From: Methyloversatilis sp. | Lineage (GTDB): Bacteria > Pseudomonadota > Gammaproteobacteria > Burkholderiales > Rhodocyclaceae | Assembly: GCA_016791045.1 (NCBI GenBank) | Contig: JAEUNO010000032.1 | Location: 158,288 to 222,287 of the forward strand | DNA length: 64,000 nt | Direction of reading: 5' to 3' | Shown here: positions 1 to 64,000 of the stretch, piece after piece | How positions within the stretch are numbered: position 1 is the first letter of the stretch | Layout of the letters: the number at the start of each line of letters is the position of its first letter | Notes under the pieces: generated by a model | What the model saw: only the letters and a program-made list of their open reading frames with translations | What the model was told of the DNA's origin: nothing | Database searches by the model: none | Translations under genes and position numbers: made by a program

Positions 1-1917
1 GCGGCTCACCATGTCTTCGAGGGTGCAGACGAAGCCGTAGCCGCCGTCCGATGCGACGAGATAGCGGCTGCCGGGCTCGCCGGTCAGCACCGCGACCAGC
101 TTCTTGCCGGCCAGATCGGCCAGCGACGATACCGGTACGCCGTCGCCCTTGCCGCTGGGAAGGTCGGTCGGCTTGATCGTGTAGCTGCGGCCGTCGGCGT
201 CCAGCAGGATGACCGGCCACACGGTGCGGCACTTCAGCACCGCCAGCGGACCGTCACCGGCCTTCCAGGTGAGTGCCGCCTCATCGACGTCGTGTCCGGA
301 ACGCAGGCGGCCGAAGCCACCGCGCGACACGATGACGGTGACCGCCTCGTCGATCTGCGGCACTTCGCGCGCGCGCGTCGCCTGCACGTCGGCATTCACC
401 CGGGTGCGCCGCTCGTCGCCGAAGCGTTCGACATCGGCTTTCACCTCGTCGTGCACGAAGCGGCGCAGTGCGGTGTCGCTGCCCAGGATGCCGAGCAGGC
501 CGGTGCGTTCGGCGTCGAGCGCGTCGCGCTCCGCCTGCAGCTTGATCGCTTCGAGTTTCGCCAGCTGGCGCAGGCGGATTTCCAGCACGTCCTCGGCCTG
601 CCGCTCGGTGATGCCGAAACCGGCCATGAGATCGGCCTTCGGATCGTCAGCGGCACGGATGATGGCGATCGCGCGGTCGATGTCGAGCAGGATGGCCAGA
701 CGACCATCGAGAATGTGCATGCGCTCGTCGATGTCGGCGATGCGCTGGGTCAGCCGGCGCGACACCGCGGCGAGCCGGTAGTCGCACCACTGGCGCAGCA
801 CCGCCGGCAGGCCGATCTGGCCCGGCCGGCGGCGCGTGTCCAACAGCGTCAGGTTCAGGCTGGTGTTGCATTCGAGGTCGGTATAGGCGAACAGGAAGGC
901 CAGCAGGTCTTCCTGACTCACCGCGCGCGACTTCGGTTCGATCACCAGTCGCACCGGATGGCGCGCGTCGGATTCGTCGCGCACCGAGTCGATCAGCGAG
1001 GTGGCCAGTGTTTTCGTGCGCGCCTGGTCGTCGCTGATCTTCTTCTTGTCGCCCTTGGGCCTGGGGTTCGCGAGATCGTCGATGCGGGTCAGGATGGCGC
1101 CGGTGCTGACACCGGGCGGCAGTGCGGTGACGACGATCTGCCACTGGCCGCGCGCCAGCGCCTCGACTTCGTAGTTGGCGCGCATGCGGAACGAGCCGCG
1201 CCCTTCCTTGTAGGCGGCGACGATGCTCTCGCGCGACGAAATGAGCGTCGCGCCATTCGGAAAGTCCGGCCCCTGGAAGCAGTCGATGAGGTCGTCGTCC
1301 GGCATGCGCGGATCGACCAGCAGACGGCAGGTCGCCTCGCCGATCTCGCGCAGGTTGTGCGGCGGAATCTCGCACGCCATGCCGACCGCAATGCCGGAGG
1401 CCCCATTGGCCAGCACCACCGGCAGGCGCGCCGGCAGCAGCGCCGGTTCCTGCTGCGTGCCGTCGTAATTCGGCTGAAAGTCGATGACGCCCGCGTTGAG
1501 TTCCGACAGCAGCACGTGGCGCGCAAAGGCGGTCAGCCGGCACTCGGTGTAACGCATCGCGGCGGCGTTGTCGCCGTCCATCGAACCGAAATTGCCCTGA
1601 CCGTCGATCAGCGGATAGCGCAGCGTGAAGGGCTGCGCCAGACGCACCATGGCTTCGTACACCGACGAATCGCCGTGCGGGTGGTACTTGCCGATCACAT
1701 CACCCACCACGCGCGCCGACTTCTTGTGCGCCGCGTCGGGCCGCGCGAAGCCATCCATCGCGAACAGGATGCGCCGCTGCACCGGCTTCATGCCGTCTTC
1801 CAGCCCCGGCAGCGCGCGCGAGGTGACGACCGACATGGCGTAGGTCAGATAGGCCTGCGACGCATGCGCGTCGATCGGCACGTCATCGATGTCGGGTTCG
1901 AACAGGGTGTCGCTCAA
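1..1917 (-). CDS. parC: DNA topoisomerase IV subunit A (3' end outside the window)
   Basis: ParC is the breakage-reunion subunit of topoisomerase IV, which unlinks daughter chromosomes together with ParE. About 639 codons are present and the C-terminal end runs off the left edge. The start is a TTG at 1917, chosen because GGAG lies about 9 bases upstream and the next in-frame residues (SDTLFEP) lead straight into the conserved N-terminal domain. The catalytic tyrosine is Tyr123 in AAMRY. The quinolone-determining stretch reads [11 protein letters not shown], so the residues equivalent to E. coli Ser80 and Glu84 (here Ser84 and Glu88) are wild type. parE lies 89 bases upstream on the same strand. 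Identification is firm; only the start codon is somewhat open. Confidence 0.95.
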
Positions 1918-2006
1918 TTCAGGCACTCCATTGATTCATTACGCATTCCGGAGGTCGAGGCGAGCACACCAAGGCCCGACACGCACCCCGACCTACAGGG
2001 TTCCGA

Positions 2007-3968
2007 TTACGCATCGGGCACCACGCTGTCGCCTTCCTGTTCCATCCAGCGACGGCGGCGCTCCGCTTCCTTCTTGCCCATGAGCATGGTGAAGGTGTTC
2101 ATCACCACGTCGGCATCGGCGCCCGGTGTGATGCGGATCAGCCGTCGCGTCTCCGGGTTCATCGCGGTTTCCTTCAATTCGTCCGGATTCATCTCGCCCA
2201 GACCCTTGAAGCGGCTGACGGTCAGCGCGCTTTCGGCGATGCCGTCATTGATCAGGCCGTCCAGCATGCTGTCGCGCTCGGTTTCGTCGAGCGCGTACAG
2301 GCGGCGTGCCGGGCGCGCTCTGGTCGGGGCGATCTTGATGCAGTACAGCGGCGGCTGGCCGATGAACACATGGCCGCGCGCGATGAGGCGCGGGAAGTGG
2401 CGCAGGAACAGCGTGAGCTGCAGCGTCTGGATGTGCGCGCCATCGACGTCGGCGTCCGACAGGATGATCACCTTGTGGTAACGCAGGCCGTCGAGCACGG
2501 TGTCGGGTGCGTCCGGCTTGTGCGGGTCGATGCCCAGCGCCACCGCGATGTCGTGAACTTCGTTGTTCGCGAAGATTTCCGACGCATCGATTTCGAAGGT
2601 ATTCAGCACCTTGCCGCGCAGCGGCAGCACCGCCTGGAAGGTACGGTCGCGCGCCTGCTTGGCGCTGCCGCCGGCCGAATCGCCTTCGACCAGGAAGATT
2701 TCGTTCTGCTCCGGCACCGTGCCGGTGGCGTCGGTCAGCTTGCCCGGCAGCAGGGTGACGCCGGAGCCGGCGCGCTTTTCCACCACCTTGCCGGCGCGCG
2801 CGCGCGACTGCGCACTGTGGATGGCCAGTCCGGCAATGCGCTGCGCTTCGGCCGCGTGGTCATTCAGCCAGCGGTCGAGCGCATCCTTGATCGATTCATA
2901 CACCAGCTTCACCGCCTCGCGGTTGTTCAGCTTGTCCTTGGTCTGCCCCTGAAAGCGCGGTTCGAGCACCCGGGCGCTCAGCACATAGCTGGCGTGATGC
3001 GACACGTCTTCCGACTGCAGCGCCAGCTTGGCCGGCATCAGACCATGGTGCGTCGCGTAGTCCTTCACCGATTCGAACAAGGCCTGGCGCATGCCTGATT
3101 CGTGCATGCCGCCACCCGGCGTCGGAATCAGATTGACAAAGGATTCACGCACCGATGCGCCTTCGACGAAGCCGATCGCCCACTCGGCGCCCTCGCCCGC
3201 GTCGTAGCCCGGCAGCGCGCTGCGTGCGCCGGCGAACACTTCCGGACGCGCTGCGCCGGGTGCCGTGTCGCCGATCGCCTCGAACAGCTGTTCGCGCAGA
3301 TAGTCTTCCAGCCCGTTCGCGTAGTGCCACTCGCGCGTGTCGCCGCTTTCCTCGTCCTGGAACACGATGCGCACGCCGGGCAGCATGGCGCTGCGGGCAC
3401 GCAGCAGATGTTCGACATCGGCGCGCTTGATCTTCGCCGTGGCGAAGTAGCGCGGGTCGGGCCAGGCGCGCACCCGCGTGCCGTTGTGCGCTTTCGGGCA
3501 GCTGCCGACTTCGGTCAGACCCTGCGATACACCGTGGTCGAAGGCAATCGCGTACTCGCGGCCGGCGCGCTTCACGGTGGCTTCAAGCCGCTTCGACAAC
3601 GCGTTGGTGACGGTGACGCCGACCCCGTGCAGACCGCCCGCGATGCGGTAGGCCTTGCCTTCGAACTTGCCGCCCGAGTGCGGAATGGTGAAGATGACTT
3701 CGATCGCCGGCACACCCTTGGTCGGATGGATATCGACCGGAATGCCGCGGCCGTTGTCCTCCACCGTCACCGAGCCGTCGGCGTGCATGATCACGCCCAG
3801 TCGGTCGGCAAAACCGCCCTGCGCCTCGTCGCAGGCGTTGTCGATCATTTCCTGCACGATATGGTTCGGACTTTCGGTCCGCGTATACATGTCCGGCCGC
3901 TTCTGGATCGGCGCGATGCCTTCGAGCACCTGGATTTCGGCGGCGTTGTAACTGCTGGGTTTGTTCAT
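2007..3968 (-). CDS. parE: DNA topoisomerase IV subunit B
   Basis: This is the ATPase subunit of topoisomerase IV, 653 residues, the usual length. The GHKL ATPase domain is at the N terminus (EMIDNACDEA, GRGIPVD and GGLHGVGVTVTNALS), followed by the transducer lysine motif QTKDKLNN. The C-terminal TOPRIM domain carries EGDSAGG, PLRGKVLN and DADVDGAHI, which hold the metal ligands. It lacks the extra insert typical of most GyrB proteins and sits next to parC, which favours ParE over GyrB. The start ATG gives MNKPSSYNAAEIQVLEG, a typical ParE opening. The gene is very likely co-transcribed with parC. Confidence 0.96.
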   Translation of the reverse strand: MNKPSSYNAAEIQVLEGIAPIQKRPDMYTRTESPNHIVQEMIDNACDEAQGGFADRLGVIMHADGSVTVEDNGRGIPVDIHPTKGVPAIEVIFTIPHSGGKFEGKAYRIAGGLHGVGVTVTNALSKRLEATVKRAGREYAIAFDHGVSQGLTEVGSCPKAHNGTRVRAWPDPRYFATAKIKRADVEHLLRARSAMLPGVRIVFQDEESGDTREWHYANGLEDYLREQLFEAIGDTAPGAARPEVFAGARSALPGYDAGEGAEWAIGFVEGASVRESFVNLIPTPGGGMHESGMRQALFESVKDYATHHGLMPAKLALQSEDVSHHASYVLSARVLEPRFQGQTKDKLNNREAVKLVYESIKDALDRWLNDHAAEAQRIAGLAIHSAQSRARAGKVVEKRAGSGVTLLPGKLTDATGTVPEQNEIFLVEGDSAGGSAKQARDRTFQAVLPLRGKVLNTFEIDASEIFANNEVHDIAVALGIDPHKPDAPDTVLDGLRYHKVIILSDADVDGAHIQTLQLTLFLRHFPRLIARGHVFIGQPPLYCIKIAPTRARPARRLYALDETERDSMLDGLINDGIAESALTVSRFKGLGEMNPDELKETAMNPETRRLIRITPGADADVVMNTFTMLMGKKEAERRRRWMEQEGDSVVPDA

Positions 3969-4161
3969 GTCGCAGCGGGCTGAGGTCGGTGGAACAGCGA
4001 TGTTCGGTACAGCGCGCGCCGACGGGGCCGCGCGAAAAGTGCGCTAGTTTGCATGCAATGGCGCCCTGCCGTCGATACCGTCGTTGCCTGGCAGCCGATT
4101 GTCCGGCGAGGCGCGGCTTCGCGGATCGCTCGTGTAGACTGCGTCCCTTTTTGCCGACGCC

Positions 4162-5058
4162 ATGTGGTTCAAGAACCTCCAGATCTACCGCCTCTCCACG
4201 CCGTTCATCGCCACGCCCGACCAGCTGGCTGAAAAGCTCGCTGCCCAGGCCTTCCAGCCCGGCACCAGCATCGAAATGCAGCGCATGGGCTGGGTGTCGC
4301 CGCGCAGCGATGAGTCGCTGGTGCATGCCGTCGCCGGTCAGATGATGATTGCGCTGCGGGTCGAAAAGAAGCTGCTGCCGGCGTCGGTCATCAATCAGTT
4401 CGCCAAGGCACGCGCGCAGGAGATCGAGGAGCAGCAGGGTTACAAGCCCGGCCGCAGGGAAATGCGCGAAATCAAGGACGCGGTGACCAACGAACTGCTG
4501 CCGCGCGCGTTCGCCATCGCGCGCGACACCCGGGTGTGGATCGATCCGGTGCGCAATCTGATCGTCGTCGATGCCGCCGCCAGCGCAAAGAGCGACGAAG
4601 TGATGCAGCTGCTGAACGAAAGCCTGGAAAACCTCGGCGCGCGGCCCTTGCAGACCGCGCTGTCACCGGTGTCGGCAATGACCTCCTGGCTCGCGTCCGA
4701 CGAGGCGCCCGCAGGCTTCACCGTCGACCAGGACACCGAACTGCGTTCCAGCACCCAGTCCAAGGCCACGGTGCGCTACACCCGCCATGCACTGGAAGCC
4801 GAGGACCTGCGCCGCCACATCGAAGCGGGCAAGCAATGCACGCGCCTGGCGATGACCTGGGCCGAACGGGTGTCCTTCACGCTGACCGAAACCCTGACCC
4901 TGAAGCGCATCGCGCCACTCGATGTGCTGACCGAAAAGGAAGATGGCAGCGGCGATGAAGCCGAGCGCTTCGATACCGATTTCGCGCTGATGACCGGCGA
5001 GCTTGGTCGCATGATCGATCAGCTGATCGAGACGCTGGGTGGCACCGACGCGCGTTGA
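4162..5058 (+). CDS. rdgC: Recombination-associated protein RdgC
   Basis: RdgC forms a ring-shaped dimer that binds double-stranded DNA and restrains RecA-dependent recombination. The protein is 298 residues, the family's normal size, and opens with [11 protein letters not shown], the hallmark RdgC N terminus. The charged central section ([19 protein letters not shown]) is also typical. It stands alone, divergent from parE (193-base gap) and convergent with the GGDEF/EAL gene, so it probably has its own promoter in the 3969-4161 gap. Nothing is unusual. Confidence 0.95.
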
Positions 5059-5085
5059 TCACTAGCGTATGTACCGCGCGCGGGC

Positions 5086-7800
5086 TTACGCCGCGATGGG
5101 CAGCTTGCCGAGCAGTTTTGCCGCGAATTCCTCGGGCGGCAGCGGACGCGAATAAAGGAAGCCCTGGATCAGATCGCACTCCATGTCGACCAGCAGGTCT
5201 CGCTGGTCGGCCTTTTCGACGCCTTCGGCAACGATGCGGAATCCAAGCGAGCGTGCCAGCGAAATGACCTGCCGGACGATGGCCTGCTGACGCCGGTCAC
5301 CCGCAAGGTTTCGAATGAACGCGCGATCGAGTTTGAGGATGTCGGCCGGCATTTCCGTCAGGTAGACCAGCGAGGAATAGCCGGTACCGAAGTCGTCCAG
5401 CGCAATCTTCACGCCGACGTCGCGCAGTCGCTGCAAGGTCGTGCGTACCGTGCCACCGGCGCCGACCTCGGACGTTTCGAGAATTTCCAGTTCAAGCCGG
5501 TCGAACGAAAGACAGTGCCGTTGCAGTGCCGCGGTGATCTTGTCGAAGAAGTCCGCAGTCCCCAGATCGGCCGGGGATACGTTGATCGAGACTGGAATCG
5601 GCGGCAAACCCGCCCCGTCCCACGCCGCCATCTGCGCACATGCCTTGTCGAGCACGAAGTCGGTCAGCCAGCCATTCAGACCGATATCCTCGATCAAGGG
5701 AAGGAAAGCCCCCGGGGACACCAGGCCGCGCGAGGGCGATTGCCACCGGATAAGCGCTTCGGCGCCCATGATGGCGCCATCGTGCGCGCTCACCTTCGGC
5801 TGAAAGTGCAGCAGAAGTTCTTCGTTCTGAACGGCACGACGCAGCGCCTGGGCGAGCTCGAAGCGCTCGCTTACCGCCGCATTCATCGACTGCGAATAGA
5901 AGTTGAAGCCGCCACGGCTGGTCTTCTTTGCTTCGTGAAGTGCAACTTCGGCGGTACTCATCAACGATTCGAAGTCGTCCGAATTGTCCGGGTAGAGCGA
6001 GATGCCGATGCTTGCCTGCGAAATGACATCCCGATCTTCAAGGCGCACCGGTGATGCCAGCAGCTGATGGACCCGTTCTGCGATGCCGTGCAGCGTCAGC
6101 ATGCGCTCCGCCTCGTCGATACCTGTTACGAGCATCACGAATTCATCCCCGGCCAGACGTGCGACCGTGTCGTCCGGCCGCATGATGGACTCGAGGCGGC
6201 GTGACGCCTCGATCAGAAACTCGTCGCCTGCCATAGGGCCCAACGCTTCGTTGATGGAATTGAAGTCGTCGAAATCGATGTACAGGGCGGCAACCGACGT
6301 CTTCTCCCGTTCCGCCCGCGTCAGCGCCTGCGTCACACGATCGCGCAGCAGCGTGCGATTCGGAAGGCCGGTCAAGGCGTCGTAATGTGACTGACGGTAG
6401 AGCTTTTCCTCCCACGCGAAGCTGGATCCTGCAACCGACATCCGATCGGCAAGATTGCGTCCCGCGGTGATGATTTCCTCCTTGTCCTGCCGGCCATCGG
6501 TCGCCAGCGCGAGCACGAGCAGACCGTCGAGCCGCCCATGGCTGCACACGGGGAAAATCAGCGCACCCCGGCCCGGCTGCTGCGGCTGGCCGCTCAGCAG
6601 CGACTCGACGTCGATCCGAACATCGTTCCATTCGTCGACACAGAGGCTGCAGATCTGCGTCAGGACATCGGCCGACACATCAAGGCGCGGAGAAGGATGT
6701 CCGTCGCCGGAATGCGCACGTGCATAGGTGGCCGTTCCGTTCGCATCGATGAGTGCAATGCCTGCAGCGTCGCAGGGAATGGCTTCAAGCACGCCCGAAA
6801 GAATGGCTTCGGTCACCCGTGCCGGCTCGCCCGAACCGAGTACCGCGCGATCGAGTTCGGCAAGCAGTCGCAGCATGTTGAACTTGCGCTTAAGACGATC
6901 GGACATCGCATTGAAGGTTGTTCCGAGCAGGGCGAACTCGTCGTCGCCCGGCACGTCGACCCGGGTGTCCATTTCGCCGCGGGCAAGACGCTTGACCCCC
7001 CGTGTCAGTGCATCAAGCGGCTGCGTCTGCCGGCCGATCTGGCTCGCCGCCATCGCAACGATCAAGCCCAGCGCGAGCGCGAAGATGGCGATGAACCCGT
7101 AACGAAGATGAGCGAGCGGCAAGGTCAGCGATTGCTCAGGGACCGTCGTCAACACATGAAAAACGCCCGCCCCGTAAAGACCTTCGAGGTGGGCGCTCCA
7201 GTGCCCCACCAGGTGGGGCACGCCGTTGGACAACGCAGTGATCAGTGTCCGATCCGTCGACGACAGGTCGAGCTTCGGGGGCTGCAGCCCCTGCGTGCAC
7301 AGGATGGGGCGCTGCAGCGTGTCGAGGATGCAATAGGGCGTATCGACCGAGTGTCTGTGCCACAAGGCTTCCGCGTCTAGGCGGCCGAAAAGTATGCGGC
7401 TGTCAGTGCTCCGACGGACGACAAGCAAAGGCGCGTGCGCGCCGTAAAGGCGGACGGTTGCGCCGTGTGCAGCAAGCGCCCGGGCTTCTTCGGCATCAAG
7501 GGCCGGCGCCTGCGGATCACGTTCGTCCCTGACCCAGACGAAACCACTTGCCCCCGCTTCGACCTGGCCCGCGCTGCTGTCCTTGAGTATGCCGACGCGC
7601 AGGCCGAGCTCGTTGATGAGCTCCATGCCCAAGCTCTTGCCGTCATCACGCAGCCCGTGCTGGAGCTGATCCACCAACTGCGCGCGCATTTCGCTGTAGG
7701 AAAAGGTCGCCAGTACCGCCATCGGCAGCAGGGCTGCGACTAGGAAGCGGCTGAAGAGTCGGCGCCCGAAGCGGCTCCGCAGATGAAGTCGGATAGACAT
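5086..7800 (-). CDS. Membrane receptor with HAMP, GAF, GGDEF and EAL domains
   Basis: This 904-residue inner-membrane protein is predicted to control cyclic di-GMP. A first membrane helix (about residues 15-35) precedes a periplasmic sensing region. A second helix (about 235-255) leads into a HAMP-like linker (LARGEMDTRVDVPGDDEF), then a GAF-like domain (about 320-450), GGDEF (about 470-630) and EAL (about 640-890). The GGDEF signature reads AGDEF, one residue off consensus, so cyclase activity is uncertain. The EAL domain keeps GAEALIRW, NVSPADL, ELEILE, LDDFGTGYSSL, LKLDRAF and AEGVE, so phosphodiesterase activity looks intact. It starts 6 bases downstream of the pseudopilin gene on the same strand, suggesting one transcript. 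Its signal is unknown. Confidence 0.93.
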   Translation of the reverse strand: MSIRLHLRSRFGRRLFSRFLVAALLPMAVLATFSYSEMRAQLVDQLQHGLRDDGKSLGMELINELGLRVGILKDSSAGQVEAGASGFVWVRDERDPQAPALDAEEARALAAHGATVRLYGAHAPLLVVRRSTDSRILFGRLDAEALWHRHSVDTPYCILDTLQRPILCTQGLQPPKLDLSSTDRTLITALSNGVPHLVGHWSAHLEGLYGAGVFHVLTTVPEQSLTLPLAHLRYGFIAIFALALGLIVAMAASQIGRQTQPLDALTRGVKRLARGEMDTRVDVPGDDEFALLGTTFNAMSDRLKRKFNMLRLLAELDRAVLGSGEPARVTEAILSGVLEAIPCDAAGIALIDANGTATYARAHSGDGHPSPRLDVSADVLTQICSLCVDEWNDVRIDVESLLSGQPQQPGRGALIFPVCSHGRLDGLLVLALATDGRQDKEEIITAGRNLADRMSVAGSSFAWEEKLYRQSHYDALTGLPNRTLLRDRVTQALTRAEREKTSVAALYIDFDDFNSINEALGPMAGDEFLIEASRRLESIMRPDDTVARLAGDEFVMLVTGIDEAERMLTLHGIAERVHQLLASPVRLEDRDVISQASIGISLYPDNSDDFESLMSTAEVALHEAKKTSRGGFNFYSQSMNAAVSERFELAQALRRAVQNEELLLHFQPKVSAHDGAIMGAEALIRWQSPSRGLVSPGAFLPLIEDIGLNGWLTDFVLDKACAQMAAWDGAGLPPIPVSINVSPADLGTADFFDKITAALQRHCLSFDRLELEILETSEVGAGGTVRTTLQRLRDVGVKIALDDFGTGYSSLVYLTEMPADILKLDRAFIRNLAGDRRQQAIVRQVISLARSLGFRIVAEGVEKADQRDLLVDMECDLIQGFLYSRPLPPEEFAAKLLGKLPIAA

Positions 7801-7806
7801 TCAGTT

Positions 7807-8301
7807 TCAGTGATCGACGGCAAGACCGACAAAAGCGCCATTGCCGGCACGGACAATGTCATCGCGCGACGCGGCAGCCGTGAGCGGTTTCTGGCTCCGC
7901 CCATCCTTGCCCATGCTGTAGAGGTCGTAATCGCTGTTCAGCGGCACCAGGTTCTTGTCCTTGCGCAGCTGACCTTGATTCGGGCGTGGTGTGCCGCTGA
8001 TGCGCAGGTATTGGTATGCGTTTCCCCAGGGATCGAGTGTTCCGCCAAGGCCCGCCTCGGCCAGCGTGGCCGGAAACTCGTTCGCCCTGATCACATGGCG
8101 ATCGATCGCCATCATGATGCTCGCCATGTCACTCATCGCAGCCGTTCGCTTGCTGCGTTCGACATAGGATTCATAGTTTGGAAGTGCGATCGCGACGAGC
8201 GCTCCGATGATCGCGATCACGGCAAGCAACTCGACAAGCGTGAATCCCGATATCCGATTTGGCCCCTGCACCGCCCACTCCCTTGATGAATCAGAAAACA
8301 T
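7807..8301 (-). CDS. GspG-like major pseudopilin / type IV pilin-like protein
   Basis: This 164-residue protein has a class III prepilin leader. A short hydrophilic N terminus ends in Gly19, followed by FTLVELLAVIAIIGALVAI, with the +5 glutamate used for assembly. Prepilin peptidase would cut before Phe20. The C-terminal part contains DPWGNAYQY and DLYSMGKDG, both characteristic of the GspG fold of type II secretion. No other secretion or pilus gene is nearby, so it is a stand-alone (pseudo)pilin rather than part of a visible gsp operon. The upstream start is uncertain; a GTG at codon 11 would give a 9-residue leader. It precedes the GGDEF/EAL gene by 6 bases. Confidence 0.85.
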   Translation of the reverse strand: MFSDSSREWAVQGPNRISGFTLVELLAVIAIIGALVAIALPNYESYVERSKRTAAMSDMASIMMAIDRHVIRANEFPATLAEAGLGGTLDPWGNAYQYLRISGTPRPNQGQLRKDKNLVPLNSDYDLYSMGKDGRSQKPLTAAASRDDIVRAGNGAFVGLAVDH

Positions 8302-8464
8302 GGCGGGGTCTGACGACCGACATGCGCTTGGCAGGAGGTTAACGGCTGATCGGACGGATGCCTTGAGGACTCAAAGCGCCGCAGTACGGGTGTTCGGAAA
8401 CGCCGCGTGATGCAGACGAGAAGAAAACTGAGAGAGGGAACTGCGCGGGAAACAACTTGAGGGG

Positions 8465-8541
8465 TGGGGTGGCTGATGGGACTCGAACCCACGACAACCG
8501 GAATCACAATCCGGGACTCTACCAACTGAGCTACAGCCACC
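8465..8541 (-). tRNA. tRNA-His (GTG)
   Basis: On the minus strand this reads as a complete 77-base cloverleaf with the extra 5' G (position -1) peculiar to tRNA-His. The anticodon GTG lies in loop TTGTGAT, the T-arm is GGGTTCGAGTCCC and CCA is encoded. The acceptor stem GTGGCTG pairs with CAGCCAC. Confidence 0.97.
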
Positions 8542-8596
8542 ACTTGAACGCTGATCGGGCGATCAGCGTCTGAAACTCTCGGGCCACACGTACAAC

Positions 8597-8673
8597 TGGC
8601 CTGCCCGGCAGGAATCGAACCCGCAACCTACGGCTTAGAAGGCCGTTGCTCTATCCAGTTGAGCTACGGGCAG
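8597..8673 (-). tRNA. tRNA-Arg (TCT)
   Basis: This is a 77-base cloverleaf on the minus strand. The acceptor stem CTGCCCG pairs with CGGGCAG, the anticodon loop is CTTCTAA giving anticodon TCT (AGA codons), the T-arm contains GGTTCGATTCC, and a discriminator G is followed by encoded CCA. It lies 55 bases upstream of tRNA-His in transcription order. Confidence 0.97.
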
Positions 8674-8705
8674 GTACTAAGTTACCGCGTTGCGGACCGA
8701 TGTTC

Positions 8706-8782
8706 TGGTCGGGGTGGAGGGATTCGAACCCCCGACATCTTGCTCCCAAAGCAAGCGCGCTACCGGGCTGCGCTACACCCCG
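8706..8782 (-). tRNA. tRNA-Pro (TGG)
   Basis: This is a 77-base cloverleaf on the minus strand. The acceptor CGGGGTG pairs with CACCCCG, the anticodon loop is CTTTGGG giving anticodon TGG, the T-arm contains GGTTCGAATCC, and CCA is encoded. It is first in transcription order of the three tRNA genes, which probably form one precursor. Confidence 0.97.
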
Positions 8783-8825
8783 AGAGCGCGCGATACTACC
8801 GGCGCAAAGCCGCGCGGTCAATGGC

Positions 8826-8860
8826 TGCAGGGCGGGTGGATCAAGAAAAATCCACCCTGC
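8826..8860 (-). terminator. Stem-loop after pnp, possible terminator
   Basis: Eight-base arms GGGTGGAT (8834-8841) and ATCCACCC (8850-8857) form a hairpin 14 bases after the pnp stop, extended by GCAG/CTGC. The loop is T-rich on the minus strand, but no U-run follows. It could be a 3' stabilising stem rather than a true intrinsic terminator. Confidence 0.4.
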
Positions 8861-8870
8861 CCCGCGGTCA

Positions 8871-10985
8871 TCACTCCTGCGGGTCGGTTGCTTCCGGCGC
8901 CGCGAGCAGCGCCTTCATCGACAGGCGGATGCGGCCCTTTTCGTCGGTCTCCAGCACCTTCACCTTCACCTGCTGGCCTTCCTTCAGGTGGTCGGCGACG
9001 TTGGCGATGCGCTCGTTCGCGATCTGGGAAATGTGCAGCAGACCGTCCTTGCCCGGCAGCACGCTGACGATGGCACCGAAATCGAGCAGACGCAGCACCG
9101 TGCCGTCATACACCTTGCCCACTTCGACTTCCGCCGTGATCGCCTCGATGCGGCGTTTGGCGTTTTCGGCGGCTTCGGCGCTGACCGACGCGATGGTGAT
9201 CGTGCCGTCGTCGCCGATGTCGATCGTGGCGCCGGTCTCTTCCGTCAGCGCGCGGATGACGGCGCCGCCCTTGCCGATCACGTCGCGGATCTTTTCCGGA
9301 TTGATCTTCATCGTCAGCAGGCGCGGTGCGTAGGTCGACACGCCTTCACGGGCGCCGCTCATCGATTCCTGCATGATGCCCAGGATGTGCTTGCGCGCCT
9401 CGTGCGCCTGCGCCAGCGCGACCTGCATGATTTCCTTCGTGATGCCCTGGATCTTGATGTCCATCTGCAGTGCGGTGATGCCGTTGTCGGTACCCGCCAC
9501 CTTGAAGTCCATGTCGCCCAGATGATCTTCGTCACCGAGGATGTCGGTCAGCACTGCAAAGCGGTTGCCGTCCTTGATCAGGCCCATGGCGATGCCGGCC
9601 ACGTGCGCCTTCAGCGGTACGCCGGCGTCCATCAGGGCGAGCGAGCCGCCGCACACGGAAGCCATCGACGACGAACCGTTCGATTCGGTGATTTCAGACA
9701 CCACACGCATCGAGTAGCTGAATTCGTCGGCCGGCGGCAGCACGGCGAGCAGCGCGCGCTTGGCCAGACGGCCGTGGCCGATTTCGCGACGCTTCGGCGT
9801 GCCGAAACGGCCGGCTTCGCCGGTGGCGAACGGCGGCATGTTGTAGTGGAGCATGAAGCGGTCGCGATATTCGCCGCCCAGCGCATCGATGATCTGCTCG
9901 TCACGACCGGTGCCCAGCGTGGCGATGACCAGCGCCTGCGTTTCGCCGCGGGTGAACAGCGCCGAACCGTGGGTGCGCGGCAGCACGCTGTTGCGGATGT
10001 GGATCGGACGCACGGTGCGCGTGTCGCGACCGTCGATACGCGGCTCGCCGTTCAGGATGCGGCTGCGGACGATGCGGGCTTCGATGTCGAAGAAGTAGTT
10101 CTTGATGGTGTTGACGTCCGGCGCATTGGCCGCGTCGGCGGTCAGTGCGGCAACGACTTCGTTGCGGAGCTCGTTCACGCGCTGGCTGCGCGTCTGCTTC
10201 TGCGTGATGCGGTAGGCTTCCTGCAGCTTGGCTTCGGCCAGACCGATGATGCTGTTCCACAGCGCTTCGTCACGAGCCGGTGCCTGCCAGTCCCATTCGG
10301 GCTTGCCGGCGACTTCGACCAGTTCGTTGATCGCGTTGATGGCGGCCTGCATCTGTTCGTGACCGAACACGACGGCGCCCAGCATGACCTCTTCCGACAG
10401 CTGCATCGCTTCCGATTCCACCATCAGCACTGCGGCTTCGGTTCCGGCGACGACCAGATTCAGTTCGCTGGTCTTCAGCTCGGTGGCGGTCGGGTTCAGG
10501 ATGTACTGACCGTTGGCGTAACCGACGCGTGCCGCACCGATCGGGCCGCTGAACGGGATGCCGGAAATCGACAGCGCAGCCGACGTGCCGATCATTGCCG
10601 GAATATCGGAATCGACTTCCGGATTCAGCGACAGCACCTGCACGATGACCTGCACTTCGTTGTAGAAACCTTCCGGAAACAACGGGCGGATCGGGCGATC
10701 GATCAGACGCGACGTCAGCGTTTCCTTCTCGCTCGGACGACCTTCGCGCTTGAAGAAACCACCCGGAATGCGACCGGCGGCATAGAACTTTTCGGCGTAA
10801 TCGACGGTGAGCGGAAAAAAGTCCTGCCCCGGCTTGGCCGTCTTCGAGGCCACGACAGTGGCCAGCACCACGGTTTCGTCGATGCTCACCATGACGGCAC
10901 CACCAGCCTGGCGGGCGACCTCACCGGTCTCCAGCACCACCTTCTGGTTGCCGAACATGAATTCCTTGCGGGTAGCGTTAAGCAA
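8871..10985 (-). CDS. pnp: Polyribonucleotide nucleotidyltransferase (PNPase)
   Basis: PNPase degrades RNA 3' to 5' by phosphorolysis and is part of the degradosome. The 704-residue product has the full architecture: RNase PH domain 1 (about 10-145), an all-helical linker, RNase PH domain 2 (about 310-540) with [17 protein letters not shown] and the catalytic-site [18 protein letters not shown], a KH domain ([20 protein letters not shown]) and an S1 domain ([19 protein letters not shown]). It follows rpsO across a 131-base gap containing a terminator-like hairpin, the usual arrangement for PNPase, whose expression is commonly autoregulated through its leader. Confidence 0.98.
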
Positions 10986-11030
10986 GTTGATTCCTTTCGT
11001 TTCGATTCACGGCGGACTTGCGCGCCCGCC

Positions 11031-11069
11031 AAAAAACAAACCGGCGGAGTCGCATGGACTCACGCCGGT
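11031..11069 (-). terminator. rpsO-pnp intergenic intrinsic terminator / attenuator
   Basis: On the minus strand CCGGCG-T-GAGTC, loop CATGC, then GACTC-CGCCGG is followed at once by TTTGTTTTTT. This is an 11-pair stem with one bulged base and a strong U tail. It lies 48 bases after the rpsO stop and 45 bases before the pnp start, so it should lower read-through into pnp and may contribute a processing site. Confidence 0.85.
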
Positions 11070-11116
11070 GTGTTGTGTCAGGCCGATGAAGGCTTGACCG
11101 TAGTCTGCAGAAGCAA

Positions 11117-11386
11117 TTACTTGCGCAGCCCGAGACGTCCGATCAGCGCACGATAGCTGTCTGCATCGGTGCGCTTGAGGTAATCAAGCAGCTTGCGACG
11201 CTGACTTACCATCTTGAGCAGACCACGGCGGGAGTGGTGGTCCTTCACGTGTTCCTTGAAATGGCCGGTGAGGCCATTGATGCGTGCGGTCAGCAGGGCA
11301 ACCTGGACTTCGGGTGACCCCGTATCGCCGGCCACGCGCTGGAAGTCAGCCACAATGCGGGCTTTTTCGGCGGTAACGATAGCCAT
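11117..11386 (-). CDS. rpsO: 30S ribosomal protein S15
   Basis: S15 binds 16S rRNA early in assembly of the small-subunit platform. The product is 89 residues, the standard length, with the conserved [17 protein letters not shown] segment and [20 protein letters not shown], the rRNA-binding helices. It sits between truB and pnp, as in most proteobacteria. A 56-base gap from truB could hold a local promoter. Confidence 0.98.
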
Positions 11387-11442
11387 CTATCTAAACTCTC
11401 TCGTCTGGAAAACCCAAAATTATACGCCAGAACGGCGCAATC

Positions 11443-12372
11443 TCAAGCCTTTTGGCCACTTTCCTGAGGCAAAAGGCGTTTCACCTGCAATCGACCGGAA
11501 CATGCACTGACCAGTCCGAGAAACACTGTACCGTCATACGCCCGGGTCACCTGTCCTTCGACCATGGACGCGCCGCCCGCGAAGGCGTCAAGCGGCACGA
11601 TCTGACCCTGGATCAGCCGTCGTGCCGACTCTCCATCGAGCTGGCAGGCCGGCAGATCCTGCAAAAGACAGTCGGGCGGAAGCAGCAGATCCGCGCGTTG
11701 CGCCTCGTCGAGTGCGGCGAGCGTTTCGAGCGTATGCGCGGTGTCGAGCGACAGGGGGCCGGTCAGCGTGCGCCGCAAGCCGCTCAGGTGCGCACCGCAG
11801 CCGAGCATTTCGCCGATGTCTTCGGCCAGCGTGCGGATGTAGGTACCCTTGCTGCAGCGCACCCGCATCGAAAATGCGGGCAGTGCGCAGTCGAGCAATT
11901 CGATGTCGTGGATGCGTACGTGGCGTACTGCGCGCTCGATGGTTTCGCCGGCACGCGCGTATTCGTACAGCGCCTTGCCCTGGTGCTTGAGTGCGGAATG
12001 CATCGGCGGAATCTGCTCGATGTCGCCGCGGTGGGCGGCCAGCGCGCCCAGCAGGCGTTCGAGACTCACGTCGACCGGACGGGTGTCGAGGATTTCGCCC
12101 TCGGCGTCGCCGGTGCGGGTGCGCACGCCCAGCCTGACCTGCGCGAGATACTCCTTGTCGGCATCCAGCATCAGTCCGGCAAAGCGCGTCGCATCGCCGA
12201 AACAGACGGGGAGCAGCCCGCTGGCGAGAGGATCGAGCGTGCCGGTGTGACCCGCGCGGGCAGCCTGGAACAGGCGCCGTGCTTTCTGAAGCGCGTCGTT
12301 GGAGCTCAGGCCGATGGGCTTGTCGAGCAGCAGCACGCCATGAACCGCTTTCCAGCGCGAACGGGGTTGCAA
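11443..12372 (-). CDS. truB: tRNA pseudouridine(55) synthase
   Basis: TruB isomerises U55 in the T-loop of all elongator tRNAs. The protein is 309 residues. It opens with the conserved GVLLLDKPIGLSSNDALQKAR and carries GHTGTLDPLASGLLPVC, where the aspartate of GTLDP is the catalytic residue. The PUA-like C-terminal segment is present. It starts one base after rbfA stops, so translation is likely coupled. Confidence 0.97.
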   Translation of the reverse strand: MQPRSRWKAVHGVLLLDKPIGLSSNDALQKARRLFQAARAGHTGTLDPLASGLLPVCFGDATRFAGLMLDADKEYLAQVRLGVRTRTGDAEGEILDTRPVDVSLERLLGALAAHRGDIEQIPPMHSALKHQGKALYEYARAGETIERAVRHVRIHDIELLDCALPAFSMRVRCSKGTYIRTLAEDIGEMLGCGAHLSGLRRTLTGPLSLDTAHTLETLAALDEAQRADLLLPPDCLLQDLPACQLDGESARRLIQGQIVPLDAFAGGASMVEGQVTRAYDGTVFLGLVSACSGRLQVKRLLPQESGQKA

Positions 12373-12373
12373 C

Positions 12374-12748
12374 TCAGTCTTCGCCGCTCGAGGAAGGCCC
12401 GGAATGCAGCGCCTTGTCGATCAGGCGCGACAGGTGATCGGCGCGTGCAAGCGTCTCGTCATGCACGAAATGCAGCGCCGGCGTGGTGTGTATGCGTACC
12501 CGGCGGCCCAGCTCGCGGCGCAGGAAACCCGACGCGCGCACCAGGCCTTCCTGGATGTGCTCCAGTGCCTCACCCTCCGCCATCGTGGTGTAGAAAATCT
12601 TGGCGTGCGCGTAATCCGGCGTGATCTCGACCGCGGTCAGCGAAATCATGCCGACGCGCGGGTCCTTCAACTCGGTCGCGATCAGTTGCGCAAGTTCGCG
12701 GCGGATCGCTTCCGATACCCGGTCGCTGCGTGAATAACGTTCGCTCAT
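12374..12748 (-). CDS. rbfA: Ribosome-binding factor A
   Basis: RbfA is a KH-type 30S maturation and cold-adaptation factor. The protein is 124 residues, with the typical opening RSDRVSEAIRRELAQLI, the DPRVGMISLTAVEITPD strand and the RIHTTPALHFVHDETL C-terminal signature. It lies between infB and truB in the classical order. Confidence 0.96.
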   Translation of the reverse strand: MSERYSRSDRVSEAIRRELAQLIATELKDPRVGMISLTAVEITPDYAHAKIFYTTMAEGEALEHIQEGLVRASGFLRRELGRRVRIHTTPALHFVHDETLARADHLSRLIDKALHSGPSSSGED

Positions 12749-12766
12749 CTGATGGGCGGGCCGAAA

Positions 12767-15511
12767 TCAGGCCAGCTTTCGGGCGATCTCTTCGATCTCG
12801 AACACTTCGAGCTGGTCGAGTTCTTCGATTTCGTTGTAGCCGCGCAGCGACAGGCCGCACTCGTAGCCTTCCTTCACTTCCTTCACGTCGTCCTTGAAAC
12901 GCTTGAGCGATTCGAGTTCGCCGGTCCAGACGACCACATTGTTGCGCAGCAGGCGCGCACTGGCGCCACGCTTGACCAGACCCGAGGTGACCATGCAGCC
13001 GGCGATGGTGCCGATCTTGGTGCCGCGGAACACCTGGCGGATTTCCACGGTACCCAGGATGTTCTCGCGCTTCTCCGGGGAAAGCATGCCGGACAGCGCC
13101 GCCTTCACCTCATCGACAGCTTCGTAGATGATCGTGTAGTAGCGGATGTCGACACCGAAATTCTCGGCCAGCTTGCGGGCGCCGACGTCGGCACGCACGT
13201 TGAAGCCGATGATGACGCCCTTCGAAGCCTGCGCCAGATTGACGTCGGTTTCCGAAATGCCGCCGACCGCTGCGTGGATGACCTGCACCCGCACTTCCGG
13301 TGTCGACAGCTTGGTGAGCGACTGCACCAGCGCTTCCTGCGAACCCTGCACATCGGCCTTGATGATGAGCGGAAGGATCTTGACTTCGCCCTCGCCCATC
13401 TGCTCGAACATCGATTCCAGCTTGGCCGCCTGCTGCTTGGCCAGCTTCACGTCGCGGAACTTGCCCTGACGGAACAGCGCGATTTCGCGCGCCTTGCGTT
13501 CGTCGCCCAGCACGAGCGCTTCGTCGCCCGCAGCCGGAACATCGGACAGGCCCTGAATCTCGACCGGGATGGACGGGCCGGCTTCGCTGATCGACTTGCC
13601 CGCTTCGTCCAGCATGGCGCGTACGCGACCGAACACCTGCCCGCACAGAATGATGTCTCCGCGCTTGAGCGTGCCCTGCTGCACCAGCACGGACGCCACC
13701 GGGCCCTTGCCCTTGTCGAGCCTCGCTTCGATCACCAGACCACGGGCCGGCGCGTCGCGCGGGGCGGTCAGTTCAAGCACTTCAGCCTGCAGCAGCACGT
13801 TCTCGAGCAGTTCATCGATGCCAGTACCGACCTTGGCGGAGACCGAAATGAACGGCGAGTCGCCACCGTATTCTTCCGGCACGACGCCTTCGGCGACCAG
13901 CTCCTGCTTGACGCGATCGGGACTGGCGCCCGGCTTGTCGATCTTGTTGATCGCCACGATCAGCGGCACATTGGCCGCCTTGGCGTGGTGGATGGCTTCG
14001 CGCGTCTGCGGCATCACGCCGTCATCCGCGGCAACCACCAGAATCACGAGGTCGGTCGCCTTGGCACCGCGGGCACGCATGGCCGTGAAGGCCTCGTGAC
14101 CCGGCGTGTCGAGGAAGGTGATCATGCCGCGCGGCGTATCGACGTGATAGGCGCCGATGTGCTGCGTGATGCCGCCCGCTTCGCCTGCGGCCACGCGGGC
14201 GCGCCGGATGTAGTCGAGCAGCGAGGTCTTGCCATGATCGACGTGACCCATGACCGTGACGACCGGCGCACGCGGCAGCAGTTCGACGTCCCTGTGTTCT
14301 TCCGTGGTTTCGCCGAGGAAGGCTTCCGGGTCGTCCAGCTTCGCCGGCTTGGCGATGTGGCCCATTTCCTCGACCAGAATCATGGCCGTTTCCTGGTCAA
14401 GCACCTGATTGATCGTGACCATCTGACCGAGCTTCATCAGCACCTTGATCAGTTCTGTGGCCTTGATTGCCATCTTGTGCGCCAGATCGGCCACCGAAAT
14501 CGTCTCCGGCACCAGCACTTCACGCACCACGGCCTCGACCGGCGCCTGCTGCTGGCCTCCCTGGTCGTGGTCGCGGTGGTTGCGTCCCTTGGGACCACCG
14601 CGCCAGCCACCGGTACCGGCATCGCCACGGGTCTTGATCTGGCGGCGTTTCGCCGCGTCGTCCTTCCAGGCAGTGCCCGGCTTCGCCTTGGCGGCAGGCG
14701 CCGGCTTGGCCTTGGCACCCTTGTCATCGACCTTGGCCGGCTTGTGAAGCGTTCCCGGCGTCGCCTTCGGGGCAGCGGTTGCGACTTTTGCAGCCTCTAC
14801 CGCCGCCTTCTCCTTGGCGGCCTCTTCTTCCTGGGCGCGAACCTGACGCGCCTCGAGGTCTATGCGCAGCTGGACCTCGCGTTCCTTCTTTGCCTTGAGC
14901 TCGCGTTCCTGGATCGCCAGCAATTCCGAGTGTCGCTTGGCTTCGCGTTCGCGGGCCGAAGGTGCACGCAGAACAGGCGCATCGGGCACGACATCCGCAG
15001 TCGCTTCGCTTGCCGCGACCTCAGGTACCGGCTCATCAGCAATTTCTTCAACCGCCGCCTCAACAGGTTCCGGCTCAGGTTCGGCAACCGGGATCACGAC
15101 CGGTGCTTCTACCGGTTCGGGAATCACCACAGGCTCGGGCGCGACGATTTCCTCGACAACCGGAACGTCGGCAACCGCCTTCTGTGCCGCCTCTTCAGCC
15201 AGCAGCTCGGCCGGATCCCGTTTGACCAGAACGCGCTTCTTGCGCACTTCGACCTGAACGGTCCGCGCCTGTCCGGACGAATTGGTCGCCTTGATTTCGG
15301 TCGTTTCGCGACGAGTCAGCGTGATCTTCGTCTTTCCCGCGGTGTCACCGTGCTGACGACGCAAGTAGTCGAGCAGGCGGGACTTGTCCTGTTCGGTCAG
15401 CGAATCACGTTCGCTCTGCTTGTCGACACCCGCGTGCCGGAGCTGTTCGAGCAGCGCGGCAGCCGGCATTTTCAGCTCGGTCGCAAATTGGGAAACACTC
15501 ATCAACGCCAT
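12767..15511 (-). CDS. infB: Translation initiation factor IF-2
   Basis: IF-2 is the GTPase that delivers fMet-tRNA to the 30S subunit. The 914-residue product has the N-terminal IF2 fold ([24 protein letters not shown]). A long, low-complexity region rich in Glu, Pro, Val and Ala (about 120-330) follows, then the G domain with [23 protein letters not shown] and NKIDK, and domains II-IV. GAGGACAGG directly before the ATG at 15511 is a strong ribosome-binding site and supports that start over the Met three codons later. Confidence 0.98.
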
Positions 15512-15523
15512 ACCTGTCCTCGA

Positions 15524-16996
15524 TTATTCAAACCAGTGCGCGCGCGCAGTGGTAATCAGCGATGTCGCACGTGCGGAATCGATGCCGGCGATTTCAACCA
15601 GTTCATCGACCGCCAGATCTGCGAGATCGTCACGCGATCGCACATTGGCTCGCGCAAGCTGCGCAGCCAGTGGCTTGTCCATGCCATCCAACCCGAGCAG
15701 GTCGTCATCGACCTGTTCCAGTTGCTCCTCATCCACGATGGCTTCGGTCAGCAACACGTTGCGTGCGCGGTTGCGCAATTCATTGACCGTGTCTTCGTCG
15801 AACGCCTCGATCTCGAGCACTTCGGCCAGCGGCACGTAGGCAACCTCTTCCAGCGTCGAGAAACCTTCCTCGATCAGGATGTCGGCAACTTCTTCATCCA
15901 CATCAAGCTTCGCCATGAACAGCAGCCGGATGGCCGCGTTCTCGGCGTCGGACTTGGCGGCCGACTGTTCGATGGTCATCAGGTTGATCTTCCAGCCCGT
16001 CAGCTCCGACGCAAGGCGCACGTTCTGGCCACTGCGTCCGATGGCGATCGCCAGATTGTCCTCGCTGACGACGACATCCATGCTGTGTGCGTCTTCGTCG
16101 ACCACGATACTCGCGACTTCAGCCGGCGCCAGCGCGCCAATGACGAATTGCGCCGGGTCGGGCGACCACAGGATGATATCCACCCGCTCGCCACCGAGTT
16201 CATTGGTCACCGCCTGCACGCGCGAACCGCGCATGCCGATGCAGGTACCCTGCGGATCGACGCGCGGATCGTTTGATTTCACTGCGATCTTGGCGCGAAT
16301 GCCGGGATCGCGAGCCGCGCCCTTGATTTCGATCAGGCCGTCTTCGATCTCGGGCACTTCGAGCTCGAACAGCTTCATGATGAATTCAGGCACGGTGCGC
16401 GACAGGATGATCTGCGGACCGCGCGCCTGACGGTCAACCCGCAGCAGGATGGCCTTGACGCGATCGCCGACACGCAGATTTTCACGCGCAATGATGTGTT
16501 CGCGCGGCAGCAGGGCTTCCAGACGACCGCATTCGATGATGGCGTTGCCGCGCTCGATGCGCTTGATGGTGCCGGTGACCAGATGATCCTTGCGTTCGAG
16601 GAAATCGCTCAGGATCTGCTCGCGTTCGGCATCGCGGATGCGCTGCAGGATGACCTGCTTGGCGGCCTGTGCGCCGATGCGACCGAAATCGATCGGCTCC
16701 AGCGCCTCTTCGATGTACTCGTCGAGCTGCACGTCGGAAATCTGTTCCTGCGCATCGGTCAGGCCGATCTGCGCCTCTTCGTTTTCGAGTTCGCTGTCCG
16801 GCACCACCAGCCAGCGACGAAAGGATTCGTACTCGCCGGTTTCGCGGTCGATGGTCACGCGCACGTCGGCGTCGTCGTGGGTACGCTTCTTCGTGGCCGA
16901 AGCCAGAGCAGATTCAAGTGCGCCAAACACCACTTCGCGGGCGACATTCTTTTCGCGCGCCAGCGCATCAACCAGCAACAGAATCTCGCGACTCAT
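15524..16996 (-). CDS. nusA: Transcription termination/antitermination factor NusA
   Basis: NusA binds RNA polymerase and modulates pausing, termination and rRNA antitermination. The protein is 490 residues: N-terminal domain ([18 protein letters not shown]), S1 domain around 135-200, two KH domains ([20 protein letters not shown] and [17 protein letters not shown]) and the two acidic C-terminal repeats found in gammaproteobacterial and betaproteobacterial NusA. Its start codon overlaps the rimP stop by four bases (ATGA). Confidence 0.98.
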
Positions 16997-17445
16997 CGTT
17001 TCAACTCCTGCTTGCGTTCAAAGTCCGGCACCAGACGGGCGCGCTCGATCTGCGACAACTCGAACTCGTGTGCCACACCCTTGATTTCCATGGTCAGTCG
17101 GCCGTCGCTGACACCTGCGAGGCGCCCGCTGAAACTTCTCTGGTTGTTCAACGGGATGCGTAACCGAAGCTGCGCTTCCTGCCCGGTGAAACGGATGAAG
17201 TCGGCCGCTTTCTTGAGCGGTCTGTCGAGACCGGGCGACGATACTTCGAGCCGGTCGTAATCGACGTTTTCAACAGTGAATAGCCGTGTGAGGTGATTAC
17301 TCACCGTCACGCAGTCATCCACGGTGATGCCCTGTTCCGCATCGATGAAGATGCGCAGCAGGCGTCCGCGCGGGGACGTTTCCACATCGACCAGTTCGTA
17401 TCCGAGCCCGCTAACAGCCTGCTCGATGAGCTCTGCAACATTCAT
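16993..17445 (-). CDS. rimP: Ribosome maturation factor RimP
   Basis: RimP assists 30S assembly. The start chosen is the ATG at 17445 ([18 protein letters not shown]), which gives 150 residues, the normal family size. An upstream in-frame ATG at 17499 would add an atypical Cys-rich tail and would lie across the leader hairpin. Conserved sections are [18 protein letters not shown] and [14 protein letters not shown]. It is the first gene of the rimP-nusA-infB operon. Confidence 0.95.
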
Positions 17446-17471
17446 CCTTGCAACACAATTCCGGACGCACA

Positions 17472-17496
17472 AATAAAAAATGGGCTGACCGCCCAT
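17472..17496 (-). terminator. Intrinsic terminator between rluB and rimP
   Basis: On the minus strand ATGGGC, loop GGTCA and GCCCAT are followed by TTTTTATTT. It lies 111 bases after the rluB stop and 27 bases before the rimP start. It either ends the trpS-scpAB-rluB transcript or acts as an attenuator in the rimP-nusA leader, because a candidate promoter lies upstream of it. Confidence 0.7.
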
Positions 17497-17534
17497 CAAA
17501 CAAACGCCGGCACCGCCAGCGCGACAAGTCCGTT

Positions 17535-17564
17535 AGTGTATCAGAGCGCGACAATCCACTTCAA
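17535..17564 (-). promoter_or_regulatory. Candidate sigma-70 promoter for the rimP-nusA operon
   Basis: On the minus strand TTGAAG (17559-17564) and TACACT (17535-17540) are separated by 18 bases, 90 bases upstream of the rimP ATG. The match is moderate and unsupported by other data. Confidence 0.4.
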
Positions 17565-17606
17565 TATGAATGGCCAGATTGCCCGCGCACAAGGATGTTT
17601 TGGATG

Positions 17607-18668
17607 TCAGGATTCGCCGGCTGGCGCGGCAGACGGGCGACGACGACGGCGCGGTGCACGCTTGCGCGGCGGCGCTTCGCCCTCGACACGCTGTGCCTGA
17701 ACGGGCGCCTGGCCGGCAGGTGCGCCGTTGCCGGGTTCGCGTGGTTTGCGCGGGCCGCGCCGGCGGCCATTGCCCTGTCCCGGTTTGGGCGCCGGAGCGG
17801 CCTCCGCAGATTTCGCACGCGGCTTGCCGGAAGCCGGTACGGCAGTCAGCAGGCGGGACACTTCTTCCGGCTTGAGTTCTTCCGCTTCGCCGCGATGCAG
17901 GCGGCGTGGCAGCTCGAACGGTCCATAGCGCACGCGCATCAGCCGGCTCACCGCAAGGCCGACGGCCTCGAACATCCGGCGGACCTCGCGATTGCGCCCT
18001 TCCGAAATGGTGACGCGATACCAGTGATTCGATCCCTCTCCGCCACCGTCGGACAAGGCATTGAACTTCGCGATGCCGTCTTCGAGTTCGATGCCGGTCG
18101 TCAGGCGGGTGGCCTGTTCGTCCGTCAGTTCGCCGATCAGACGCACGGCGTACTCGCGCTCGAGCTCGTAGCTCGGGTGCATCATCTTGTTGGCCAGCTC
18201 GCCACTGGTCGTGAACACCAGCAACCCGGAGGTGTTGAAGTCGAGCCGTCCGACCGCGATCCAGCGCCCGCCACCGACGCGCGGAAGCTTGTCGAATACC
18301 GACGGCCGGCCTTCCGGGTCATCGCGCGACACGATTTCACCTTCCGGCTTGTGATAGATGAGCACACGCGGCGCGCGCGGTGCGAAATGGATGTGGATGA
18401 GCTTGCCGTTGACGCGGACCTTGTCTTCCGGCCCGACGCGCTGACCGACGTGGGCCGGCAGCGCGTTCACGCTGATGCGGCCGGCCACGATCCAGTCTTC
18501 CAGCTCGCGGCGCGATCCGAGTCCCATGTCGGCCAGCATCTTGTGCAGCTTCTGCGGCTCGGAAAACACGATCGGGCCGCGCTTCTTCGGACGGCTGTCC
18601 TGCGATCTGTAGTTGGCCACGTTGCCATTGACCTGGGGGCCGCCCGGTCTGCGCTTACCTTGCATCAT
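17607..18668 (-). CDS. rluB: 23S rRNA pseudouridine(2605) synthase
   Basis: RluB modifies U2605 of 23S rRNA. The 353-residue product has an N-terminal S4 RNA-binding domain ([20 protein letters not shown]) and a RluB/RsuA-type catalytic domain with [14 protein letters not shown], whose Asp is the nucleophile, and [13 protein letters not shown] basic, Pro/Arg-rich C-terminal tail of about 70 residues, common in betaproteobacterial RluB, follows the catalytic domain. Its start overlaps the scpB end by 14 bases, the same coupling seen in many genomes. Confidence 0.92.
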
Positions 18669-19224
18669 CGAAATTCATCACCTTCTGTAGTTCGGCCAGG
18701 GGCGGCAGCTCGGCAAGCGTGCGCAGCCCCAGATCGTCGAGGAATCGTCGGGTGGTGGCGTACAGTGCCGGCCGCCCGGGGACCTCCCGGTAACCGACGC
18801 TGTCGATCCAGCCACGCCCTTCAAGTGCCTTTATGATGCCCGGCGACACCGACACCCCGCGGATGTCCTCGATGTCGCCTCGCGTCACCGGCTGGCGATA
18901 CGCAATGATCGCCAGCGTTTCCAGAACCGCGCGCGAGTAGCGCGGCGGCTTTTCGTTCTTCAGTTTTTCCAGATAAGGCTGCAGATCCGCGCGGGTGCGG
19001 AAGCGCCAACCGGACGCGACCTGTATCAGTTCGACGCCGCGCCCCGACCAGTCGTCGCGCAATTCGTCGAGCAGTCGACGGAGCACCGACGCATCCAGTT
19101 CCTCATCGAACATCCGTCTGAGTTCGGCGATCGAAAGTGCGTCCTGCGCTGCGAGCAGCGCCGCTTCGAGTATCCGCTTGATATCAGACGGGTTCGGCGA
19201 CAGCAGGTGTGGCGTGTCGGACAT
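18655..19224 (-). CDS. scpB: Segregation and condensation protein B
   Basis: ScpB is the winged-helix partner of the SMC-ScpA complex. The chosen start ([11 protein letters not shown]) gives 189 residues. Conserved sections are [15 protein letters not shown] and [18 protein letters not shown], the second winged helix. It overlaps scpA by 41 bases and rluB by 14 bases. An upstream ATG 12 codons earlier would add a basic extension unlike the family. Confidence 0.94.
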
Positions 19225-20008
19225 AAATCGGCGCAAAAGCTTCAATCTGAAGCAGTTCAATCAGGTTCTCGCGGGCCAGTTCAAGTACCGCGAGGAAATT
19301 CACCACCATCTGCGCTGCCGGCGCACCGGCTTCGAACAGCTGGTCGAAGCGCAGCGAACCTTCGTCCGTCAGGCGTCGCAGGATGCCGGACATGAACTCA
19401 CGTACCGACAGGGCCTCACGACTGACCTTGTGATGACGGGTGACGTCTGCGTGTCGCATCAGCGCCAGCCAAGCCAGCTGCAGATCCGCCGCGCTGACTG
19501 CGGGCTGGATCTCGGCGATGCGTTCGGCAACCTGCACGCCCACCCATTCATGCTCACGCTGCGCGCGCGGGATGGCGTCGAGCGCGAGCGAAGCTGCCTT
19601 CATCTGTTCATATTCGATCAGCCGCCGAACGAGTTCGGCACGCGGATCTTCGCCTTCGTCCGTCGATTCGCGCGGCGGACGCGGCAGCAACATCCGGGAT
19701 TTGATCTCCAGGAGCATCGCGGCCATCAGCAGATATTCAGCTGCAAGTTCAAGGCGATGCGTGCGCATGGCCTCGACATAGACCAGATACTGCGCGGTCA
19801 GTGGCGCCATCGGAATATCGAGGATGTCGACATTCGCCTTGCGGATCAGGTAGAGCAGCAGATCGAGCGGACCCTGGAACGCATCCAGGAACACTTCGAG
19901 CGCGTCGGGCGGAATGTACAGGTCGAGCGGAAGTTTTTCCAGCGTCTCGCCGTACAACCGCACCGGGGTCGGCGCCGCGGCTTCAACCAGGAGCGCGTCG
20001 CCCGACAT
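19184..20008 (-). CDS. scpA: Segregation and condensation protein A (kleisin)
   Basis: ScpA is the kleisin subunit that bridges SMC heads. The 274-residue product has the N-terminal domain [23 protein letters not shown] and the central [21 protein letters not shown], both diagnostic. The first base of its ATG is shared with the trpS stop (TGATG), so the two are probably translationally coupled. No smc gene is in the window. Confidence 0.95.
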
Positions 20009-21210
20009 CAGGCGTAGTTCAGACCCATGGCTTCGCGCACGTCGCGCATCGTTTCCGACGCCAGCTTGCGCGCGCGCTCGCAGCCGTCGGCGACGATGTT
20101 GCGCAGCAGCATGGGGTCTTCCTCATATTGCCGTGCACGTTCATGGATCGGCGCCTGTTCCTTCAGCACGGCATCGATCACCGGCTGCTTGCAATCGAGG
20201 CAGCCGATGCCGGCCGAACGACAGCCCTCCTGTACCCACTGCTTCGTGCTGTCATCCGAATAGATGACATGGAACTGCCAGACCGGGCAGCGATCCGGGT
20301 CACCCGGGTCGGTACGCCGCACGCGCTGCGTGTCGGTCTTCATGCCGCGGATCTTCTTGGTCACCAGATCCGGCTCTTCGCGCAGCATCAGGGTGTTGTT
20401 GTACGACTTCGACATCTTCTGGCCATCGAGACCCGGCATGCGCGCCGCTTCGGTCAGCAGCGCGCCGGGCTCGGCCAGGATCATCTTGCCGCCGCCTTCA
20501 AGATAGCCGTACAGCCGTTCGCGGTCACCCAGACTCAGGCTCTGTGCCTCGTCGAGCAGCGCATGCGCCTGTTCCAGTGCCTCGTCGCGACCTTCCTGCT
20601 GGTACAGCGTGCGCAGTTCCTCGTACAGCTTGCCGCGCTTGCCGCCGAGCTTCTTCACCGCTTCGCGCGCCTTTTCCTCGAACCCCGGCTCGCGCCCGTA
20701 AAGATGGTTGAAGCGGCGTGCGACTTCACGCGTGAGTTCCACGTGCGGTACCTGATCCTCACCGACCGGCACCAGATTGGCGCGGTAGATCAGGATGTCG
20801 GCCGATTGCAGCAGCGGATAGCCGAGAAAGCCGTAGGTCGCCAGATCCTTGTCGGACAGCTTGTCCTGCTGATCCTTGTAGGTCGGTACGCGCTCGAGCC
20901 AGCCGAGCGGGCACATCATCGACAGCAGCAGGTGCAGCTCGGCGTGCTCGGGCACCCGCGACTGGATGAACAGCGTCGCCTGCGACGGATCGACGCCCGC
21001 CGCCAGCCAGTCGACCAGCATGTCCCACACGCTGCGTTCGATGACCTGCGTGTCTTCATAGTTGGTGGTCAGCGCGTGCCAGTCGGCGACGAAGAACAGA
21101 CAGGGGTATTCGTGCTGCAGACGCACCCAGTTCTTCAGCACCCCGTGGTAGTGGCCGAGGTGCAGGCGCCCGGTCGGGCGCATGCCGGAAAGAACACGTT
21201 CAGCGTACAT
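20008..21210 (-). CDS. trpS: Tryptophanyl-tRNA synthetase, long form
   Basis: This class I synthetase charges tRNA-Trp. Catalytic signatures are SGMRPTGRLHLGHYHG (HIGH-type) and GQKMSKSYNN (KMSKS). At 400 residues it is about 65 longer than E. coli TrpS (334), with an insert around residues 190-255 (KKLGGKRGKLYEELRTLY region). This longer variant occurs widely in betaproteobacteria. The segment CRSAGIGCLDCKQP near 325-340 is Cys-rich. It heads the scpA-scpB-rluB transcript. Confidence 0.95.
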   Translation of the reverse strand: MYAERVLSGMRPTGRLHLGHYHGVLKNWVRLQHEYPCLFFVADWHALTTNYEDTQVIERSVWDMLVDWLAAGVDPSQATLFIQSRVPEHAELHLLLSMMCPLGWLERVPTYKDQQDKLSDKDLATYGFLGYPLLQSADILIYRANLVPVGEDQVPHVELTREVARRFNHLYGREPGFEEKAREAVKKLGGKRGKLYEELRTLYQQEGRDEALEQAHALLDEAQSLSLGDRERLYGYLEGGGKMILAEPGALLTEAARMPGLDGQKMSKSYNNTLMLREEPDLVTKKIRGMKTDTQRVRRTDPGDPDRCPVWQFHVIYSDDSTKQWVQEGCRSAGIGCLDCKQPVIDAVLKEQAPIHERARQYEEDPMLLRNIVADGCERARKLASETMRDVREAMGLNYA

Positions 21211-21228
21211 GGTGTGGAATCATCCAGT

Positions 21229-21885
21229 TCAGAAAAGCAGCGCAATCAAGGCCAGTCTGGCCAGCGTCAGCAGCGGGCGCAGGATACTGTCCAGCACGCC
21301 GGTCAGCAAAAGTGCAAGCAGCAGGAACAGGCCGTAGGGCTCAAGACGGGCAAAGGCCATCGACGGTCCGCGCGGCAGCAGACTCACCATGATGCGGCCG
21401 CCGTCCAGCGGTGGAACCGGCAGCAGGTTGAGCACCATCAGCAGCAGGTTGATCAGGATGCCCGCCTCCGCCATGAGCGCCAGCGGCTCGCCAAAATACT
21501 GGGGAGAGGCGTCCAATGCAAATTTGTAGACCAGTCCCCAGATCACGGCCATGACCAGATTGGCGCCAGGCCCTGCGGCAGCCACCCACAGCATGTCCTG
21601 CTTGGGACGGCGCAGAAGCGAGAAATTGACCGGTACCGGCTTGGCCCAGCCGAACAGCAGGCCGGGCTGGCCGAGCATCGCGGCGCCGAAATACATGACC
21701 AGCGGCACCAGTATCGTACCGACCGGATCGATGTGCTTCAGCGGGTTGGCCGTGATGCGCCCGGCCAGGTGTGCCGTCGGATCTCCCTTGAGCAGCGCGG
21801 CGTAGCCGTGCGCCGCTTCATGCAGGGTGATCGCCAGCACCACCGGGATGATGATGATGGCCAGTCGCGCGATCATGTCATCCAT
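21229..21885 (-). CDS. Site-2-type M50 family membrane metalloprotease
   Basis: This 218-residue, highly hydrophobic inner-membrane protein has the zinc motif HEAAHG (about 22-27) and the third ligand region PVPPLDGGRIM (about 157-167), the HExxH and DG pair of site-2 proteases. Five to six membrane segments are visible. It belongs to the short stand-alone rhomboid-sized M50 group usually placed next to trpS or yciO in betaproteobacteria. The substrate is unknown. It lies 18 bases upstream of trpS. Confidence 0.88.
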   Translation of the reverse strand: MDDMIARLAIIIIPVVLAITLHEAAHGYAALLKGDPTAHLAGRITANPLKHIDPVGTILVPLVMYFGAAMLGQPGLLFGWAKPVPVNFSLLRRPKQDMLWVAAAGPGANLVMAVIWGLVYKFALDASPQYFGEPLALMAEAGILINLLLMVLNLLPVPPLDGGRIMVSLLPRGPSMAFARLEPYGLFLLLALLLTGVLDSILRPLLTLARLALIALLF

Positions 21886-21918
21886 GCGCGCTCCCTGCGC
21901 CAGGCAGGCGGTCGGCGC

Positions 21919-22551
21919 TCACGATTCGTCGAGGCCGAAGCGCGACACGTCGCCTGCACCGGCGCGTATCAGCAGCGGCTCGCCGGACGACAGATCGATC
22001 ACCGAAGTCGGCCGGGTGCCACACGAGCCCGCTTCGATCACCAGATCCAGTTCGTGCTGCAGGCGCTCCCTGATGTCGTCTGCATCGGTCAGCGGCAGCT
22101 CTTCGCCGGGCAGCAGCAGCGTCGATCCGAGCAGCGGCTCGCCCAGTTCGGCCAGCAGGCTGGACACGACCGGATGGTCGGGCACGCGCAGCCCGATGGT
22201 CTTGCGCTTCGGGTGCAGCATGCGGCGGGGCAGTTCGCGCGTCGCTTCCAGGATGAAGGTGTACGCGCCTGGCGTGGCGCTCTTCAGCAGCCGGAACTGT
22301 GTGTTGTCGACCCGTGCCAGGCTGGCGATCTCCGACAGATCGCGGCACATCAGCGTGAAATGATGCTGGGCGTCCACGCCACGGATGCGCCGGATGCGCT
22401 CCAGCACCTGCGCATCGCCCATGTGGCCGACCAGCGAATAGGCGCAGTCGGTCGGGATGGCCGCCAGCCCGCCGGATCGCAGGATGTCGGCCGCCTGGCG
22501 TATCAGTCTGGGTTGCGGATTGTCGGGGTGAAGATTGAAAAGTTGGGCCAA
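21919..22551 (-). CDS. yciO: YciO/Sua5/YwlC family protein
   Basis: This 210-residue protein has the Sua5/YrdC dsRNA-binding fold (IPTDCAYSLVGHMGD and KRKTIGLRVPDHPV). TsaC/Sua5 enzymes make threonylcarbamoyl-AMP for tRNA t6A; the YciO branch is closely related, and its cellular role is less settled. I assign the YciO branch on length and on the neighbouring rnm-like PHP gene, the same pairing as in E. coli. It lies between the M50 protease and the PHP protein, all on the minus strand. Confidence 0.85.
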   Translation of the reverse strand: MAQLFNLHPDNPQPRLIRQAADILRSGGLAAIPTDCAYSLVGHMGDAQVLERIRRIRGVDAQHHFTLMCRDLSEIASLARVDNTQFRLLKSATPGAYTFILEATRELPRRMLHPKRKTIGLRVPDHPVVSSLLAELGEPLLGSTLLLPGEELPLTDADDIRERLQHELDLVIEAGSCGTRPTSVIDLSSGEPLLIRAGAGDVSRFGLDES

Positions 22552-22670
22552 TTGGAATCGAAGGGGAAAATCAAGGGGAAAACCTGTGGCAAGTCGTCCG
22601 GGGCAAGTCGTTCAGGGCCACTCGTCCTGGGTCAGTCGCCATAGTTCGCTTCGGGGCGCCGTGCGCGAAC

Positions 22671-23528
22671 TCAGGTCATGCAGATCACACGTTCGTTCAG
22701 TTCCGGGGACCGCCATATCGGCTGCAGATCGTCGGGCAACGGCGCGCTGCGCCCCAGATCCACCGCGCTCTCGTCAGGCGCATGAAAATCCGAAGCGCGC
22801 GAGGCGTAGAAGCCGAATCGGCGCGCCAGGCGGGCAAAGGTACGCACTTCAGCGTCGCCGTGCGAGCCGGACACCACCTCGATGCCGCGGCCGCCAAGCG
22901 CATGGAATTCCTCGAACAGCTGTTCGATCCGCTCACCCGAAATGCGGTAACGCCCCGGATGGGCAATGACCGCGACGCCGCCGGCGCCATGTATCCAGGC
23001 CAGCGCCTGAGACAGCGTGGTCCACCGGTGATCGACAAAGCCCGGTCGTCCGGGTACCAGGAAGTTGCGGAAGACGCCGTGAACATCGCCTGCATAGCCC
23101 TGCTCCACCAGCACGCGCGCAAAGTGCGAGCGTCCGACCAGTGACGGGTTGCCGGCATGCCGCATTGCGTTTTCGTAGGGTTCAACCACGCCCAGCAGTG
23201 ACAGTTCGTCCGCAATGCGCAGGGCACGCGCGTCGCGCCCGCTGCGCACCCGGGTCAGGCCGGCGGCCAGATCCGCATTCGACGGGTCGATGCCCAGACC
23301 GACGACGTGAACCGTGATGCCGCCCCAGCTCACCGACACTTCGACGCCGTCGATGAAGGACAGGCCGCACTGCATTGCAGCGTTGCGTGCTTCGTCGAGT
23401 CCGCTCAGCGTGTCGTGATCGGTCAGCGACCACAGTTCGACGCCATTGGCCGCTGCGCGGGCAGCCAGTGCCGAGGGCACGAGCACACCGTCGGAGTGGC
23501 AGGAATGGCAGTGCAGGTCAGCGTTCAT
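22671..23528 (-). CDS. rnm: PHP-domain 5'-3' exoribonuclease/phosphoesterase (RNase AM-like)
   Basis: This 285-residue PHP-family metallophosphoesterase resembles E. coli YciV (RNase AM), which trims 5' ends of rRNAs and degrades 3',5'-pAp. Metal-binding PHP motifs are DLHCHSCHSDG, LTDHDT, IAHPGRY and SDFHAP. An insert domain lies between about 100 and 185. The yciO gene follows after a 119-base gap that contains three imperfect copies of a GGGCAAGTCGTCC-like sequence of unknown meaning. The gene is divergent from gcvH. The specific substrate is inferred from family only. Confidence 0.85.
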   Translation of the reverse strand: MNADLHCHSCHSDGVLVPSALAARAAANGVELWSLTDHDTLSGLDEARNAAMQCGLSFIDGVEVSVSWGGITVHVVGLGIDPSNADLAAGLTRVRSGRDARALRIADELSLLGVVEPYENAMRHAGNPSLVGRSHFARVLVEQGYAGDVHGVFRNFLVPGRPGFVDHRWTTLSQALAWIHGAGGVAVIAHPGRYRISGERIEQLFEEFHALGGRGIEVVSGSHGDAEVRTFARLARRFGFYASRASDFHAPDESAVDLGRSAPLPDDLQPIWRSPELNERVICMT

Positions 23529-23608
23529 ATCCTGTCGATTCTATCAGGCCATCGTCCCCCGCCCGGCGCGGCTACAATTCGCACTGGTCATTTCAACCTG
23601 GAACAGCA

Positions 23609-23986
23609 ATGAATCACCCGGATACCCTCCGCTACACCGACACGCATGAATGGGTCAGGATCGAACAGGACGGCAGCGTGACGGTCGGCATCACGGATCA
23701 CGCGCAGGACGCACTTGGCGACGTGGTTTTCCTGCAATTGCCCGAGGTCGGCCAGCAGGTCGCCCGCAGCGACTCGATGGCCGTCATCGAATCGGTGAAG
23801 TCGGCGTCGGATATCCATGCACCGGTGTCGGGCACGGTGACGGCGGTCAATCCGCCGGTCGCGGATGCGCCCGAACAGGTCAACAAGGATCCGTACGGTG
23901 CGTGGATGTTCGTCATCAAGCCGGATGACGCCGGCGAGCTCGATGTCCTGATGGACGCCGCCCGCTACACCGCTTCCATCGCCTGA
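23609..23986 (+). CDS. gcvH: Glycine cleavage system H protein
   Basis: GcvH is the lipoylated shuttle of the glycine cleavage system. The ATG at 23609 gives 125 residues starting MNHPDTLRYTDTHEWVR, the standard opening; longer in-frame starts run back into the divergent gene. The lipoyl site is Lys64 in ESVKSASD. gcvT and gcvP are not in the window, so this is an isolated gcvH, as is common in this group. Confidence 0.96.
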   Translation: MNHPDTLRYTDTHEWVRIEQDGSVTVGITDHAQDALGDVVFLQLPEVGQQVARSDSMAVIESVKSASDIHAPVSGTVTAVNPPVADAPEQVNKDPYGAWMFVIKPDDAGELDVLMDAARYTASIA

Positions 23987-24005
23987 TCGCCCGGCTGCAG
24001 CCTGC

Positions 24006-24743
24006 TCACGTCTTGCCGCGTCCGATGCGCTGGCCGTGCTTGCGCAGGCTGCCTGACAGCTGATCGATGATTTCGCCGGCTGCGGCGACGATCTGGTTCG
24101 GACCGAAGCCGGCCGACTTCATTTCCCGATAGAAGGATTTGGCCAGCAGCTTGGCCATCTGCGCAGGCTGTGCCGCGCCCTGCGTGAAGGCCTCCATGGC
24201 CGGCAGCGGCACGTGGCCGCCGCTTTCCAGCGCGCGCTGCGCAAAACCCGAATTCAGCAGGTAAGCCAGCTGAGCGACCTGGATCGCCTTGCCCGCGTAC
24301 AGCGCCAGCGCCGCGAGCAGTTGCTGGTCGACGGCGGTGAACGGTGCTTCGCCACGTGGCCGGCGCACATTGATGACGCCCAGCACACGGCCATCCAGCG
24401 CAAGCGGCTGACAGATGAAACTGCCGCCCTCGCCGCGCACCCGGAGATCGGGCGCGGCGGTATCGACGTCATCGATACGCTGCGCGACACCGCTCGCGAG
24501 TACGCTGCCGGACGTCGACATGCCGACACCGACGCGCACCTGCAGGGCGTCTTCGGCCAGTTCGCCGCGCCACGCCGCAAGCCCGAGCAACGCCTGCTCA
24601 CCCTCGCCGTCGGCCAGCATGATGGACGCGCGGGCGCAGCGCACGCCCGACCATACGGCATCGATCACCTGATCGAGTGCCGCCTGCAACAGACCGCGGC
24701 CGGCATCCGGCGCGGGCGGCGACTTCGGCTTCTCAGCAGCCAT
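24006..24743 (-). CDS. GAF-domain protein at the end of the Mla-type operon
   Basis: Starting at the ATG at 24743 the product is 245 residues: a GAF domain (about 20-165, with SASIMLADGEGEQ-like and GVINVRRPRGEAPFTAVDQQLL sections) and a helical C-terminal part of about 75 residues. It has no output domain, signal peptide or membrane segment. It overlaps the upstream lipoprotein gene by 11 bases, so it is part of the ppx-mla transcript. It could be a regulator, perhaps sensing a small ligand, but no function is known to me. Confidence 0.75.
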   Translation of the reverse strand: MAAEKPKSPPAPDAGRGLLQAALDQVIDAVWSGVRCARASIMLADGEGEQALLGLAAWRGELAEDALQVRVGVGMSTSGSVLASGVAQRIDDVDTAAPDLRVRGEGGSFICQPLALDGRVLGVINVRRPRGEAPFTAVDQQLLAALALYAGKAIQVAQLAYLLNSGFAQRALESGGHVPLPAMEAFTQGAAQPAQMAKLLAKSFYREMKSAGFGPNQIVAAAGEIIDQLSGSLRKHGQRIGRGKT

Positions 24744-25344
24744 CGCGTGCGCCTTCCATCGTCGGAGACGCGACCCATCCGGCAATCCGGACACCCAGGG
24801 CATCGACGGCACGCGCCGATGCCGCCACGCCGGCGGCCGCATCGGCGCCGGCCGCCGGTTCGCTGATCGCGAACGGCAGGCTGGCCAGTACGCGCTGCCC
24901 ACGCATGTCGGTCAGTACGGCGCGGCCGGACAGCAATGCCCGCGCGCTGTCCGGCCGGTCGAAGTGCTGGATGAATTCATCGATGTCGACCCGCAGCCGG
25001 CAACCCGGGCCGGTGCCCGCGTCGTCGGTCTGCAGCATCTGGCGCAAAGCGACCGCCAGCATTTCCGGTGGTGAAGCGGCCCAGCGGCTGAAGGCGTAGA
25101 TGTCGCGCCGGGTCGCACTTTCGTAGGCAAGGCGGTAGTGCATCGCACTGCCATCGAGCCAGCTCGGCGAACGGACCTCGATGGCGCGCAGCCCTGCGAT
25201 GCGCTGCAAGGTGGCACGCGCGCTGCCCAGATCGTGCAGTGCCGGTGGAGGCGGACGACTGACCAGCGGCCCGCAGCCCGCCAGCGCCACCAGAACGAGC
25301 GACAGCACCGCTGTCCGGACCTCCCGCATCGACCCAGCCTTCAT
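24733..25344 (-). CDS. ABC-type transport auxiliary lipoprotein (PqiC/MlaD-associated type)
   Basis: This 203-residue lipoprotein has a signal sequence ending in the lipobox LAGC followed by Gly-Pro, so sorting to the outer membrane is expected. The remainder matches the ABC_trans_aux family (LRAIEVRSPSWLDGSAMHYR and the RVDIDEFIQHF region), the outer-membrane partner of MCE transporters such as PqiC. It overlaps mlaD by ATGA and the GAF gene by 11 bases. It probably completes the trans-envelope lipid transport system. Confidence 0.85.
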   Translation of the reverse strand: MKAGSMREVRTAVLSLVLVALAGCGPLVSRPPPPALHDLGSARATLQRIAGLRAIEVRSPSWLDGSAMHYRLAYESATRRDIYAFSRWAASPPEMLAVALRQMLQTDDAGTGPGCRLRVDIDEFIQHFDRPDSARALLSGRAVLTDMRGQRVLASLPFAISEPAAGADAAAGVAASARAVDALGVRIAGWVASPTMEGARDGC

Positions 25345-26318
25345 CGCACCGCTCCTTCCGTGGCCGGCGCAAAACCGGCTTCACCCGGTCCGGCACGGGA
25401 TGTTTCGCGCCCCAGCAGCAGCGTCTGCGGCGAGGATTCAAGCTCGCCCAGCACCCGGTTGAGCTGGCGCGAATTGCGTTGCACCTCGTCGATCAGGCTC
25501 TGCAGCCGGGGCAAGGTGTCGTCGGTCACCTGTTGTCCGGCCACCACAGCCAGCGCATCGACGCGATCCGTCAGCTGTTTCATCGAACCCAGCAGGGCAC
25601 GCAGATCTTCCGCGGCCCGACGGCCTTCACCGCTGGTCTGTTCGACACTGGTCAGAATGCCGCTCAGGCGTTCGACGTTCTGCGGCGACATGACGGCCTG
25701 CGTTCGCTCGAACGTCTGCCGGGCCTCGGCCAGCACGGCCGGCAGCCCGGCCAGCGAAGCATCCAGATGCGCAGTGGCCGACTGCATATTGGCCAGCACG
25801 CCGGATATCCGCTCGATATTGCCGTCGTCGAACAGCACGTTCACGCGCAGCAGCACCTGCCGCAGCACAGCCATCGTGTCGGTCGCCTGCGAACCGAGCG
25901 CATCGAACTGCGAGCCACCGAGCGGTATGCGCGCAGGGCCCTGTTCGCCGGCCAGCAGCGGCGCCGGATCGGAGCCGTCGTCGTCGAGATCGATCAGCGC
26001 GAGTCCGGTCACGCCGAGGTAGGACAGGCGCGCACGCGTGGCGGCGGTGACCGGAAAGCGCGCCGGAATGTCGATGCGGACATGGATCTCACGCGGTGCG
26101 TCGGGATTGATCGAAATTTCCTTCACCTTGCCCACCCGGATGCCGCGGTAGCGCACCTGTGCCTGCGGACTGAGTCCGCTGACATTCGAGGTCGTCACCA
26201 GCAGATACTCACGCCCCACTTCGCTGTCGCTCGACAGGAACCAGGTCGCCAGACCGACACAGCCGCTCATCAGCAGCAGGAAAAGCCCGGCAGCGAGGGC
26301 GTGGGCGCGACTTTCCAT
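25341..26318 (-). CDS. MlaD-like MCE-domain substrate-binding protein
   Basis: This 325-residue protein is anchored by one N-terminal helix (AAGLFLLLMSGCVGLATWF). The MCE domain (about 40-120) includes VSGLSPQAQVRYRGIRVGKV, typical of lipid-transport MCE proteins. A long helical C-terminal region with heptads (about 150-300) follows, as in PqiB/LetB-type single-MCE proteins that form needle-like assemblies. It lies between the ATPase gene (2-base gap) and the lipoprotein gene (ATGA overlap). The substrate is inferred to be phospholipid. Confidence 0.9.
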   Translation of the reverse strand: MESRAHALAAGLFLLLMSGCVGLATWFLSSDSEVGREYLLVTTSNVSGLSPQAQVRYRGIRVGKVKEISINPDAPREIHVRIDIPARFPVTAATRARLSYLGVTGLALIDLDDDGSDPAPLLAGEQGPARIPLGGSQFDALGSQATDTMAVLRQVLLRVNVLFDDGNIERISGVLANMQSATAHLDASLAGLPAVLAEARQTFERTQAVMSPQNVERLSGILTSVEQTSGEGRRAAEDLRALLGSMKQLTDRVDALAVVAGQQVTDDTLPRLQSLIDEVQRNSRQLNRVLGELESSPQTLLLGRETSRAGPGEAGFAPATEGAVR

Positions 26319-26320
26319 CG

Positions 26321-27091
26321 TCAGCGCACCGTGACATCCGGCCTGCGCTGCAGGCGATCGGAGGCGAAGAAGTTCTGGATGAACGGGTGGTCGACGTTCA
26401 TGACGTGATCAAGCGGGCCATAGGCCAGTATACGTCGCTCGCCCAGCACGGCCACCCGTGTTGCCAGCGCGGCCAGCGTATCGATGTCATGCGTGACCAG
26501 AACGACCGTCAGGCCGAGTTGTCCGCGCAGCGTGCGGATCAGGCTGACGAAGGCGGCCGAGCGGTCCGGATCGAGGCCGGCGGTCGGTTCGTCGAGCAGC
26601 AGAAGTTCGGGTTCGAGTGACAGCGCCCGCGCCAGTGCCACCCGCTTGATCATGCCGCCGGACAGTTCGGAGGGCATCAGCCAGGCATGTCGGGGCTCGA
26701 GTTCCACCATGGCCAGCTTCATCATGACCAGATCGCGGATGGTGGCGCGATCCAGCCAGCGCAGCTCGCGCAGCGGGAAGGCGATGTTTTCGAGCACATT
26801 GAGTGCCGAGAACAGTGCGCCTTGCTGGAACAGCACGCCGAAGCGCTGGCGCAACCGGCGATCGGCCAGCGCGTCGCCCGAGAACAGCGGCTGGCCGAAT
26901 ACGCGGATCTGCCCGGCGTCCGGTCGCAGCAGGCCGATCACCTGGCGCAGCAAGGTCGTCTTGCCGCTGCCCGAGCCGCCGACCAGCGCCACCACTTCGC
27001 CGGCCTCGACGGACAGGTCGATGTCCTGATGGACGACGTTCGTGCCGAAGCGCGTCACCAGCCCGCGAATGTCGATGACCGGCGCGCTCAT
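26321..27091 (-). CDS. MlaF-like lipid ABC transporter ATP-binding protein
   Basis: The 256-residue ABC ATPase starts at the ATG at 27091 (MSAPVIDIRGLVTRFG). Walker A is GGSGSGKTTLL, the signature is LSGGMIKRVALARAL, Walker B is LLLLDEPTAGLDP, and the H-loop is VTHDID. Phe-Gly-Thr near the N terminus and the GGM signature variant are typical of MlaF rather than sugar or amino-acid importers. The start overlaps mlaE by ATGA. A longer upstream frame exists but only antisense-like sequence would be added. Confidence 0.92.
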   Translation of the reverse strand: MSAPVIDIRGLVTRFGTNVVHQDIDLSVEAGEVVALVGGSGSGKTTLLRQVIGLLRPDAGQIRVFGQPLFSGDALADRRLRQRFGVLFQQGALFSALNVLENIAFPLRELRWLDRATIRDLVMMKLAMVELEPRHAWLMPSELSGGMIKRVALARALSLEPELLLLDEPTAGLDPDRSAAFVSLIRTLRGQLGLTVVLVTHDIDTLAALATRVAVLGERRILAYGPLDHVMNVDHPFIQNFFASDRLQRRPDVTVR

Positions 27092-28212
27092 CCTCCCGGC
27101 AGTCCGATGTGACGCGTGGCGATGGCGAACAGTGCGTCGACCAGAATGACGCAGGTGATGGCGCTGACCACGGATTTGGTTGTGTTCGACGACAGGCTTT
27201 CGGTATTGGGCTTCACCGACAGACCGAAATGACAGGCCACCAGCGCGATCACCAGCCCGAATGCGACGCCTTTCGCCAGCCCGATGTACAGATTCGCGAT
27301 CGGCACCACGCGCGGCAGCGTGTCGAGAAAGAAGCCGTAGCTCATGTCGAGTTGAATCGATGCGGCCACCATGCCGCCGAACAGCGCAGCCGATGAGGTC
27401 CACAGCACCAGCAGCGGCAGCGCCGTCACCAGCGCCAGTACCTTGGGCAGTACGAGCCGCAGGCTGCGTGGTACGCCCATTGTCGCCAGCGCATCGATCT
27501 CTTCGGTCACCCGCATCACGCCCAGCTGCGCGGTCATCGCCGAGCCGGATCGTCCGGCCACCAGCACGGCCACCAGCACCGGCCCGAGCTCGCGCACGAT
27601 GCCGATCCCCAGGATGTTGATGATGAACACATCGGCACCGAAGGTCTTGAGCTGCAGCGCCGACAGATACGACAGCACGACGCCGATCAGGAAACCGACC
27701 AGTGCGGTGATCGGCAGTGCGCTGACGCCGGTCTTGTACAGATTGGCGGAGATCTCCCGCAGCGGGGCGTCCCGCGGCCAGCGTGCGATGTGCAGCAGGT
27801 CGAGCAGCAACTGGCCGATCAGCGCGACCAGATCGCCGATCTGCCGCCCGAAGGACAATCCGGCACGGCCCAGTTGAGCCAGCGAATCGAACGACGTCGA
27901 CTGCGGCGTTGCCAGACGGCTGCGTGTGCCAAGCACCGAGGCCGATTCCAGCATCGCGAGCGTATGTTCGCCGGCGTCGAGCGTTGGCGGCAGGCGATCA
28001 CCCCAGATGCGCCACAGCAGGCAGGCGCCAAGGCTGTCGATGCGGGCAATGCCGGTCAGATCCCAGCGAGCGGCGGCGCGTGCCTCACCGGTGTCGAGCG
28101 CGGCGCGCAACGCGTCGACGCGGCCTTCCAGCCCTTGCAGCGTCCAGTCGCCGCACAGTGATGCGACCGGCGCAGCACCCTCCCGATCGAACGATACGGT
28201 CGGTGCGCTCAT
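27088..28212 (-). CDS. MlaE-like lipid ABC permease with N-terminal STAS domain
   Basis: This 374-residue permease has a cytoplasmic STAS-like N terminus (about 1-105, WDLTGIARIDSLGACLLWRI) fused to an MlaE permease. The permease has GVLSYLSALQLKTFGAD, RELGPVLVAVLVAGRSGSA and EIDALATMGVPR, the MlaE core. In E. coli the STAS protein MlaB is separate; here it is fused, as in several PqiA-less betaproteobacterial systems. It starts 7 bases after the ppx stop. Confidence 0.92.
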   Translation of the reverse strand: MSAPTVSFDREGAAPVASLCGDWTLQGLEGRVDALRAALDTGEARAAARWDLTGIARIDSLGACLLWRIWGDRLPPTLDAGEHTLAMLESASVLGTRSRLATPQSTSFDSLAQLGRAGLSFGRQIGDLVALIGQLLLDLLHIARWPRDAPLREISANLYKTGVSALPITALVGFLIGVVLSYLSALQLKTFGADVFIINILGIGIVRELGPVLVAVLVAGRSGSAMTAQLGVMRVTEEIDALATMGVPRSLRLVLPKVLALVTALPLLVLWTSSAALFGGMVAASIQLDMSYGFFLDTLPRVVPIANLYIGLAKGVAFGLVIALVACHFGLSVKPNTESLSSNTTKSVVSAITCVILVDALFAIATRHIGLPGG

Positions 28213-28219
28213 GCACGTG

Positions 28220-29722
28220 TCAGCGGATCACGCCTGCAGCGAGGCGGGTCGTGCGCAGCTTCAGTTCGATGCCGATCACGCCCCACAGCCTCAGCTCGTC
28301 ATGCAGGCTTGCATGGGTCAGCGGCGATGCCGACAGCCATTCCGCCCGGGCGCCCAGCTGATAACCATTGCCGGCGCGCTCGATGCTGAGCGGCAGTTCA
28401 GTGAAATCTTCGCGGCTGCGGTGCAGCAGCACAGCCAGCCGCAGACAGAGGATCAGCGACCAGTCGCGCGCGTCGGCCGAAGCCGAGTTCACCTTTTCGA
28501 GCTTGCCGCGATGGGCCAGCACGATGCGCGCCAGACGCGACTGGTCCATGCGCGAAAAACCCGGCATGTCGGCGTTGCCGACGATGTAGGCGCTGTGCTT
28601 GTGATAGCCGGCATGCGCAACCGAAATCCCCAGTTCATGCAGGCAGGCTGCCCAGCTCAGCATCTGCAGGTCGGGGTGATCGCCACCTGCTGCGGGATTG
28701 AGCGAACGGAACAGGCGCAGTGCCGTATCGCGCACCCGATCGGCCTGCTTCTGGTCGACCTGGTAGCGCCGCATGAACTGCAGCACCGTCGCATCACGCA
28801 GGTCCTGGTGGTGATAGCGGCCCAGCAGGTCGTACAGCACGCCCAGCCTCAGCGCGCCTTCCGAGAAACTCATGCGCTCCAGCCCGAAAGCATCGAATAC
28901 CGCCGACATGATGGCGAATCCGCCGGCCAGCACCGGCAGGCGGTCGGGTCGCAGACCGGCGATGCCGAGCCGGTTCACGTCGCCGACGCGCAACAGCAGC
29001 GCGCGCAGCTTTTCCATGGCCTGGCGGGTCAGCGCACCCTGCGACCAGCCGTTCAGTTCCATGATGTCGAGCAGCGCCCGCGCCGTGCCGCTTGATCCGA
29101 CGGCTTCGTCCCAACCGAGCGACCGATAGCCATACTCGATGGTTTCCAGTTCGCGCCGCGCCGCCAGTTCGGCTTCGCGCAACGAGCGCTTGTCCATCCG
29201 GCCATCCGGAAAGTAGCGCAGGCTGAATGCCACGCAGCCGATGTACAACGACTCAAGCGCCAGTGGCTCGAAGCTGCGACCGATGATGAATTCGGTCGAG
29301 CCGCCACCGATGTCGACCACCAGTTGCTGGCTCGATGGATTGGGCAGCGTATGCGCGACGCCGACATAGATCAGCCGGGCCTCCTCGCGCCCGGCGATGA
29401 CTTCGATCGGAAAACCGAGCGCCGCTTCGGCCTGTGGCAGAAGTTGCGGTGCATTCTTGGCCACGCGCAGGGTGTTGGTGGCCACTGCGCGCACCTGATC
29501 CGGTGCAAAGCCGCGCAGGCGCTCATTGAATCGCGACAGGGCTTCGATGGCCCGAAGCTGCGACGGGCCGTCCAGCAACTTGCCCTGTCCCAGTCCCGCC
29601 GCCAGCCGGACGGTTTCCTTCAGGCCGTCCAGCGGATAGATCTGGTCGTCGACAACGCGGGCGACCTGGAGACGGAAGCTGTTCGAGCCCAGGTCAACCG
29701 CAGCGAGTAGTTCGTAGCTCAT
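28220..29722 (-). CDS. ppx: Exopolyphosphatase
   Basis: Ppx releases phosphate from polyphosphate ends and is related to GppA. The 500-residue product (start MSYELLAAVDLGSNSF at 29722) has the ASKHA phosphate-1 motif DLGSNSFRLQVARV, the phosphate-2 region VDIGGGSTEFIIG and a C-terminal HD-like helical domain. The ATG nine codons upstream adds residues outside the conserved fold. It is divergent from ppk, the polyphosphate-making enzyme, and followed by the Mla operon with a 7-base gap. Confidence 0.95.
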   Translation of the reverse strand: MSYELLAAVDLGSNSFRLQVARVVDDQIYPLDGLKETVRLAAGLGQGKLLDGPSQLRAIEALSRFNERLRGFAPDQVRAVATNTLRVAKNAPQLLPQAEAALGFPIEVIAGREEARLIYVGVAHTLPNPSSQQLVVDIGGGSTEFIIGRSFEPLALESLYIGCVAFSLRYFPDGRMDKRSLREAELAARRELETIEYGYRSLGWDEAVGSSGTARALLDIMELNGWSQGALTRQAMEKLRALLLRVGDVNRLGIAGLRPDRLPVLAGGFAIMSAVFDAFGLERMSFSEGALRLGVLYDLLGRYHHQDLRDATVLQFMRRYQVDQKQADRVRDTALRLFRSLNPAAGGDHPDLQMLSWAACLHELGISVAHAGYHKHSAYIVGNADMPGFSRMDQSRLARIVLAHRGKLEKVNSASADARDWSLILCLRLAVLLHRSREDFTELPLSIERAGNGYQLGARAEWLSASPLTHASLHDELRLWGVIGIELKLRTTRLAAGVIR

Positions 29723-29791
29723 GCATCCGTGACTGAAAGTGATCAGCAACGGAGTTTAACAGCCGGGTGCACACCTGCCTCCGGCGCATTT

Positions 29792-29831
29792 GCGTCACAC
29801 GGCTGTAATAATCGAACATGTTTCATGTCAC
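29792..29831 (+). promoter_or_regulatory. Candidate Pho box in the ppx-ppk gap
   Basis: Heptamers spaced 11 bases apart resemble the PhoB half-site CTGTCAT: GCGTCAC (29792), CTGTAAT (29803) and ATGTCAC (29825); the third position in the series (29814) does not match. The spacing fits tandem PhoB sites. The site could serve ppk, ppx or both. It is a match by eye only. Confidence 0.4.
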
Positions 29832-29875
29832 ACAATAGCGTGTTGCCTACCGATGTCGAATCCGGACTTTTGCCT

Positions 29876-31972
29876 ATGAACCCGCCGCTTCTGGTGCCGC
29901 GTTTCGCACCTGACCACTTCATCAACCGCGAACTGTCGCTGATCGCGTTCAACCGTCGCGTGCTCGCGCAGGCGGCCGATGAACGCGTACCGCTGCTCGA
30001 ACGGCTGAAGTTCCTGTGCATCGTGTCGAGCAATCTGGACGAATTCTTCGAGGTCCGGATCGGCGGCCTGCGCGAGCAGATCAAGTTCGGCGCGCGCAGT
30101 GTCACGTCGGACGGGCGCTCGGCGCAGGAGGCCCTGCGCCTGATCGCGAACGAATGCCATCAGCTGATCGCCGAGCAGTACTCGCTGCTGAACGACGTCA
30201 TCCTGCCGGCGCTGGAAACCGAAGGCATCGTGTTCCTGCGCCGCGGCGCCTGGACGGACGACCAGCGGGAATGGATACGCGACTATTTCATGCGCGAGCT
30301 GATGCCGGTGCTCACCCCGATCGGGCTGGATCCGTCCCATCCCTTTCCGCGCGTGCTCAACAAAAGTCTCAACTTCGCGGTCGAACTCGACGGACGTGAC
30401 GCGTTCGGGCGCAGCTCGCGTTTTGCCATCGTGCAGGCACCGCGTGCGCTGCCGCGCGTGATCAAGCTGCCGAAGGAACTGACCGGCGTCGACCACGGCT
30501 TCGTGTTCCTGTCGTCAGCGATGCACATGAATGTCGGCGATCTGTTCGAAGGCATGAACGTGCTCGGCTGTTACCAGTTCCGGGTCACGCGCAATTCCGA
30601 CCTGTTCCTCGACGAGGAAGAGGTGAAGAACCTGCGTCTGGCGCTGCAGGGCGAACTGCCGCAGCGCCACTACGGTGATGCGGTGCGCCTGGAGGTGGCC
30701 GACAACTGCTCCGAGCACATGGCGGACTTCCTGCTGCAGCAATTCAATCTGACCCGCGACGATCTCTACCGCGCGCCCGGCATCGTCAATCTGGTGCGGC
30801 TCATGCAGGTTCCGAACTGGGTGGACCGGCCGGACCTGAAGTACCCGCCGTTCACGCCGACGCTGCCGCGTGCCATGGAAAAGCGCTACGACATCTTCTC
30901 GATGCTGCGCCGACAGGACATCCTGCTGCATCACCCGTGGGAGGCCTTCACGCCGGTGATCGATCTGGTGCAGCAAGCGGTGGATGACCCGGAAGTGGTT
31001 GCGATCAAGATGACCGTGTATCGCACCGGCATCGATTCGGTGCTGATGGAGGCGCTCGTGCGCGCCGCCCACAAGGGCAAGGAAGTGACGGTCGTGGTCG
31101 AGCTGATGGCGCGTTTCGACGAGGAAGCCAACATCAATTGGGCGTCGCGGCTCGAGGATGCCGGGGCGCACGTGGTGTATGGCGTGTTCGGTTACAAGAC
31201 ACACGCCAAGCTGCTGATGGTGGTGCGGCGCGAGGAGATCGAAGGGGTGCGCAGCTTCCGGCGCTTCGTGCATCTGGGTACCGGCAATTACCATCCGAGC
31301 ACCGCGCGCTTCTACACCGATTTCGGCCTGATGACGGCCGACGAGCAGATCGGCGAAGACGTCAACGAGGTGTTCAAGCAACTGACGGGGCTCGGCCACG
31401 CCGGCACGCTGACCCACCTGTGGCAGGCGCCATTCACCTTGCACAGCAATGTCATCGCCGCGATCAATCGCGAAGCCGAAAACGCACGCGCCGGTCGCAA
31501 GGCACGCATCATCGCCAAGATGAATTCGCTGGTCGAGGACGAAACGATCGAGACGCTCTACAGCGCCAGCCAGGCCGGCGTCGACATCGATCTGATCGTG
31601 CGGGGCGTGTGCGCCCTGCGCCCGGGGGTGCCCGGCTTGTCCGAACGGATCACGGTGCGCTCCATCGTCGGCCGCTTCCTCGAGCATTCACGCATCTACC
31701 ACTTCCATGCCGACGGTGAGGAAAAGCTATACCTGGCGAGCGCCGACTGGATGGAACGCAACTTTTTCCGGCGCATCGAGGTGGCTTTTCCGATACTCGA
31801 TCCGAAACTTAAGCGGCGTGTGATGAAGGAGGGATTGCGTCCCTACCTGCTGGACAACAGCCAGTCATGGGAAATGGAGCCGGATGGCCGTTACCGGAGG
31901 CGCGTCTCGCGCGCCGCGCGCCATTGTGCGCAGGAAACGCTGCTGGCCGAGTATTCACGCGGCGGCAAGTAA
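29876..31972 (+). CDS. ppk: Polyphosphate kinase 1
   Basis: Ppk1 makes polyphosphate from ATP. The start at 29876 (MNPPLLVPRFAPDHFINRELS) gives 698 residues, close to E. coli (688). An ATG at 29825 would add 17 residues but lies inside the candidate Pho box. Domains: N-terminal (FINRELSLIAFNRRVL, SSNLDEFFEVRI), head, and two phospholipase D-like catalytic domains with KTHAKLLMVVRREE, whose His is the expected phospho-acceptor, and FLEHSRIYHFHAD. It is divergent from ppx. Confidence 0.95.
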   Translation: MNPPLLVPRFAPDHFINRELSLIAFNRRVLAQAADERVPLLERLKFLCIVSSNLDEFFEVRIGGLREQIKFGARSVTSDGRSAQEALRLIANECHQLIAEQYSLLNDVILPALETEGIVFLRRGAWTDDQREWIRDYFMRELMPVLTPIGLDPSHPFPRVLNKSLNFAVELDGRDAFGRSSRFAIVQAPRALPRVIKLPKELTGVDHGFVFLSSAMHMNVGDLFEGMNVLGCYQFRVTRNSDLFLDEEEVKNLRLALQGELPQRHYGDAVRLEVADNCSEHMADFLLQQFNLTRDDLYRAPGIVNLVRLMQVPNWVDRPDLKYPPFTPTLPRAMEKRYDIFSMLRRQDILLHHPWEAFTPVIDLVQQAVDDPEVVAIKMTVYRTGIDSVLMEALVRAAHKGKEVTVVVELMARFDEEANINWASRLEDAGAHVVYGVFGYKTHAKLLMVVRREEIEGVRSFRRFVHLGTGNYHPSTARFYTDFGLMTADEQIGEDVNEVFKQLTGLGHAGTLTHLWQAPFTLHSNVIAAINREAENARAGRKARIIAKMNSLVEDETIETLYSASQAGVDIDLIVRGVCALRPGVPGLSERITVRSIVGRFLEHSRIYHFHADGEEKLYLASADWMERNFFRRIEVAFPILDPKLKRRVMKEGLRPYLLDNSQSWEMEPDGRYRRRVSRAARHCAQETLLAEYSRGGK

Positions 31973-32058
31973 GGCGGAGCTGGCTGGCGGACCGACTCAA
32001 GCGCCGGCCGGAATTGCCGTAAACCGGATGTGTTCAATCCATCCGGACAAACGTCAAG

Positions 32059-32502
32059 GTGAAGGTCGCCCAGTCCATCCTGCTCGTGTCGCTCGCCGTC
32101 ACCCTTGTGGCGTGCGACAAGTTGCCCATTCCGGACCCCAATCGCGCCGCGATGCAAAAGGAACTCGACAGCAAGGCGATCGGCGGCGCCTGCCGTCATG
32201 CCGGCCGGGCGCTGGAAGACTGCTACCGGCTCAATCCGAAGGCATCGAAGGCGGCCGTATTTGCCGGCTGGCGCGAAATGAACGACTACATGACGGAAAA
32301 CAAGCTCGACGTCGTGCTGCCCACCCTGCCGCCCCGTGGTACCCGCATGGTGAGTGAAACGGCCCACGCCGGTACGCCATCTGCGGACGCGCAGCACAAC
32401 GGCGAAAAGGGCAGCGCCGACAGCGCATCCGACGACAAGAAGCCCGACAGCAGCAGTGCGAAACCTTCAGACGAAAAAAACCCCGCGCTGACCGCGGGGT
32501 GA
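32059..32502 (+). CDS. Small lipoprotein of unknown function
   Basis: This 147-residue product starts at a GTG preceded by AAGG. The signal peptide ends in LVAC with Asp at +2, which by the Lol rule predicts retention in the inner membrane. A Cys pair (GACRHAGRALEDC) follows within a short helical region reminiscent of small Cys-rich secreted proteins. The last third is a low-complexity Ser/Asp/Lys tail. The last codons lie inside a hairpin that serves as terminator for the convergent gene. I do not recognise the family. Confidence 0.7.
   Translation: MKVAQSILLVSLAVTLVACDKLPIPDPNRAAMQKELDSKAIGGACRHAGRALEDCYRLNPKASKAAVFAGWREMNDYMTENKLDVVLPTLPPRGTRMVSETAHAGTPSADAQHNGEKGSADSASDDKKPDSSSAKPSDEKNPALTAG
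32474..32500 (-). terminator. Intrinsic terminator for the minus-strand SNase-like gene, inside the lipoprotein ORF
   Basis: On the minus strand CCCCGCG, loop GTCAG and CGCGGGG are followed by seven T. The stem covers 32481-32499. It lies about 50 bases after the stop of the gene at 32551-33033 and overlaps the final codons of the plus-strand lipoprotein. Confidence 0.8.
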
Positions 32503-32550
32503 TTTCACGGGTGATTCCGGCATCGGTCGCTCGCGCGACCGGCGTTGGAT

Positions 32551-33033
32551 CTACCGCATCGTAGCCAGTTCGCTCAGGTCCTTGCCGTCGATCTTCACGC
32601 GCGCCAGCGTCACCTCACCGTCGTCCATGTCCAGCGGTTCGATGCTCACCCGGCCCGAATCGAGCAGTTGCTGCAATTTCTGTTTGCCGATGCTGGATGC
32701 GGTTGTCGTTTCGAGCGCTTCCAGGCCTGCCGCCCGGACACGCACCCCATCCGCGTAGAACGTACTGCCATCCACCGCGTAATGCCTCTGGGCCGGCGCC
32801 TTCGGCGGCCGGAAGACCGGTGCTGCGGCAGCGACTGCCACACTGCGGCGCGGCGCCTTGGCGGTCACGGATATGCGTTTCTTCGCGGCGACATTGACCG
32901 CGGGACGTATCTTCTTCTTCACTTGCTGGCTGCTCGCCACTGACCGCGCCGCATGAGCGTCGTCCATCGTGCCGAACAGCGAAAATCCAAACAGGGCAGA
33001 CAGGGCGATTGCGCCCCAGGTTTTACCGATCAT
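32551..33033 (-). CDS. Exported SNase-like (thermonuclease fold) protein
   Basis: From the ATG at 33033, preceded by GGGAG, the product is 160 residues with a signal peptide (MIGKTWGAIALSALFGF... cut near AHA). A basic Lys/Arg/Ala linker follows. The C-terminal 75 residues show an OB-like pattern of staphylococcal nuclease: VDGSTFYADGVRVRAAGLEALE, then LLDSGRVSIEPLD and LARVKIDGKDLSEL. The first Arg and the Glu of the SNase active site have counterparts, but the second catalytic Arg is absent, so it may be inactive. The assignment is by pattern only. Confidence 0.6.
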   Translation of the reverse strand: MIGKTWGAIALSALFGFSLFGTMDDAHAARSVASSQQVKKKIRPAVNVAAKKRISVTAKAPRRSVAVAAAAPVFRPPKAPAQRHYAVDGSTFYADGVRVRAAGLEALETTTASSIGKQKLQQLLDSGRVSIEPLDMDDGEVTLARVKIDGKDLSELATMR

Positions 33034-33215
33034 GCACGTCTCCCGAAGTTGCCCGCAGTATTGACCGAACTGAAAACTTCGATCAACGATGTGAGGCAAT
33101 TTATTGTTTAGGATGATTTTTCCAATATTAACCATTGCAGCCGCGCAGCGCCAGTACCGCCGAAGCATGTCGGCACGACTTACAATGTCGGCGATTCCCT
33201 TTCCGTACTCCGCAC

Positions 33216-33575
33216 ATGCTTCGCGTTTTCGGTATCCGGCGCTGTGACACGATGTCCCGCGCCATGGCCTGGCTGAACGAACACCAGCTCGAATTCCATC
33301 TACACGACTACAAGAAGGACGGTGTGCCGGCGGACCGGCTTGCCGGCTGGATCGAACGTGCCGGCTGGCGGGCCATCGTCAATACGAAAGGCACGACCTT
33401 TCGCAAGCTGCCCCCCGAATTGACGGCCGATCTGGACGATGTACGGGCACAGCCACTGTTGACCGAACATCCGTCGGCCATCCGCCGGCCCATCATCGAG
33501 CACGGCGGGCACTTGCTTATCGGCTTCGATCCGGCGCACTGGAGTGAAATCCTCAAGCGCAAGCCCAATGAGTGA
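33216..33575 (+). CDS. ArsC/Spx family reductase-like protein (YffB type)
   Basis: This 119-residue thioredoxin-fold protein has the opening MLRVFGIRRCDTMSRAMAWL, matching E. coli YffB and Spx-like proteins with a single active-site cysteine. The second half (KGTTFRKLPPE... and RRPIIEHGGHLLIGFD) is the conserved ArsC-family RP-loop region. It is not an arsenate reductase by context; the YffB group is poorly understood. The start codon at 33216 excludes an upstream in-frame extension of 27 residues. It overlaps hslO by 8 bases. Confidence 0.85.
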   Translation: MLRVFGIRRCDTMSRAMAWLNEHQLEFHLHDYKKDGVPADRLAGWIERAGWRAIVNTKGTTFRKLPPELTADLDDVRAQPLLTEHPSAIRRPIIEHGGHLLIGFDPAHWSEILKRKPNE

Positions 33576-34440
33576 GCGTGACTTCATCCAGCGGTTCATG
33601 TTCGAGGCGCTGGACATCCGCGGCGCGCTGGTCCGTTTCGACGAGGGCTGGCAGGCCATGCAGCGGGGGCGAGGCTATGGCGCTGTCGCCACACGACTGC
33701 TTGGCGAAGTGACCGTGGTCACGCTGCTGATCGGCGGGCAGCTCAAACAGCCGGCCCGTCTGACGGTTCAGGTGCGCGGCCGCAGGCCGGTCGAGACGCT
33801 GGTCGTGGATTGCGACCAGCAGTTGCGCGTGCGCGGCATGGCCAGCGCGCCGACAGACCTGGCCGATGCACCGGTCCCGGCGTTGCTCGGCGAGGGGCAT
33901 CTGGTGATGACCTTGCAGACGGACGAGGCAGAGACGCCCTACCAGAGTCTGGTTCCACTGGAAGGTGACTCGGTGGCGGCCGTGTTCGAGCACTATCTTG
34001 CGCTGTCCGAACAGCAGCCGGCAGCGCTGTGGCTGCACGCCGATGCCGACTGCGCGACCGGCCTGTTCCTGCAGAAGCTGCCGGATGCCGACCGCAAGGA
34101 CGCCGACGGCTGGAACCGCCTGTGCCACCTGGCCGCGACCGTGACGCCGGACGAGCTGAAGACGCTGGCGCCCGAGGCGCTGCTCGGCCGCCTGTTTGCC
34201 GAAGAGGCGGCGCGCGACGGCATTCGGGTGTTCGCACCGGCGATTCCGCGGCATCACTGCCCGCGCGACGAAGAGAAGCTGCGCCGGCTGGTGCTGTCGC
34301 TCGGTCGCGAAGAGGTCGAATCCATCCTGCGCGAACAGGGCGAGGTGCATATCCACGACGACATGTGCAACCACGACTACCGCTTCAGCGCGCTCGACAT
34401 CCAGCTGCTGTTCGGTGAAGCTCCGCCCGCCGTGCATTGA
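33568..34440 (+). CDS. hslO: Redox-regulated chaperone Hsp33, with variant zinc site
   Basis: Hsp33 is a holdase switched on by oxidation of a zinc-bound four-cysteine centre. The 290-residue length and fold (RGALVRFDEGW, the VTLLIGGQLKQPARLTVQVRG core and the LGREEVESILREQGEVHIH linker) fit. The usual CxC plus CxxC ligands are changed: the sites read His229-His-Cys231 and Asp264-Asp-Met-Cys267. Each pair keeps only its second cysteine. Zinc could still be held by His, Cys, Asp and Cys, but the two disulfides of the canonical switch cannot form. Confidence 0.9.
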   Translation: MSERDFIQRFMFEALDIRGALVRFDEGWQAMQRGRGYGAVATRLLGEVTVVTLLIGGQLKQPARLTVQVRGRRPVETLVVDCDQQLRVRGMASAPTDLADAPVPALLGEGHLVMTLQTDEAETPYQSLVPLEGDSVAAVFEHYLALSEQQPAALWLHADADCATGLFLQKLPDADRKDADGWNRLCHLAATVTPDELKTLAPEALLGRLFAEEAARDGIRVFAPAIPRHHCPRDEEKLRRLVLSLGREEVESILREQGEVHIHDDMCNHDYRFSALDIQLLFGEAPPAVH

Positions 34441-34522
34441 TGCAGCCTTTACACGCCCCGCTGCGGCAGTTGCCGGTGTACCGGTCACTATGTAGACTTT
34501 CGATATTTCCTGCGGACACCCC

Positions 34523-35311
34523 ATGGCGCGCAAGCCTGCTCCCCCGGCCGTAGAACTCAAAAGCGCCACGCTCGAAGCCATGCGTGCGCTGCTGCACGCA
34601 GCGGATGCGCCGTCGGTTGCGGCAGCCCTGGACGCACGTCTGGGCCCAACCCCCGGCTTTTTCTCGGGCGAACCGGTGGTCATTGACGCGAGCGCCCTGC
34701 CGTCGGATGCCGCGCCCGACTGGGCGGGCATCCGCGATGCGCTGGCCCGCCATGCACTGACCGCGGTCGCGGTTCAGGGGGTCGATGACGCCGCTGCAGA
34801 TGCTGCACGCGCGCTCGGCCTTGCGGTCGTTGCAGCCGACGCGCAGCCCGACCGCACACCCGCGCCGGAGCCGGCCGCGGAACCGGTCATCGAGGCTGTC
34901 CCCGAAATCGAGTCTCCGGTCGCCAGTGCGCCGGAACCGGTCGTGGCATCCGCCGCGGCCCGTCGCGCCGAAATCATCGACAAGCCGCTGCGTTCCGGCC
35001 AGCGCGTGTATGCCCGCGGCTGCGACCTGATCGTGCTCGCGATGGTCAGCGCCGGCGCCGAGGTGATCGCCGACGGCAACATCCACATCTACGCGCCGCT
35101 GCGCGGACGCGCGCTGGCAGGCGCCTCGGGCGACGTGCAGGCGCGCATCTTCACCACCTGCTTCGAAGCCGAACTGGTGTCGATCGCCGGCGTTTACCGC
35201 ACCTTCGAACACACTGCGCACAGCGAGCTGCTGCGCAAGCCGGCGCATGTGCGGCTGCAGGAACATGAAGATAAACAGGTACTTGATGTCGCTGCACTGG
35301 CGACCACCTGA
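34523..35311 (+). CDS. minC: Septum site-determining protein MinC
   Basis: MinC inhibits FtsZ assembly away from midcell. The 262-residue product has an N-terminal FtsZ-inhibitory domain, an Ala/Pro/Glu-rich linker (about 115-155) and the C-terminal beta-helix domain ([36 protein letters not shown]) that binds MinD. It is first gene of minCDE; minD starts 21 bases later. Confidence 0.96.
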
Positions 35312-35332
35312 AACACCAGAGGGAGAACAAGA

Positions 35333-36148
35333 GTGACCCGTATCGTAGTCGTCACATCCGGCAAGGGCGGCGTGGGCAAGACCACCACCAGCGCCGCATT
35401 TTCGTCCGGCCTCGCCATGAGCGGCAAGAAGACAGCCGTCATCGACTTCGACGTCGGTCTGCGCAACCTCGACCTCATCATGGGCTGCGAGCGGCGCGTC
35501 GTGTATGACTTCGTGAATGTGCTGCATGGCGAAGCCAACCTGACGCAGGCGCTGATCAAGGACAAGCACTGCGACAACCTGTTCGTGCTGCCGGCGTCGC
35601 AGACCCGCGACAAGGATGCGCTGACCGAGGATGGCGTCGAGAAGATCCTGAACGATCTGGTCGGCATGGGCTTCGACTACATCGTGTGCGACTCGCCGGC
35701 AGGCATCGAACACGGCGCGGTCATGGCGCTCACCTTTGCCGACGAAGCCATCATCGTCACCAATCCTGAAGTCAGTTCGGTGCGCGACTCGGACCGCATT
35801 CTCGGCATCCTGCAGTCGAAATCGCGTCGCGCCAAGGAAAGCCGCGAGCCGGTGAAGGAGCATCTGGTCATCACCCGCTATTCGCCCAAGCGCGCCAACG
35901 ACGGTGAAATGCTCAGCTACGGCGACGTGCAGGAAATCCTGCGCATACCGGTGCTGGGCGTCATCCCCGAGTCGGAAATCGTGCTGCAGGCATCGAACCA
36001 GGGCACCCCGGCCATCCATATGGAAGGCAGCGATGTCGCGCAGGCGTACGCCGACGTGGTGGCCCGCTTCCTCGGCGAAGAGCGCCCGCTGCGCTTCGTC
36101 GATTACGAAAAGCCCGGCCTGCTCAAGCGCCTGTTCGGAGGGAAGTGA
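35333..36148 (+). CDS. minD: Septum site-determining ATPase MinD
   Basis: MinD is a membrane-binding ParA-type ATPase that recruits MinC and oscillates with MinE. It has 271 residues. A GTG start is preceded by AGAGGGAGA. The deviant Walker A is [13 protein letters not shown], switch I region [11 protein letters not shown], Walker [12 protein letters not shown]. The C-terminal amphipathic helix ([13 protein letters not shown]) that inserts in the membrane is present. Confidence 0.98.
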
Positions 36149-36149
36149 C

Positions 36150-36407
36150 ATGTCGCTGCTGTCACTGATTTTCGGCCAGAAGCCGAAAACCGCGTCGATC
36201 GCGAAGGAAAGGCTGCAACTCATCATTGCGCGCGAACGCGGCGCGAATTCGTCGGCCGACTTCCTGCCGGCGCTGCAGCAGGAACTGGTGGCGGTCATTT
36301 CGAAATACGTGCGCGTCAATCCGGAAGACATCAAGGTCCAGCTCGAAAAGCAGGACAACTACGAAGTACTTGAAGTCAACATCGTGCTGCCCGATCAGCG
36401 AAATTGA
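36150..36407 (+). CDS. minE: Cell division topological specificity factor MinE
   Basis: MinE stimulates MinD ATPase and drives pole-to-pole oscillation. The ATG at 36150 is one base after the minD stop and gives 85 residues ([22 protein letters not shown]...). The N-terminal anti-MinCD helix ([14 protein letters not shown]) and the C-terminal topological domain ([21 protein letters not shown]) are intact. Confidence 0.96.
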
Positions 36408-36459
36408 ACCCGCCCGAGGTTTTCGATGACATGGCGGGCGGGCAGTCGAGGTTTTCGGG

Positions 36460-37230
36460 TTGAGCCTCGTTGTTCCTCGCCACTCGATCGACGTGTCCGA
36501 GGGGGCCGGTGTGCGTTATCTGCACTTCGGTTCCGAGTGGATACAGGGTGCGATGCGCGTCGCGCGTCCGTTCGCGCTGGAGCTCGAATACACGCGCGAA
36601 ATGATGCTGCCGCTGCTGCTGGCGGCCGACGAAAGCTGGCCGGCGCAGGTGCTGGTCATCGGTCTGGGCGCCGCATCGGTCACCAAGTTCCTGCATCGCC
36701 ACTGTGCGCAGTCGGCACTGACCGTGGTCGAGATCGATCCGCGCATGCCGGCGGCGGCGGCCAGCTACTTCCGCCTTCCGCCGGAAGACGGGCGGCTGCG
36801 CATCGTGATCGACGATGGCGCGAAATTCGTCGCGGCCAGCGAGCAGCGGTGGGACCTGATCCTGGTTGATGGCTACGATCACCGTGCGCGGGCCAACTCG
36901 CTGGATACCGAAGCCTTCCATCGGGCCTGTCGGACGAAGCTGTCGCCGGGCGGACGGGTCTGTCTGAACCTGTTCGGTCGCACGCGCGGTTTTCGGGCCA
37001 GCGCACAGCGGGTGATGGACGCCTACGAGGGGCGCGCCCTCGTGCTGCCCTCGCTCAACGAGGGCAACGCGATCTGCATCGCTTCAATCGACCATGGCAC
37101 GGGTGTGTCGATGGACGTGCTGCGCGCGCGGGCGCAGCGTCTGCGTGCCGACACCGGGTTGAATCTGGCACCCAGCCTGAGCCGGATCGAACAGGCGGGC
37201 TACTGTACAGGGGGCAGCCTGGTGATCTGA
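36460..37230 (+). CDS. Spermidine synthase-like protein
   Basis: The 256-residue product has a spermidine synthase/Rossmann methyltransferase fold. The start is a TTG with CGAGG upstream. The nucleotide motif is VLVIGLGAASVTKFL rather than the GGGDG of true SpeE, and the downstream VVEIDPRM, RIVIDDGAKFV and DLILVDGYD match the family. The substrate is unknown; loss of the GGGDG signature argues against simple aminopropyl transfer. It follows minE by 52 bases and a bidirectional terminator lies behind it. Confidence 0.75.
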   Translation: MSLVVPRHSIDVSEGAGVRYLHFGSEWIQGAMRVARPFALELEYTREMMLPLLLAADESWPAQVLVIGLGAASVTKFLHRHCAQSALTVVEIDPRMPAAAASYFRLPPEDGRLRIVIDDGAKFVAASEQRWDLILVDGYDHRARANSLDTEAFHRACRTKLSPGGRVCLNLFGRTRGFRASAQRVMDAYEGRALVLPSLNEGNAICIASIDHGTGVSMDVLRARAQRLRADTGLNLAPSLSRIEQAGYCTGGSLVI

Positions 37231-37263
37231 ACGAGCGGGCCGGCTTCGGAGCTGAGGGCGCGC

Positions 37264-37297
37264 AAAAAAGAAAAAAGCCGGCACTGCCGGCTTTTTT
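37264..37297. terminator. Bidirectional intrinsic terminator
   Basis: GCCGGC, loop ACT and GCCGGC is flanked by A6 on the left and T6 on the right, so it can act on both strands. It separates the convergent SpeE-like gene and the cytochrome genes. Confidence 0.85.
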
Positions 37298-37316
37298 GCG
37301 TCGTGGAAGCGGATGT

Positions 37317-37640
37317 TCAGCGACGCGACACCAGAGGTCCGGCTTGCGATGCGAAGTATGCCGCCAGATCCGCCATGTCCTGCTTGCTCAGCGCACCGAC
37401 CTGGGCGGCCATGATGGCATTCTTGCGTGCACCGCTCTTGTACGACAGCAGCGACTGCAGCAGATAGTCCTCGTGCTGCCCGCCGATGCGCGGGAAAGCC
37501 GGCGCCGGGCTGTTGCCGTCGGCACCGTGACAGGCCGCGCATGCAGCCGATTTTTCCTTGCCGCGCGCCACGTCGCCTGCGAACGCGAAGCTGCTCCCCA
37601 GCAGCACAGCGGCTGCAACCACCATCGTTTTCTTGATCAT
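37317..37640 (-). CDS. Class I c-type cytochrome (periplasmic)
   Basis: This 107-residue cytochrome starts at the ATG at 37640, which has AGGAAGG directly before it; an ATG five codons upstream overlaps the previous stop. A signal peptide (cut near AFA) precedes the heme motif CAACH, with axial Met in the AIMAAQV region. Similarity to the c553/c4 group is clear (GGQHEDYLLQSLLSYKSG, MADLAAYFASQ). It is the second of two tandem cytochrome genes, probably an electron carrier to a terminal oxidase. Confidence 0.88.
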   Translation of the reverse strand: MIKKTMVVAAAVLLGSSFAFAGDVARGKEKSAACAACHGADGNSPAPAFPRIGGQHEDYLLQSLLSYKSGARKNAIMAAQVGALSKQDMADLAAYFASQAGPLVSRR

Positions 37641-37651
37641 CACGACCTTCC

Positions 37652-37969
37652 TCATTTCTGCGCGGAGTAGTACGCCGCGATGTCGGCCATGTCCTGCTCG
37701 GTCAGGCTGGCGGCAATGCCATTCATCGACGGGTGCTTGCGGTCACCGCTCTTGTAGGCCTGCAGCGCGGCGACGATGTATTCGGGGTACTGGCCACCGA
37801 TCAGCGGCACTTTGTAGGTTTTCGGAAACACGGTCTGGTAACCCGGAATGCCGTGGCAGCCGATGCACATGGCGACCTTGTCCCTGGCGGCTTCTGCATT
37901 GCCTTCGACGGCGAGGGCAAGCGGGCTGACACAGAGGGCTGCGACAGCGAGAACGGTTCTGGCGCTCAT
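37652..37969 (-). CDS. Class I c-type cytochrome (periplasmic)
   Basis: This 105-residue cytochrome has a signal peptide (MSARTVLAVAALCVSPLALA), the heme motif CIGCH and a c553-like C terminus (GGQYPEYIVAALQAYKSG, MADIAAYYSAQ). The start at 37969 is preceded by AAGAGA. The axial Met is expected in HPSMNGIA. It overlaps an upstream ATG of the next cytochrome gene by four bases and clearly shares ancestry with it, so the pair arose by duplication. Confidence 0.88.
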   Translation of the reverse strand: MSARTVLAVAALCVSPLALAVEGNAEAARDKVAMCIGCHGIPGYQTVFPKTYKVPLIGGQYPEYIVAALQAYKSGDRKHPSMNGIAASLTEQDMADIAAYYSAQK

Positions 37970-38075
37970 CGATGATCTCTTCTTGAAGGTTGAACTTATT
38001 TCGGAAAATCGCCGCGCAGTGTAGCGAAGGACGGGGTGACCGTCAAAACCGCCGTACGCGGCGCGGCCTGCAGAT

Positions 38076-39065
38076 TCACGCTGCAGACGTATCCACCACC
38101 AGGCGGCCGCGTACCTTTCCTTCGAGGAAACGCGGCGCGACGTCGAGCACTTCATCGAGCCGCACCACCTGCGTCATGGCGTCGAGCTTGGCCATCGGCA
38201 TGTCGCGCACGATGCGCGCCCAGGCTTCTTCGCGCGGTCCGTGCGCCACGGTGACGCTGTTGATGCCGTACAGCGTGACGCCACGCAGGATGAACGGCGC
38301 GACGGTGGCCGGAAAATCCATGCCCTGGGCCAGCCCGCAGGCGGCGACCGCGCCGTTCTCGCGCGTCGCGGCGCAGGCGTTGGCCAGCGTGTGCGACCCG
38401 ACACTGTCCACGACACCGGCCCAGCGCTCGCGCGCCAGCGGCTTGCCCGGCGCCGAAAGCGTTGCGCGGTCGATGACCGATTCGGCGCCGAGCGACTTCA
38501 GGTAGTCGGTTTCGTCGAGGCGGCCGGTGCTCGCCACCACGCGATAACCCAGACTGGCCAGCAGCGCCACGGCCACCGAACCCACGCCGCCGCTGGCGCC
38601 GGTCACCAGCACTTCGCCATCGCCCGGCTTCAGGCCGTGACGCTCCAGCGCCAGCAGGCACAGCATGGCGGTGAAGCCCGCCGTGCCCACGGCCATCGCA
38701 TGTTTCGCATCGAAGCCGGTCGGCAGCGCGACCAGCCAGTCACCCTTGACCGCCGCGCGCTGCGCCAGACCGCCCCAGTGGCCTTCGCCCACGCCGAAGC
38801 CGGTCAGCACGACCTTGTCGCCGGCCTTCCAGCACGGATGGTCGCTGTGTTCGATCACACCCGCGAAATCGATGCCCGGCACCATCGGCCACTTGCGCAC
38901 GATGGGGCTGCGCCCGGTGATCGCCAGCGCATCCTTGTAGTTGAGGCTGGACCACTGCACGGCAATGCGCACATCGGCTTCGGGCAGTGCCGCGTCCTCG
39001 ATATCGCTCAGGCGGGCAATCGTCTTGCCGTCCGCGCCCTGCTCCAGCAATATGGCCTTGAACAT
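38076..39065 (-). CDS. acuI: Acrylyl-CoA reductase AcuI/YhdH-like oxidoreductase
   Basis: This 329-residue MDR-family NADPH oxidoreductase starts at the ATG at 39065 with GGAGG ten bases upstream. The Rossmann motif is VTGASGGVGSVAVALLASLGYRV, and the opening (MFKAILLE and SSLNYKDALAITG) and LGAESVIDR are those of YhdH/AcuI, which reduce acryloyl-CoA. It lacks zinc ligands. It is divergent from arsS, with a 134-base shared gap. The gene symbol is by family only. Confidence 0.85.
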   Translation of the reverse strand: MFKAILLEQGADGKTIARLSDIEDAALPEADVRIAVQWSSLNYKDALAITGRSPIVRKWPMVPGIDFAGVIEHSDHPCWKAGDKVVLTGFGVGEGHWGGLAQRAAVKGDWLVALPTGFDAKHAMAVGTAGFTAMLCLLALERHGLKPGDGEVLVTGASGGVGSVAVALLASLGYRVVASTGRLDETDYLKSLGAESVIDRATLSAPGKPLARERWAGVVDSVGSHTLANACAATRENGAVAACGLAQGMDFPATVAPFILRGVTLYGINSVTVAHGPREEAWARIVRDMPMAKLDAMTQVVRLDEVLDVAPRFLEGKVRGRLVVDTSAA

Positions 39066-39199
39066 CTTCAGTTTCCTCCGGTCATTGACGGTGTGCAGCG
39101 CGCAGGATACTCGTTGACCTGCAAAGCAGTAAGGTTGCGACGGCGACAACGGTCTTCCTCAAACTTCCTCCATCGCATTGCTTCAGGGCTCACTCACGC

Positions 39200-40162
39200 A
39201 TGCACGCCACACTGCCGCTCCTGCGAACGACCGATTTCCCGCCGCTTGCCCGCCGCCACACCGAAATCCTGCAACTGAACCTGGGCTACACCTGCAACCA
39301 GAGCTGTCTGCATTGTCACGTCAATGCCGGGCCCGGCCGCACGGAACAGATGAGTCTGGCCACGTTGCAGGTCGTGCTCGACTTCATCCGCGCGTCCGAC
39401 GTGCGTCTGATCGATCTGACCGGCGGCGCGCCGGAAATGAATCCGCACTTCCGCTGGCTGGTCGGCGAGGCGCGCAAGCTCGACGTCGCCGTGATCGACC
39501 GCTGCAACCTGACCATCCTGTCCGAACCCGGTTACGAGGGCATGGCGCGGTTTCTGGCCGACCATCAGGTGCAGGTCACCGCGTCGCTGCCCTGTTATCT
39601 CGAAGACAACGTCGACCGCCAGCGCGGCAACGGCGTGTTCGCGCGCAGCATCGCCGCACTGCAGCAGCTCAACGCGCTCGGCTATGGACAGCCTGATTCC
39701 GGGCTTGAACTGAATCTGGTGTTCAACCCGCAGGGGCCGTCGCTGCCGCCACCGCAGGCGGCACTGGAGCAGTCGTATCGCGATCACCTCGGCCGCGCAT
39801 TCGGCATCGTGTTCACCCGCCTCTACACCCTCGCCAACATGCCGATCCAGCGTTTCGGGTCGACGCTGGTATCGAAGGGGCAGTTCAACAGCTACATGCA
39901 GACCTTGCGCACCGCCCACCGCGACGACAACCTGGACAGCGTGATGTGCCGCAACCTGCTGAGCGTCGACTGGGAAGGCCATGTCTACGACTGTGACTTC
40001 AACCAGATGCTGGGTCTGCCGCTGCGCATCGATGGCCGGCCGCGTGTGCACCTGTCCGAACTGATCGGCCGCGACGTGTCGGGCACGCCCATCGTCGTCA
40101 TGGATCACTGCTACGGCTGCACCGCGGGTCAGGGCTCGTCCTGCGCCGGCGCGCTGGTCTGA
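39200..40162 (+). CDS. arsS: ArsS-type radical SAM protein (rSAM/selenodomain family)
   Basis: The 320-residue protein carries the radical SAM motif Cys32-xxx-Cys36-xx-Cys39 (CNQSCLHC) and the Cys-rich C-terminal DUF3641 domain with CYGCTAGQGSSCAG. This is the arrangement of ArsS, which transfers 5'-deoxyadenosyl onto dimethylarsenite in arsenosugar synthesis. In some relatives the C-terminal domain contains selenocysteine; here all are cysteines. The usual partner arsM (methyltransferase) is not in the window, so the actual substrate is open. It heads an eight-gene operon. Confidence 0.88.
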   Translation: MHATLPLLRTTDFPPLARRHTEILQLNLGYTCNQSCLHCHVNAGPGRTEQMSLATLQVVLDFIRASDVRLIDLTGGAPEMNPHFRWLVGEARKLDVAVIDRCNLTILSEPGYEGMARFLADHQVQVTASLPCYLEDNVDRQRGNGVFARSIAALQQLNALGYGQPDSGLELNLVFNPQGPSLPPPQAALEQSYRDHLGRAFGIVFTRLYTLANMPIQRFGSTLVSKGQFNSYMQTLRTAHRDDNLDSVMCRNLLSVDWEGHVYDCDFNQMLGLPLRIDGRPRVHLSELIGRDVSGTPIVVMDHCYGCTAGQGSSCAGALV

Positions 40163-40172
40163 AAGGCTCGCC

Positions 40173-41567
40173 ATGAATGATCCGGTGGTGTTCGGTGTCG
40201 CCTTCTGGGGCTTTCTGGTGCTGTACGGCGTCGGCATGTATGCGCTGTCGCCGCGTGCCGTCGGGCGGGCGGGCTTCTTCGACGGCCACGACGAAGCGGG
40301 TCGCCCGGCCGGCACCTGGGCGCTCGGCGCCAGCATCTTCATTTCGTGGATCTTCGCCAAGTCGATCACCAACGCGGCCAATCTCGGGGCGACCTACGGC
40401 ATCGTCGGCGGTCTGGCGTACGCGACCTACTGGCTGTCGATTCCGCTGGCTGGCTGGGCCATCCTGAGACTGCGCCGCCGCTATGGCGCCACCAGCCTGA
40501 TGTCCTTCCTGACCGGCCGGCACGGCAGGCTGGCGGCGCTGGCCTTCTCGATCGCCATCCTGGTGCGCCTGTTCAACGAGGTGTGGAGCAACACGGCGGT
40601 CGTCGGCGGCTACTACGGCCCGGCCGGATCGACCGAATTCATCGGTGCCGCACTGCTGTTCACCGCCGCCACGCTGTTCTACAGCCTGAAGGGGGGCCTG
40701 CGCTCGTCGATCTACACCGACGTGCTGCAGACCGGCCTGTTCGTGCTGTTCTTCGCCGTCGTGCTGCTGCTGGTGCTGCCGACGCACGGCCCGGTGGCGC
40801 TGGCGAGCACCGGCGATTTCCGGCTCGACGCGGGTGTCGACCTGCTTCTGGTCGCCGCGCTGCAGGTGCTGTCCTACCCTTTCCATGATCCGGTGCTGAC
40901 CGACCGCGGCTTCATCACCGAAGAAAAGCGCATGCTGCGCGCCTTCGTCTGGGCCGGCGCGCTCGGCTTCGTGTGCATCCTTCTTTTTTCGCTGGTCGGC
41001 GTGCACGCCCGGCTCGAAGGCCTGGCCGGCGGCGACAACGTGCCGGCGGCACTCGCCCGCAGCATGGGTCCGGCGGCGCTGTTCGTGATGACCATCGTCA
41101 TGGTCGCCGCCGCAGGTTCCACGCTCGACTCGACCTTCTCATCGCTGGCCCGGCATGTGGCGCAGGAACTGCCGCAACTGGCCGGACGTCCGGAACCCAG
41201 GCGGGCCATCGCGCTCGGCATGGGCGCCATGGCGCTGTTCGCGATCATCGGCAATCTGCCGATGATCGCAGGCACGGACATCCTGAAGGCGACGACCATC
41301 AGCGGCACCATGGTGATCGGGCTGGCGCCGATCTTCCTGCTGGCTGGCTTCACGCAGCCGGGCACACGGGCGGCGGTGTGGTCCTTCCATCTGGCGTTCT
41401 GGACCGGGCTCGCGCTGGGCGTGCTGCTGGCGGCCGGGCTGATTCCGGACAGCTGGGCCATCGGCACCGGGAAGTACGCCAAACTGCTGGGCGTGAATCT
41501 TTACGGACTGCTGCTCTGCACCGCGGGCTATCTGCTGCCGCCGCTGATCGCAGGGCGGATGCGATGA
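40173..41567 (+). CDS. Sodium:solute symporter family transporter
   Basis: This 464-residue inner-membrane protein with about 13 hydrophobic segments belongs to the SSS family (LeuT fold). Recognisable pieces are ASIFISWIFAKSITNAANLGA, LTGRHGRLAALAFS and YSLKGGLRSSIYTDVLQTG. The substrate is unknown; the context suggests uptake or export for the rSAM pathway. It starts 11 bases after arsS and its stop overlaps the next start (ATGA). Confidence 0.88.
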   Translation: MNDPVVFGVAFWGFLVLYGVGMYALSPRAVGRAGFFDGHDEAGRPAGTWALGASIFISWIFAKSITNAANLGATYGIVGGLAYATYWLSIPLAGWAILRLRRRYGATSLMSFLTGRHGRLAALAFSIAILVRLFNEVWSNTAVVGGYYGPAGSTEFIGAALLFTAATLFYSLKGGLRSSIYTDVLQTGLFVLFFAVVLLLVLPTHGPVALASTGDFRLDAGVDLLLVAALQVLSYPFHDPVLTDRGFITEEKRMLRAFVWAGALGFVCILLFSLVGVHARLEGLAGGDNVPAALARSMGPAALFVMTIVMVAAAGSTLDSTFSSLARHVAQELPQLAGRPEPRRAIALGMGAMALFAIIGNLPMIAGTDILKATTISGTMVIGLAPIFLLAGFTQPGTRAAVWSFHLAFWTGLALGVLLAAGLIPDSWAIGTGKYAKLLGVNLYGLLLCTAGYLLPPLIAGRMR

Positions 41568-42526
41568 ACCCCGATCTCGCCGACAGCACGGCCGACGACA
41601 GCCTCGCCGACCCGGGCCGTACGTGCCCGCTGCACTACCGCTATGGCGCGGCGGCCCTGGCCGACAACCGCGCCGACCTCGTGACCGATACGCTGTACGT
41701 CGTCGGCGGCCTGTACGGCAACCGGCCGGCGCTCGACGCGCTGGAGCACCTGTTCGCCGGCGAGCGTGGCGATGCACGCCTGATGTTCAACGGCGACTTC
41801 CACTGGTTCGACATCGACCCGGTCTGCTTCGGCGACGTGCAGCGGCGTGTGCGGGCGCATGACGCGATCGCCGGCAACGTCGAAGCCGAACTGGCCGATG
41901 GCTCGGGCGATGCCGGTTGCGGCTGCAGTTACCCGGACGACGTGCCGCAGGCGCTGGTCGACCGCTCCAACCTCATCCACGCACGGCTGTCGCGCACCGC
42001 CCGTCACGACCCGCACTGGCGCGGCGAACTGGCGGCGCTCGATTTCTGGCGCGGCGTGCGCATCGGCGATGCCCGCGTCGGCGTGGTCCATGGCGACGCC
42101 GATTCGCTGGCCGGCTGGGCCTTCGATGCCCGCGCGCTGCACGATCCTGCACATCGCGCCGGTCACCTGGAACGATTTCGACGGGCGCAGTGCGATGTAT
42201 TCGCCAGCAGCCACACCTGCCTGCCTGCGCTGAAGCGATTCGATGGCCGCGCGGTCATCAACAATGGCGCCGCCGGCATGCCCAATTTCCGCGACCGCCT
42301 GTGCGGTGTCATCAGCCGCATCGCCCTCACGCCGTCGCCGCATCCGGTGCTGTACGGCACGCGCGTCGGCGCGCTGCATGTCGATGCGCTCGCGCTCGAC
42401 TACGATCGGGCCGCCTGGCGGGCCGAATTCACCGCGCAGTGGCCCGACGGCTCCGCGGCTGCGCTGAACTACCGCGACCGCATCGACCATGGCCCGGGGT
42501 GGACGCTGGAAGAGGCCGCACCATGA
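41564..42526 (+). CDS. Metallophosphoesterase-like protein with degenerate metal site
   Basis: The 320-residue protein has a calcineurin-like phosphoesterase outline: FNGDFHWFD (motif II), AIAGNVEAEL (motif III), GVVHGDAD and ASSHTCLP. The first motif, normally DxHG, reads VVGGLYGN, so the first two metal ligands are missing. A short Cys-rich insert (Cys119-Gly-Cys121, GCGCSYPDD) follows motif III. It overlaps its neighbours by ATGA on both sides. The activity is therefore uncertain; the family is conserved in similar clusters by my recollection only. Confidence 0.72.
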   Translation: MNPDLADSTADDSLADPGRTCPLHYRYGAAALADNRADLVTDTLYVVGGLYGNRPALDALEHLFAGERGDARLMFNGDFHWFDIDPVCFGDVQRRVRAHDAIAGNVEAELADGSGDAGCGCSYPDDVPQALVDRSNLIHARLSRTARHDPHWRGELAALDFWRGVRIGDARVGVVHGDADSLAGWAFDARALHDPAHRAGHLERFRRAQCDVFASSHTCLPALKRFDGRAVINNGAAGMPNFRDRLCGVISRIALTPSPHPVLYGTRVGALHVDALALDYDRAAWRAEFTAQWPDGSAAALNYRDRIDHGPGWTLEEAAP

Positions 42527-44673
42527 ACGCGCGCAAGCTTGCCCTGCTCGGGGTGGTCGTGGCGCTGGTGGCCGCCTTCTTCATTCTCGATCTCGGCCGC
42601 TTCTTCGATCTGGCCTGGTTCAAGGCGCAGCAGCGCATGCTGACCGAACAGGTCGATGCCGCGCCCTGGGGGTCGGCCGCGGTGTTCTTCGCGATCTACG
42701 TCGTCGTGACGGCGCTGTCGCTGCCCGGTGCGGCGATCATGACGCTGGCCGGCGGCGCCCTGTTCGGTTTCGTCAAGGCGCTGGTCATCGTGTCCTTCGC
42801 GTCCAGCCTGGGCGCCTTGCTCGCCTTCCTGATCGCGCGCTTCCTGTTGCGCGACTGGGTGCAGGCGCGCTTCGGCACGGCGCTCGAGTCGATCAACCGC
42901 GGGGTCGAGAAGGACGGTGCCTTCTATCTGTTCACGCTGCGCCTGGTGCCTGCGTTTCCGTTCTTCGCGGTCAATCTGGCGATGGCGCTGACCGCGCTGC
43001 CGGCACGTACCTTCTACTGGGTGAGCCAGCTCGGCATGCTGGCCGGCACCATCGTGTTCGTGAATGCGGGCACCCAGATCGGGCGCATCGAATCGCTGTC
43101 CGGCATCCTGTCGCCCGGGCTGATCGGTGCGTTCGTGCTGCTGGGCGTGTTTCCGCTGATCGCCCGCAAGGTGATCGATGCGGTGCGCAGCCGCGCCGTG
43201 TTCAGCCGCTGGCCGAAACCGGCGCACTTCGATTACAACCTGCTGGTGATCGGCGGCGGCAGTGCCGGTCTGGTCACCGCCTACATCGGTGCCGCAGTGA
43301 AGGCGAAGGTGGCGCTGGTCGAGCAGCACAGCATGGGCGGCGACTGCCTGAACACCGGCTGCGTGCCGTCGAAGGCGCTGATCCGCTCGGCGCGGCTGCT
43401 GTCGCAGATCGCGCACTCGAAGTCGCTCGGCGTGCGCGAGGCGAGCGCGCAGTTCGATTTCGCCGATGTGATGGAGCGCGTCGCGCGCGTGGTGCGCGCG
43501 ATCGAACCGCATGATTCGGTGGACCGCTATACCGCGCTCGGTGTCGATTGCTTCGACGCGCGGGCGCGCATCACCTCGCCGTGGACGGTCGAGGTGACCC
43601 AGCACGACGGCAGCACGCGCACACTGAGCACGCGCAACATCGTCATCGCCGCCGGCGCCCGCCCCTTCGTGCCGCCGATACCCGGCATCGAGGCGATGGA
43701 TCTGCTCACCTCGGACACGCTGTGGTCGCTGCGCACCCTGCCCGGCCGTCTGCTGGTGCTCGGTGGCGGCCCGATCGGCTGCGAACTGTCGCAGGCCTTC
43801 GCGCGCTTCGGCGCCGACGTGACCCAGGTCGAAATGGCGCCGCGCCTGATGGGGCGGGAAGACCCGGATGTGTCGGCGCGGGTCGAAGCGCGTTTCGCGG
43901 AAGAAGGCGTGCGCGTGCTGACCGGCCACAAGGCGGTGCGCTTTGCGCGGGAAGGCGATCCGAAAGTGCTGTACGCCGAAGGCCCGCAGGGTGAAGTGCG
44001 CATCGAATTCGACACCCTGCTGTGCGCCGTCGGACGCACGCCCAACGTCAGCGGCTACGGTCTGGAAGAGCTGGACATCACGCTGCGCGCCAACCGGACG
44101 GTCGATACCAACGACTACCTGGAAACGCTCTACCCCAACATCTTCGCCTGCGGCGACGTGACCGGCCCGTTCCAGTTCACGCACACCGCGGCGCACCAGG
44201 CCTGGTATGCCGCGGTCAATGCCCTGTTCGGCCGCTTCCGGCGCTTTGCGGTCGATTACTCGGTCATTCCGTGGGCCACCTTCACCGAACCCGAAGTGGC
44301 ACGGGTCGGCCTGAACGAGATCGACGCGAAAGTGCGCAACATTGCGCACGAAGTGACGATCTACGAACTCGATGACCTTGATCGCGCGATCACCGACGAG
44401 GTGGCGCACGGCTTCGTCAAGGTGCTCACCGTACCCGGGCGCGACCGCATCCTCGGCGTGACCATCGTCGGCGAACACGCAGGCGAACTGATCGCCGAAT
44501 ACGTGCTGGCAATGAAGCACGGCCTCGGGCTCAACAAGCTGCTGGGCACCATCCACATCTACCCGACGATGAACGAGGCGAACAAGTTCGCCGCCGGTGT
44601 CTGGAAGAAGGCGCATGCGCCGCAGACGCTGCTCGCCTGGGTCGCGCGCTATCACGCCTGGATGCGCGGATGA
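42523..44673 (+). CDS. TVP38/TMEM64 membrane domain fused to an FAD disulfide oxidoreductase
   Basis: The 716-residue fusion has a TVP38/TMEM64 (SNARE-associated, DedA-like) domain at 1-225, with FTLRLVPAFPFFAVN as its core. A class I pyridine nucleotide-disulfide oxidoreductase follows (about 238-705): FAD motif GGGSAG, redox pair Cys275/Cys280 in GGDCLNTGCVPSK, NAD motif GGGPIGCE and active-site HIYPTMNEA. It lacks the N-terminal HMA and C-terminal vicinal cysteines of mercuric reductase. The reductase should face the cytoplasm. Its substrate is unknown. Confidence 0.9.
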   Translation: MNARKLALLGVVVALVAAFFILDLGRFFDLAWFKAQQRMLTEQVDAAPWGSAAVFFAIYVVVTALSLPGAAIMTLAGGALFGFVKALVIVSFASSLGALLAFLIARFLLRDWVQARFGTALESINRGVEKDGAFYLFTLRLVPAFPFFAVNLAMALTALPARTFYWVSQLGMLAGTIVFVNAGTQIGRIESLSGILSPGLIGAFVLLGVFPLIARKVIDAVRSRAVFSRWPKPAHFDYNLLVIGGGSAGLVTAYIGAAVKAKVALVEQHSMGGDCLNTGCVPSKALIRSARLLSQIAHSKSLGVREASAQFDFADVMERVARVVRAIEPHDSVDRYTALGVDCFDARARITSPWTVEVTQHDGSTRTLSTRNIVIAAGARPFVPPIPGIEAMDLLTSDTLWSLRTLPGRLLVLGGGPIGCELSQAFARFGADVTQVEMAPRLMGREDPDVSARVEARFAEEGVRVLTGHKAVRFAREGDPKVLYAEGPQGEVRIEFDTLLCAVGRTPNVSGYGLEELDITLRANRTVDTNDYLETLYPNIFACGDVTGPFQFTHTAAHQAWYAAVNALFGRFRRFAVDYSVIPWATFTEPEVARVGLNEIDAKVRNIAHEVTIYELDDLDRAITDEVAHGFVKVLTVPGRDRILGVTIVGEHAGELIAEYVLAMKHGLGLNKLLGTIHIYPTMNEANKFAAGVWKKAHAPQTLLAWVARYHAWMRG

Positions 44674-45356
44674 GGCGGCTGTCCGTCGTGCTGCCGGCGC
44701 TGAACGAAGCCGCGACCATCGGGGAAGCGCTGTCGCGCATGCCGGCACCCGACGTCCGCGGTCTGGAACGCATCGTCGCCGACGGCGGCAGTCTCGACGA
44801 CACCGCATCGATCGCTGCCGCGCAGGGCGCGCGCGTCGTTCGCGCACCGCGCGGCCGGGCGCTGCAGATGAACGCCGGTGCGCAGGTGGCGACCGGCGAC
44901 GTGCTGCTGTTCCTGCACGCCGATACGCAGCTGCCGCCCGACGCGTTCGCACTGATCGACCGGGCGATCGCAGCCGGTGCGCAGTGGGGGCGCTTCGACG
45001 TGCGCATCGAAGGTCGCCACCCGCTGCTCGCGGTCGTCGCCGCCATGATGAACCTGCGTTCCCGCCTGACCGGCATCGCCACCGGCGATCAGGCGATCTT
45101 CTGCACGCGCGCACTGTTCGACGCACTGGGCGGTTACGCGCCGATCGCGCTGATGGAAGACATCGACTTTTCCACCCGTGCGCGGGCGCGGTCGCGACCC
45201 GCCTGCCTGCGCGCGCGCGTCATCACGTCGGGCCGCCGCTGGGAGCGCCAGGGGGTGCTGCGTACCATCGTGCTGATGTGGCGCCTGCGCCTGCGTTACT
45301 TCTTCGGTGCCGATCCCGGCGATCTGGCGCGCGACTACCGGCCGCACCATGAGTGA
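44670..45356 (+). CDS. GT2-type glycosyltransferase, rSAM/selenodomain-associated (TIGR04283 type)
   Basis: This 228-residue GT-A fold protein opens with LSVVLPALNEAATIGEAL. It has IVADGGSLDDT and LFLHADTQLP (metal-binding acidic motif) and the conserved RFDVRIEGRHPLL and GDQAIFCTR sections of transferase 2 proteins found beside ArsS-type radical SAM genes. It is cytoplasmic. It overlaps both neighbours (4 and 8 bases). The acceptor is not known; a sugar or nucleotide-derived product of the pathway is an inference. Confidence 0.88.
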   Translation: MRRLSVVLPALNEAATIGEALSRMPAPDVRGLERIVADGGSLDDTASIAAAQGARVVRAPRGRALQMNAGAQVATGDVLLFLHADTQLPPDAFALIDRAIAAGAQWGRFDVRIEGRHPLLAVVAAMMNLRSRLTGIATGDQAIFCTRALFDALGGYAPIALMEDIDFSTRARARSRPACLRARVITSGRRWERQGVLRTIVLMWRLRLRYFFGADPGDLARDYRPHHE

Positions 45357-45981
45357 GTCCGGACTGGCGGTGCTGGTGTTCGCGCGCGCCCCCGAGGCCG
45401 GCCGCAGCAAGACGCGGCTGATGCCGCTGCTGGGCGCCGACGGCGCGGCGCGGATCGGTGCGCAACTGACCGAACGTGCGCTGCAGGTGGCCGCCGACGC
45501 GGCCATCGGCCCGGTCGAACTGTGGTGCGCACCGGACTGCAGCCATGATTTCTTCGAACGCTGTCGCGACCGGTACGGCGTGTCGCTGCACGCGCAGACC
45601 GACGGCGACATCGGTCAGCGCATGGCGCACGCCTTCGACGACGCGCTCGGTCGCCATGCGTCGGCAGTGCTGATCGGCGCCGACGCCGTATCGCTGCAAC
45701 CGGCCGACCTGCGCGCAGCGGGTGTTGCGCTGCGCAGCCACGATGCCGCGTTCGCCCCGGCCGAGGACGGCGGCTATCTGCTGGTGGGGCTGCGCATACG
45801 GCAAGCTGCCCTGTTCGACGGCATCGCATGGGGCAGTGCCGGGGTGTGGTCGCAGACCCGTGCCGTGATCGAGCGGCTCGGCCTGCTCACGCAGGTGCTC
45901 CCGACCGGTTTTGACCTCGACCGGCCGGACGACTACCGACGCGCCGTGGCCGAAGGCCTGCTGGTATCCGAACCATGCTGA
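45349..45981 (+). CDS. Nucleotide-sugar transferase-like protein, rSAM/selenodomain-associated (TIGR04282 type)
   Basis: The 210-residue product has a nucleotidyltransferase/GT-A fold: VFARAPEAGRSKTRLMPLLG opens the protein, with DGDIGQRM, IGADAVSL (usually GADSP) and APAEDGGYLLVGL downstream. These are the signatures of transferase 1 of rSAM/selenodomain clusters. The start ATG at 45349 overlaps the previous gene's end by eight bases; the stop overlaps the DUF3047 start. Confidence 0.85.
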   Translation: MSESGLAVLVFARAPEAGRSKTRLMPLLGADGAARIGAQLTERALQVAADAAIGPVELWCAPDCSHDFFERCRDRYGVSLHAQTDGDIGQRMAHAFDDALGRHASAVLIGADAVSLQPADLRAAGVALRSHDAAFAPAEDGGYLLVGLRIRQAALFDGIAWGSAGVWSQTRAVIERLGLLTQVLPTGFDLDRPDDYRRAVAEGLLVSEPC

Positions 45982-46730
45982 CCCGTCTGCGCGCGCTGCT
46001 GCTGGCCATCGCGCTGGCGCTGACCTGCGAAATGTCGGCCGCGGCGGCCGATGCCGTTGCACTGCCCGCCTTTTCCACGCAGCCCGCCGGATCGACGGTA
46101 TCGGGCTGGACGGCCTACACGCTGGGCGGCAAGGCGGCGCCGGCCGATTTCCGGCTGGCCGAGCTGGACGGCCTGACCGTGCTGCGTGTCGAAGCGTCGA
46201 ACGCCGCCTCGGCGCTGATCCACACCCGTCGCTTCGATCCGCTCGCCACGCCCTGGCTGAACTGGCGCTGGCGCGCCGACGTGCTGCCGGCCGCCGGGCG
46301 CTTCGCGACGCGGGACGGCGACGACTACGCGCTGCGCGTCTATGTGCTGTTCGATCTCGATCTGTCGAAGCTGTCGTTCGGTACGCGCACGAAAATCCGT
46401 CTGGCGCGCACCTTCTACGGCGAGCAGATTCCGACCGCCGTGCTGTGCTATGTGTGGGACACGCGCGCCGCGCCGGGCTCGCGCGCATGGAGCGCCTACA
46501 CCGACCGGGTACGCATGATCGCCGTCGACGGCGCTGGTTCGCCGACCGGCAGCTGGCGCGACGTGAGTCGCAACCTGGTCGAGGATTTCCGGGAAGCATT
46601 CGGCGAAGACCCGCCGGCCGTGACCGGCATCGTCGTGGCGAGCGACAGCGACAACACGGGCGGACAGACCCTCGGTTATTTCGGCGACCTGTCGGTCACC
46701 GCCCGGTCAGCGCCGCAGCCAACCCCATGA
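45975..46730 (+). CDS. DUF3047 periplasmic protein
   Basis: This 251-residue protein has a signal peptide (MLTRLRALLLAIALALT...AAAADA). The mature part fits DUF3047: LNWRWRADVLP, GDDYALRVYVLFDLDL and a C-terminal GIVVASDSDNTG with YFGDL. These beta-rich proteins resemble carbohydrate-binding jelly-roll folds. The function is unknown. The gene is embedded in the operon (7-base overlap upstream, ATGA downstream). Confidence 0.8.
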   Translation: MLTRLRALLLAIALALTCEMSAAAADAVALPAFSTQPAGSTVSGWTAYTLGGKAAPADFRLAELDGLTVLRVEASNAASALIHTRRFDPLATPWLNWRWRADVLPAAGRFATRDGDDYALRVYVLFDLDLSKLSFGTRTKIRLARTFYGEQIPTAVLCYVWDTRAAPGSRAWSAYTDRVRMIAVDGAGSPTGSWRDVSRNLVEDFREAFGEDPPAVTGIVVASDSDNTGGQTLGYFGDLSVTARSAPQPTP

Positions 46731-47800
46731 AACGACTTGTCCTGCTCGGCGGCGGTCACGCCCACCTATTCGTGCTGGAAGCCTTCGCGCGCGAACAACC
46801 CGACGCGGTGGTCAGCCTGATCACGCCCGATGCGCTGACGCCCTACTCCGGCATGATGCCGGGCGTCATCGCCGGCCATTACGACTACCGGCAGGCCTGC
46901 ATCGATCTCGCCCCGCTGGCAGCGCGGGCCGGCTGCGCGCTCCGGCTGGATGCCGCGGTGTCGCTGGACGCCGGGCAGCGGCAGATCCGGCTGGCCAGCG
47001 GCGAGCTGATCGACTACGACATGCTGTCGATCGACACCGGTTCGACGCCGCGCATCCCCGATCTGCCGGGTGCCGACAGCCGCGCGCATCCGGTGAAACC
47101 GATCGGTCAACTGCTCGAACGCTGGCATACCGCGCGCGCCGCGCGCGCTGCCGCAGTCGTCGGCGCCGGGGCCGCCGGCGTCGAAATCATCATGGCGCTG
47201 CATCACCGGCAACCGCTGATGCGCTGTACCTTGATCGACCGCGCGCCGCATATCCTCGACGGGCTGCCGGCGGGGCTGCAACGGCGTGTGATGGCCGAAC
47301 TGGCGCGCCAGCAGATCGACGTGGTGACCGAGGCGAGCGTGTCCGGTGTCGAGGCCGACGCCGTGCGGCTGGCTGACGGACGCAGCATTCCGAGTCATTT
47401 CACGGTGTGGGCCACCGGCGCCGCCGCACCACGCTGGCTGCGCGACTGCGGGCTGGCACTCGACCCCGGCGGTTTCATCGCGACCGGCCCGACGCTGCAG
47501 TCGCTGTCGCACCCCGAAGTGTTCGCCGCCGGTGATGTCGCGACGATGATCGATTCGCCGCGCCCGAAGTCCGGCGTATTCGCCGTGCGCGCCGGTCCGC
47601 CGCTGGCCGCCAACCTGCTGCGCGCCGCGCGCGGCGACACGCTGCAGCCCTGGACACCGCAGACGCGCGCCCTGCTGCTGCTCGCCTGCGGCCGCCGCCA
47701 CGCCATCGCCTCACGCGGCGGCTGGTCGCTGCAGGGAGACTGGGTATGGCGCTGGAAGGACCGCATCGACCGCGCGTTCATGCGCCGTTTCAGCGGCTAG
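46727..47800 (+). CDS. NAD(P)/FAD oxidoreductase of the SelD-associated family
   Basis: The 357-residue flavoprotein opens with LVLLGGGHAHLFVLEAF, the signature of the family that often precedes or is fused to selenophosphate synthetase SelD. Downstream are LTPYSGMMPGVIAGHYDY, VVGAGAAGVEI and FAAGDVATM. It has no redox CxxxxC and probably acts like a quinone-type oxidoreductase. No selD follows here. Its ATG overlaps the DUF3047 stop. It is the last gene of the arsS operon, followed by a long inverted repeat. Confidence 0.85.
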   Translation: MKRLVLLGGGHAHLFVLEAFAREQPDAVVSLITPDALTPYSGMMPGVIAGHYDYRQACIDLAPLAARAGCALRLDAAVSLDAGQRQIRLASGELIDYDMLSIDTGSTPRIPDLPGADSRAHPVKPIGQLLERWHTARAARAAAVVGAGAAGVEIIMALHHRQPLMRCTLIDRAPHILDGLPAGLQRRVMAELARQQIDVVTEASVSGVEADAVRLADGRSIPSHFTVWATGAAAPRWLRDCGLALDPGGFIATGPTLQSLSHPEVFAAGDVATMIDSPRPKSGVFAVRAGPPLAANLLRAARGDTLQPWTPQTRALLLLACGRRHAIASRGGWSLQGDWVWRWKDRIDRAFMRRFSG

Positions 47801-47818
47801 CGGCAGATTCAAGTTGCA

Positions 47819-47874
47819 AGATGCAAGATTCAAGGAACGACCTCCTTGCATCTTTCATCTTGAATCTTGCATCT
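47819..47874. repeat. 16-bp perfect inverted repeat between convergent genes
   Basis: Arm AGATGCAAGATTCAAG (47819-47834) is exactly repeated in reverse complement at 47859-47874, with a 24-base loop. The right arm ends on the stop codon of the minus-strand ABC gene. Partial copies of the arm (GATTCAAG, TTGCAA, TTGCATCTT) lie within and beside it. It can form a terminator-like hairpin for both strands but has no T-run. It may be a dispersed repeat element. Confidence 0.75.
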
Positions 47875-48563
47875 CAAACCATCCTGCCGGCGGCGAGGCG
47901 GATGCGGCGCGTGCAGCGCGATGCGAGCGCTTCGTCGTGTGTCACCAGGATCAGCGTGGTGCCTTGTTCGGCATTCATGGCGAACATCAGGTCGATGACC
48001 GACGCGCCGGTTGCGGCGTCGAGATTGCCGGTCGGTTCATCGGCCAGCAGCAATCCGGGTTCGGGCGCGAAGGCGCGCGCCAGCGCGACCCGCTGCTGTT
48101 CGCCGCCGGACAGCTGGCGCGGGTAGTGCGTCATCCGCCCGCCCAGGCCGACCCGTTCCAGCAGTGCCACCGAGCGCTCGCGCACCCGGTCGACGCCGGC
48201 CAGTTCGAGCGGCAGCATGACGTTTTCGAGCGCGGTCAGCGCCGGCAGAAGCTGGAAGGACTGGAACACGAAGCCGACCTTTTCGCCGCGCAGCTGGGCC
48301 CGGGCGTCTTCGTCGAGCGCAAAGATGTCCTGCCCGGCGATGCTGACCGAGCCGGCAGACGGCAGGTCGAGCCCGGCCAGAAGACCGAGCAAGGTCGATT
48401 TTCCTGAACCGCTGGCGCCGACGATGGCCAAAGCTTCGCCGGCACGAACCGTGAAGGCGATATCCTGAAGAATCTGCAGCGGCGCGTTCCCGCTGCTCAC
48501 CTGCTTGCCCAGCCCGATGACTTCAAGGACGGTCGGGCGTGTTTCCGGAGTGTCTGTAGGCAT
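47874..48563 (-). CDS. ybbA: ABC transporter ATP-binding protein (YbbA/LolD type)
   Basis: The 229-residue ATPase has Walker A GASGSGKSTLLGLL, Q-loop VFQSFQLLP, signature LSGGEQQRVALARAF, Walker B LLLADEPTGNLD and H-loop VTHDEALA, as in MacB/LolD/YbbA. Divergence from tesA matches the E. coli tesA-ybbA layout, hence YbbA. Its usual permease (ybbP) does not follow within the window. The start at 48563 overlaps the tesA ATG; an alternative ATG 10 codons upstream would enter tesA. Confidence 0.85.
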   Translation of the reverse strand: MPTDTPETRPTVLEVIGLGKQVSSGNAPLQILQDIAFTVRAGEALAIVGASGSGKSTLLGLLAGLDLPSAGSVSIAGQDIFALDEDARAQLRGEKVGFVFQSFQLLPALTALENVMLPLELAGVDRVRERSVALLERVGLGGRMTHYPRQLSGGEQQRVALARAFAPEPGLLLADEPTGNLDAATGASVIDLMFAMNAEQGTTLILVTHDEALASRCTRRIRLAAGRMV

Positions 48564-49203
48564 GAAAAAAGTGTTGTTCTCGATGTTATGCATGGTGTTC
48601 GCTGCGCTGCCGTTGCAGGCGCAGACATTGCTGGTGGTCGGCGACAGTCTGTCAGCCGGATACGGTCTGCGCCAGCATGAGGCCTGGCCGGTGTTGCTCG
48701 GGCAGAAACTGGCTCAGGCGGGTTACGCCCATTCGGTCGTCAATGCGAGCACCAGCGGCGACACCACGGCCAATGGCCTGTCGCGCATCGACGCGGCACT
48801 CGCGGCGCACAAGCCGGCCATCGTCATTCTCGCGCTCGGTGCCAACGACGGCTTGCGCGGCCTGCCCGTCAAAAGCATGCGCGACAACATCGAATCCATG
48901 ACGCGCAAGGCACAGGCGGCCGGCGCCCGGGTGCTGATCGCCGGCATGCAGCTGCCGCCGAACTACGGCCCCGACTACACGCGAAAGTTCGCCGCTGCCT
49001 TCAGCGAGGTGGCCACAAGCACCCGCTCGGCGTTGCTGCCTTTCCTGCTCGACGGTTTCGCCACCGATCCGCGCAGTTTCCTGCCGGATGGCATTCATCC
49101 GGTTGCCGGCGCGCAGTCGCGCATCGTCGATAACATCTGGACGCCGCTCAAGCCGCTGCTCGGCAAGGTGGCCGATAGCGCGTCGGCCGCACGCCAGCGG
49201 TGA
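48562..49203 (+). CDS. tesA: TesA-type lysophospholipase/thioesterase
   Basis: This 213-residue exported SGNH hydrolase has a signal peptide (MKKVLFSMLCMVFAALPLQA) and the blocks GDSLSAGYGL (Ser nucleophile), GANDG and DGIHP (Asp/His). TesA acts on acyl-CoAs and lysophospholipids in the periplasm. The ATG at 48562 shares two bases with the start codon of the divergent ybbA gene. The catalytic set is intact. Confidence 0.93.
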   Translation: MKKVLFSMLCMVFAALPLQAQTLLVVGDSLSAGYGLRQHEAWPVLLGQKLAQAGYAHSVVNASTSGDTTANGLSRIDAALAAHKPAIVILALGANDGLRGLPVKSMRDNIESMTRKAQAAGARVLIAGMQLPPNYGPDYTRKFAAAFSEVATSTRSALLPFLLDGFATDPRSFLPDGIHPVAGAQSRIVDNIWTPLKPLLGKVADSASAARQR

Positions 49204-49351
49204 TTGCGCTCCGGCCTGCGGGTCGGAAAACCGGCTCTGCATATATATAAGGCGTAATGCGGCGAGCGGTCGCCCGACCTTCGTCCGGCACGCTACCATC
49301 GCCGGCCGCAGTTCTTCCAGACAAGGCTGTCATGCACAGGAACACCCGGCA

Positions 49352-50470
49352 ATGAGCGACGCTCCCACACTCCGGCGACCGGCAGGAATGGCGTCGATCC
49401 GTCAGTTGCACGACTTCGACGCCCTCATCGATACCCGTTCGCCAGCCGAATTCGCGCTCGACCATGTGCCCGGCGCAATCAACTGCCCGGCACTCGACGA
49501 CGCGCAGCGCGCGGAAATCGGCACGTTGTACAAACAGGTGTCGCCGTTCGTCGCCAAGCGGCGCGGTGCGGCGCTGGTTGCACTGAACATCGGCCGCCAC
49601 CTGCTGGAAACCTTCCACGACAAGGGGCCGGGCTGGCGTCCGCTGATCTACTGCTGGCGGGGCGGCAAGCGCAGCGGTGCCTTCGTCACCGTGCTCCGCC
49701 AGATCGGCTGGGACGCGCATCAGCTCGAAGGCGGCTACAAGCGCTACCGTCGCGATGTGCTCGACCGGCTCGCCGCAGCCCCCGCCCAGCTCGATTTCCG
49801 CGTATTGAGCGGACCGACCGGCAGCGCCAAGAGCCGGGTGCTCGAACGGCTGGCGGCACGTGGCGAACAGGTGCTCGATCTGGAGGCGCTGGCTGCGCAC
49901 AAGGGATCGGTACTGGGCCGACAGCCCGGTCAGCCGCAACCGCCGCAGCGCTGGTTCGAATCGCAGCTGCATGCGGTGCTGGCGACCTTCGATCCGGCGC
50001 GTCCGGTGTTCACCGAAGCGGAAAGCCGGCGCATCGGCCTGGTTTCGCTGCCGAACGAACTGATCGAACGCATGCGGGCGGCGCCCTGCCTGCGCATCGA
50101 TGCTTCGGTGGCCGCCCGTACGGACTTCCTGCTGCGCGACTACGACTACCTCACGAGCGATGCCGAGGCGCTGATTGGCGAGCTCGAACGGCTGACCGAT
50201 CTGCGCGGACACGACACGATCGGCACCTGGTCGGCGCTGGCGCGCGCCGGCGACTGGCGCACGCTGGTTGCAGCGTTGCTGGAGCAGCACTACGACCCGC
50301 TGTACCGACGATCGCAGCAGTACAACTTTGCACGCCACCCGAATGCGCCCACCTTTGAGGCCGACCGGCTCGACGCAGCAGGCATCGATGCGCTGGCGGC
50401 ACGCATCATCCGGGCTACCGCTCAGGGCACTTTCGACGACGTGTCGGCGCACACCGCACAGATGCGCTGA
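49352..50470 (+). CDS. selU: tRNA 2-selenouridine synthase
   Basis: SelU (MnmH) replaces sulfur by selenium in wobble 2-thiouridine of tRNAs using selenophosphate. The 372-residue product has a rhodanese domain with catalytic Cys101 in LIYCWRGGKRSG and a P-loop domain (about 150-345) whose motif is GPTGSAKS, with Ala where Gly is usual. The start at 49352 (MSDAPTLRRP) fits. selD is not in the window. The 3' end overlaps the convergent methyltransferase gene by 49 bases. Confidence 0.93.
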   Translation: MSDAPTLRRPAGMASIRQLHDFDALIDTRSPAEFALDHVPGAINCPALDDAQRAEIGTLYKQVSPFVAKRRGAALVALNIGRHLLETFHDKGPGWRPLIYCWRGGKRSGAFVTVLRQIGWDAHQLEGGYKRYRRDVLDRLAAAPAQLDFRVLSGPTGSAKSRVLERLAARGEQVLDLEALAAHKGSVLGRQPGQPQPPQRWFESQLHAVLATFDPARPVFTEAESRRIGLVSLPNELIERMRAAPCLRIDASVAARTDFLLRDYDYLTSDAEALIGELERLTDLRGHDTIGTWSALARAGDWRTLVAALLEQHYDPLYRRSQQYNFARHPNAPTFEADRLDAAGIDALAARIIRATAQGTFDDVSAHTAQMR

Positions 50471-50973
50471 ATCATCGCCGGCGCCGGCGCGGTCAGTTCG
50501 CCCTGTTCGAATGCCAGAACGCGTCCCCAGCTGCGCGCCCAGTCGAACAGTTCGTCCGGCCGGAGCAGGAAATCCGGGTTCGACGGCTTGCCGAAGCGCT
50601 CATTGCCCAGCATGAAGGTTTCGTAGATCAGCACGCCGCCCGGTCGCAGAAGCGCGGCCAGCTCAGCCAGTCGCGGCCGGAACAGGTAGCGCGTGACCAC
50701 CACCGCATCGAAGCTGGCAGCCCCCCACGGCCAGGGGGCCTGTTCGAGATCTGCGCACAGCGTGCGCACGCCGTCCACTCCGTCCAGTCCGGCCAGCGCC
50801 GACTCATCACGATCGGCGGCCAGTACGCTGAAACCCTGGCCGGCGAGCCATCGGGCATGCCGACCGGCGCCGCTGGCGAAATCGAGGATTTCCGCGCCAG
50901 GTGCGCAGAGGGCCGCGAAACGGGTGACCCATTCCGATGGCGTCTGACTGGAAAAGTGGGAATGAGAGGGCAT
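50422..50973 (-). CDS. SAM-dependent class I methyltransferase
   Basis: The 183-residue protein has methyltransferase motif I EILDFASGAGRHARWLA, an acidic loop LAADRD and motif IV FDAVVVTRYLFRP. It has no diagnostic domain for a given substrate. Start at ATG 50973 (MPSHSHFSSQTPSEWV); further upstream in-frame codons look non-coding. It overlaps the 3' end of selU, but on the other strand. Confidence 0.8.
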   Translation of the reverse strand: MPSHSHFSSQTPSEWVTRFAALCAPGAEILDFASGAGRHARWLAGQGFSVLAADRDESALAGLDGVDGVRTLCADLEQAPWPWGAASFDAVVVTRYLFRPRLAELAALLRPGGVLIYETFMLGNERFGKPSNPDFLLRPDELFDWARSWGRVLAFEQGELTAPAPAMIQRICAVCADTSSKVP

Positions 50974-51043
50974 CGGCAGGCCTTTATTCGAGGTTGTGGG
51001 TGGTCGGGGCGGCATTATCATCCGAGGCACTTCAAGGAAAAAA

Positions 51044-52750
51044 ATGTTTCGCACTGCGAATATGCCGGCTTCTCCGATGGCTGCGAGCGGCTTCTTTCTC
51101 TGGCGCGCGCTGCCTCTGGCCCTTCTGGCCGGCGCCGTTGCGGCCAGTGTGTCCATGCCGATCGGACTTGCCGTGTTTCTCATCGCCAGCGGCATCGGTG
51201 CGGCGGCAACGCGGCAGCTGACGCTGGCCGCCGAGCGCCTGGCCGTGCAGGACAGCGAAAACCTGCGCCAGCAGGACTTCGCTGTCCTCGCGGCCGACTG
51301 GCACTGGGAAACGGATTCCGGCATGAGGCTCCGCGTGTCGCAGACCCGTCCGGTGCTCGGCAATGCGCTGGACATCGTTGCGGTGAATGGCCTTCAGTTC
51401 TGGAAGATCGACGCGCTGTCGCCGGTGCACGGTGACTGGGAGGAGTGCCATCGCATGATCCAGTCGCGTCAGCCCATGCAACTGCATCTGGTGCTGCGGC
51501 TCCCTGACAGCAGCGTACGCCACATCGATCTGCGCGGCCGGCCGGTGACCGATGCGCAAGGCGAGTTCTGCGGCTATCGTGGCACCGGACGCGACGAAAG
51601 TGCCTTCGTGCAGTCGACGCGCGCACTGCGCGAACTGGAGACGCGGCATCGCGAAATGGTGAATCACCTGCGCGAAGTCATTTTCCGCATCGATGCCCGG
51701 GGTCGTTTCACTTACCTGAACCGCGCATGGGAAGACCTGACCGGCCAGCCCGTGTCGCAGGCCATCGGCCAGCGCGTGCTGCGCTGGCTGTCGAAGGACG
51801 AAGCGCGCTATCTGCTGGCCCGGCTGGAACCGCTGCTCGACGGTCGGCGCGACTCGATGCAGGTCGAGGTCCGCACCCACACCGCCGGCCAGCCGGCGCG
51901 CTGGCTCGAAATCGCGATCAGTGCGCGCTTCGACGGCAGCGGCGGCCTGGAGAGCCTGTCCGGCAGCATCGAGGACATCACGCAGCGCAAGCAGGCGGAA
52001 TCGACGCTGTACGACATGAATTCCGAACTGGAGCGGCGCGTGAAGCGGCGCACCGCGGAACTCGAAGCGTCGAACCGCGAACTGGAGGCCTTTTCCTACT
52101 CGGTGTCGCATGACCTGCGCAACCCGCTGCGCGCCATCGACGGCTTTTCGCAGATCATCATCGAGGACTACGGCGATCAGCTCGACAAGATGGCGCACAG
52201 CCACCTCGGGCGCATCCGTGCGGCGTCGCAGAAGCTGTCGACCCTGATCGACGACCTGATCGAACTCGGGCGCCTGACGCGGGCGCCGATCAGCCGGGTC
52301 GTGGTCGACCTGTCGGCGATCGCGCGCACCATCGCGCGCGAGCTGCATGCGGAAGCGCCCGAACGCGAAGCCCGCGTGTCGATCGGCCTGCATCTGATGG
52401 CGCGCGTCGACCCGATGCTCGCGCGTGTCATGCTCGAACACCTGCTGCGCAATGCCTGGGCGTTCACCGCCACCTGCACACCGGCCGAGATCGAATTCGA
52501 CGCCCGGCTGCGCAACCGCGAAGTCGTGTTCCATGTGCGCGACAACGGTGCCGGTTTCGACATGGCCCATGTGTCACAGCTGTTCCGCCCGTTCAACCGG
52601 CTGCACGATCAGGCCGACAACAGCGGCACCGGTATCGGACTGGCGACCGTGCAGCGTATCGTGCACCGCCATGGCGGTCGCATCTGGGCCGAGGGCGCGC
52701 CCGGCAAAGGCGCAAGCTTCTACTTCACCTTGCCCGATCCGGCTGTCTGA
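51044..52750 (+). CDS. PAS-domain sensor histidine kinase
   Basis: This 568-residue kinase starts at ATG 51044 with AAGGA upstream. Two membrane helices (about 15-55) precede two PAS-like domains (about 75-175 and 190-310), a coiled coil (MNSELERRVKRRTAELEASNRELEAF in pieces) and the kinase core: H-box SVSHDLRNPLRAIDG, N-box NAWAFTA, G1 DNGAGFD and G2 NSGTGIGLATVQRI. The first PAS is less conserved. No response regulator lies beside it, so the partner is unlinked. Confidence 0.9.
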   Translation: MFRTANMPASPMAASGFFLWRALPLALLAGAVAASVSMPIGLAVFLIASGIGAAATRQLTLAAERLAVQDSENLRQQDFAVLAADWHWETDSGMRLRVSQTRPVLGNALDIVAVNGLQFWKIDALSPVHGDWEECHRMIQSRQPMQLHLVLRLPDSSVRHIDLRGRPVTDAQGEFCGYRGTGRDESAFVQSTRALRELETRHREMVNHLREVIFRIDARGRFTYLNRAWEDLTGQPVSQAIGQRVLRWLSKDEARYLLARLEPLLDGRRDSMQVEVRTHTAGQPARWLEIAISARFDGSGGLESLSGSIEDITQRKQAESTLYDMNSELERRVKRRTAELEASNRELEAFSYSVSHDLRNPLRAIDGFSQIIIEDYGDQLDKMAHSHLGRIRAASQKLSTLIDDLIELGRLTRAPISRVVVDLSAIARTIARELHAEAPEREARVSIGLHLMARVDPMLARVMLEHLLRNAWAFTATCTPAEIEFDARLRNREVVFHVRDNGAGFDMAHVSQLFRPFNRLHDQADNSGTGIGLATVQRIVHRHGGRIWAEGAPGKGASFYFTLPDPAV

Positions 52751-52865
52751 GCGCAGTGTCGATGTTTTTATATTGCGATCGCACATTAATCTGTTTGTAG
52801 ATTCAACTTTAGAATTCATTCTCAAGCATTTAATTAAATTAATTTAATGTTTTATTGACGACGAT

Positions 52866-52879
52866 TGTGGATTTCCACA
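52866..52879. promoter_or_regulatory. Palindrome in the AT-rich gap upstream of the patZ-like gene
   Basis: TGTGGA-TT-TCCACA is a perfect 6+2+6 palindrome in the 255-base gap 52751-53005. The preceding 90 bases are markedly AT-rich. A TATACT hexamer lies at 52904. It resembles a dimeric regulator site, but does not match the CRP consensus. Confidence 0.35.
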
Positions 52880-53005
52880 GGCGGAACTTGTGTTGCGATG
52901 CAATATACTGAGGTCAAGGTGCCAGGCATCACCGCGTACGGCAGCAGCAAGGCTGGCAATCACCGCCACCACCGCTGACGAGATCGCAGCGCCAAGGGAG
53001 TCCCC

Positions 53006-55699
53006 ATGCAGTACGAGCACTATCTGAAGTCCATGTTCGAGCCGCAGTCGGTGGCCATCGTCGGCGCCAGCGAGCGGCACGACTCGATCGGTGCGGTCCT
53101 GATCCGCAACATGCTCGATGCGCGCTACAACGGCGCGCTGCACGCCATCAATCCCAAACACGATTCGGTTCAGGGTGTGCCCTGCGTGGCGCGCCTCGAT
53201 GACCTGCGCAAGCGGCCCGATCTGGCGGTGATCTGCACCCAGGCGGCCACGGTGCCCGGACTGATCGAGGAATGCGGCCGGGCCGGCATCAAGGCGGCGG
53301 TCGTCATCAGTTCCGGCTTCGCCGAATGCGGCCCGGCAGGCGCCGAACTGGAACGGCGCACCCGCATCGCGGCCAAGCGCAGTGGCGTACGCATCATCGG
53401 CCCCAACTGCCTCGGCCTCATGCGACCGGCGATCGGCCTGAATGCCACCTTCGCACGCGCTGCAGGCATCCCGGGCAGCATCGGTCTCATTTCGCAGTCC
53501 GGCGCCATCTGCACCGCCCTGCTCGACTGGGCACAGACGAATGGCGTCGGCTTTTCGACCGTGGTGTCGCTGGGTGCGTCGATCGATCTCGATTTCGGGG
53601 AAATCCTCGATTACATGATTGCCGACCCGCGTACCGAAAGCATCTTCATGTACATCGAAGGCATCCGCGATGCGCGCCGCTTCATGAGCGCGGTGCGTGC
53701 GGCCGCGCGAGTCAAGCCGGTGCTGGCGATCAAGGTCGGGCGTCATCCGGCCGGCTCGAAGGCGGTGGCGTCGCACACCGGCGCCATGGTGGGCTCGGAC
53801 GACGTGTTCGACGCCGCGCTGCGCCGCGCCGGCGTGGTGCGCCTGGCGAACATGGGTCAGATGTTCTCGGCGGCCAACGCGCTGTTCACCGGATTCAAAC
53901 CCTCCGGCAAGCGACTCGCCGTGGTGACCAATGGCGGCGGACCGGGCGTCATGGCGGCCGACCGGGCGGCGGATCTGGGCATCGAACTGGCCGCGCTGTC
54001 GCCGGAAACGATGGCTGCGCTGAACGGCGCGCTGCCGCCGACCTGGTCGCACGCCAACCCGATCGACCTCATAGGCGATGCCGATGCCACACGTTACGGC
54101 GCCGCAATCAAGGCTGTGCTGGCGGATCCGGGTGTTGACGGCGTGCTGACGCTGCTGACGCCGCAGGCCATGACGCAGCCGACTGCCGTGGCTGAAAAAG
54201 TCATTGAAATCGCCGCCACCGCGCACAAGCCGCTGATGACCTGCTGGATGGGCGGCGAACAGGTGCGTGCCGCACGTGCCCTGTTCGAAGCGGCCCATAT
54301 GCCCAGCTTTCGCTCGCCGGAGCCGGCGGTCGAGCTGTTCCACCACATTTCGTCCTACTACCAGAACCAGCAGCTGCTGCGCCACGCACCCGCGTCGCTG
54401 GCGCAGGACCTCGATCCGCCGTCGGTCGAGTCGGCCCGTCTGGTGATCGAGACGGCGCTGTCGGAGCGGCGCACCGTGCTGACCGAAATGGAATCGAAGG
54501 CCCTGCTCGCCGCTTTCCGTATTCCGATCGCACAGACCGTGGTCGCGCGCAGCGCGACCGAAGCCATGGTGTACGCCGAAGAAATGGGCCTGCCGGTCGC
54601 GATGAAGATCGATTCGCCCGACATCACGCACAAGAGCGATGTCGGTGGCGTGCGGCTGCATGTCGACAATCTGCGCGCCGTGCGCGATTGCTGGCAGGAA
54701 CTGATGGCGGAAGTCGGCCGGCGCAAGCCCGATGCCCGGCTGACCGGCGTGTCGATCGAACCCATGGTGACCAAGCCCAATGCGCGCGAACTGTTCGTCG
54801 GTGTGGTGCACGACGATGTGTTCGGGCCGGTCATCAGCTTCGGCCACGGCGGCACCCGCATCGAGGTGCTGCGCGACCGCGCCGTCACGCTGCCGCCGAT
54901 CAATGTCGAACTGGCGCGCGATGCCATCCAGCGTACCCGGGTCTCCGCCATGCTGGGCGAGTTCCGCGGCATGCCGGCGATCGACATGGACGCGCTCGAA
55001 CGGGTGCTGATCCGCGTGTCCGAAATGGTGTGCGAGCTGCCGTGGATACGCGAGATGGACATCAATCCGCTGCTGGTCGACGAAAGCGGCTGCGTGGCGG
55101 TGGATGCGCGCATCATTCTCGCCGACGTGTTGCCGACCGCCACACCCTACTCGCACATGGCGATCCATCCGTATCCGGCGCGGCTGGAACATGTGGTGAA
55201 TCTGCCCAATGGCGCTCGCGCCATCATCCGGCCGATCCGGCCGGAAGATTCCGACCGCGAAGCCGACTTCGTGCGCGCCCTGTCGCCCGAAACACGCTAT
55301 CTAAGATTCATGAGCACGATCAAGGAGTTGCCGGGTCCTCTGCTGGCCCGCCTGACGCAGATCGACTACGACCGCGAAATGGCGCTGGTGGCCATCACCG
55401 GTGATGGCGACAGCGAAGAGCAGATCGGCGTCTGTCGCTATGTCGTCAATCCGGACGGCGAATCGTGCGAATTCGCCATCGTCGTCGCCGATGCCTGGCA
55501 GCGTCAGGGCCTGGCCCGCACGATGATGAACCTGCTGATCGAAGCGGCGCGCGAACGCGGCCTCAAGGTGATGGAAGGCGTGTTTCTCGCCAATAACGAA
55601 CGCATGCTGCGTTTCGTGCAGAGCCTGGGCTTCCACATCAACCGCGACCCGGAAGACAGTTCGCTGTTCAACGGCGAACTGGACCTGCGTCCGTCGTGA
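53006..55699 (+). CDS. patZ: Bifunctional acyl-CoA synthetase (ADP-forming)/GNAT acetyltransferase (PatZ-like)
   Basis: The 897-residue protein joins a CoA-binding Rossmann domain (about 5-130, VAIVGASERHDSIG), a succinyl-CoA-synthetase-like domain, an ATP-grasp domain (about 490-700, PVAMKIDSPDITHKSDVGGV) and a C-terminal GNAT domain (about 725-890, RQGLARTMMNLLIEAARERG). This is the layout of PatZ, the protein lysine acetyltransferase of enterobacteria. His257 sits in SHTGAM, the position phosphorylated in ADP-forming acetyl-CoA synthetases. The start is preceded by AAGGGAG. tag overlaps its end. Confidence 0.9.
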   Translation: MQYEHYLKSMFEPQSVAIVGASERHDSIGAVLIRNMLDARYNGALHAINPKHDSVQGVPCVARLDDLRKRPDLAVICTQAATVPGLIEECGRAGIKAAVVISSGFAECGPAGAELERRTRIAAKRSGVRIIGPNCLGLMRPAIGLNATFARAAGIPGSIGLISQSGAICTALLDWAQTNGVGFSTVVSLGASIDLDFGEILDYMIADPRTESIFMYIEGIRDARRFMSAVRAAARVKPVLAIKVGRHPAGSKAVASHTGAMVGSDDVFDAALRRAGVVRLANMGQMFSAANALFTGFKPSGKRLAVVTNGGGPGVMAADRAADLGIELAALSPETMAALNGALPPTWSHANPIDLIGDADATRYGAAIKAVLADPGVDGVLTLLTPQAMTQPTAVAEKVIEIAATAHKPLMTCWMGGEQVRAARALFEAAHMPSFRSPEPAVELFHHISSYYQNQQLLRHAPASLAQDLDPPSVESARLVIETALSERRTVLTEMESKALLAAFRIPIAQTVVARSATEAMVYAEEMGLPVAMKIDSPDITHKSDVGGVRLHVDNLRAVRDCWQELMAEVGRRKPDARLTGVSIEPMVTKPNARELFVGVVHDDVFGPVISFGHGGTRIEVLRDRAVTLPPINVELARDAIQRTRVSAMLGEFRGMPAIDMDALERVLIRVSEMVCELPWIREMDINPLLVDESGCVAVDARIILADVLPTATPYSHMAIHPYPARLEHVVNLPNGARAIIRPIRPEDSDREADFVRALSPETRYLRFMSTIKELPGPLLARLTQIDYDREMALVAITGDGDSEEQIGVCRYVVNPDGESCEFAIVVADAWQRQGLARTMMNLLIEAARERGLKVMEGVFLANNERMLRFVQSLGFHINRDPEDSSLFNGELDLRPS

Positions 55700-56280
55700 G
55701 CGCGCTGCCCGCCCGCTGCAGCTGGTGCGGACAGGACCCGCTGTACGTCGCCTATCACGACACCGAATGGGGCGTGCCGGTGCGCGATGAGGCGGCGCTG
55801 TTCGAACGGCTCATCCTCGAAGGTGCGCAGGCCGGTCTTGCGTGGATCACGATACTGCGCAAGCGCGAAGGCTATCGGCGCGCCTTCGACGGTTTCGACG
55901 CCGGACGCATCGCGCGCTACGGCGACGAAGACCGCGCGCGCCTGCTGGCTGACGCCGGCATCGTGCGCAACCGGCTGAAGATCGACGCCACCATCGGCAA
56001 CGCGCGTGCGCTGCTGGCGCTGCACGAGCGCGGCGAAACACTGTCCGGATTGCTGTGGGACAGGGTGGACGGCCAGCCGCTGATCAACCACTGGCGCCGG
56101 CCGGCTGATTGCCCGGCCACGACCGACCTGTCGGACCAGCTGTCGAAGCAGCTCGCCCAGCGCGGTTTCCGCTTCGTCGGCAGCACCATCGTCTACGCCT
56201 GGATGCAGTCGGTGGGTATCGTGAACGACCATATGGTCGACTGCTTCCGTCACCGCGAACTGGTGCGCCCGCTGGCCTGA
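55696..56280 (+). CDS. tag: DNA-3-methyladenine glycosylase I
   Basis: Tag removes 3-methyladenine from alkylated DNA. The 194-residue product starts at a GTG overlapping the upstream stop (GTGA). Signatures: CSWCGQDPLYVAYHDTEWGVPV (zinc Cys and pocket), LEGAQAGLAWITILRKR, and the C-terminal zinc ligands in MQSVGIVNDHMVDCFRH. It lies between patZ and the helicase gene, on the same strand. Confidence 0.95.
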   Translation: MSALPARCSWCGQDPLYVAYHDTEWGVPVRDEAALFERLILEGAQAGLAWITILRKREGYRRAFDGFDAGRIARYGDEDRARLLADAGIVRNRLKIDATIGNARALLALHERGETLSGLLWDRVDGQPLINHWRRPADCPATTDLSDQLSKQLAQRGFRFVGSTIVYAWMQSVGIVNDHMVDCFRHRELVRPLA

Positions 56281-56341
56281 AGTGCGCGAACCGCCCGGTG
56301 TGCGGATAGTCTGTGCACCGTCTGCCTGCCCCCTTCCCCCG

Positions 56342-59032
56342 ATGTCCGACCCGGAAATACCGTCTGACGAACCGACGCGTGCCGACATCCGGCGCATTGT
56401 CGCGTCTTCTTCGCTCGGCCGGCAGCTGCGCGCCGCGCGGGCGAAGCAGCAGCGCGAGCAGGCGGCCTGGCAGGCCGGTGAGCGCGCGCCGCCCCCGCCG
56501 GCACGACGTGCCCGGCGTGCCGGTGGTGCGCTGCCCGATGTCGCCACGCTGCAGCGGCGCATCGAAGGGCTTTACGCCGAGCGGGGTTGGCGTGTGTTCG
56601 AGTTCCAGCGCTCGGTGTGGGCGTATCTGCAGCAGGGCCGCAGCGGATTGCTGCACGCCGGCACCGGATCGGGCAAGACCCTGGCGGTGTGGCTGGGGGC
56701 GCTGCTGCGGGCCGCGGCCCAGCCCGCCCCGGGGCTGCGCGTGCTGTGGATCACCCCGATGCGCGCGCTGGCTGCCGACACCGCGCTGACGCTGGGCGAG
56801 TCGGCGCGCGTGCTCGGTCTGGACTGGGATGTCGGCCTGCGCACCGGCGACACCGGTTCGGGCGAGCGCGCCCGCCAGGCGCGCGCGTTGCCGCAGGCGC
56901 TGGTCACCACCCCGGAAAGCCTCACGCTGATGCTGTCGCACGACACCGCGCGCGATCAGTTGTGCGGGCTGTGCGCCGTGGTGGTCGATGAGTGGCATGA
57001 ACTGATCGCCAACAAGCGCGGCGTGCAGACGCAACTCGCGCTCGCCCGGCTGCGCGAGTGGAATCCTGCGCTGCCGGTGTGGGGCCTGTCGGCCACCCTG
57101 GGTAATCCGGACCACGCGATGCAGGTGCTGTGTGGCGCGGGCGGCGAACGGGTCGCCGGCGAAGTCGCACGGCCGGTCAAGCTGGACAGCCTGATTCCGG
57201 CGCGCACCGAACGCTTTCCGTGGGCCGGCCATCTGGGCGTGAAGCTGCTTGACGCCGTGCTGACCGAACTGGACGTCAGTCCGTCGACCTTGCTGTTCAC
57301 CAACACGCGGTCGCAGGCCGAGCTGTGGTACCAGGCGCTGCTGGCGGCGCGCCCGGATTGGGCCGGGCTCATTGCGCTGCATCACGGCTCGCTGTCGCGC
57401 GACGTGCGCGAGTGGGTCGAAGCCGGCCTGAAGAACGGCACACTGCGCGCCGTGGTGTGCACCTCCAGCCTCGATCTGGGCGTGGACTTCCTGCCGGTGG
57501 AGCGCGTGCTGCAGCTGGGCTCGCCGAAGGGTGTGGCGCGACTGATGCAGCGCGCCGGCCGCTCGGGTCACGCGCCCGGCCGCACACCGCACGCCACCTG
57601 CGTGCCCGGCCATGGCCTGGAACTGATCGATTCGGCCGCCGCGCGTCGCGCGGTCGCGGCCGGGCGCATCGAACCGCGCCACAGCCCGGAGGCGCCGGTC
57701 GACGTGCTGGTGCAGCACCTGGTGACGCTGGCGCTTGCCGGCGGTTTCGACGCCGACGCACTGAAGGCGGAAATCCGCACCACCCATGCCTACCGCGCGC
57801 TGGACGACCGCACCTGGGACTGGGCGATGGATTTCGTCAGCCGCGGCGGCGCGTCGCTTGCCGCCTACCCGGATTACCGCAAGGTCGAACGCGATGCCGA
57901 CGGCCGCCACCGCGTGCCGCGCGCCGACATCGCCCGCCGCCACCGCATGCAGATCGGCACCATCACCGCCGATTCGGCGGTCGATGTGCGCTGGGCGAAG
58001 GGTGGCAAGCGCGCCGGACAAGCCGGCGCTCAGAGCGCCCCCGCGTCCGGCGCTGCGGCATTGGCCGGCGGCCGGCTCGGTCAGGTCGAGGAATCCTTCA
58101 TCGGCCGTCTGAAGCCGGGCGACTGTTTCCTGTTCGCCGGCCGGGTGCTCGAACTGGTCGCGGTGCGTGACATGCAGGCGCTGGTGCGCGCCGGCAACGC
58201 GGCGCGCGGCACGGTGCCGCGCTGGGCCGGCGGACGCATGCCGCTGTCCAGCGAACTGGCACAGGAAATCCGCACGCTGATCGCACTCGCCGCGCAAGAC
58301 GACTACCCGGAGCCGGAAATGCAGGCGCTGCGCCCGCTGCTCGACGTGCAGCGCGGCTGGTCGGCGCTGCCGCGCGAAGACGAACTGCTGATCGAAGTCA
58401 TGCAGTCGCGCGAAGGGCATCACGCCTTTTTTTTCCCGTTCGCCGGCCGGCCGGTGCACGCCGGGCTGGCCGCATTGCTCGCCGGGCGCATTTCGCGCAG
58501 CCGGCCGATCACCTTTTCGCTGTCGTTCAACGACTATGGCTTCGAGCTGCTGTCGGCCTCGCCGGTCGACTGGGCGCAGGAAATCGCGGCCGGTCTGCTG
58601 TCCGGCGACGCGCTGGATGCCGACATCGAACATTGCCTGAACGCCGCCCAGCTCGCACGCCGCCGCTTTCGAGAAGTCGCCCGGGTGGCTGGCCTGACCT
58701 TCCAGGGCTATCCCGGACAGGGCAAGAGCGCACGCCAGCTGCAGGTCAGCAGCGAGTTGCTGTTCGACGTGTTCTCGCGCCACGACCCGGACAACCTGCT
58801 CCTGCGCCAGGCGAAGCAGGAAGCCCTGCAGGACGAACTGGATGCCGAGCGCATCGCCGGCACGCTGGCTGAGATGCGCGCCGCCCGGCACTGCATCACG
58901 CGCCCGCCGTCGATGACCCCGTTTGCGTTTCCGCTGCTGGTGGCGCGGCTGCGCGAGCGGCTGTCGAGCGAACAGCTGTCCGAGCGGGTGGCGCGCATGG
59001 TGGCGCTGCTGGAAAAAGCGGCCGGGCCCTGA
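56342..59032 (+). CDS. Ligase-associated Lhr-type DNA helicase
   Basis: The 896-residue SF2 helicase of the Lhr family has an N-terminal basic extension (about 1-70), Walker A AGTGSGKT, motif II VVDEWHEL, motif III LSATLG and motif VI QRAGRSGH, followed by the winged-helix and DUF4145-like Lhr-core C-terminal section. Such helicases are usually encoded with an ATP-dependent ligase, an exonuclease and pdeM. Here only pdeM follows (3 bases). ATG at 56342 was chosen because it is followed by sequence typical of the family. Confidence 0.88.
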   Translation: MSDPEIPSDEPTRADIRRIVASSSLGRQLRAARAKQQREQAAWQAGERAPPPPARRARRAGGALPDVATLQRRIEGLYAERGWRVFEFQRSVWAYLQQGRSGLLHAGTGSGKTLAVWLGALLRAAAQPAPGLRVLWITPMRALAADTALTLGESARVLGLDWDVGLRTGDTGSGERARQARALPQALVTTPESLTLMLSHDTARDQLCGLCAVVVDEWHELIANKRGVQTQLALARLREWNPALPVWGLSATLGNPDHAMQVLCGAGGERVAGEVARPVKLDSLIPARTERFPWAGHLGVKLLDAVLTELDVSPSTLLFTNTRSQAELWYQALLAARPDWAGLIALHHGSLSRDVREWVEAGLKNGTLRAVVCTSSLDLGVDFLPVERVLQLGSPKGVARLMQRAGRSGHAPGRTPHATCVPGHGLELIDSAAARRAVAAGRIEPRHSPEAPVDVLVQHLVTLALAGGFDADALKAEIRTTHAYRALDDRTWDWAMDFVSRGGASLAAYPDYRKVERDADGRHRVPRADIARRHRMQIGTITADSAVDVRWAKGGKRAGQAGAQSAPASGAAALAGGRLGQVEESFIGRLKPGDCFLFAGRVLELVAVRDMQALVRAGNAARGTVPRWAGGRMPLSSELAQEIRTLIALAAQDDYPEPEMQALRPLLDVQRGWSALPREDELLIEVMQSREGHHAFFFPFAGRPVHAGLAALLAGRISRSRPITFSLSFNDYGFELLSASPVDWAQEIAAGLLSGDALDADIEHCLNAAQLARRRFREVARVAGLTFQGYPGQGKSARQLQVSSELLFDVFSRHDPDNLLLRQAKQEALQDELDAERIAGTLAEMRAARHCITRPPSMTPFAFPLLVARLRERLSSEQLSERVARMVALLEKAAGP

Positions 59033-59035
59033 TTC

Positions 59036-59701
59036 ATGTTGCAGATCGACCTTGCCGGCGAATCGCTGACGCTGCTCGCCGAACGTGCGCTGTGGTGGCC
59101 GGCGCAATCCACCCTGCTGATCGCCGATGCGCATGTCGGCAAGGGTCTGACCTTCCGCGCGCGCGGCGTGGCCGTGCCTTCGGGTACCAGCGACGACACG
59201 ATGGACCGGCTGGCGGCACTGCTCGCCCGCACGGGTGCCGCCCGCGTCGTGTTTCTCGGCGACCTGCTGCACGCCCGCGAAGCACGCCAGCCGGCGTTGA
59301 TGGAGACGCTGGCCGGGCTGCGCACACCGGGCGTCGAGTGGGTGCTGGTGCGCGGCAACCACGACATGCACGCAGGGGTGCCGACCGAACTGGGGCTGAC
59401 CGTGGTCGACGAGCCCCTGCTGATGGCGCCGTTCGCGCTGTGCCATCACCCGGATGCGCGACCGGGTCATTACGTACTGGCCGGCCACATCCATCCGGCG
59501 TTGCGCGTCGAGGCGGGGGGCGACCGGCTGCGCCTGCCCTGCTTCGCCTTCGGCACTGACGTCGGCCTGCTCCCGGCCTTCGGCAGCTTCACCGGACACA
59601 TGACGCTTGAGCCCGACGCCGGCATGCGCTGCTTTGTCGCCGCCGCCGACCGCGTGCTGGAAGTGCCGCATGCCTCGGCACGCCGGCGCGGCAAGGCCTA
59701 A
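59036..59701 (+). CDS. pdeM: Ligase-associated DNA damage response endonuclease PdeM
   Basis: The 221-residue calcineurin-like nuclease has all metal motifs: Asp31-x-His33 (IADAHVGK), Gly75-Asp76 (GDLLHAR), Asn108-His109-Asp110 (RGNHD) and GHIHP with the final His. This arrangement is that of PdeM (TIGR04123 type). It starts 3 bases after the helicase and is probably co-translated. The associated ligase and exonuclease are not in the window. Confidence 0.9.
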   Translation: MLQIDLAGESLTLLAERALWWPAQSTLLIADAHVGKGLTFRARGVAVPSGTSDDTMDRLAALLARTGAARVVFLGDLLHAREARQPALMETLAGLRTPGVEWVLVRGNHDMHAGVPTELGLTVVDEPLLMAPFALCHHPDARPGHYVLAGHIHPALRVEAGGDRLRLPCFAFGTDVGLLPAFGSFTGHMTLEPDAGMRCFVAAADRVLEVPHASARRRGKA

Positions 59702-59755
59702 AATGCAGCGCTTGCATGATCCGTCGCGCGGCGACACCCGTTTCCCGGAACCCGA

Positions 59756-61300
59756 ATGCCAATCAGCCCGAACGCCCTGAACACCGCTTCGCTGCCTGCG
59801 CTCTACTGCGCAGAGGCGCTGCGGCGCATCGAGCGGCATTACTCGCCGCGCAGCTCGCCGCGCCTGATGGAGCGTGCCGGCGCGACCGGGGCGGCCAAGG
59901 CGATGGAAATCATGGGGGGCCGGCACGGCCGCGTGCTCGTGATGTGCGGGCCGGGCAACAACGGCGGCGACGGCTTCGTGATTGCCCGCCAGCTGCGTCA
60001 GACCGGCTTCGACGTGGTCGTGGCGTACATCGGCGACGAGCATGCGCAAGCCACCGACGCCGTATCGGCCTGGGCGTCCTGGCGCGCCATCGGCGGTGTC
60101 ACCGTGCCGCGCCTGCCGCAGGGCGAGTATTCGCTGGTGGTCGATGCGCTGTATGGCATCGGCCTGACCCGCCCGGTCGAAGGTGAACACGCGGCCTGGA
60201 TCGACGCGGTCAATGACATGACCTGCCCGGTGCTGGCCATCGACGTGCCGAGCGGATTGAACGCCGACACCGGCCGCGTGCTGGGTCGCGCCATCCGTGC
60301 GTCGCACACGGCGACGATGATTGCGCTGAAACCCGGCCTGCTGACGCTGGACGGGCCGGACCACTGCGGCGAGCTGTCGCTGCACGATCTGGGACTCGAC
60401 TGTGCGCTGGTCGCGCGGCCGTCCGGCTGGCAGGTCGGCCGCGCGCTGTTCGACCACCTGCTGCGTCCGCGCGCACGCAACAGTCACAAGGGCACCAACG
60501 GCAACGCCGTGCTCATCGGAGGCGCGCGCGGCATGGCCGGTGCCGCGCTGCTGGCCGGGCGTGCCGCCCTCAAGGTGGGCGCTGGCCGGGTCTATGTCGG
60601 CATGCTCGACCACGCCGCCCTGCCGCTCGATCCCGAACAGCCGGAACTGATGATCCGCTCGCCGGGTGAAGTCCTGACCAGCGACCTGGCGACCTGTGTC
60701 GCCATCGGACCGGGCCTGGGTCAGAGCCCGGCGGCACTGGAACTGATGCGCGAGGCGATCGCCACCACCGCCACATTGGTGCTCGACGCCGACGCGCTGA
60801 ATCTGTTGTCGCAACACCCGGATCTGGCGCAGGCGGTGCACGACCGCAGCGCGCCGACACTGCTCACGCCTCACCCGACCGAAGCGGCGCGCCTGCTCGG
60901 CAGCACGACGCCGCAGGTGCAGGAAGACCGCATCGCCTCGGCCTGCGCCATCGCACGCCGCTATCACGCCGCGACCGTGCTCAAGGGCTGCGGCAGCGTG
61001 ATCGCATTGGCCGACGGATGCTGGTTCATCAACACCACCGGCAATCCGGGCATGGCGTCGGCCGGCATGGGCGATGTGCTGACCGGGCTGATCGCCGGTC
61101 TGCTGGCGCAGGGCTGGCCGGCCGATCTGGCGCTGATCGGCGGCGTGCATCTGCACGGGCTGGCTGGCGACCGGCTGGTCGCGCTGGGCAAGGGACCGAA
61201 TGGCCTGACCGCCGGCGAAGTGATCGAATCGGCGCGCGCTGCCTTCAATGCGCTGATCGCCGGCACCGATCTGCAGGAAGTCAGCCATATCCCGCTCTGA
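59756..61300 (+). CDS. nnr: Bifunctional NAD(P)HX epimerase/dehydratase
   Basis: This enzyme repairs hydrated NAD(P)H. The 514-residue product has an N-terminal epimerase (YjeF_N; GPGNNGGDGFVIARQL, DALYGIGLTRP, DVPSGLNADTG) and a C-terminal ADP-dependent dehydratase (about 220-500) with NSHKGTNGNAVLIGGARGMAGA, IGPGLG and NTTGNPGMASAGMGDVLTG. Both active sites look complete. The ATG at 59756 matches family length. It is followed by the broken eamA gene. Confidence 0.95.
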   Translation: MPISPNALNTASLPALYCAEALRRIERHYSPRSSPRLMERAGATGAAKAMEIMGGRHGRVLVMCGPGNNGGDGFVIARQLRQTGFDVVVAYIGDEHAQATDAVSAWASWRAIGGVTVPRLPQGEYSLVVDALYGIGLTRPVEGEHAAWIDAVNDMTCPVLAIDVPSGLNADTGRVLGRAIRASHTATMIALKPGLLTLDGPDHCGELSLHDLGLDCALVARPSGWQVGRALFDHLLRPRARNSHKGTNGNAVLIGGARGMAGAALLAGRAALKVGAGRVYVGMLDHAALPLDPEQPELMIRSPGEVLTSDLATCVAIGPGLGQSPAALELMREAIATTATLVLDADALNLLSQHPDLAQAVHDRSAPTLLTPHPTEAARLLGSTTPQVQEDRIASACAIARRYHAATVLKGCGSVIALADGCWFINTTGNPGMASAGMGDVLTGLIAGLLAQGWPADLALIGGVHLHGLAGDRLVALGKGPNGLTAGEVIESARAAFNALIAGTDLQEVSHIPL

Positions 61301-61322
61301 CCGCTCGCAGCCGCTGATCGGC

Positions 61323-61606
61323 GTGATGCTGATGCTGGCGGCCCTGTTCTGCTTCGCCGTACTGGACACGACCGGCAAATACCTGTCGCAGCGTTATCCG
61401 GTCGGCGTATTGGTGTGGGCGCGCTATCTGGTACCGGCCATCGTGCTGGGCGCCGTGCTGTACCCGCGCATGGGACGCACCCTCGTGGTCACCGCACGCT
61501 GGCGGCTGCAGATCGTGCGTGCCGCGCTGCTGGCCGGTGTGTCCTTCCTGATCATGGGCGGCCTGCGCACGATTCCGATGGCCGAGGGCACGTCGCTGTT
61601 CTTCAT
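61323..61606 (+). pseudogene. EamA/DMT-family transporter, 5' part only
   Basis: About 95 codons (MMLMLAALFCFAVLDTTGKYL... to SLFF) match the first three membrane helices of a DMT-superfamily permease, normally about 290 residues with ten helices. The frame runs into a Tn3-like terminal repeat at 61607 and continues for only 23 foreign codons. No remaining 3' part is visible. The likely start is the GTG at 61323, or the ATG three bases later. The gene is disrupted by insertion. Confidence 0.85.
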
Positions 61607-61645
61607 GGGGAGAACACAGAAAACGAAAAAAAATAGCACGCTAAG
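61607..61645 (+). repeat. Tn3-family (Tn21-subgroup) terminal inverted repeat
   Basis: The 39-base sequence starts GGGG, contains CAGAAAACG and ends AGCACGCTAAG. These are the conserved blocks of the 38-bp ends of Tn21/Tn501-type transposons, with one extra A in the A-rich centre. It sits exactly where the eamA reading frame loses similarity. The five bases before it (61602-61606) would be the candidate target duplication. Confidence 0.8.
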
Positions 61646-61681
61646 CCTATGTCATGTTACGTCGAAGGTCTCATGACGAAC

Positions 61682-62799
61682 TCACCTGCTTCTGACCTTT
61701 CGGACCAGTTGAAACTTGAGTGGATGGCTTCCAACAGCAGAGAGGAAGTCATGCGCAAGGGCCGTTTTTCGGAAGAGCAGATGGTCAAGATCCTTCGCGA
61801 AGCTGACAAGGCGCCGGTGGCGGAGGTGTCGAAGAAGCACGGGGTCAGCGAGCAGACGATCTACACATGGAGAAAGCGCTTCGGCGCGATTAACGCCGAT
61901 GAGGTCAAGCGTCTGCGCCAGCTCGAAGTGGAGAACGCCCGGCTCAAGAAGATGCTTGCAGAAGGTAAAGGGTTGTCCAGGCGGCGTGCCTGCGCGCTGC
62001 TCAACGTATCGCGCTCCTGCCTGGGTTATGTGTCGCGACTGGATGTTAGGGATCGGCCGGTGATCGAGCAGATGCAGAAGCTGGCGGGTCAGTACCCACG
62101 GTACGGCTACCGGCGCATTCGTATCTTCCTGCGCCGTGCCGGACTCAGTCTGAGCATTGGGCGCACCTGGCGGCTGTGGGCCAAGGCGGGCTTGCAGGTG
62201 CCGCGCAAACGACCGCGGCGGCGGGTGGCAAGCCAGCGGGACCAAATGCAACGTGCGCCCGCAGCAAACCATGTGTGGGCGTACGACTTTGTGTTCGACA
62301 CCTGCGCCAACAGTCAGCAACTCAAGTGCCTGACGGTGATCGACGAACACACGCGGGAGGCACTGGCGATCGATGTGGCGGGCAGCATTCGTTCGGAGCG
62401 CGTAGTCGAGGTACTGAGCCGGCTGATCAGCGAACGCGGTGCGCCGAAGTTTCTGCGCTCTGACAATGGCCCGGAGTTCGTCTCGACCCGGTTGTTGCAG
62501 TGGGCCGCGGACGAGGGCTTGCAGATGGCGCTGTCGCAACCGGGCAAGCCGTGGCAGAACGGTACCGATGAGAGTTTCAACGGCAAGTTTCGCGACGAGT
62601 GCCTGTCGATGGAATACCTCCGAAACCGCACGGAAGCGCGGGTCGTGATCGAACAATGGCGGCGCCATTACAAGGCAGTACGACCGCACTCTGCACTGGG
62701 CTACCTGACCCCGGCGCAGTTCGTCGAATCCCTGTCCGGCAAGGACCACGAAGCCACTTCTCTCAAGTAATTCGTGGTCCGAAGAATCGGGGCAGGTCA
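61682..62799 (+). mobile_element. IS3-family insertion sequence (approximate ends)
   Basis: Imperfect inverted ends of about 38 bases flank the transposase. The left (from 61682) and the reverse complement of the right (from 62799) share ACCTGC, TTCGGACCA after one offset base, and ACTTGAG at matching places. The right end begins TGACCTGC; the left reads TCACCTGC. The flanking bases show no clear duplication, so the ends may be decayed. At 1.1 kb it is shorter than usual IS407-type elements. Confidence 0.75.
61751..62770 (+). CDS. IS3-family transposase, OrfA and OrfB fused in one frame
   Basis: Starting at ATG 61751 (AGAGGAAG upstream) the product is 339 residues. The OrfA part (1-72) is the helix-turn-helix (EEQMVKILREADKAPVAEVS, SEQTIYTWRKRFG) and the first half of the leucine zipper (LRQLEVENARLKKMLAE). 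The OrfB part continues at GLSRRRACALLNVSRS and has the DDE triad in YDFVFD, RSDNGPEF and DESFNGKFRDE. About 40 residues at the end of OrfA and start of OrfB, and the usual frameshift site, are missing. Confidence 0.85.
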   Translation: MRKGRFSEEQMVKILREADKAPVAEVSKKHGVSEQTIYTWRKRFGAINADEVKRLRQLEVENARLKKMLAEGKGLSRRRACALLNVSRSCLGYVSRLDVRDRPVIEQMQKLAGQYPRYGYRRIRIFLRRAGLSLSIGRTWRLWAKAGLQVPRKRPRRRVASQRDQMQRAPAANHVWAYDFVFDTCANSQQLKCLTVIDEHTREALAIDVAGSIRSERVVEVLSRLISERGAPKFLRSDNGPEFVSTRLLQWAADEGLQMALSQPGKPWQNGTDESFNGKFRDECLSMEYLRNRTEARVVIEQWRRHYKAVRPHSALGYLTPAQFVESLSGKDHEATSLK

Positions 62800-62877
62800 C
62801 GACCTCCCTGAAATATTTATTCTATGGATCGTGCGGACAGCAAGATGAAATCACTCTCTTGCCGCCCGTCGATTTTG

Positions 62878-63222
62878 TTATTTGGCTGGTTCGAAATGGA
62901 CGACTGTGATGGCACCATTTACGGTGTCGGCCATGAAGCGAATCTTATCGCCGGACTTCATTTGGTCCAACCAGACGGCATTGGAAACCTTGAAGACCAT
63001 GGTCATCGCCCGCATGTTCAGGTTGGTTAGCGGGCCGTGCGACAAGGTCACCTTGCCAGCGGCCTTGTCTACTTTTTTGACCTGGCCGTCGACCATTTGC
63101 ATTTCAGCGGACGCGGCGGCCGGTGCAGCCATGGCATGGCCGGCATGGTCGCCTGCAGCCTGGACCGAAACGGCACCAAGGGAGGCAAAGGCAATCAGGG
63201 AGGCGGTGATGAGTGTTTTCAT
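62878..63222 (-). CDS. CusF-like periplasmic copper-binding protein
   Basis: The 114-residue protein has a signal peptide (cut near VQA), a His/Ala/Met linker (GDHAGHAMAAP) and a CusF/EfeM-type small OB barrel. In E. coli CusF, copper(I) is held by His36, Trp44, Met47 and Met49. Equivalent positions here are His62, Met70, Met73 and Met75, so the capping tryptophan is replaced by methionine. It lies 18 bases after the DUF411 gene and is probably co-transcribed. Confidence 0.88.
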   Translation of the reverse strand: MKTLITASLIAFASLGAVSVQAAGDHAGHAMAAPAAASAEMQMVDGQVKKVDKAAGKVTLSHGPLTNLNMRAMTMVFKVSNAVWLDQMKSGDKIRFMADTVNGAITVVHFEPAK

Positions 63223-63240
63223 GGATTTCTCCTGTTGGGA

Positions 63241-63681
63241 TCAATGTTTGGCAAAGATGCTGGTTTCACCGCCGGACTGGACAAGCAGCGTGTTGTAGGG
63301 AACGGGTTTCGAACTTTCCATGCCTGGTGAACCGGGGGACATCGAGGGAACCACGATGCCGAGGGCTTTCGGTTTTTCCTTGAGCAGACGCTGGATGTCT
63401 GCAACCGGCACGTGGCCTTCGACCACATAGCCGGCTACCTTGGCGGTGTGGCAGGAGCCGAGGCGGTCTGGCATCCCCAAACGCTGGCGAGCAGCCGGAA
63501 TATCGACGACATCATGAGTGCGCACGGGAAACCCCGCCTGCTGCAAGTGCTTAAACCATTTTTCACAACATCCACAATACGGACTCTTGTAGACGTCGAC
63601 CGTATCGGCAGCGCTGGCTGTCAAGCTGATGCCGGCCCCCAGAAACAATACCGCCAGGAGAACAGTTACCGGCTTGACCAT
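63241..63681 (-). CDS. DUF411 metal-binding exported protein
   Basis: The 146-residue product has a signal peptide (ending TASAAD) and the CGCC motif (Cys36, Cys38, Cys39) in YKSPYCGCCEKWFKHL, followed by conserved GSCHTAKVAGYVVEGHVP. DUF411 proteins are often found next to copper or other metal efflux genes and have a thioredoxin-like appearance. The role is unknown; a periplasmic metal chaperone is plausible. A CopR-like palindrome lies 72 bases upstream. Confidence 0.88.
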   Translation of the reverse strand: MVKPVTVLLAVLFLGAGISLTASAADTVDVYKSPYCGCCEKWFKHLQQAGFPVRTHDVVDIPAARQRLGMPDRLGSCHTAKVAGYVVEGHVPVADIQRLLKEKPKALGIVVPSMSPGSPGMESSKPVPYNTLLVQSGGETSIFAKH

Positions 63682-63752
63682 GGAAACACCCCTATCATTG
63701 AGTTAATGGGGGCAGTATGGCGAAGCAATACCATCAGGAGACTGACTCTTTG

Positions 63753-63768
63753 ATTACATTTTTGTAAT
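63753..63768. promoter_or_regulatory. CopR/CusR-like palindrome upstream of the DUF411-cusF genes
   Basis: ATTACA-TTTT-TGTAAT is a perfect 6+4+6 palindrome, resembling boxes bound by copper-responsive CopR/CusR-type response regulators. It lies between the partial gene ending at 63803 and the DUF411 start at 63681. Confidence 0.5.
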
Positions 63769-63802
63769 TTTCACGAGTGGCACTTGCTTCGACTTTTTCA
63801 GG

Positions 63803-64000
63803 TCAATGCTTATGCTCTTCATCATGCTCCGCTGCCAGCGGGGAAAACCGGGCCTGCTCGGTCTTTTTATCCGGGAAAACGATGGAGACAACCACCTTCA
63901 TATGGCCATCGGAGACATACTTGCCAACCCCGCTCAGCTTGTTGTCGCCGGCCGGAGAGAGCGGCACCGTCACTTTCGACTTGCCGGCCAGAATCGTTGC
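63803..64000 (-). CDS. C-terminal part of a protein in the metal-resistance cluster (partial)
   Basis: The last 65 codons of a gene whose 5' part lies outside the window. The visible residues include TILAGKSKVTVPLSPAGDN, SDGHMKVVVSIVFPDKK and a His/Glu-rich tail (AAEHDEEHKH). Similar small beta-rich proteins with His-rich tails occur in copper and heavy-metal efflux operons of betaproteobacteria, but I cannot name the family. It is on the same strand as the two metal genes. Confidence 0.6.
   Translation of the reverse strand, partial: ATILAGKSKVTVPLSPAGDNKLSGVGKYVSDGHMKVVVSIVFPDKKTEQARFSPLAAEHDEEHKH

Follow-up and report, generated by a model that had tools for sequence, protein, structure and literature searches.

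What does an operon make that begins with an arsS-like gene, in a genome that yielded no ArsM? Among the organic arsenic species of algae and seafood, arsenosugars are major ones, and to our knowledge no steps downstream of ArsS in their synthesis are known. Between positions 39200 and 47800 of the window, i.e., the whole stretch of 64,000 nucleotides of Methyloversatilis sp. that was analyzed, eight genes lie on the + strand, all of them starting with ATG, in frame and without internal stops:

39200 to 40162, + strand: arsS-like radical SAM enzyme (TIGR04167, DUF3641 C-terminus), 451 bits, cut-off 300
40173 to 41567, + strand: SSS-family transporter, Pfam SSF 37.7 bits, gathering score 22.8
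41564 to 42526, + strand: metallophosphoesterase-fold protein, here called PE, as predicted with AlphaFold2 and Foldseek
42523 to 44673, + strand: VTT (TVP38/DedA-type) membrane domain fused to a MerA/lipoamide-dehydrogenase-like FAD reductase, from Pfam
44670 to 45356, + strand: family 2 glycosyltransferase TIGR04283, 267 bits, cut-off 182
45349 to 45981, + strand: CofC-like nucleotidyltransferase TIGR04282 (DUF2064), 182 bits, cut-off 134
45975 to 46730, + strand: DUF3047 protein, 217 bits, cut-off 27
46727 to 47800, + strand: flavoprotein TIGR03169 ("Nterm_to_SelD"), unfused, 400 bits, cut-off 310

The spacings between successive genes are +10, -4, -4, -4, -8, -7 and -4 bases, four of the seven junctions being 4-base overlaps. 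The eight-gene overlapping operon described in an earlier note on this DNA is confirmed. All eight genes, clustered and with ArsS first, were also found in Methyloversatilis sp. XJ19-49 (locus L105) and at loci L104 and L126, whose ArsS are 98, 81 and 66% identical to that of the window, respectively. Thus, the tight packing is conserved. The idea of one pathway is supported by this recurrence and by the SSS and PE families, which among 200 genomes of the window's order were found solely in those with ArsS. A search of the literature by name retrieved no paper on this operon, the nameless PE being beyond such searches.

The surroundings of ArsS were compared at 141 loci, namely the window, 60 loci hand-picked among the best-scoring matches listed and 80 of 593 confirmed ones; some genomes are counted twice, because just 136 ArsS rows differ, and contig ends cut many loci, 8 kb being present on both sides in 94/141. 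Proteins were clustered by MCL; Louvain communities split ArsS itself. In the fetched sequence, TIGR04283-like genes flank ArsS at 87/141 loci and TIGR04282-like genes at 92/141, which likewise speaks for one pathway; the VTT-reductase fusion is present at 60/141. Independent occurrence of the genes, which the note held to speak against a joint pathway, was found for the glycosyltransferase, the CofC-like protein, the TVP38-reductase, the DUF3047 protein and the flavoprotein, all variable around ArsS, but not for SSS and PE.

The match of the first gene product to TIGR04167 runs over profile positions 2-303 of 303 and passes the curated cut-off. Ten of its cysteines are kept in at least 140 of the 141 homologs, including those of the radical SAM CxxxCxxC motif and of the C-terminus (C32, C36, C39, C250, C265, C304 and C307 in 141/141; C315 in 140/141). 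Enzymes of the ArsS type are described as adenosylating a trivalent arsenical (PMC12159101, PMC8552651), and for Synechocystis an arsenosugar pathway with ArsM and ArsS is described (PMC8552651). Our operon resembles that pathway in its ArsS, above the curated cut-off and with its cysteines kept, and in the TIGR04283 and TIGR04282 proteins, both above their curated cut-offs and both bearing NCBI arsenosugar glycosyltransferase labels; it differs in that neither the operon nor the genome yielded an ArsM, and in the addition of SSS and PE.

The lack of arsM remarked upon in the note was borne out by a search of the genome, which is 92% complete: the highest score among 25 candidates was 52 bits, the cut-off being 263, and ArsM profile A2 gave no match at E 1e-20. 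Across 369 genomes, ArsS (best E <1e-60) was present in 183, of which 180 were above the curated cut-off. ArsM was present in 125/183 of these versus 19/186 others (p = 2e-32) and, in a subset of 159 genomes (G000-G158) with one per family among the rows listed, in 56/85 versus 8/74 (p = 5.5e-13), an association possibly inflated by the ArsM profile, which was drawn from 20 genes near ArsS and may favor ArsS-linked ArsM. SelD was present in 46/183 versus 41/186 (p = 0.54). Since ArsS tracks ArsM and not SelD, arsenic is the better reading and the putative element of the operon. The arsenosugar suggested in the note is thus favored by the co-occurrence of ArsS with ArsM, while the failure to find ArsM in this genome counts against it. 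We hypothesize, with a probability of roughly 0.45, that the operon encodes a bacterial arsenosugar pathway of an ArsM-less type, supplied with methylarsenicals made elsewhere; an external source is proposed because the genome yielded no ArsM.

Alternatively, the organism could methylate arsenic itself, by an ArsM encoded in the 8% that the assembly lacks, or by an unrecognized methyltransferase, and this would be a normal arsenosugar operon enlarged by additional genes. The incomplete assembly and the weak methyltransferase matches leave room for such an enzyme, and ArsM is frequently unlinked to arsS, being within the flanks in 31/66 ArsM-positive rows. However, the genome of the near relative L105 likewise gave none at E 1e-20 (29/29 candidates scored). 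Also, 48/65 ArsS genomes of the window's order are without an ArsM match at E 1e-20, with up to 9 candidates per genome scored, and 57/65 reach a completeness of 90% or more with no more than 5% contamination, so that this explanation appears rather unlikely.

The many ArsS genomes of the order without an ArsM match would also suit an ArsS whose direct substrate is inorganic arsenite, or a different soft element, to give a new methyl-free adenosylated or sugar-linked compound. The radical SAM enzyme ArsL is described as using inorganic As(III), and the arsQML cluster of Burkholderia gladioli, which has a GntP-type transporter, as making arsinothricin with a need for ArsM (PMC8552651). As far as its genes tell, our operon shares with arsQML an organoarsenical-making radical SAM enzyme and a transporter; the latter is of the SSS type here, and ArsL, which moves another part of SAM, is set apart from ArsS by description. 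Against direct use of arsenite, PE-linked and ArsM-linked ArsS are not clearly separable by sequence. Between 26 PE-linked enzymes (counting locus L181, whose PE is a fragment at the locus end) and 39 ArsM-linked ones, a strong difference was seen solely at the loosely conserved position 21, and PE-linked ArsS are mixed with the others and dispersed through the tree, with 14 changes, at least 8 of them forced (L181 taken as PE-negative). Judged from these sequences, ArsS looks unchanged between the two forms, and we consider this alternative unlikely.

The note had also considered a selenium-containing sugar, and a selenium pathway could either make such a sugar or use selenophosphate. In favor of this view, selD lies downstream of the eight-gene operon in L104, and mnmH occupies the matching place in the window; SenB and a flavoprotein-SelD fusion lie near arsS in L094 and L166, with a SenA-like gene as well in L094. 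Fusions of SelD to the gene-8 domain, classed from open-frame length, are commoner with ArsS (28/183 versus 10/186, p = 0.002; p = 0.07 within G000-G158). SelD itself is present in 22/25 PE genomes and is commoner in ArsM-less ArsS genomes (22/58 versus 24/125 with ArsM, p = 0.01), where the 58 may be an overcount because the class-wide ArsM search scored at most 5 candidates per genome. However, 137/183 ArsS genomes and 3/25 PE genomes are without SelD, and the difference between PE-positive (22/25) and PE-negative genomes (10/15) gives p = 0.13. SenA, SenB and SelD, which the note had advised to look for, are encoded in the window's genome, but in a separate selenoneine cluster on another contig than the operon, which is without all three; SelD here already has the adjoining selenoneine genes and mnmH to serve. 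No match to selA was found in this genome (92% complete). As for the last gene, announced as a SelD-type flavoprotein, it matches just TIGR03169, the domain N-terminal to SelD in fusions: the flavoprotein stands, but gene 8 is unfused and without a SelD domain. Because ArsS and SelD are independent, SenA and SenB are elsewhere, selA is unmatched and gene 8 is without a SelD domain, a selenium sugar is disfavored for the core and a selenium pathway is quite improbable. Selenium as the main element of the ArsS core was rejected on SelD co-occurrence, with contrary signals remaining; a looser arsenic-selenium link is possible, since selenium genes physically adjoin the operon in some relatives.

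In the ArsM-less arsenosugar pathway that we prefer, a methylated arsenical produced by other microbes or algae would be imported. The fourth protein (VTT_dom, 74 bits; Pyr_redox_2, 203 bits; Pyr_redox_dim, 93 bits) and/or the flavoprotein would serve to bring pentavalent forms into a reduced state for ArsS, which, by the chemistry in the literature, would couple the 5'-deoxyadenosyl group of SAM to the trivalent methylated arsenical. An MTAP-type phosphorylase, whose gene lies within 200 bases of arsS at 6/141 loci (sharing its strand at 5, with two near-copies), could then strip adenine to leave 5-arseno-ribose 1-phosphate. Family and neighbors suggest that the CofC-like enzyme, with a solved homolog in 3cgx (E 5e-18), may activate this compound, and that the TIGR04283 enzyme, closest among solved chains to glucosyl-3-phosphoglycerate synthases (E 2e-7), may pass the sugar to a small acceptor, e.g., a glycerol or glycerate derivative.

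Membrane transport of the arsenical, or of the arsenosugar, would fall to the SSS protein, which is only a candidate for methylarsenical uptake. Its Pfam SSF match, although above the gathering score, covers residues 42-201 only. The subfamily was found in 5/200 genomes (E 1e-60), every copy between ArsS and PE. Most SSS proteins are importers, and the sugar cotransporter SGLT1 is the closest solved chain (E 1.7e-6); this would also fit an operon that dismantles or recycles algal arsenosugars, imported by SSS and broken down by the other enzymes. The hydrolase fold of PE points the same way, as does some resemblance of the DUF3047 protein to carbohydrate-binding folds. The latter has a hydrophobic, helical N-terminus and a beta-sandwich predicted by AlphaFold2 (pLDDT 86), for which Foldseek gave ciliary or flagellar chains at ranks 1-6, a glucuronyl C5-epimerase at rank 7 and CBM4 modules from rank 28, probably just a match to the general beta-sandwich. 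On the other side, ArsS is a bond-forming enzyme according to the literature and looks unchanged, and a glycosyltransferase with a nucleotidyltransferase is better suited to synthesis; degradation is thus hard to credit.

PE, called phosphoesterase-like in the note, had no family match at E 0.001 in Pfam and NCBIfam, Metallophos_2 being a weak one (E 0.023). Its AlphaFold2 model (pLDDT 92.8) has a metallophosphoesterase fold, with SapH 3qfm as the best Foldseek match (E 2.3e-10), and shares this predicted fold with the calcineurin-like SapH and asymmetric Ap4A hydrolase. The usual metal motifs of such enzymes are DxH, GDxxD, GNHE and GHxH. In PE, unlike in these enzymes, the first two read GxY and GDxxW in 25/25 sequences, the third GNVE in 23 and GNIE in 2, and the last HTC in 23 and HSC in 2, and four cysteines are invariant (25/25 aligned). 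D78, N105, H176 and H217 are invariant too, and by eye we take them to be equivalent to residues of the metallophosphoesterase motifs. The fold of the note's phosphoesterase-like protein is thus upheld by prediction, the usual metal motifs are altered, and the cysteine-rich PE may handle a thiol-reactive arsenical or a phosphorylated intermediate.

In the window's order (200 genomes), PE was found in 32/65 ArsS genomes versus 0/135 others (p = 3e-19). Nine PE genes are not within 10 kb of ArsS, one of them 468 kb off on the same contig and 8 on other contigs, some of these perhaps separated just by contig breaks. ArsM was present in the flanks of 0/25 PE loci versus 39/116 other loci (p = 1.5e-4, L181 counted as PE-negative). 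Among 50 hand-picked genomes, with L181 as PE-positive, it was present in 4/25 with PE versus 18/25 without at E 1e-20, the limit of the search (p = 1.5e-4), and in 1/25 versus 17/25 at E ≤1e-36 (p = 3e-6), a stricter limit chosen after the list was seen. Within the order, the corresponding counts among ArsS genomes were 6/32 versus 11/33 at E 1e-20, not significant, and 2/32 versus 6/33 at the strict limit (p = 0.26). A tree-based test on 107/141 rows, omitting 30 without a genome-wide ArsM search as well as L106, L111, L117 and L132 with weak ArsM and taking L181 as PE-positive, gave 8 pairs, about 2 opposite, 0 the same and 6 without difference, again not significant. Because the effect inside the order is not significant and informative pairs are few, we ascribe the exclusion, in part at least, to lineage; the idea that PE replaces ArsM was rejected on the same grounds.

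More speculatively, and with some doubt, a second, ArsM-independent arsenosugar branch may be widespread in Betaproteobacteria. It would harvest the methylarsenicals of others, with a dedicated SSS in some lineages; PE, a new protein tied to ArsS and with its metal site turned into a cysteine site, would capture or process an arsenical intermediate; and the tie to selenoneine or selenophosphate genes in some lineages would point to a joint arsenic-selenium metabolism. In any case, genomes with ArsS but without detected ArsM are common in a large bacterial order, two protein families, the SSS subtype and PE, are singled out as occurring solely with ArsS in our samples, and the operon supplies candidate genes for the post-ArsS steps. 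Methyloversatilis is culturable, so that the missing steps are open to gene deletion combined with arsenic speciation.

The promoter scan found 0 promoters, shuffled sequences giving 0.5. At the other end of the operon, one more feature was detected:

47805 to 47874, no strand: inverted repeat with 32-base arms, 84% complementary

This repeat sits between the operon and a convergent ABC-transporter gene and contains a terminator-like match (47831-47848), 1 of 7 such matches where shuffles give 4.3. It is possibly the transcription end. Absent downstream of the operon in L104, a similar sequence is found there in L105.

The eight genes at 39200-47800 form a real operon, closely packed on one strand as the earlier note had described, with junctions of +10, -4, -4, -4, -8, -7 and -4 bases. 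They encode, in order, ArsS, an SSS (sodium:solute symporter-type) transporter, a phosphoesterase-like protein (PE), a VTT (TVP38)-reductase fusion, a TIGR04283 protein, a CofC-like TIGR04282 protein, a DUF3047 protein and a flavoprotein (TIGR03169). Among the 141 ArsS loci compared, all eight genes were also found clustered in L105, L104 and L126; L105 is Methyloversatilis sp. XJ19-49, the nearest named relative by ArsS (98% identity). A scan of 38900-48100 for sigma-70-type promoters gave no match. An element resembling the inverted repeat that follows the operon is also located 3' of it in L105, and is absent in L104. The features outside the operon are as follows.

47805-47874, after the operon: inverted repeat with 32-base arms, built of a near-repeated motif
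49352-50470 (start estimated), plus strand: mnmH, tRNA 2-selenouridine synthase (486 bits, cut-off 266)
L005 (contig 35 of the same genome) 4558-8935: selenoneine cluster senA-senB-selD-egtD; family scores for SenB (428 bits, cut-off 300), SenA (506 bits, cut-off 420) and EgtD (358 bits, cut-off 291)

The operon had been suspected to serve an arsenosugar or selenium-sugar pathway without arsM. No arsM was found: none of the 25 candidates, all scored, exceeded the cut-off (best 52 vs 263 bits) in this genome of 3.54 Mb and 47 contigs, which is 92% complete. selD, senA and senB are all present, but outside the operon, in the selenoneine cluster on another contig; selA gave no match in this genome. 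The mnmH gene lies about 1.5 kb 3' of the operon and, with the selenoneine cluster, already provides two known uses for SelD. Gene 8, proposed to be a SelD-type flavoprotein, corresponds to the flavoprotein domain found ahead of SelD in fusion proteins, and not to SelD itself. The suspected pathway is retained in part: the operon is most likely of the arsenosugar type, in a new ArsM-less variant, with the sen and selD genes in a separate cluster. A literature search, by names only, found no paper on such an operon.

Co-occurrence across 369 genomes of the class was examined with ArsS called at a best E below 1e-60 (183 genomes), ArsM with a dedicated profile at E 1e-30 and up to 5 candidates scored per genome (144), and SelD at E 1e-50 (87). 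ArsM tracks ArsS (125 of 183 ArsS genomes vs 19 of 186 others, p 2e-32), although the profile, built from ArsM genes near ArsS, may favour ArsS-linked ArsM. SelD was not associated with ArsS in these genomes (46/183 vs 41/186, p 0.54). The same outcome was seen in a subset of 159 genomes, one per family among those listed (56 of 85 with ArsS vs 8 of 74 without), where SelD occurred in 21/85 vs 15/74. Two observations count against the arsenic reading. SelD is found in 22 of 58 ArsM-less vs 24 of 125 ArsM-bearing ArsS genomes (p 0.01), and fusions of SelD with the gene-8 domain, recognised by the length of the open frame, are commoner with ArsS (28/183 vs 10/186, p 0.002; in the one-per-family subset 13/85 vs 4/74, p 0.07).

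The 141 ArsS loci comprise the window, 60 chosen by hand among the matches listed from the best score down and, from named genomes, 80 of the 593 confirmed; genes were counted within the fetched flanks. The most frequent set was ArsS with TIGR04283 (TIGR04283-like genes in 87/141) and TIGR04282 (TIGR04282-like genes in 92/141), the other genes being variable: TVP38-reductase in 60, ArsM in 39, PE in 25, DUF3047 in 20, the gene-8 flavoprotein in 15, a cluster which we take to be DUF547 in 15, SSS in 12, ArsR in 11 and MTAP in 9 (at most 200 bases from arsS in 6). Also, a membrane hydroxylase was present in 19 of the 141 flanks (L058, L060, L063, L064, L070, L071, L073, L082 and L086 among them); its OlsE match, at 97 bits, falls short of the 475-bit cut-off, and a lipid step, comparable to arsenolipids, is possible. 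Several of these loci also have an ArsR-type regulator, with a rhodanese-looking C-terminus.

ArsS chemistry is probably the same without ArsM, judging from the sequences. When 26 PE-linked ArsS proteins were compared with 39 ArsM-linked ones, position 21, which is loosely conserved, was the only column to differ by over half; ten cysteines are conserved in at least 140 of 141, and PE-bearing and ArsM-bearing loci are intermingled in the ArsS tree. On this tree the PE label requires 14 changes, at least 8 of them forced by starred branches.

The PE and SSS families occur only with ArsS in the samples examined. Among 200 genomes of the window's order, PE (E 1e-20, up to 11 candidates scored) was detected in 32 of the 65 with ArsS vs none of the 135 others (p 3e-19). 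In 23 of these genomes PE and ArsS are no more than 10 kb apart; in one they are separated by 468 kb, and in 8 they are on different contigs, which may partly result from contig breaks. The SSS subfamily (E 1e-60) occurs in 5 of the 200, and in all five its gene has ArsS immediately on one side and PE on the other. All 12 SSS genes of the 141 loci adjoin PE, the reductase intervening between ArsS and SSS in L140. ArsM (E 1e-20, up to 9 candidates scored) was found in 22 of the 200, 17 of which carry ArsS, leaving 48 of the 65 ArsS genomes without a match in this search. In 50 hand-picked genomes, ArsM was found in 1 of 25 with PE vs 17 of 25 without it at E 1e-36, and in 4 vs 18 at E 1e-20. 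Mutual exclusion of PE and ArsM within one order was not significant (2/32 vs 6/33, p 0.26), and 8 independent pairs of the ArsS tree, too few for a conclusion, gave about 2 opposite, 0 same and 6 without difference.

The window's PE matched no Pfam or NCBIfam family at E 0.001; the best Pfam hint was Metallophos_2 (E 0.023), hinted in 13 of 24 members. The AlphaFold2 model (pLDDT 92.8) gave SapH-type Ap4A hydrolases and their kin as top Foldseek matches. In 25 homologues, C21, C119, C121, C219, D78, N105, H176 and H217 are invariant; what we take to be the first metal motif of metallophosphoesterases reads GxY, and the GHxH-like motif HTC or HSC. PE may hold a cysteine-based metalloid site.

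One source describes oxo-arsenosugar formation through adenosylation of arsenic by a radical SAM enzyme (PMC12159101), and another attributes the opening steps to SsArsS and SsArsM together (PMC8552651). In the ArsM-less operon, methylarsenicals would be supplied from outside the cell, reduced by the VTT-reductase and/or the flavoprotein and then adenosylated by ArsS. An MTAP-type enzyme would carry out phosphorolysis, after which the CofC-like enzyme would activate the product and the TIGR04283 enzyme would transfer it. The closest solved relatives of the TIGR04283 protein are glucosyl-3-phosphoglycerate synthases. The DUF3047 protein has an N-terminal helix and a predicted beta-sandwich, with ciliary proteins as best structural matches; a glucuronyl C5-epimerase comes next, and carbohydrate-binding modules rank further down. 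A permease whose PiT/sulfate matches stay below the cut-offs was present in 7 of the 141 ArsS flanks (L053, L074, L098, L109, L116, L130, L167), directly upstream of arsS in 5, and could be a route for arsenate or phosphate.

SelD showed no significant association with PE (22 of 25 PE genomes vs 10 of the 15 searched among the 25 hand-picked genomes without PE, p 0.13). Selenium genes lie near arsS or the operon in individual cases, including the window's mnmH. L104 has SelD 3' of the operon, at the place matching mnmH; SenB and a flavoprotein-SelD fusion are near arsS in L166 (17367-20656) and, with a SenA-like gene, in L094 (422-5260); and EgtD-EgtB lies upstream in L126.
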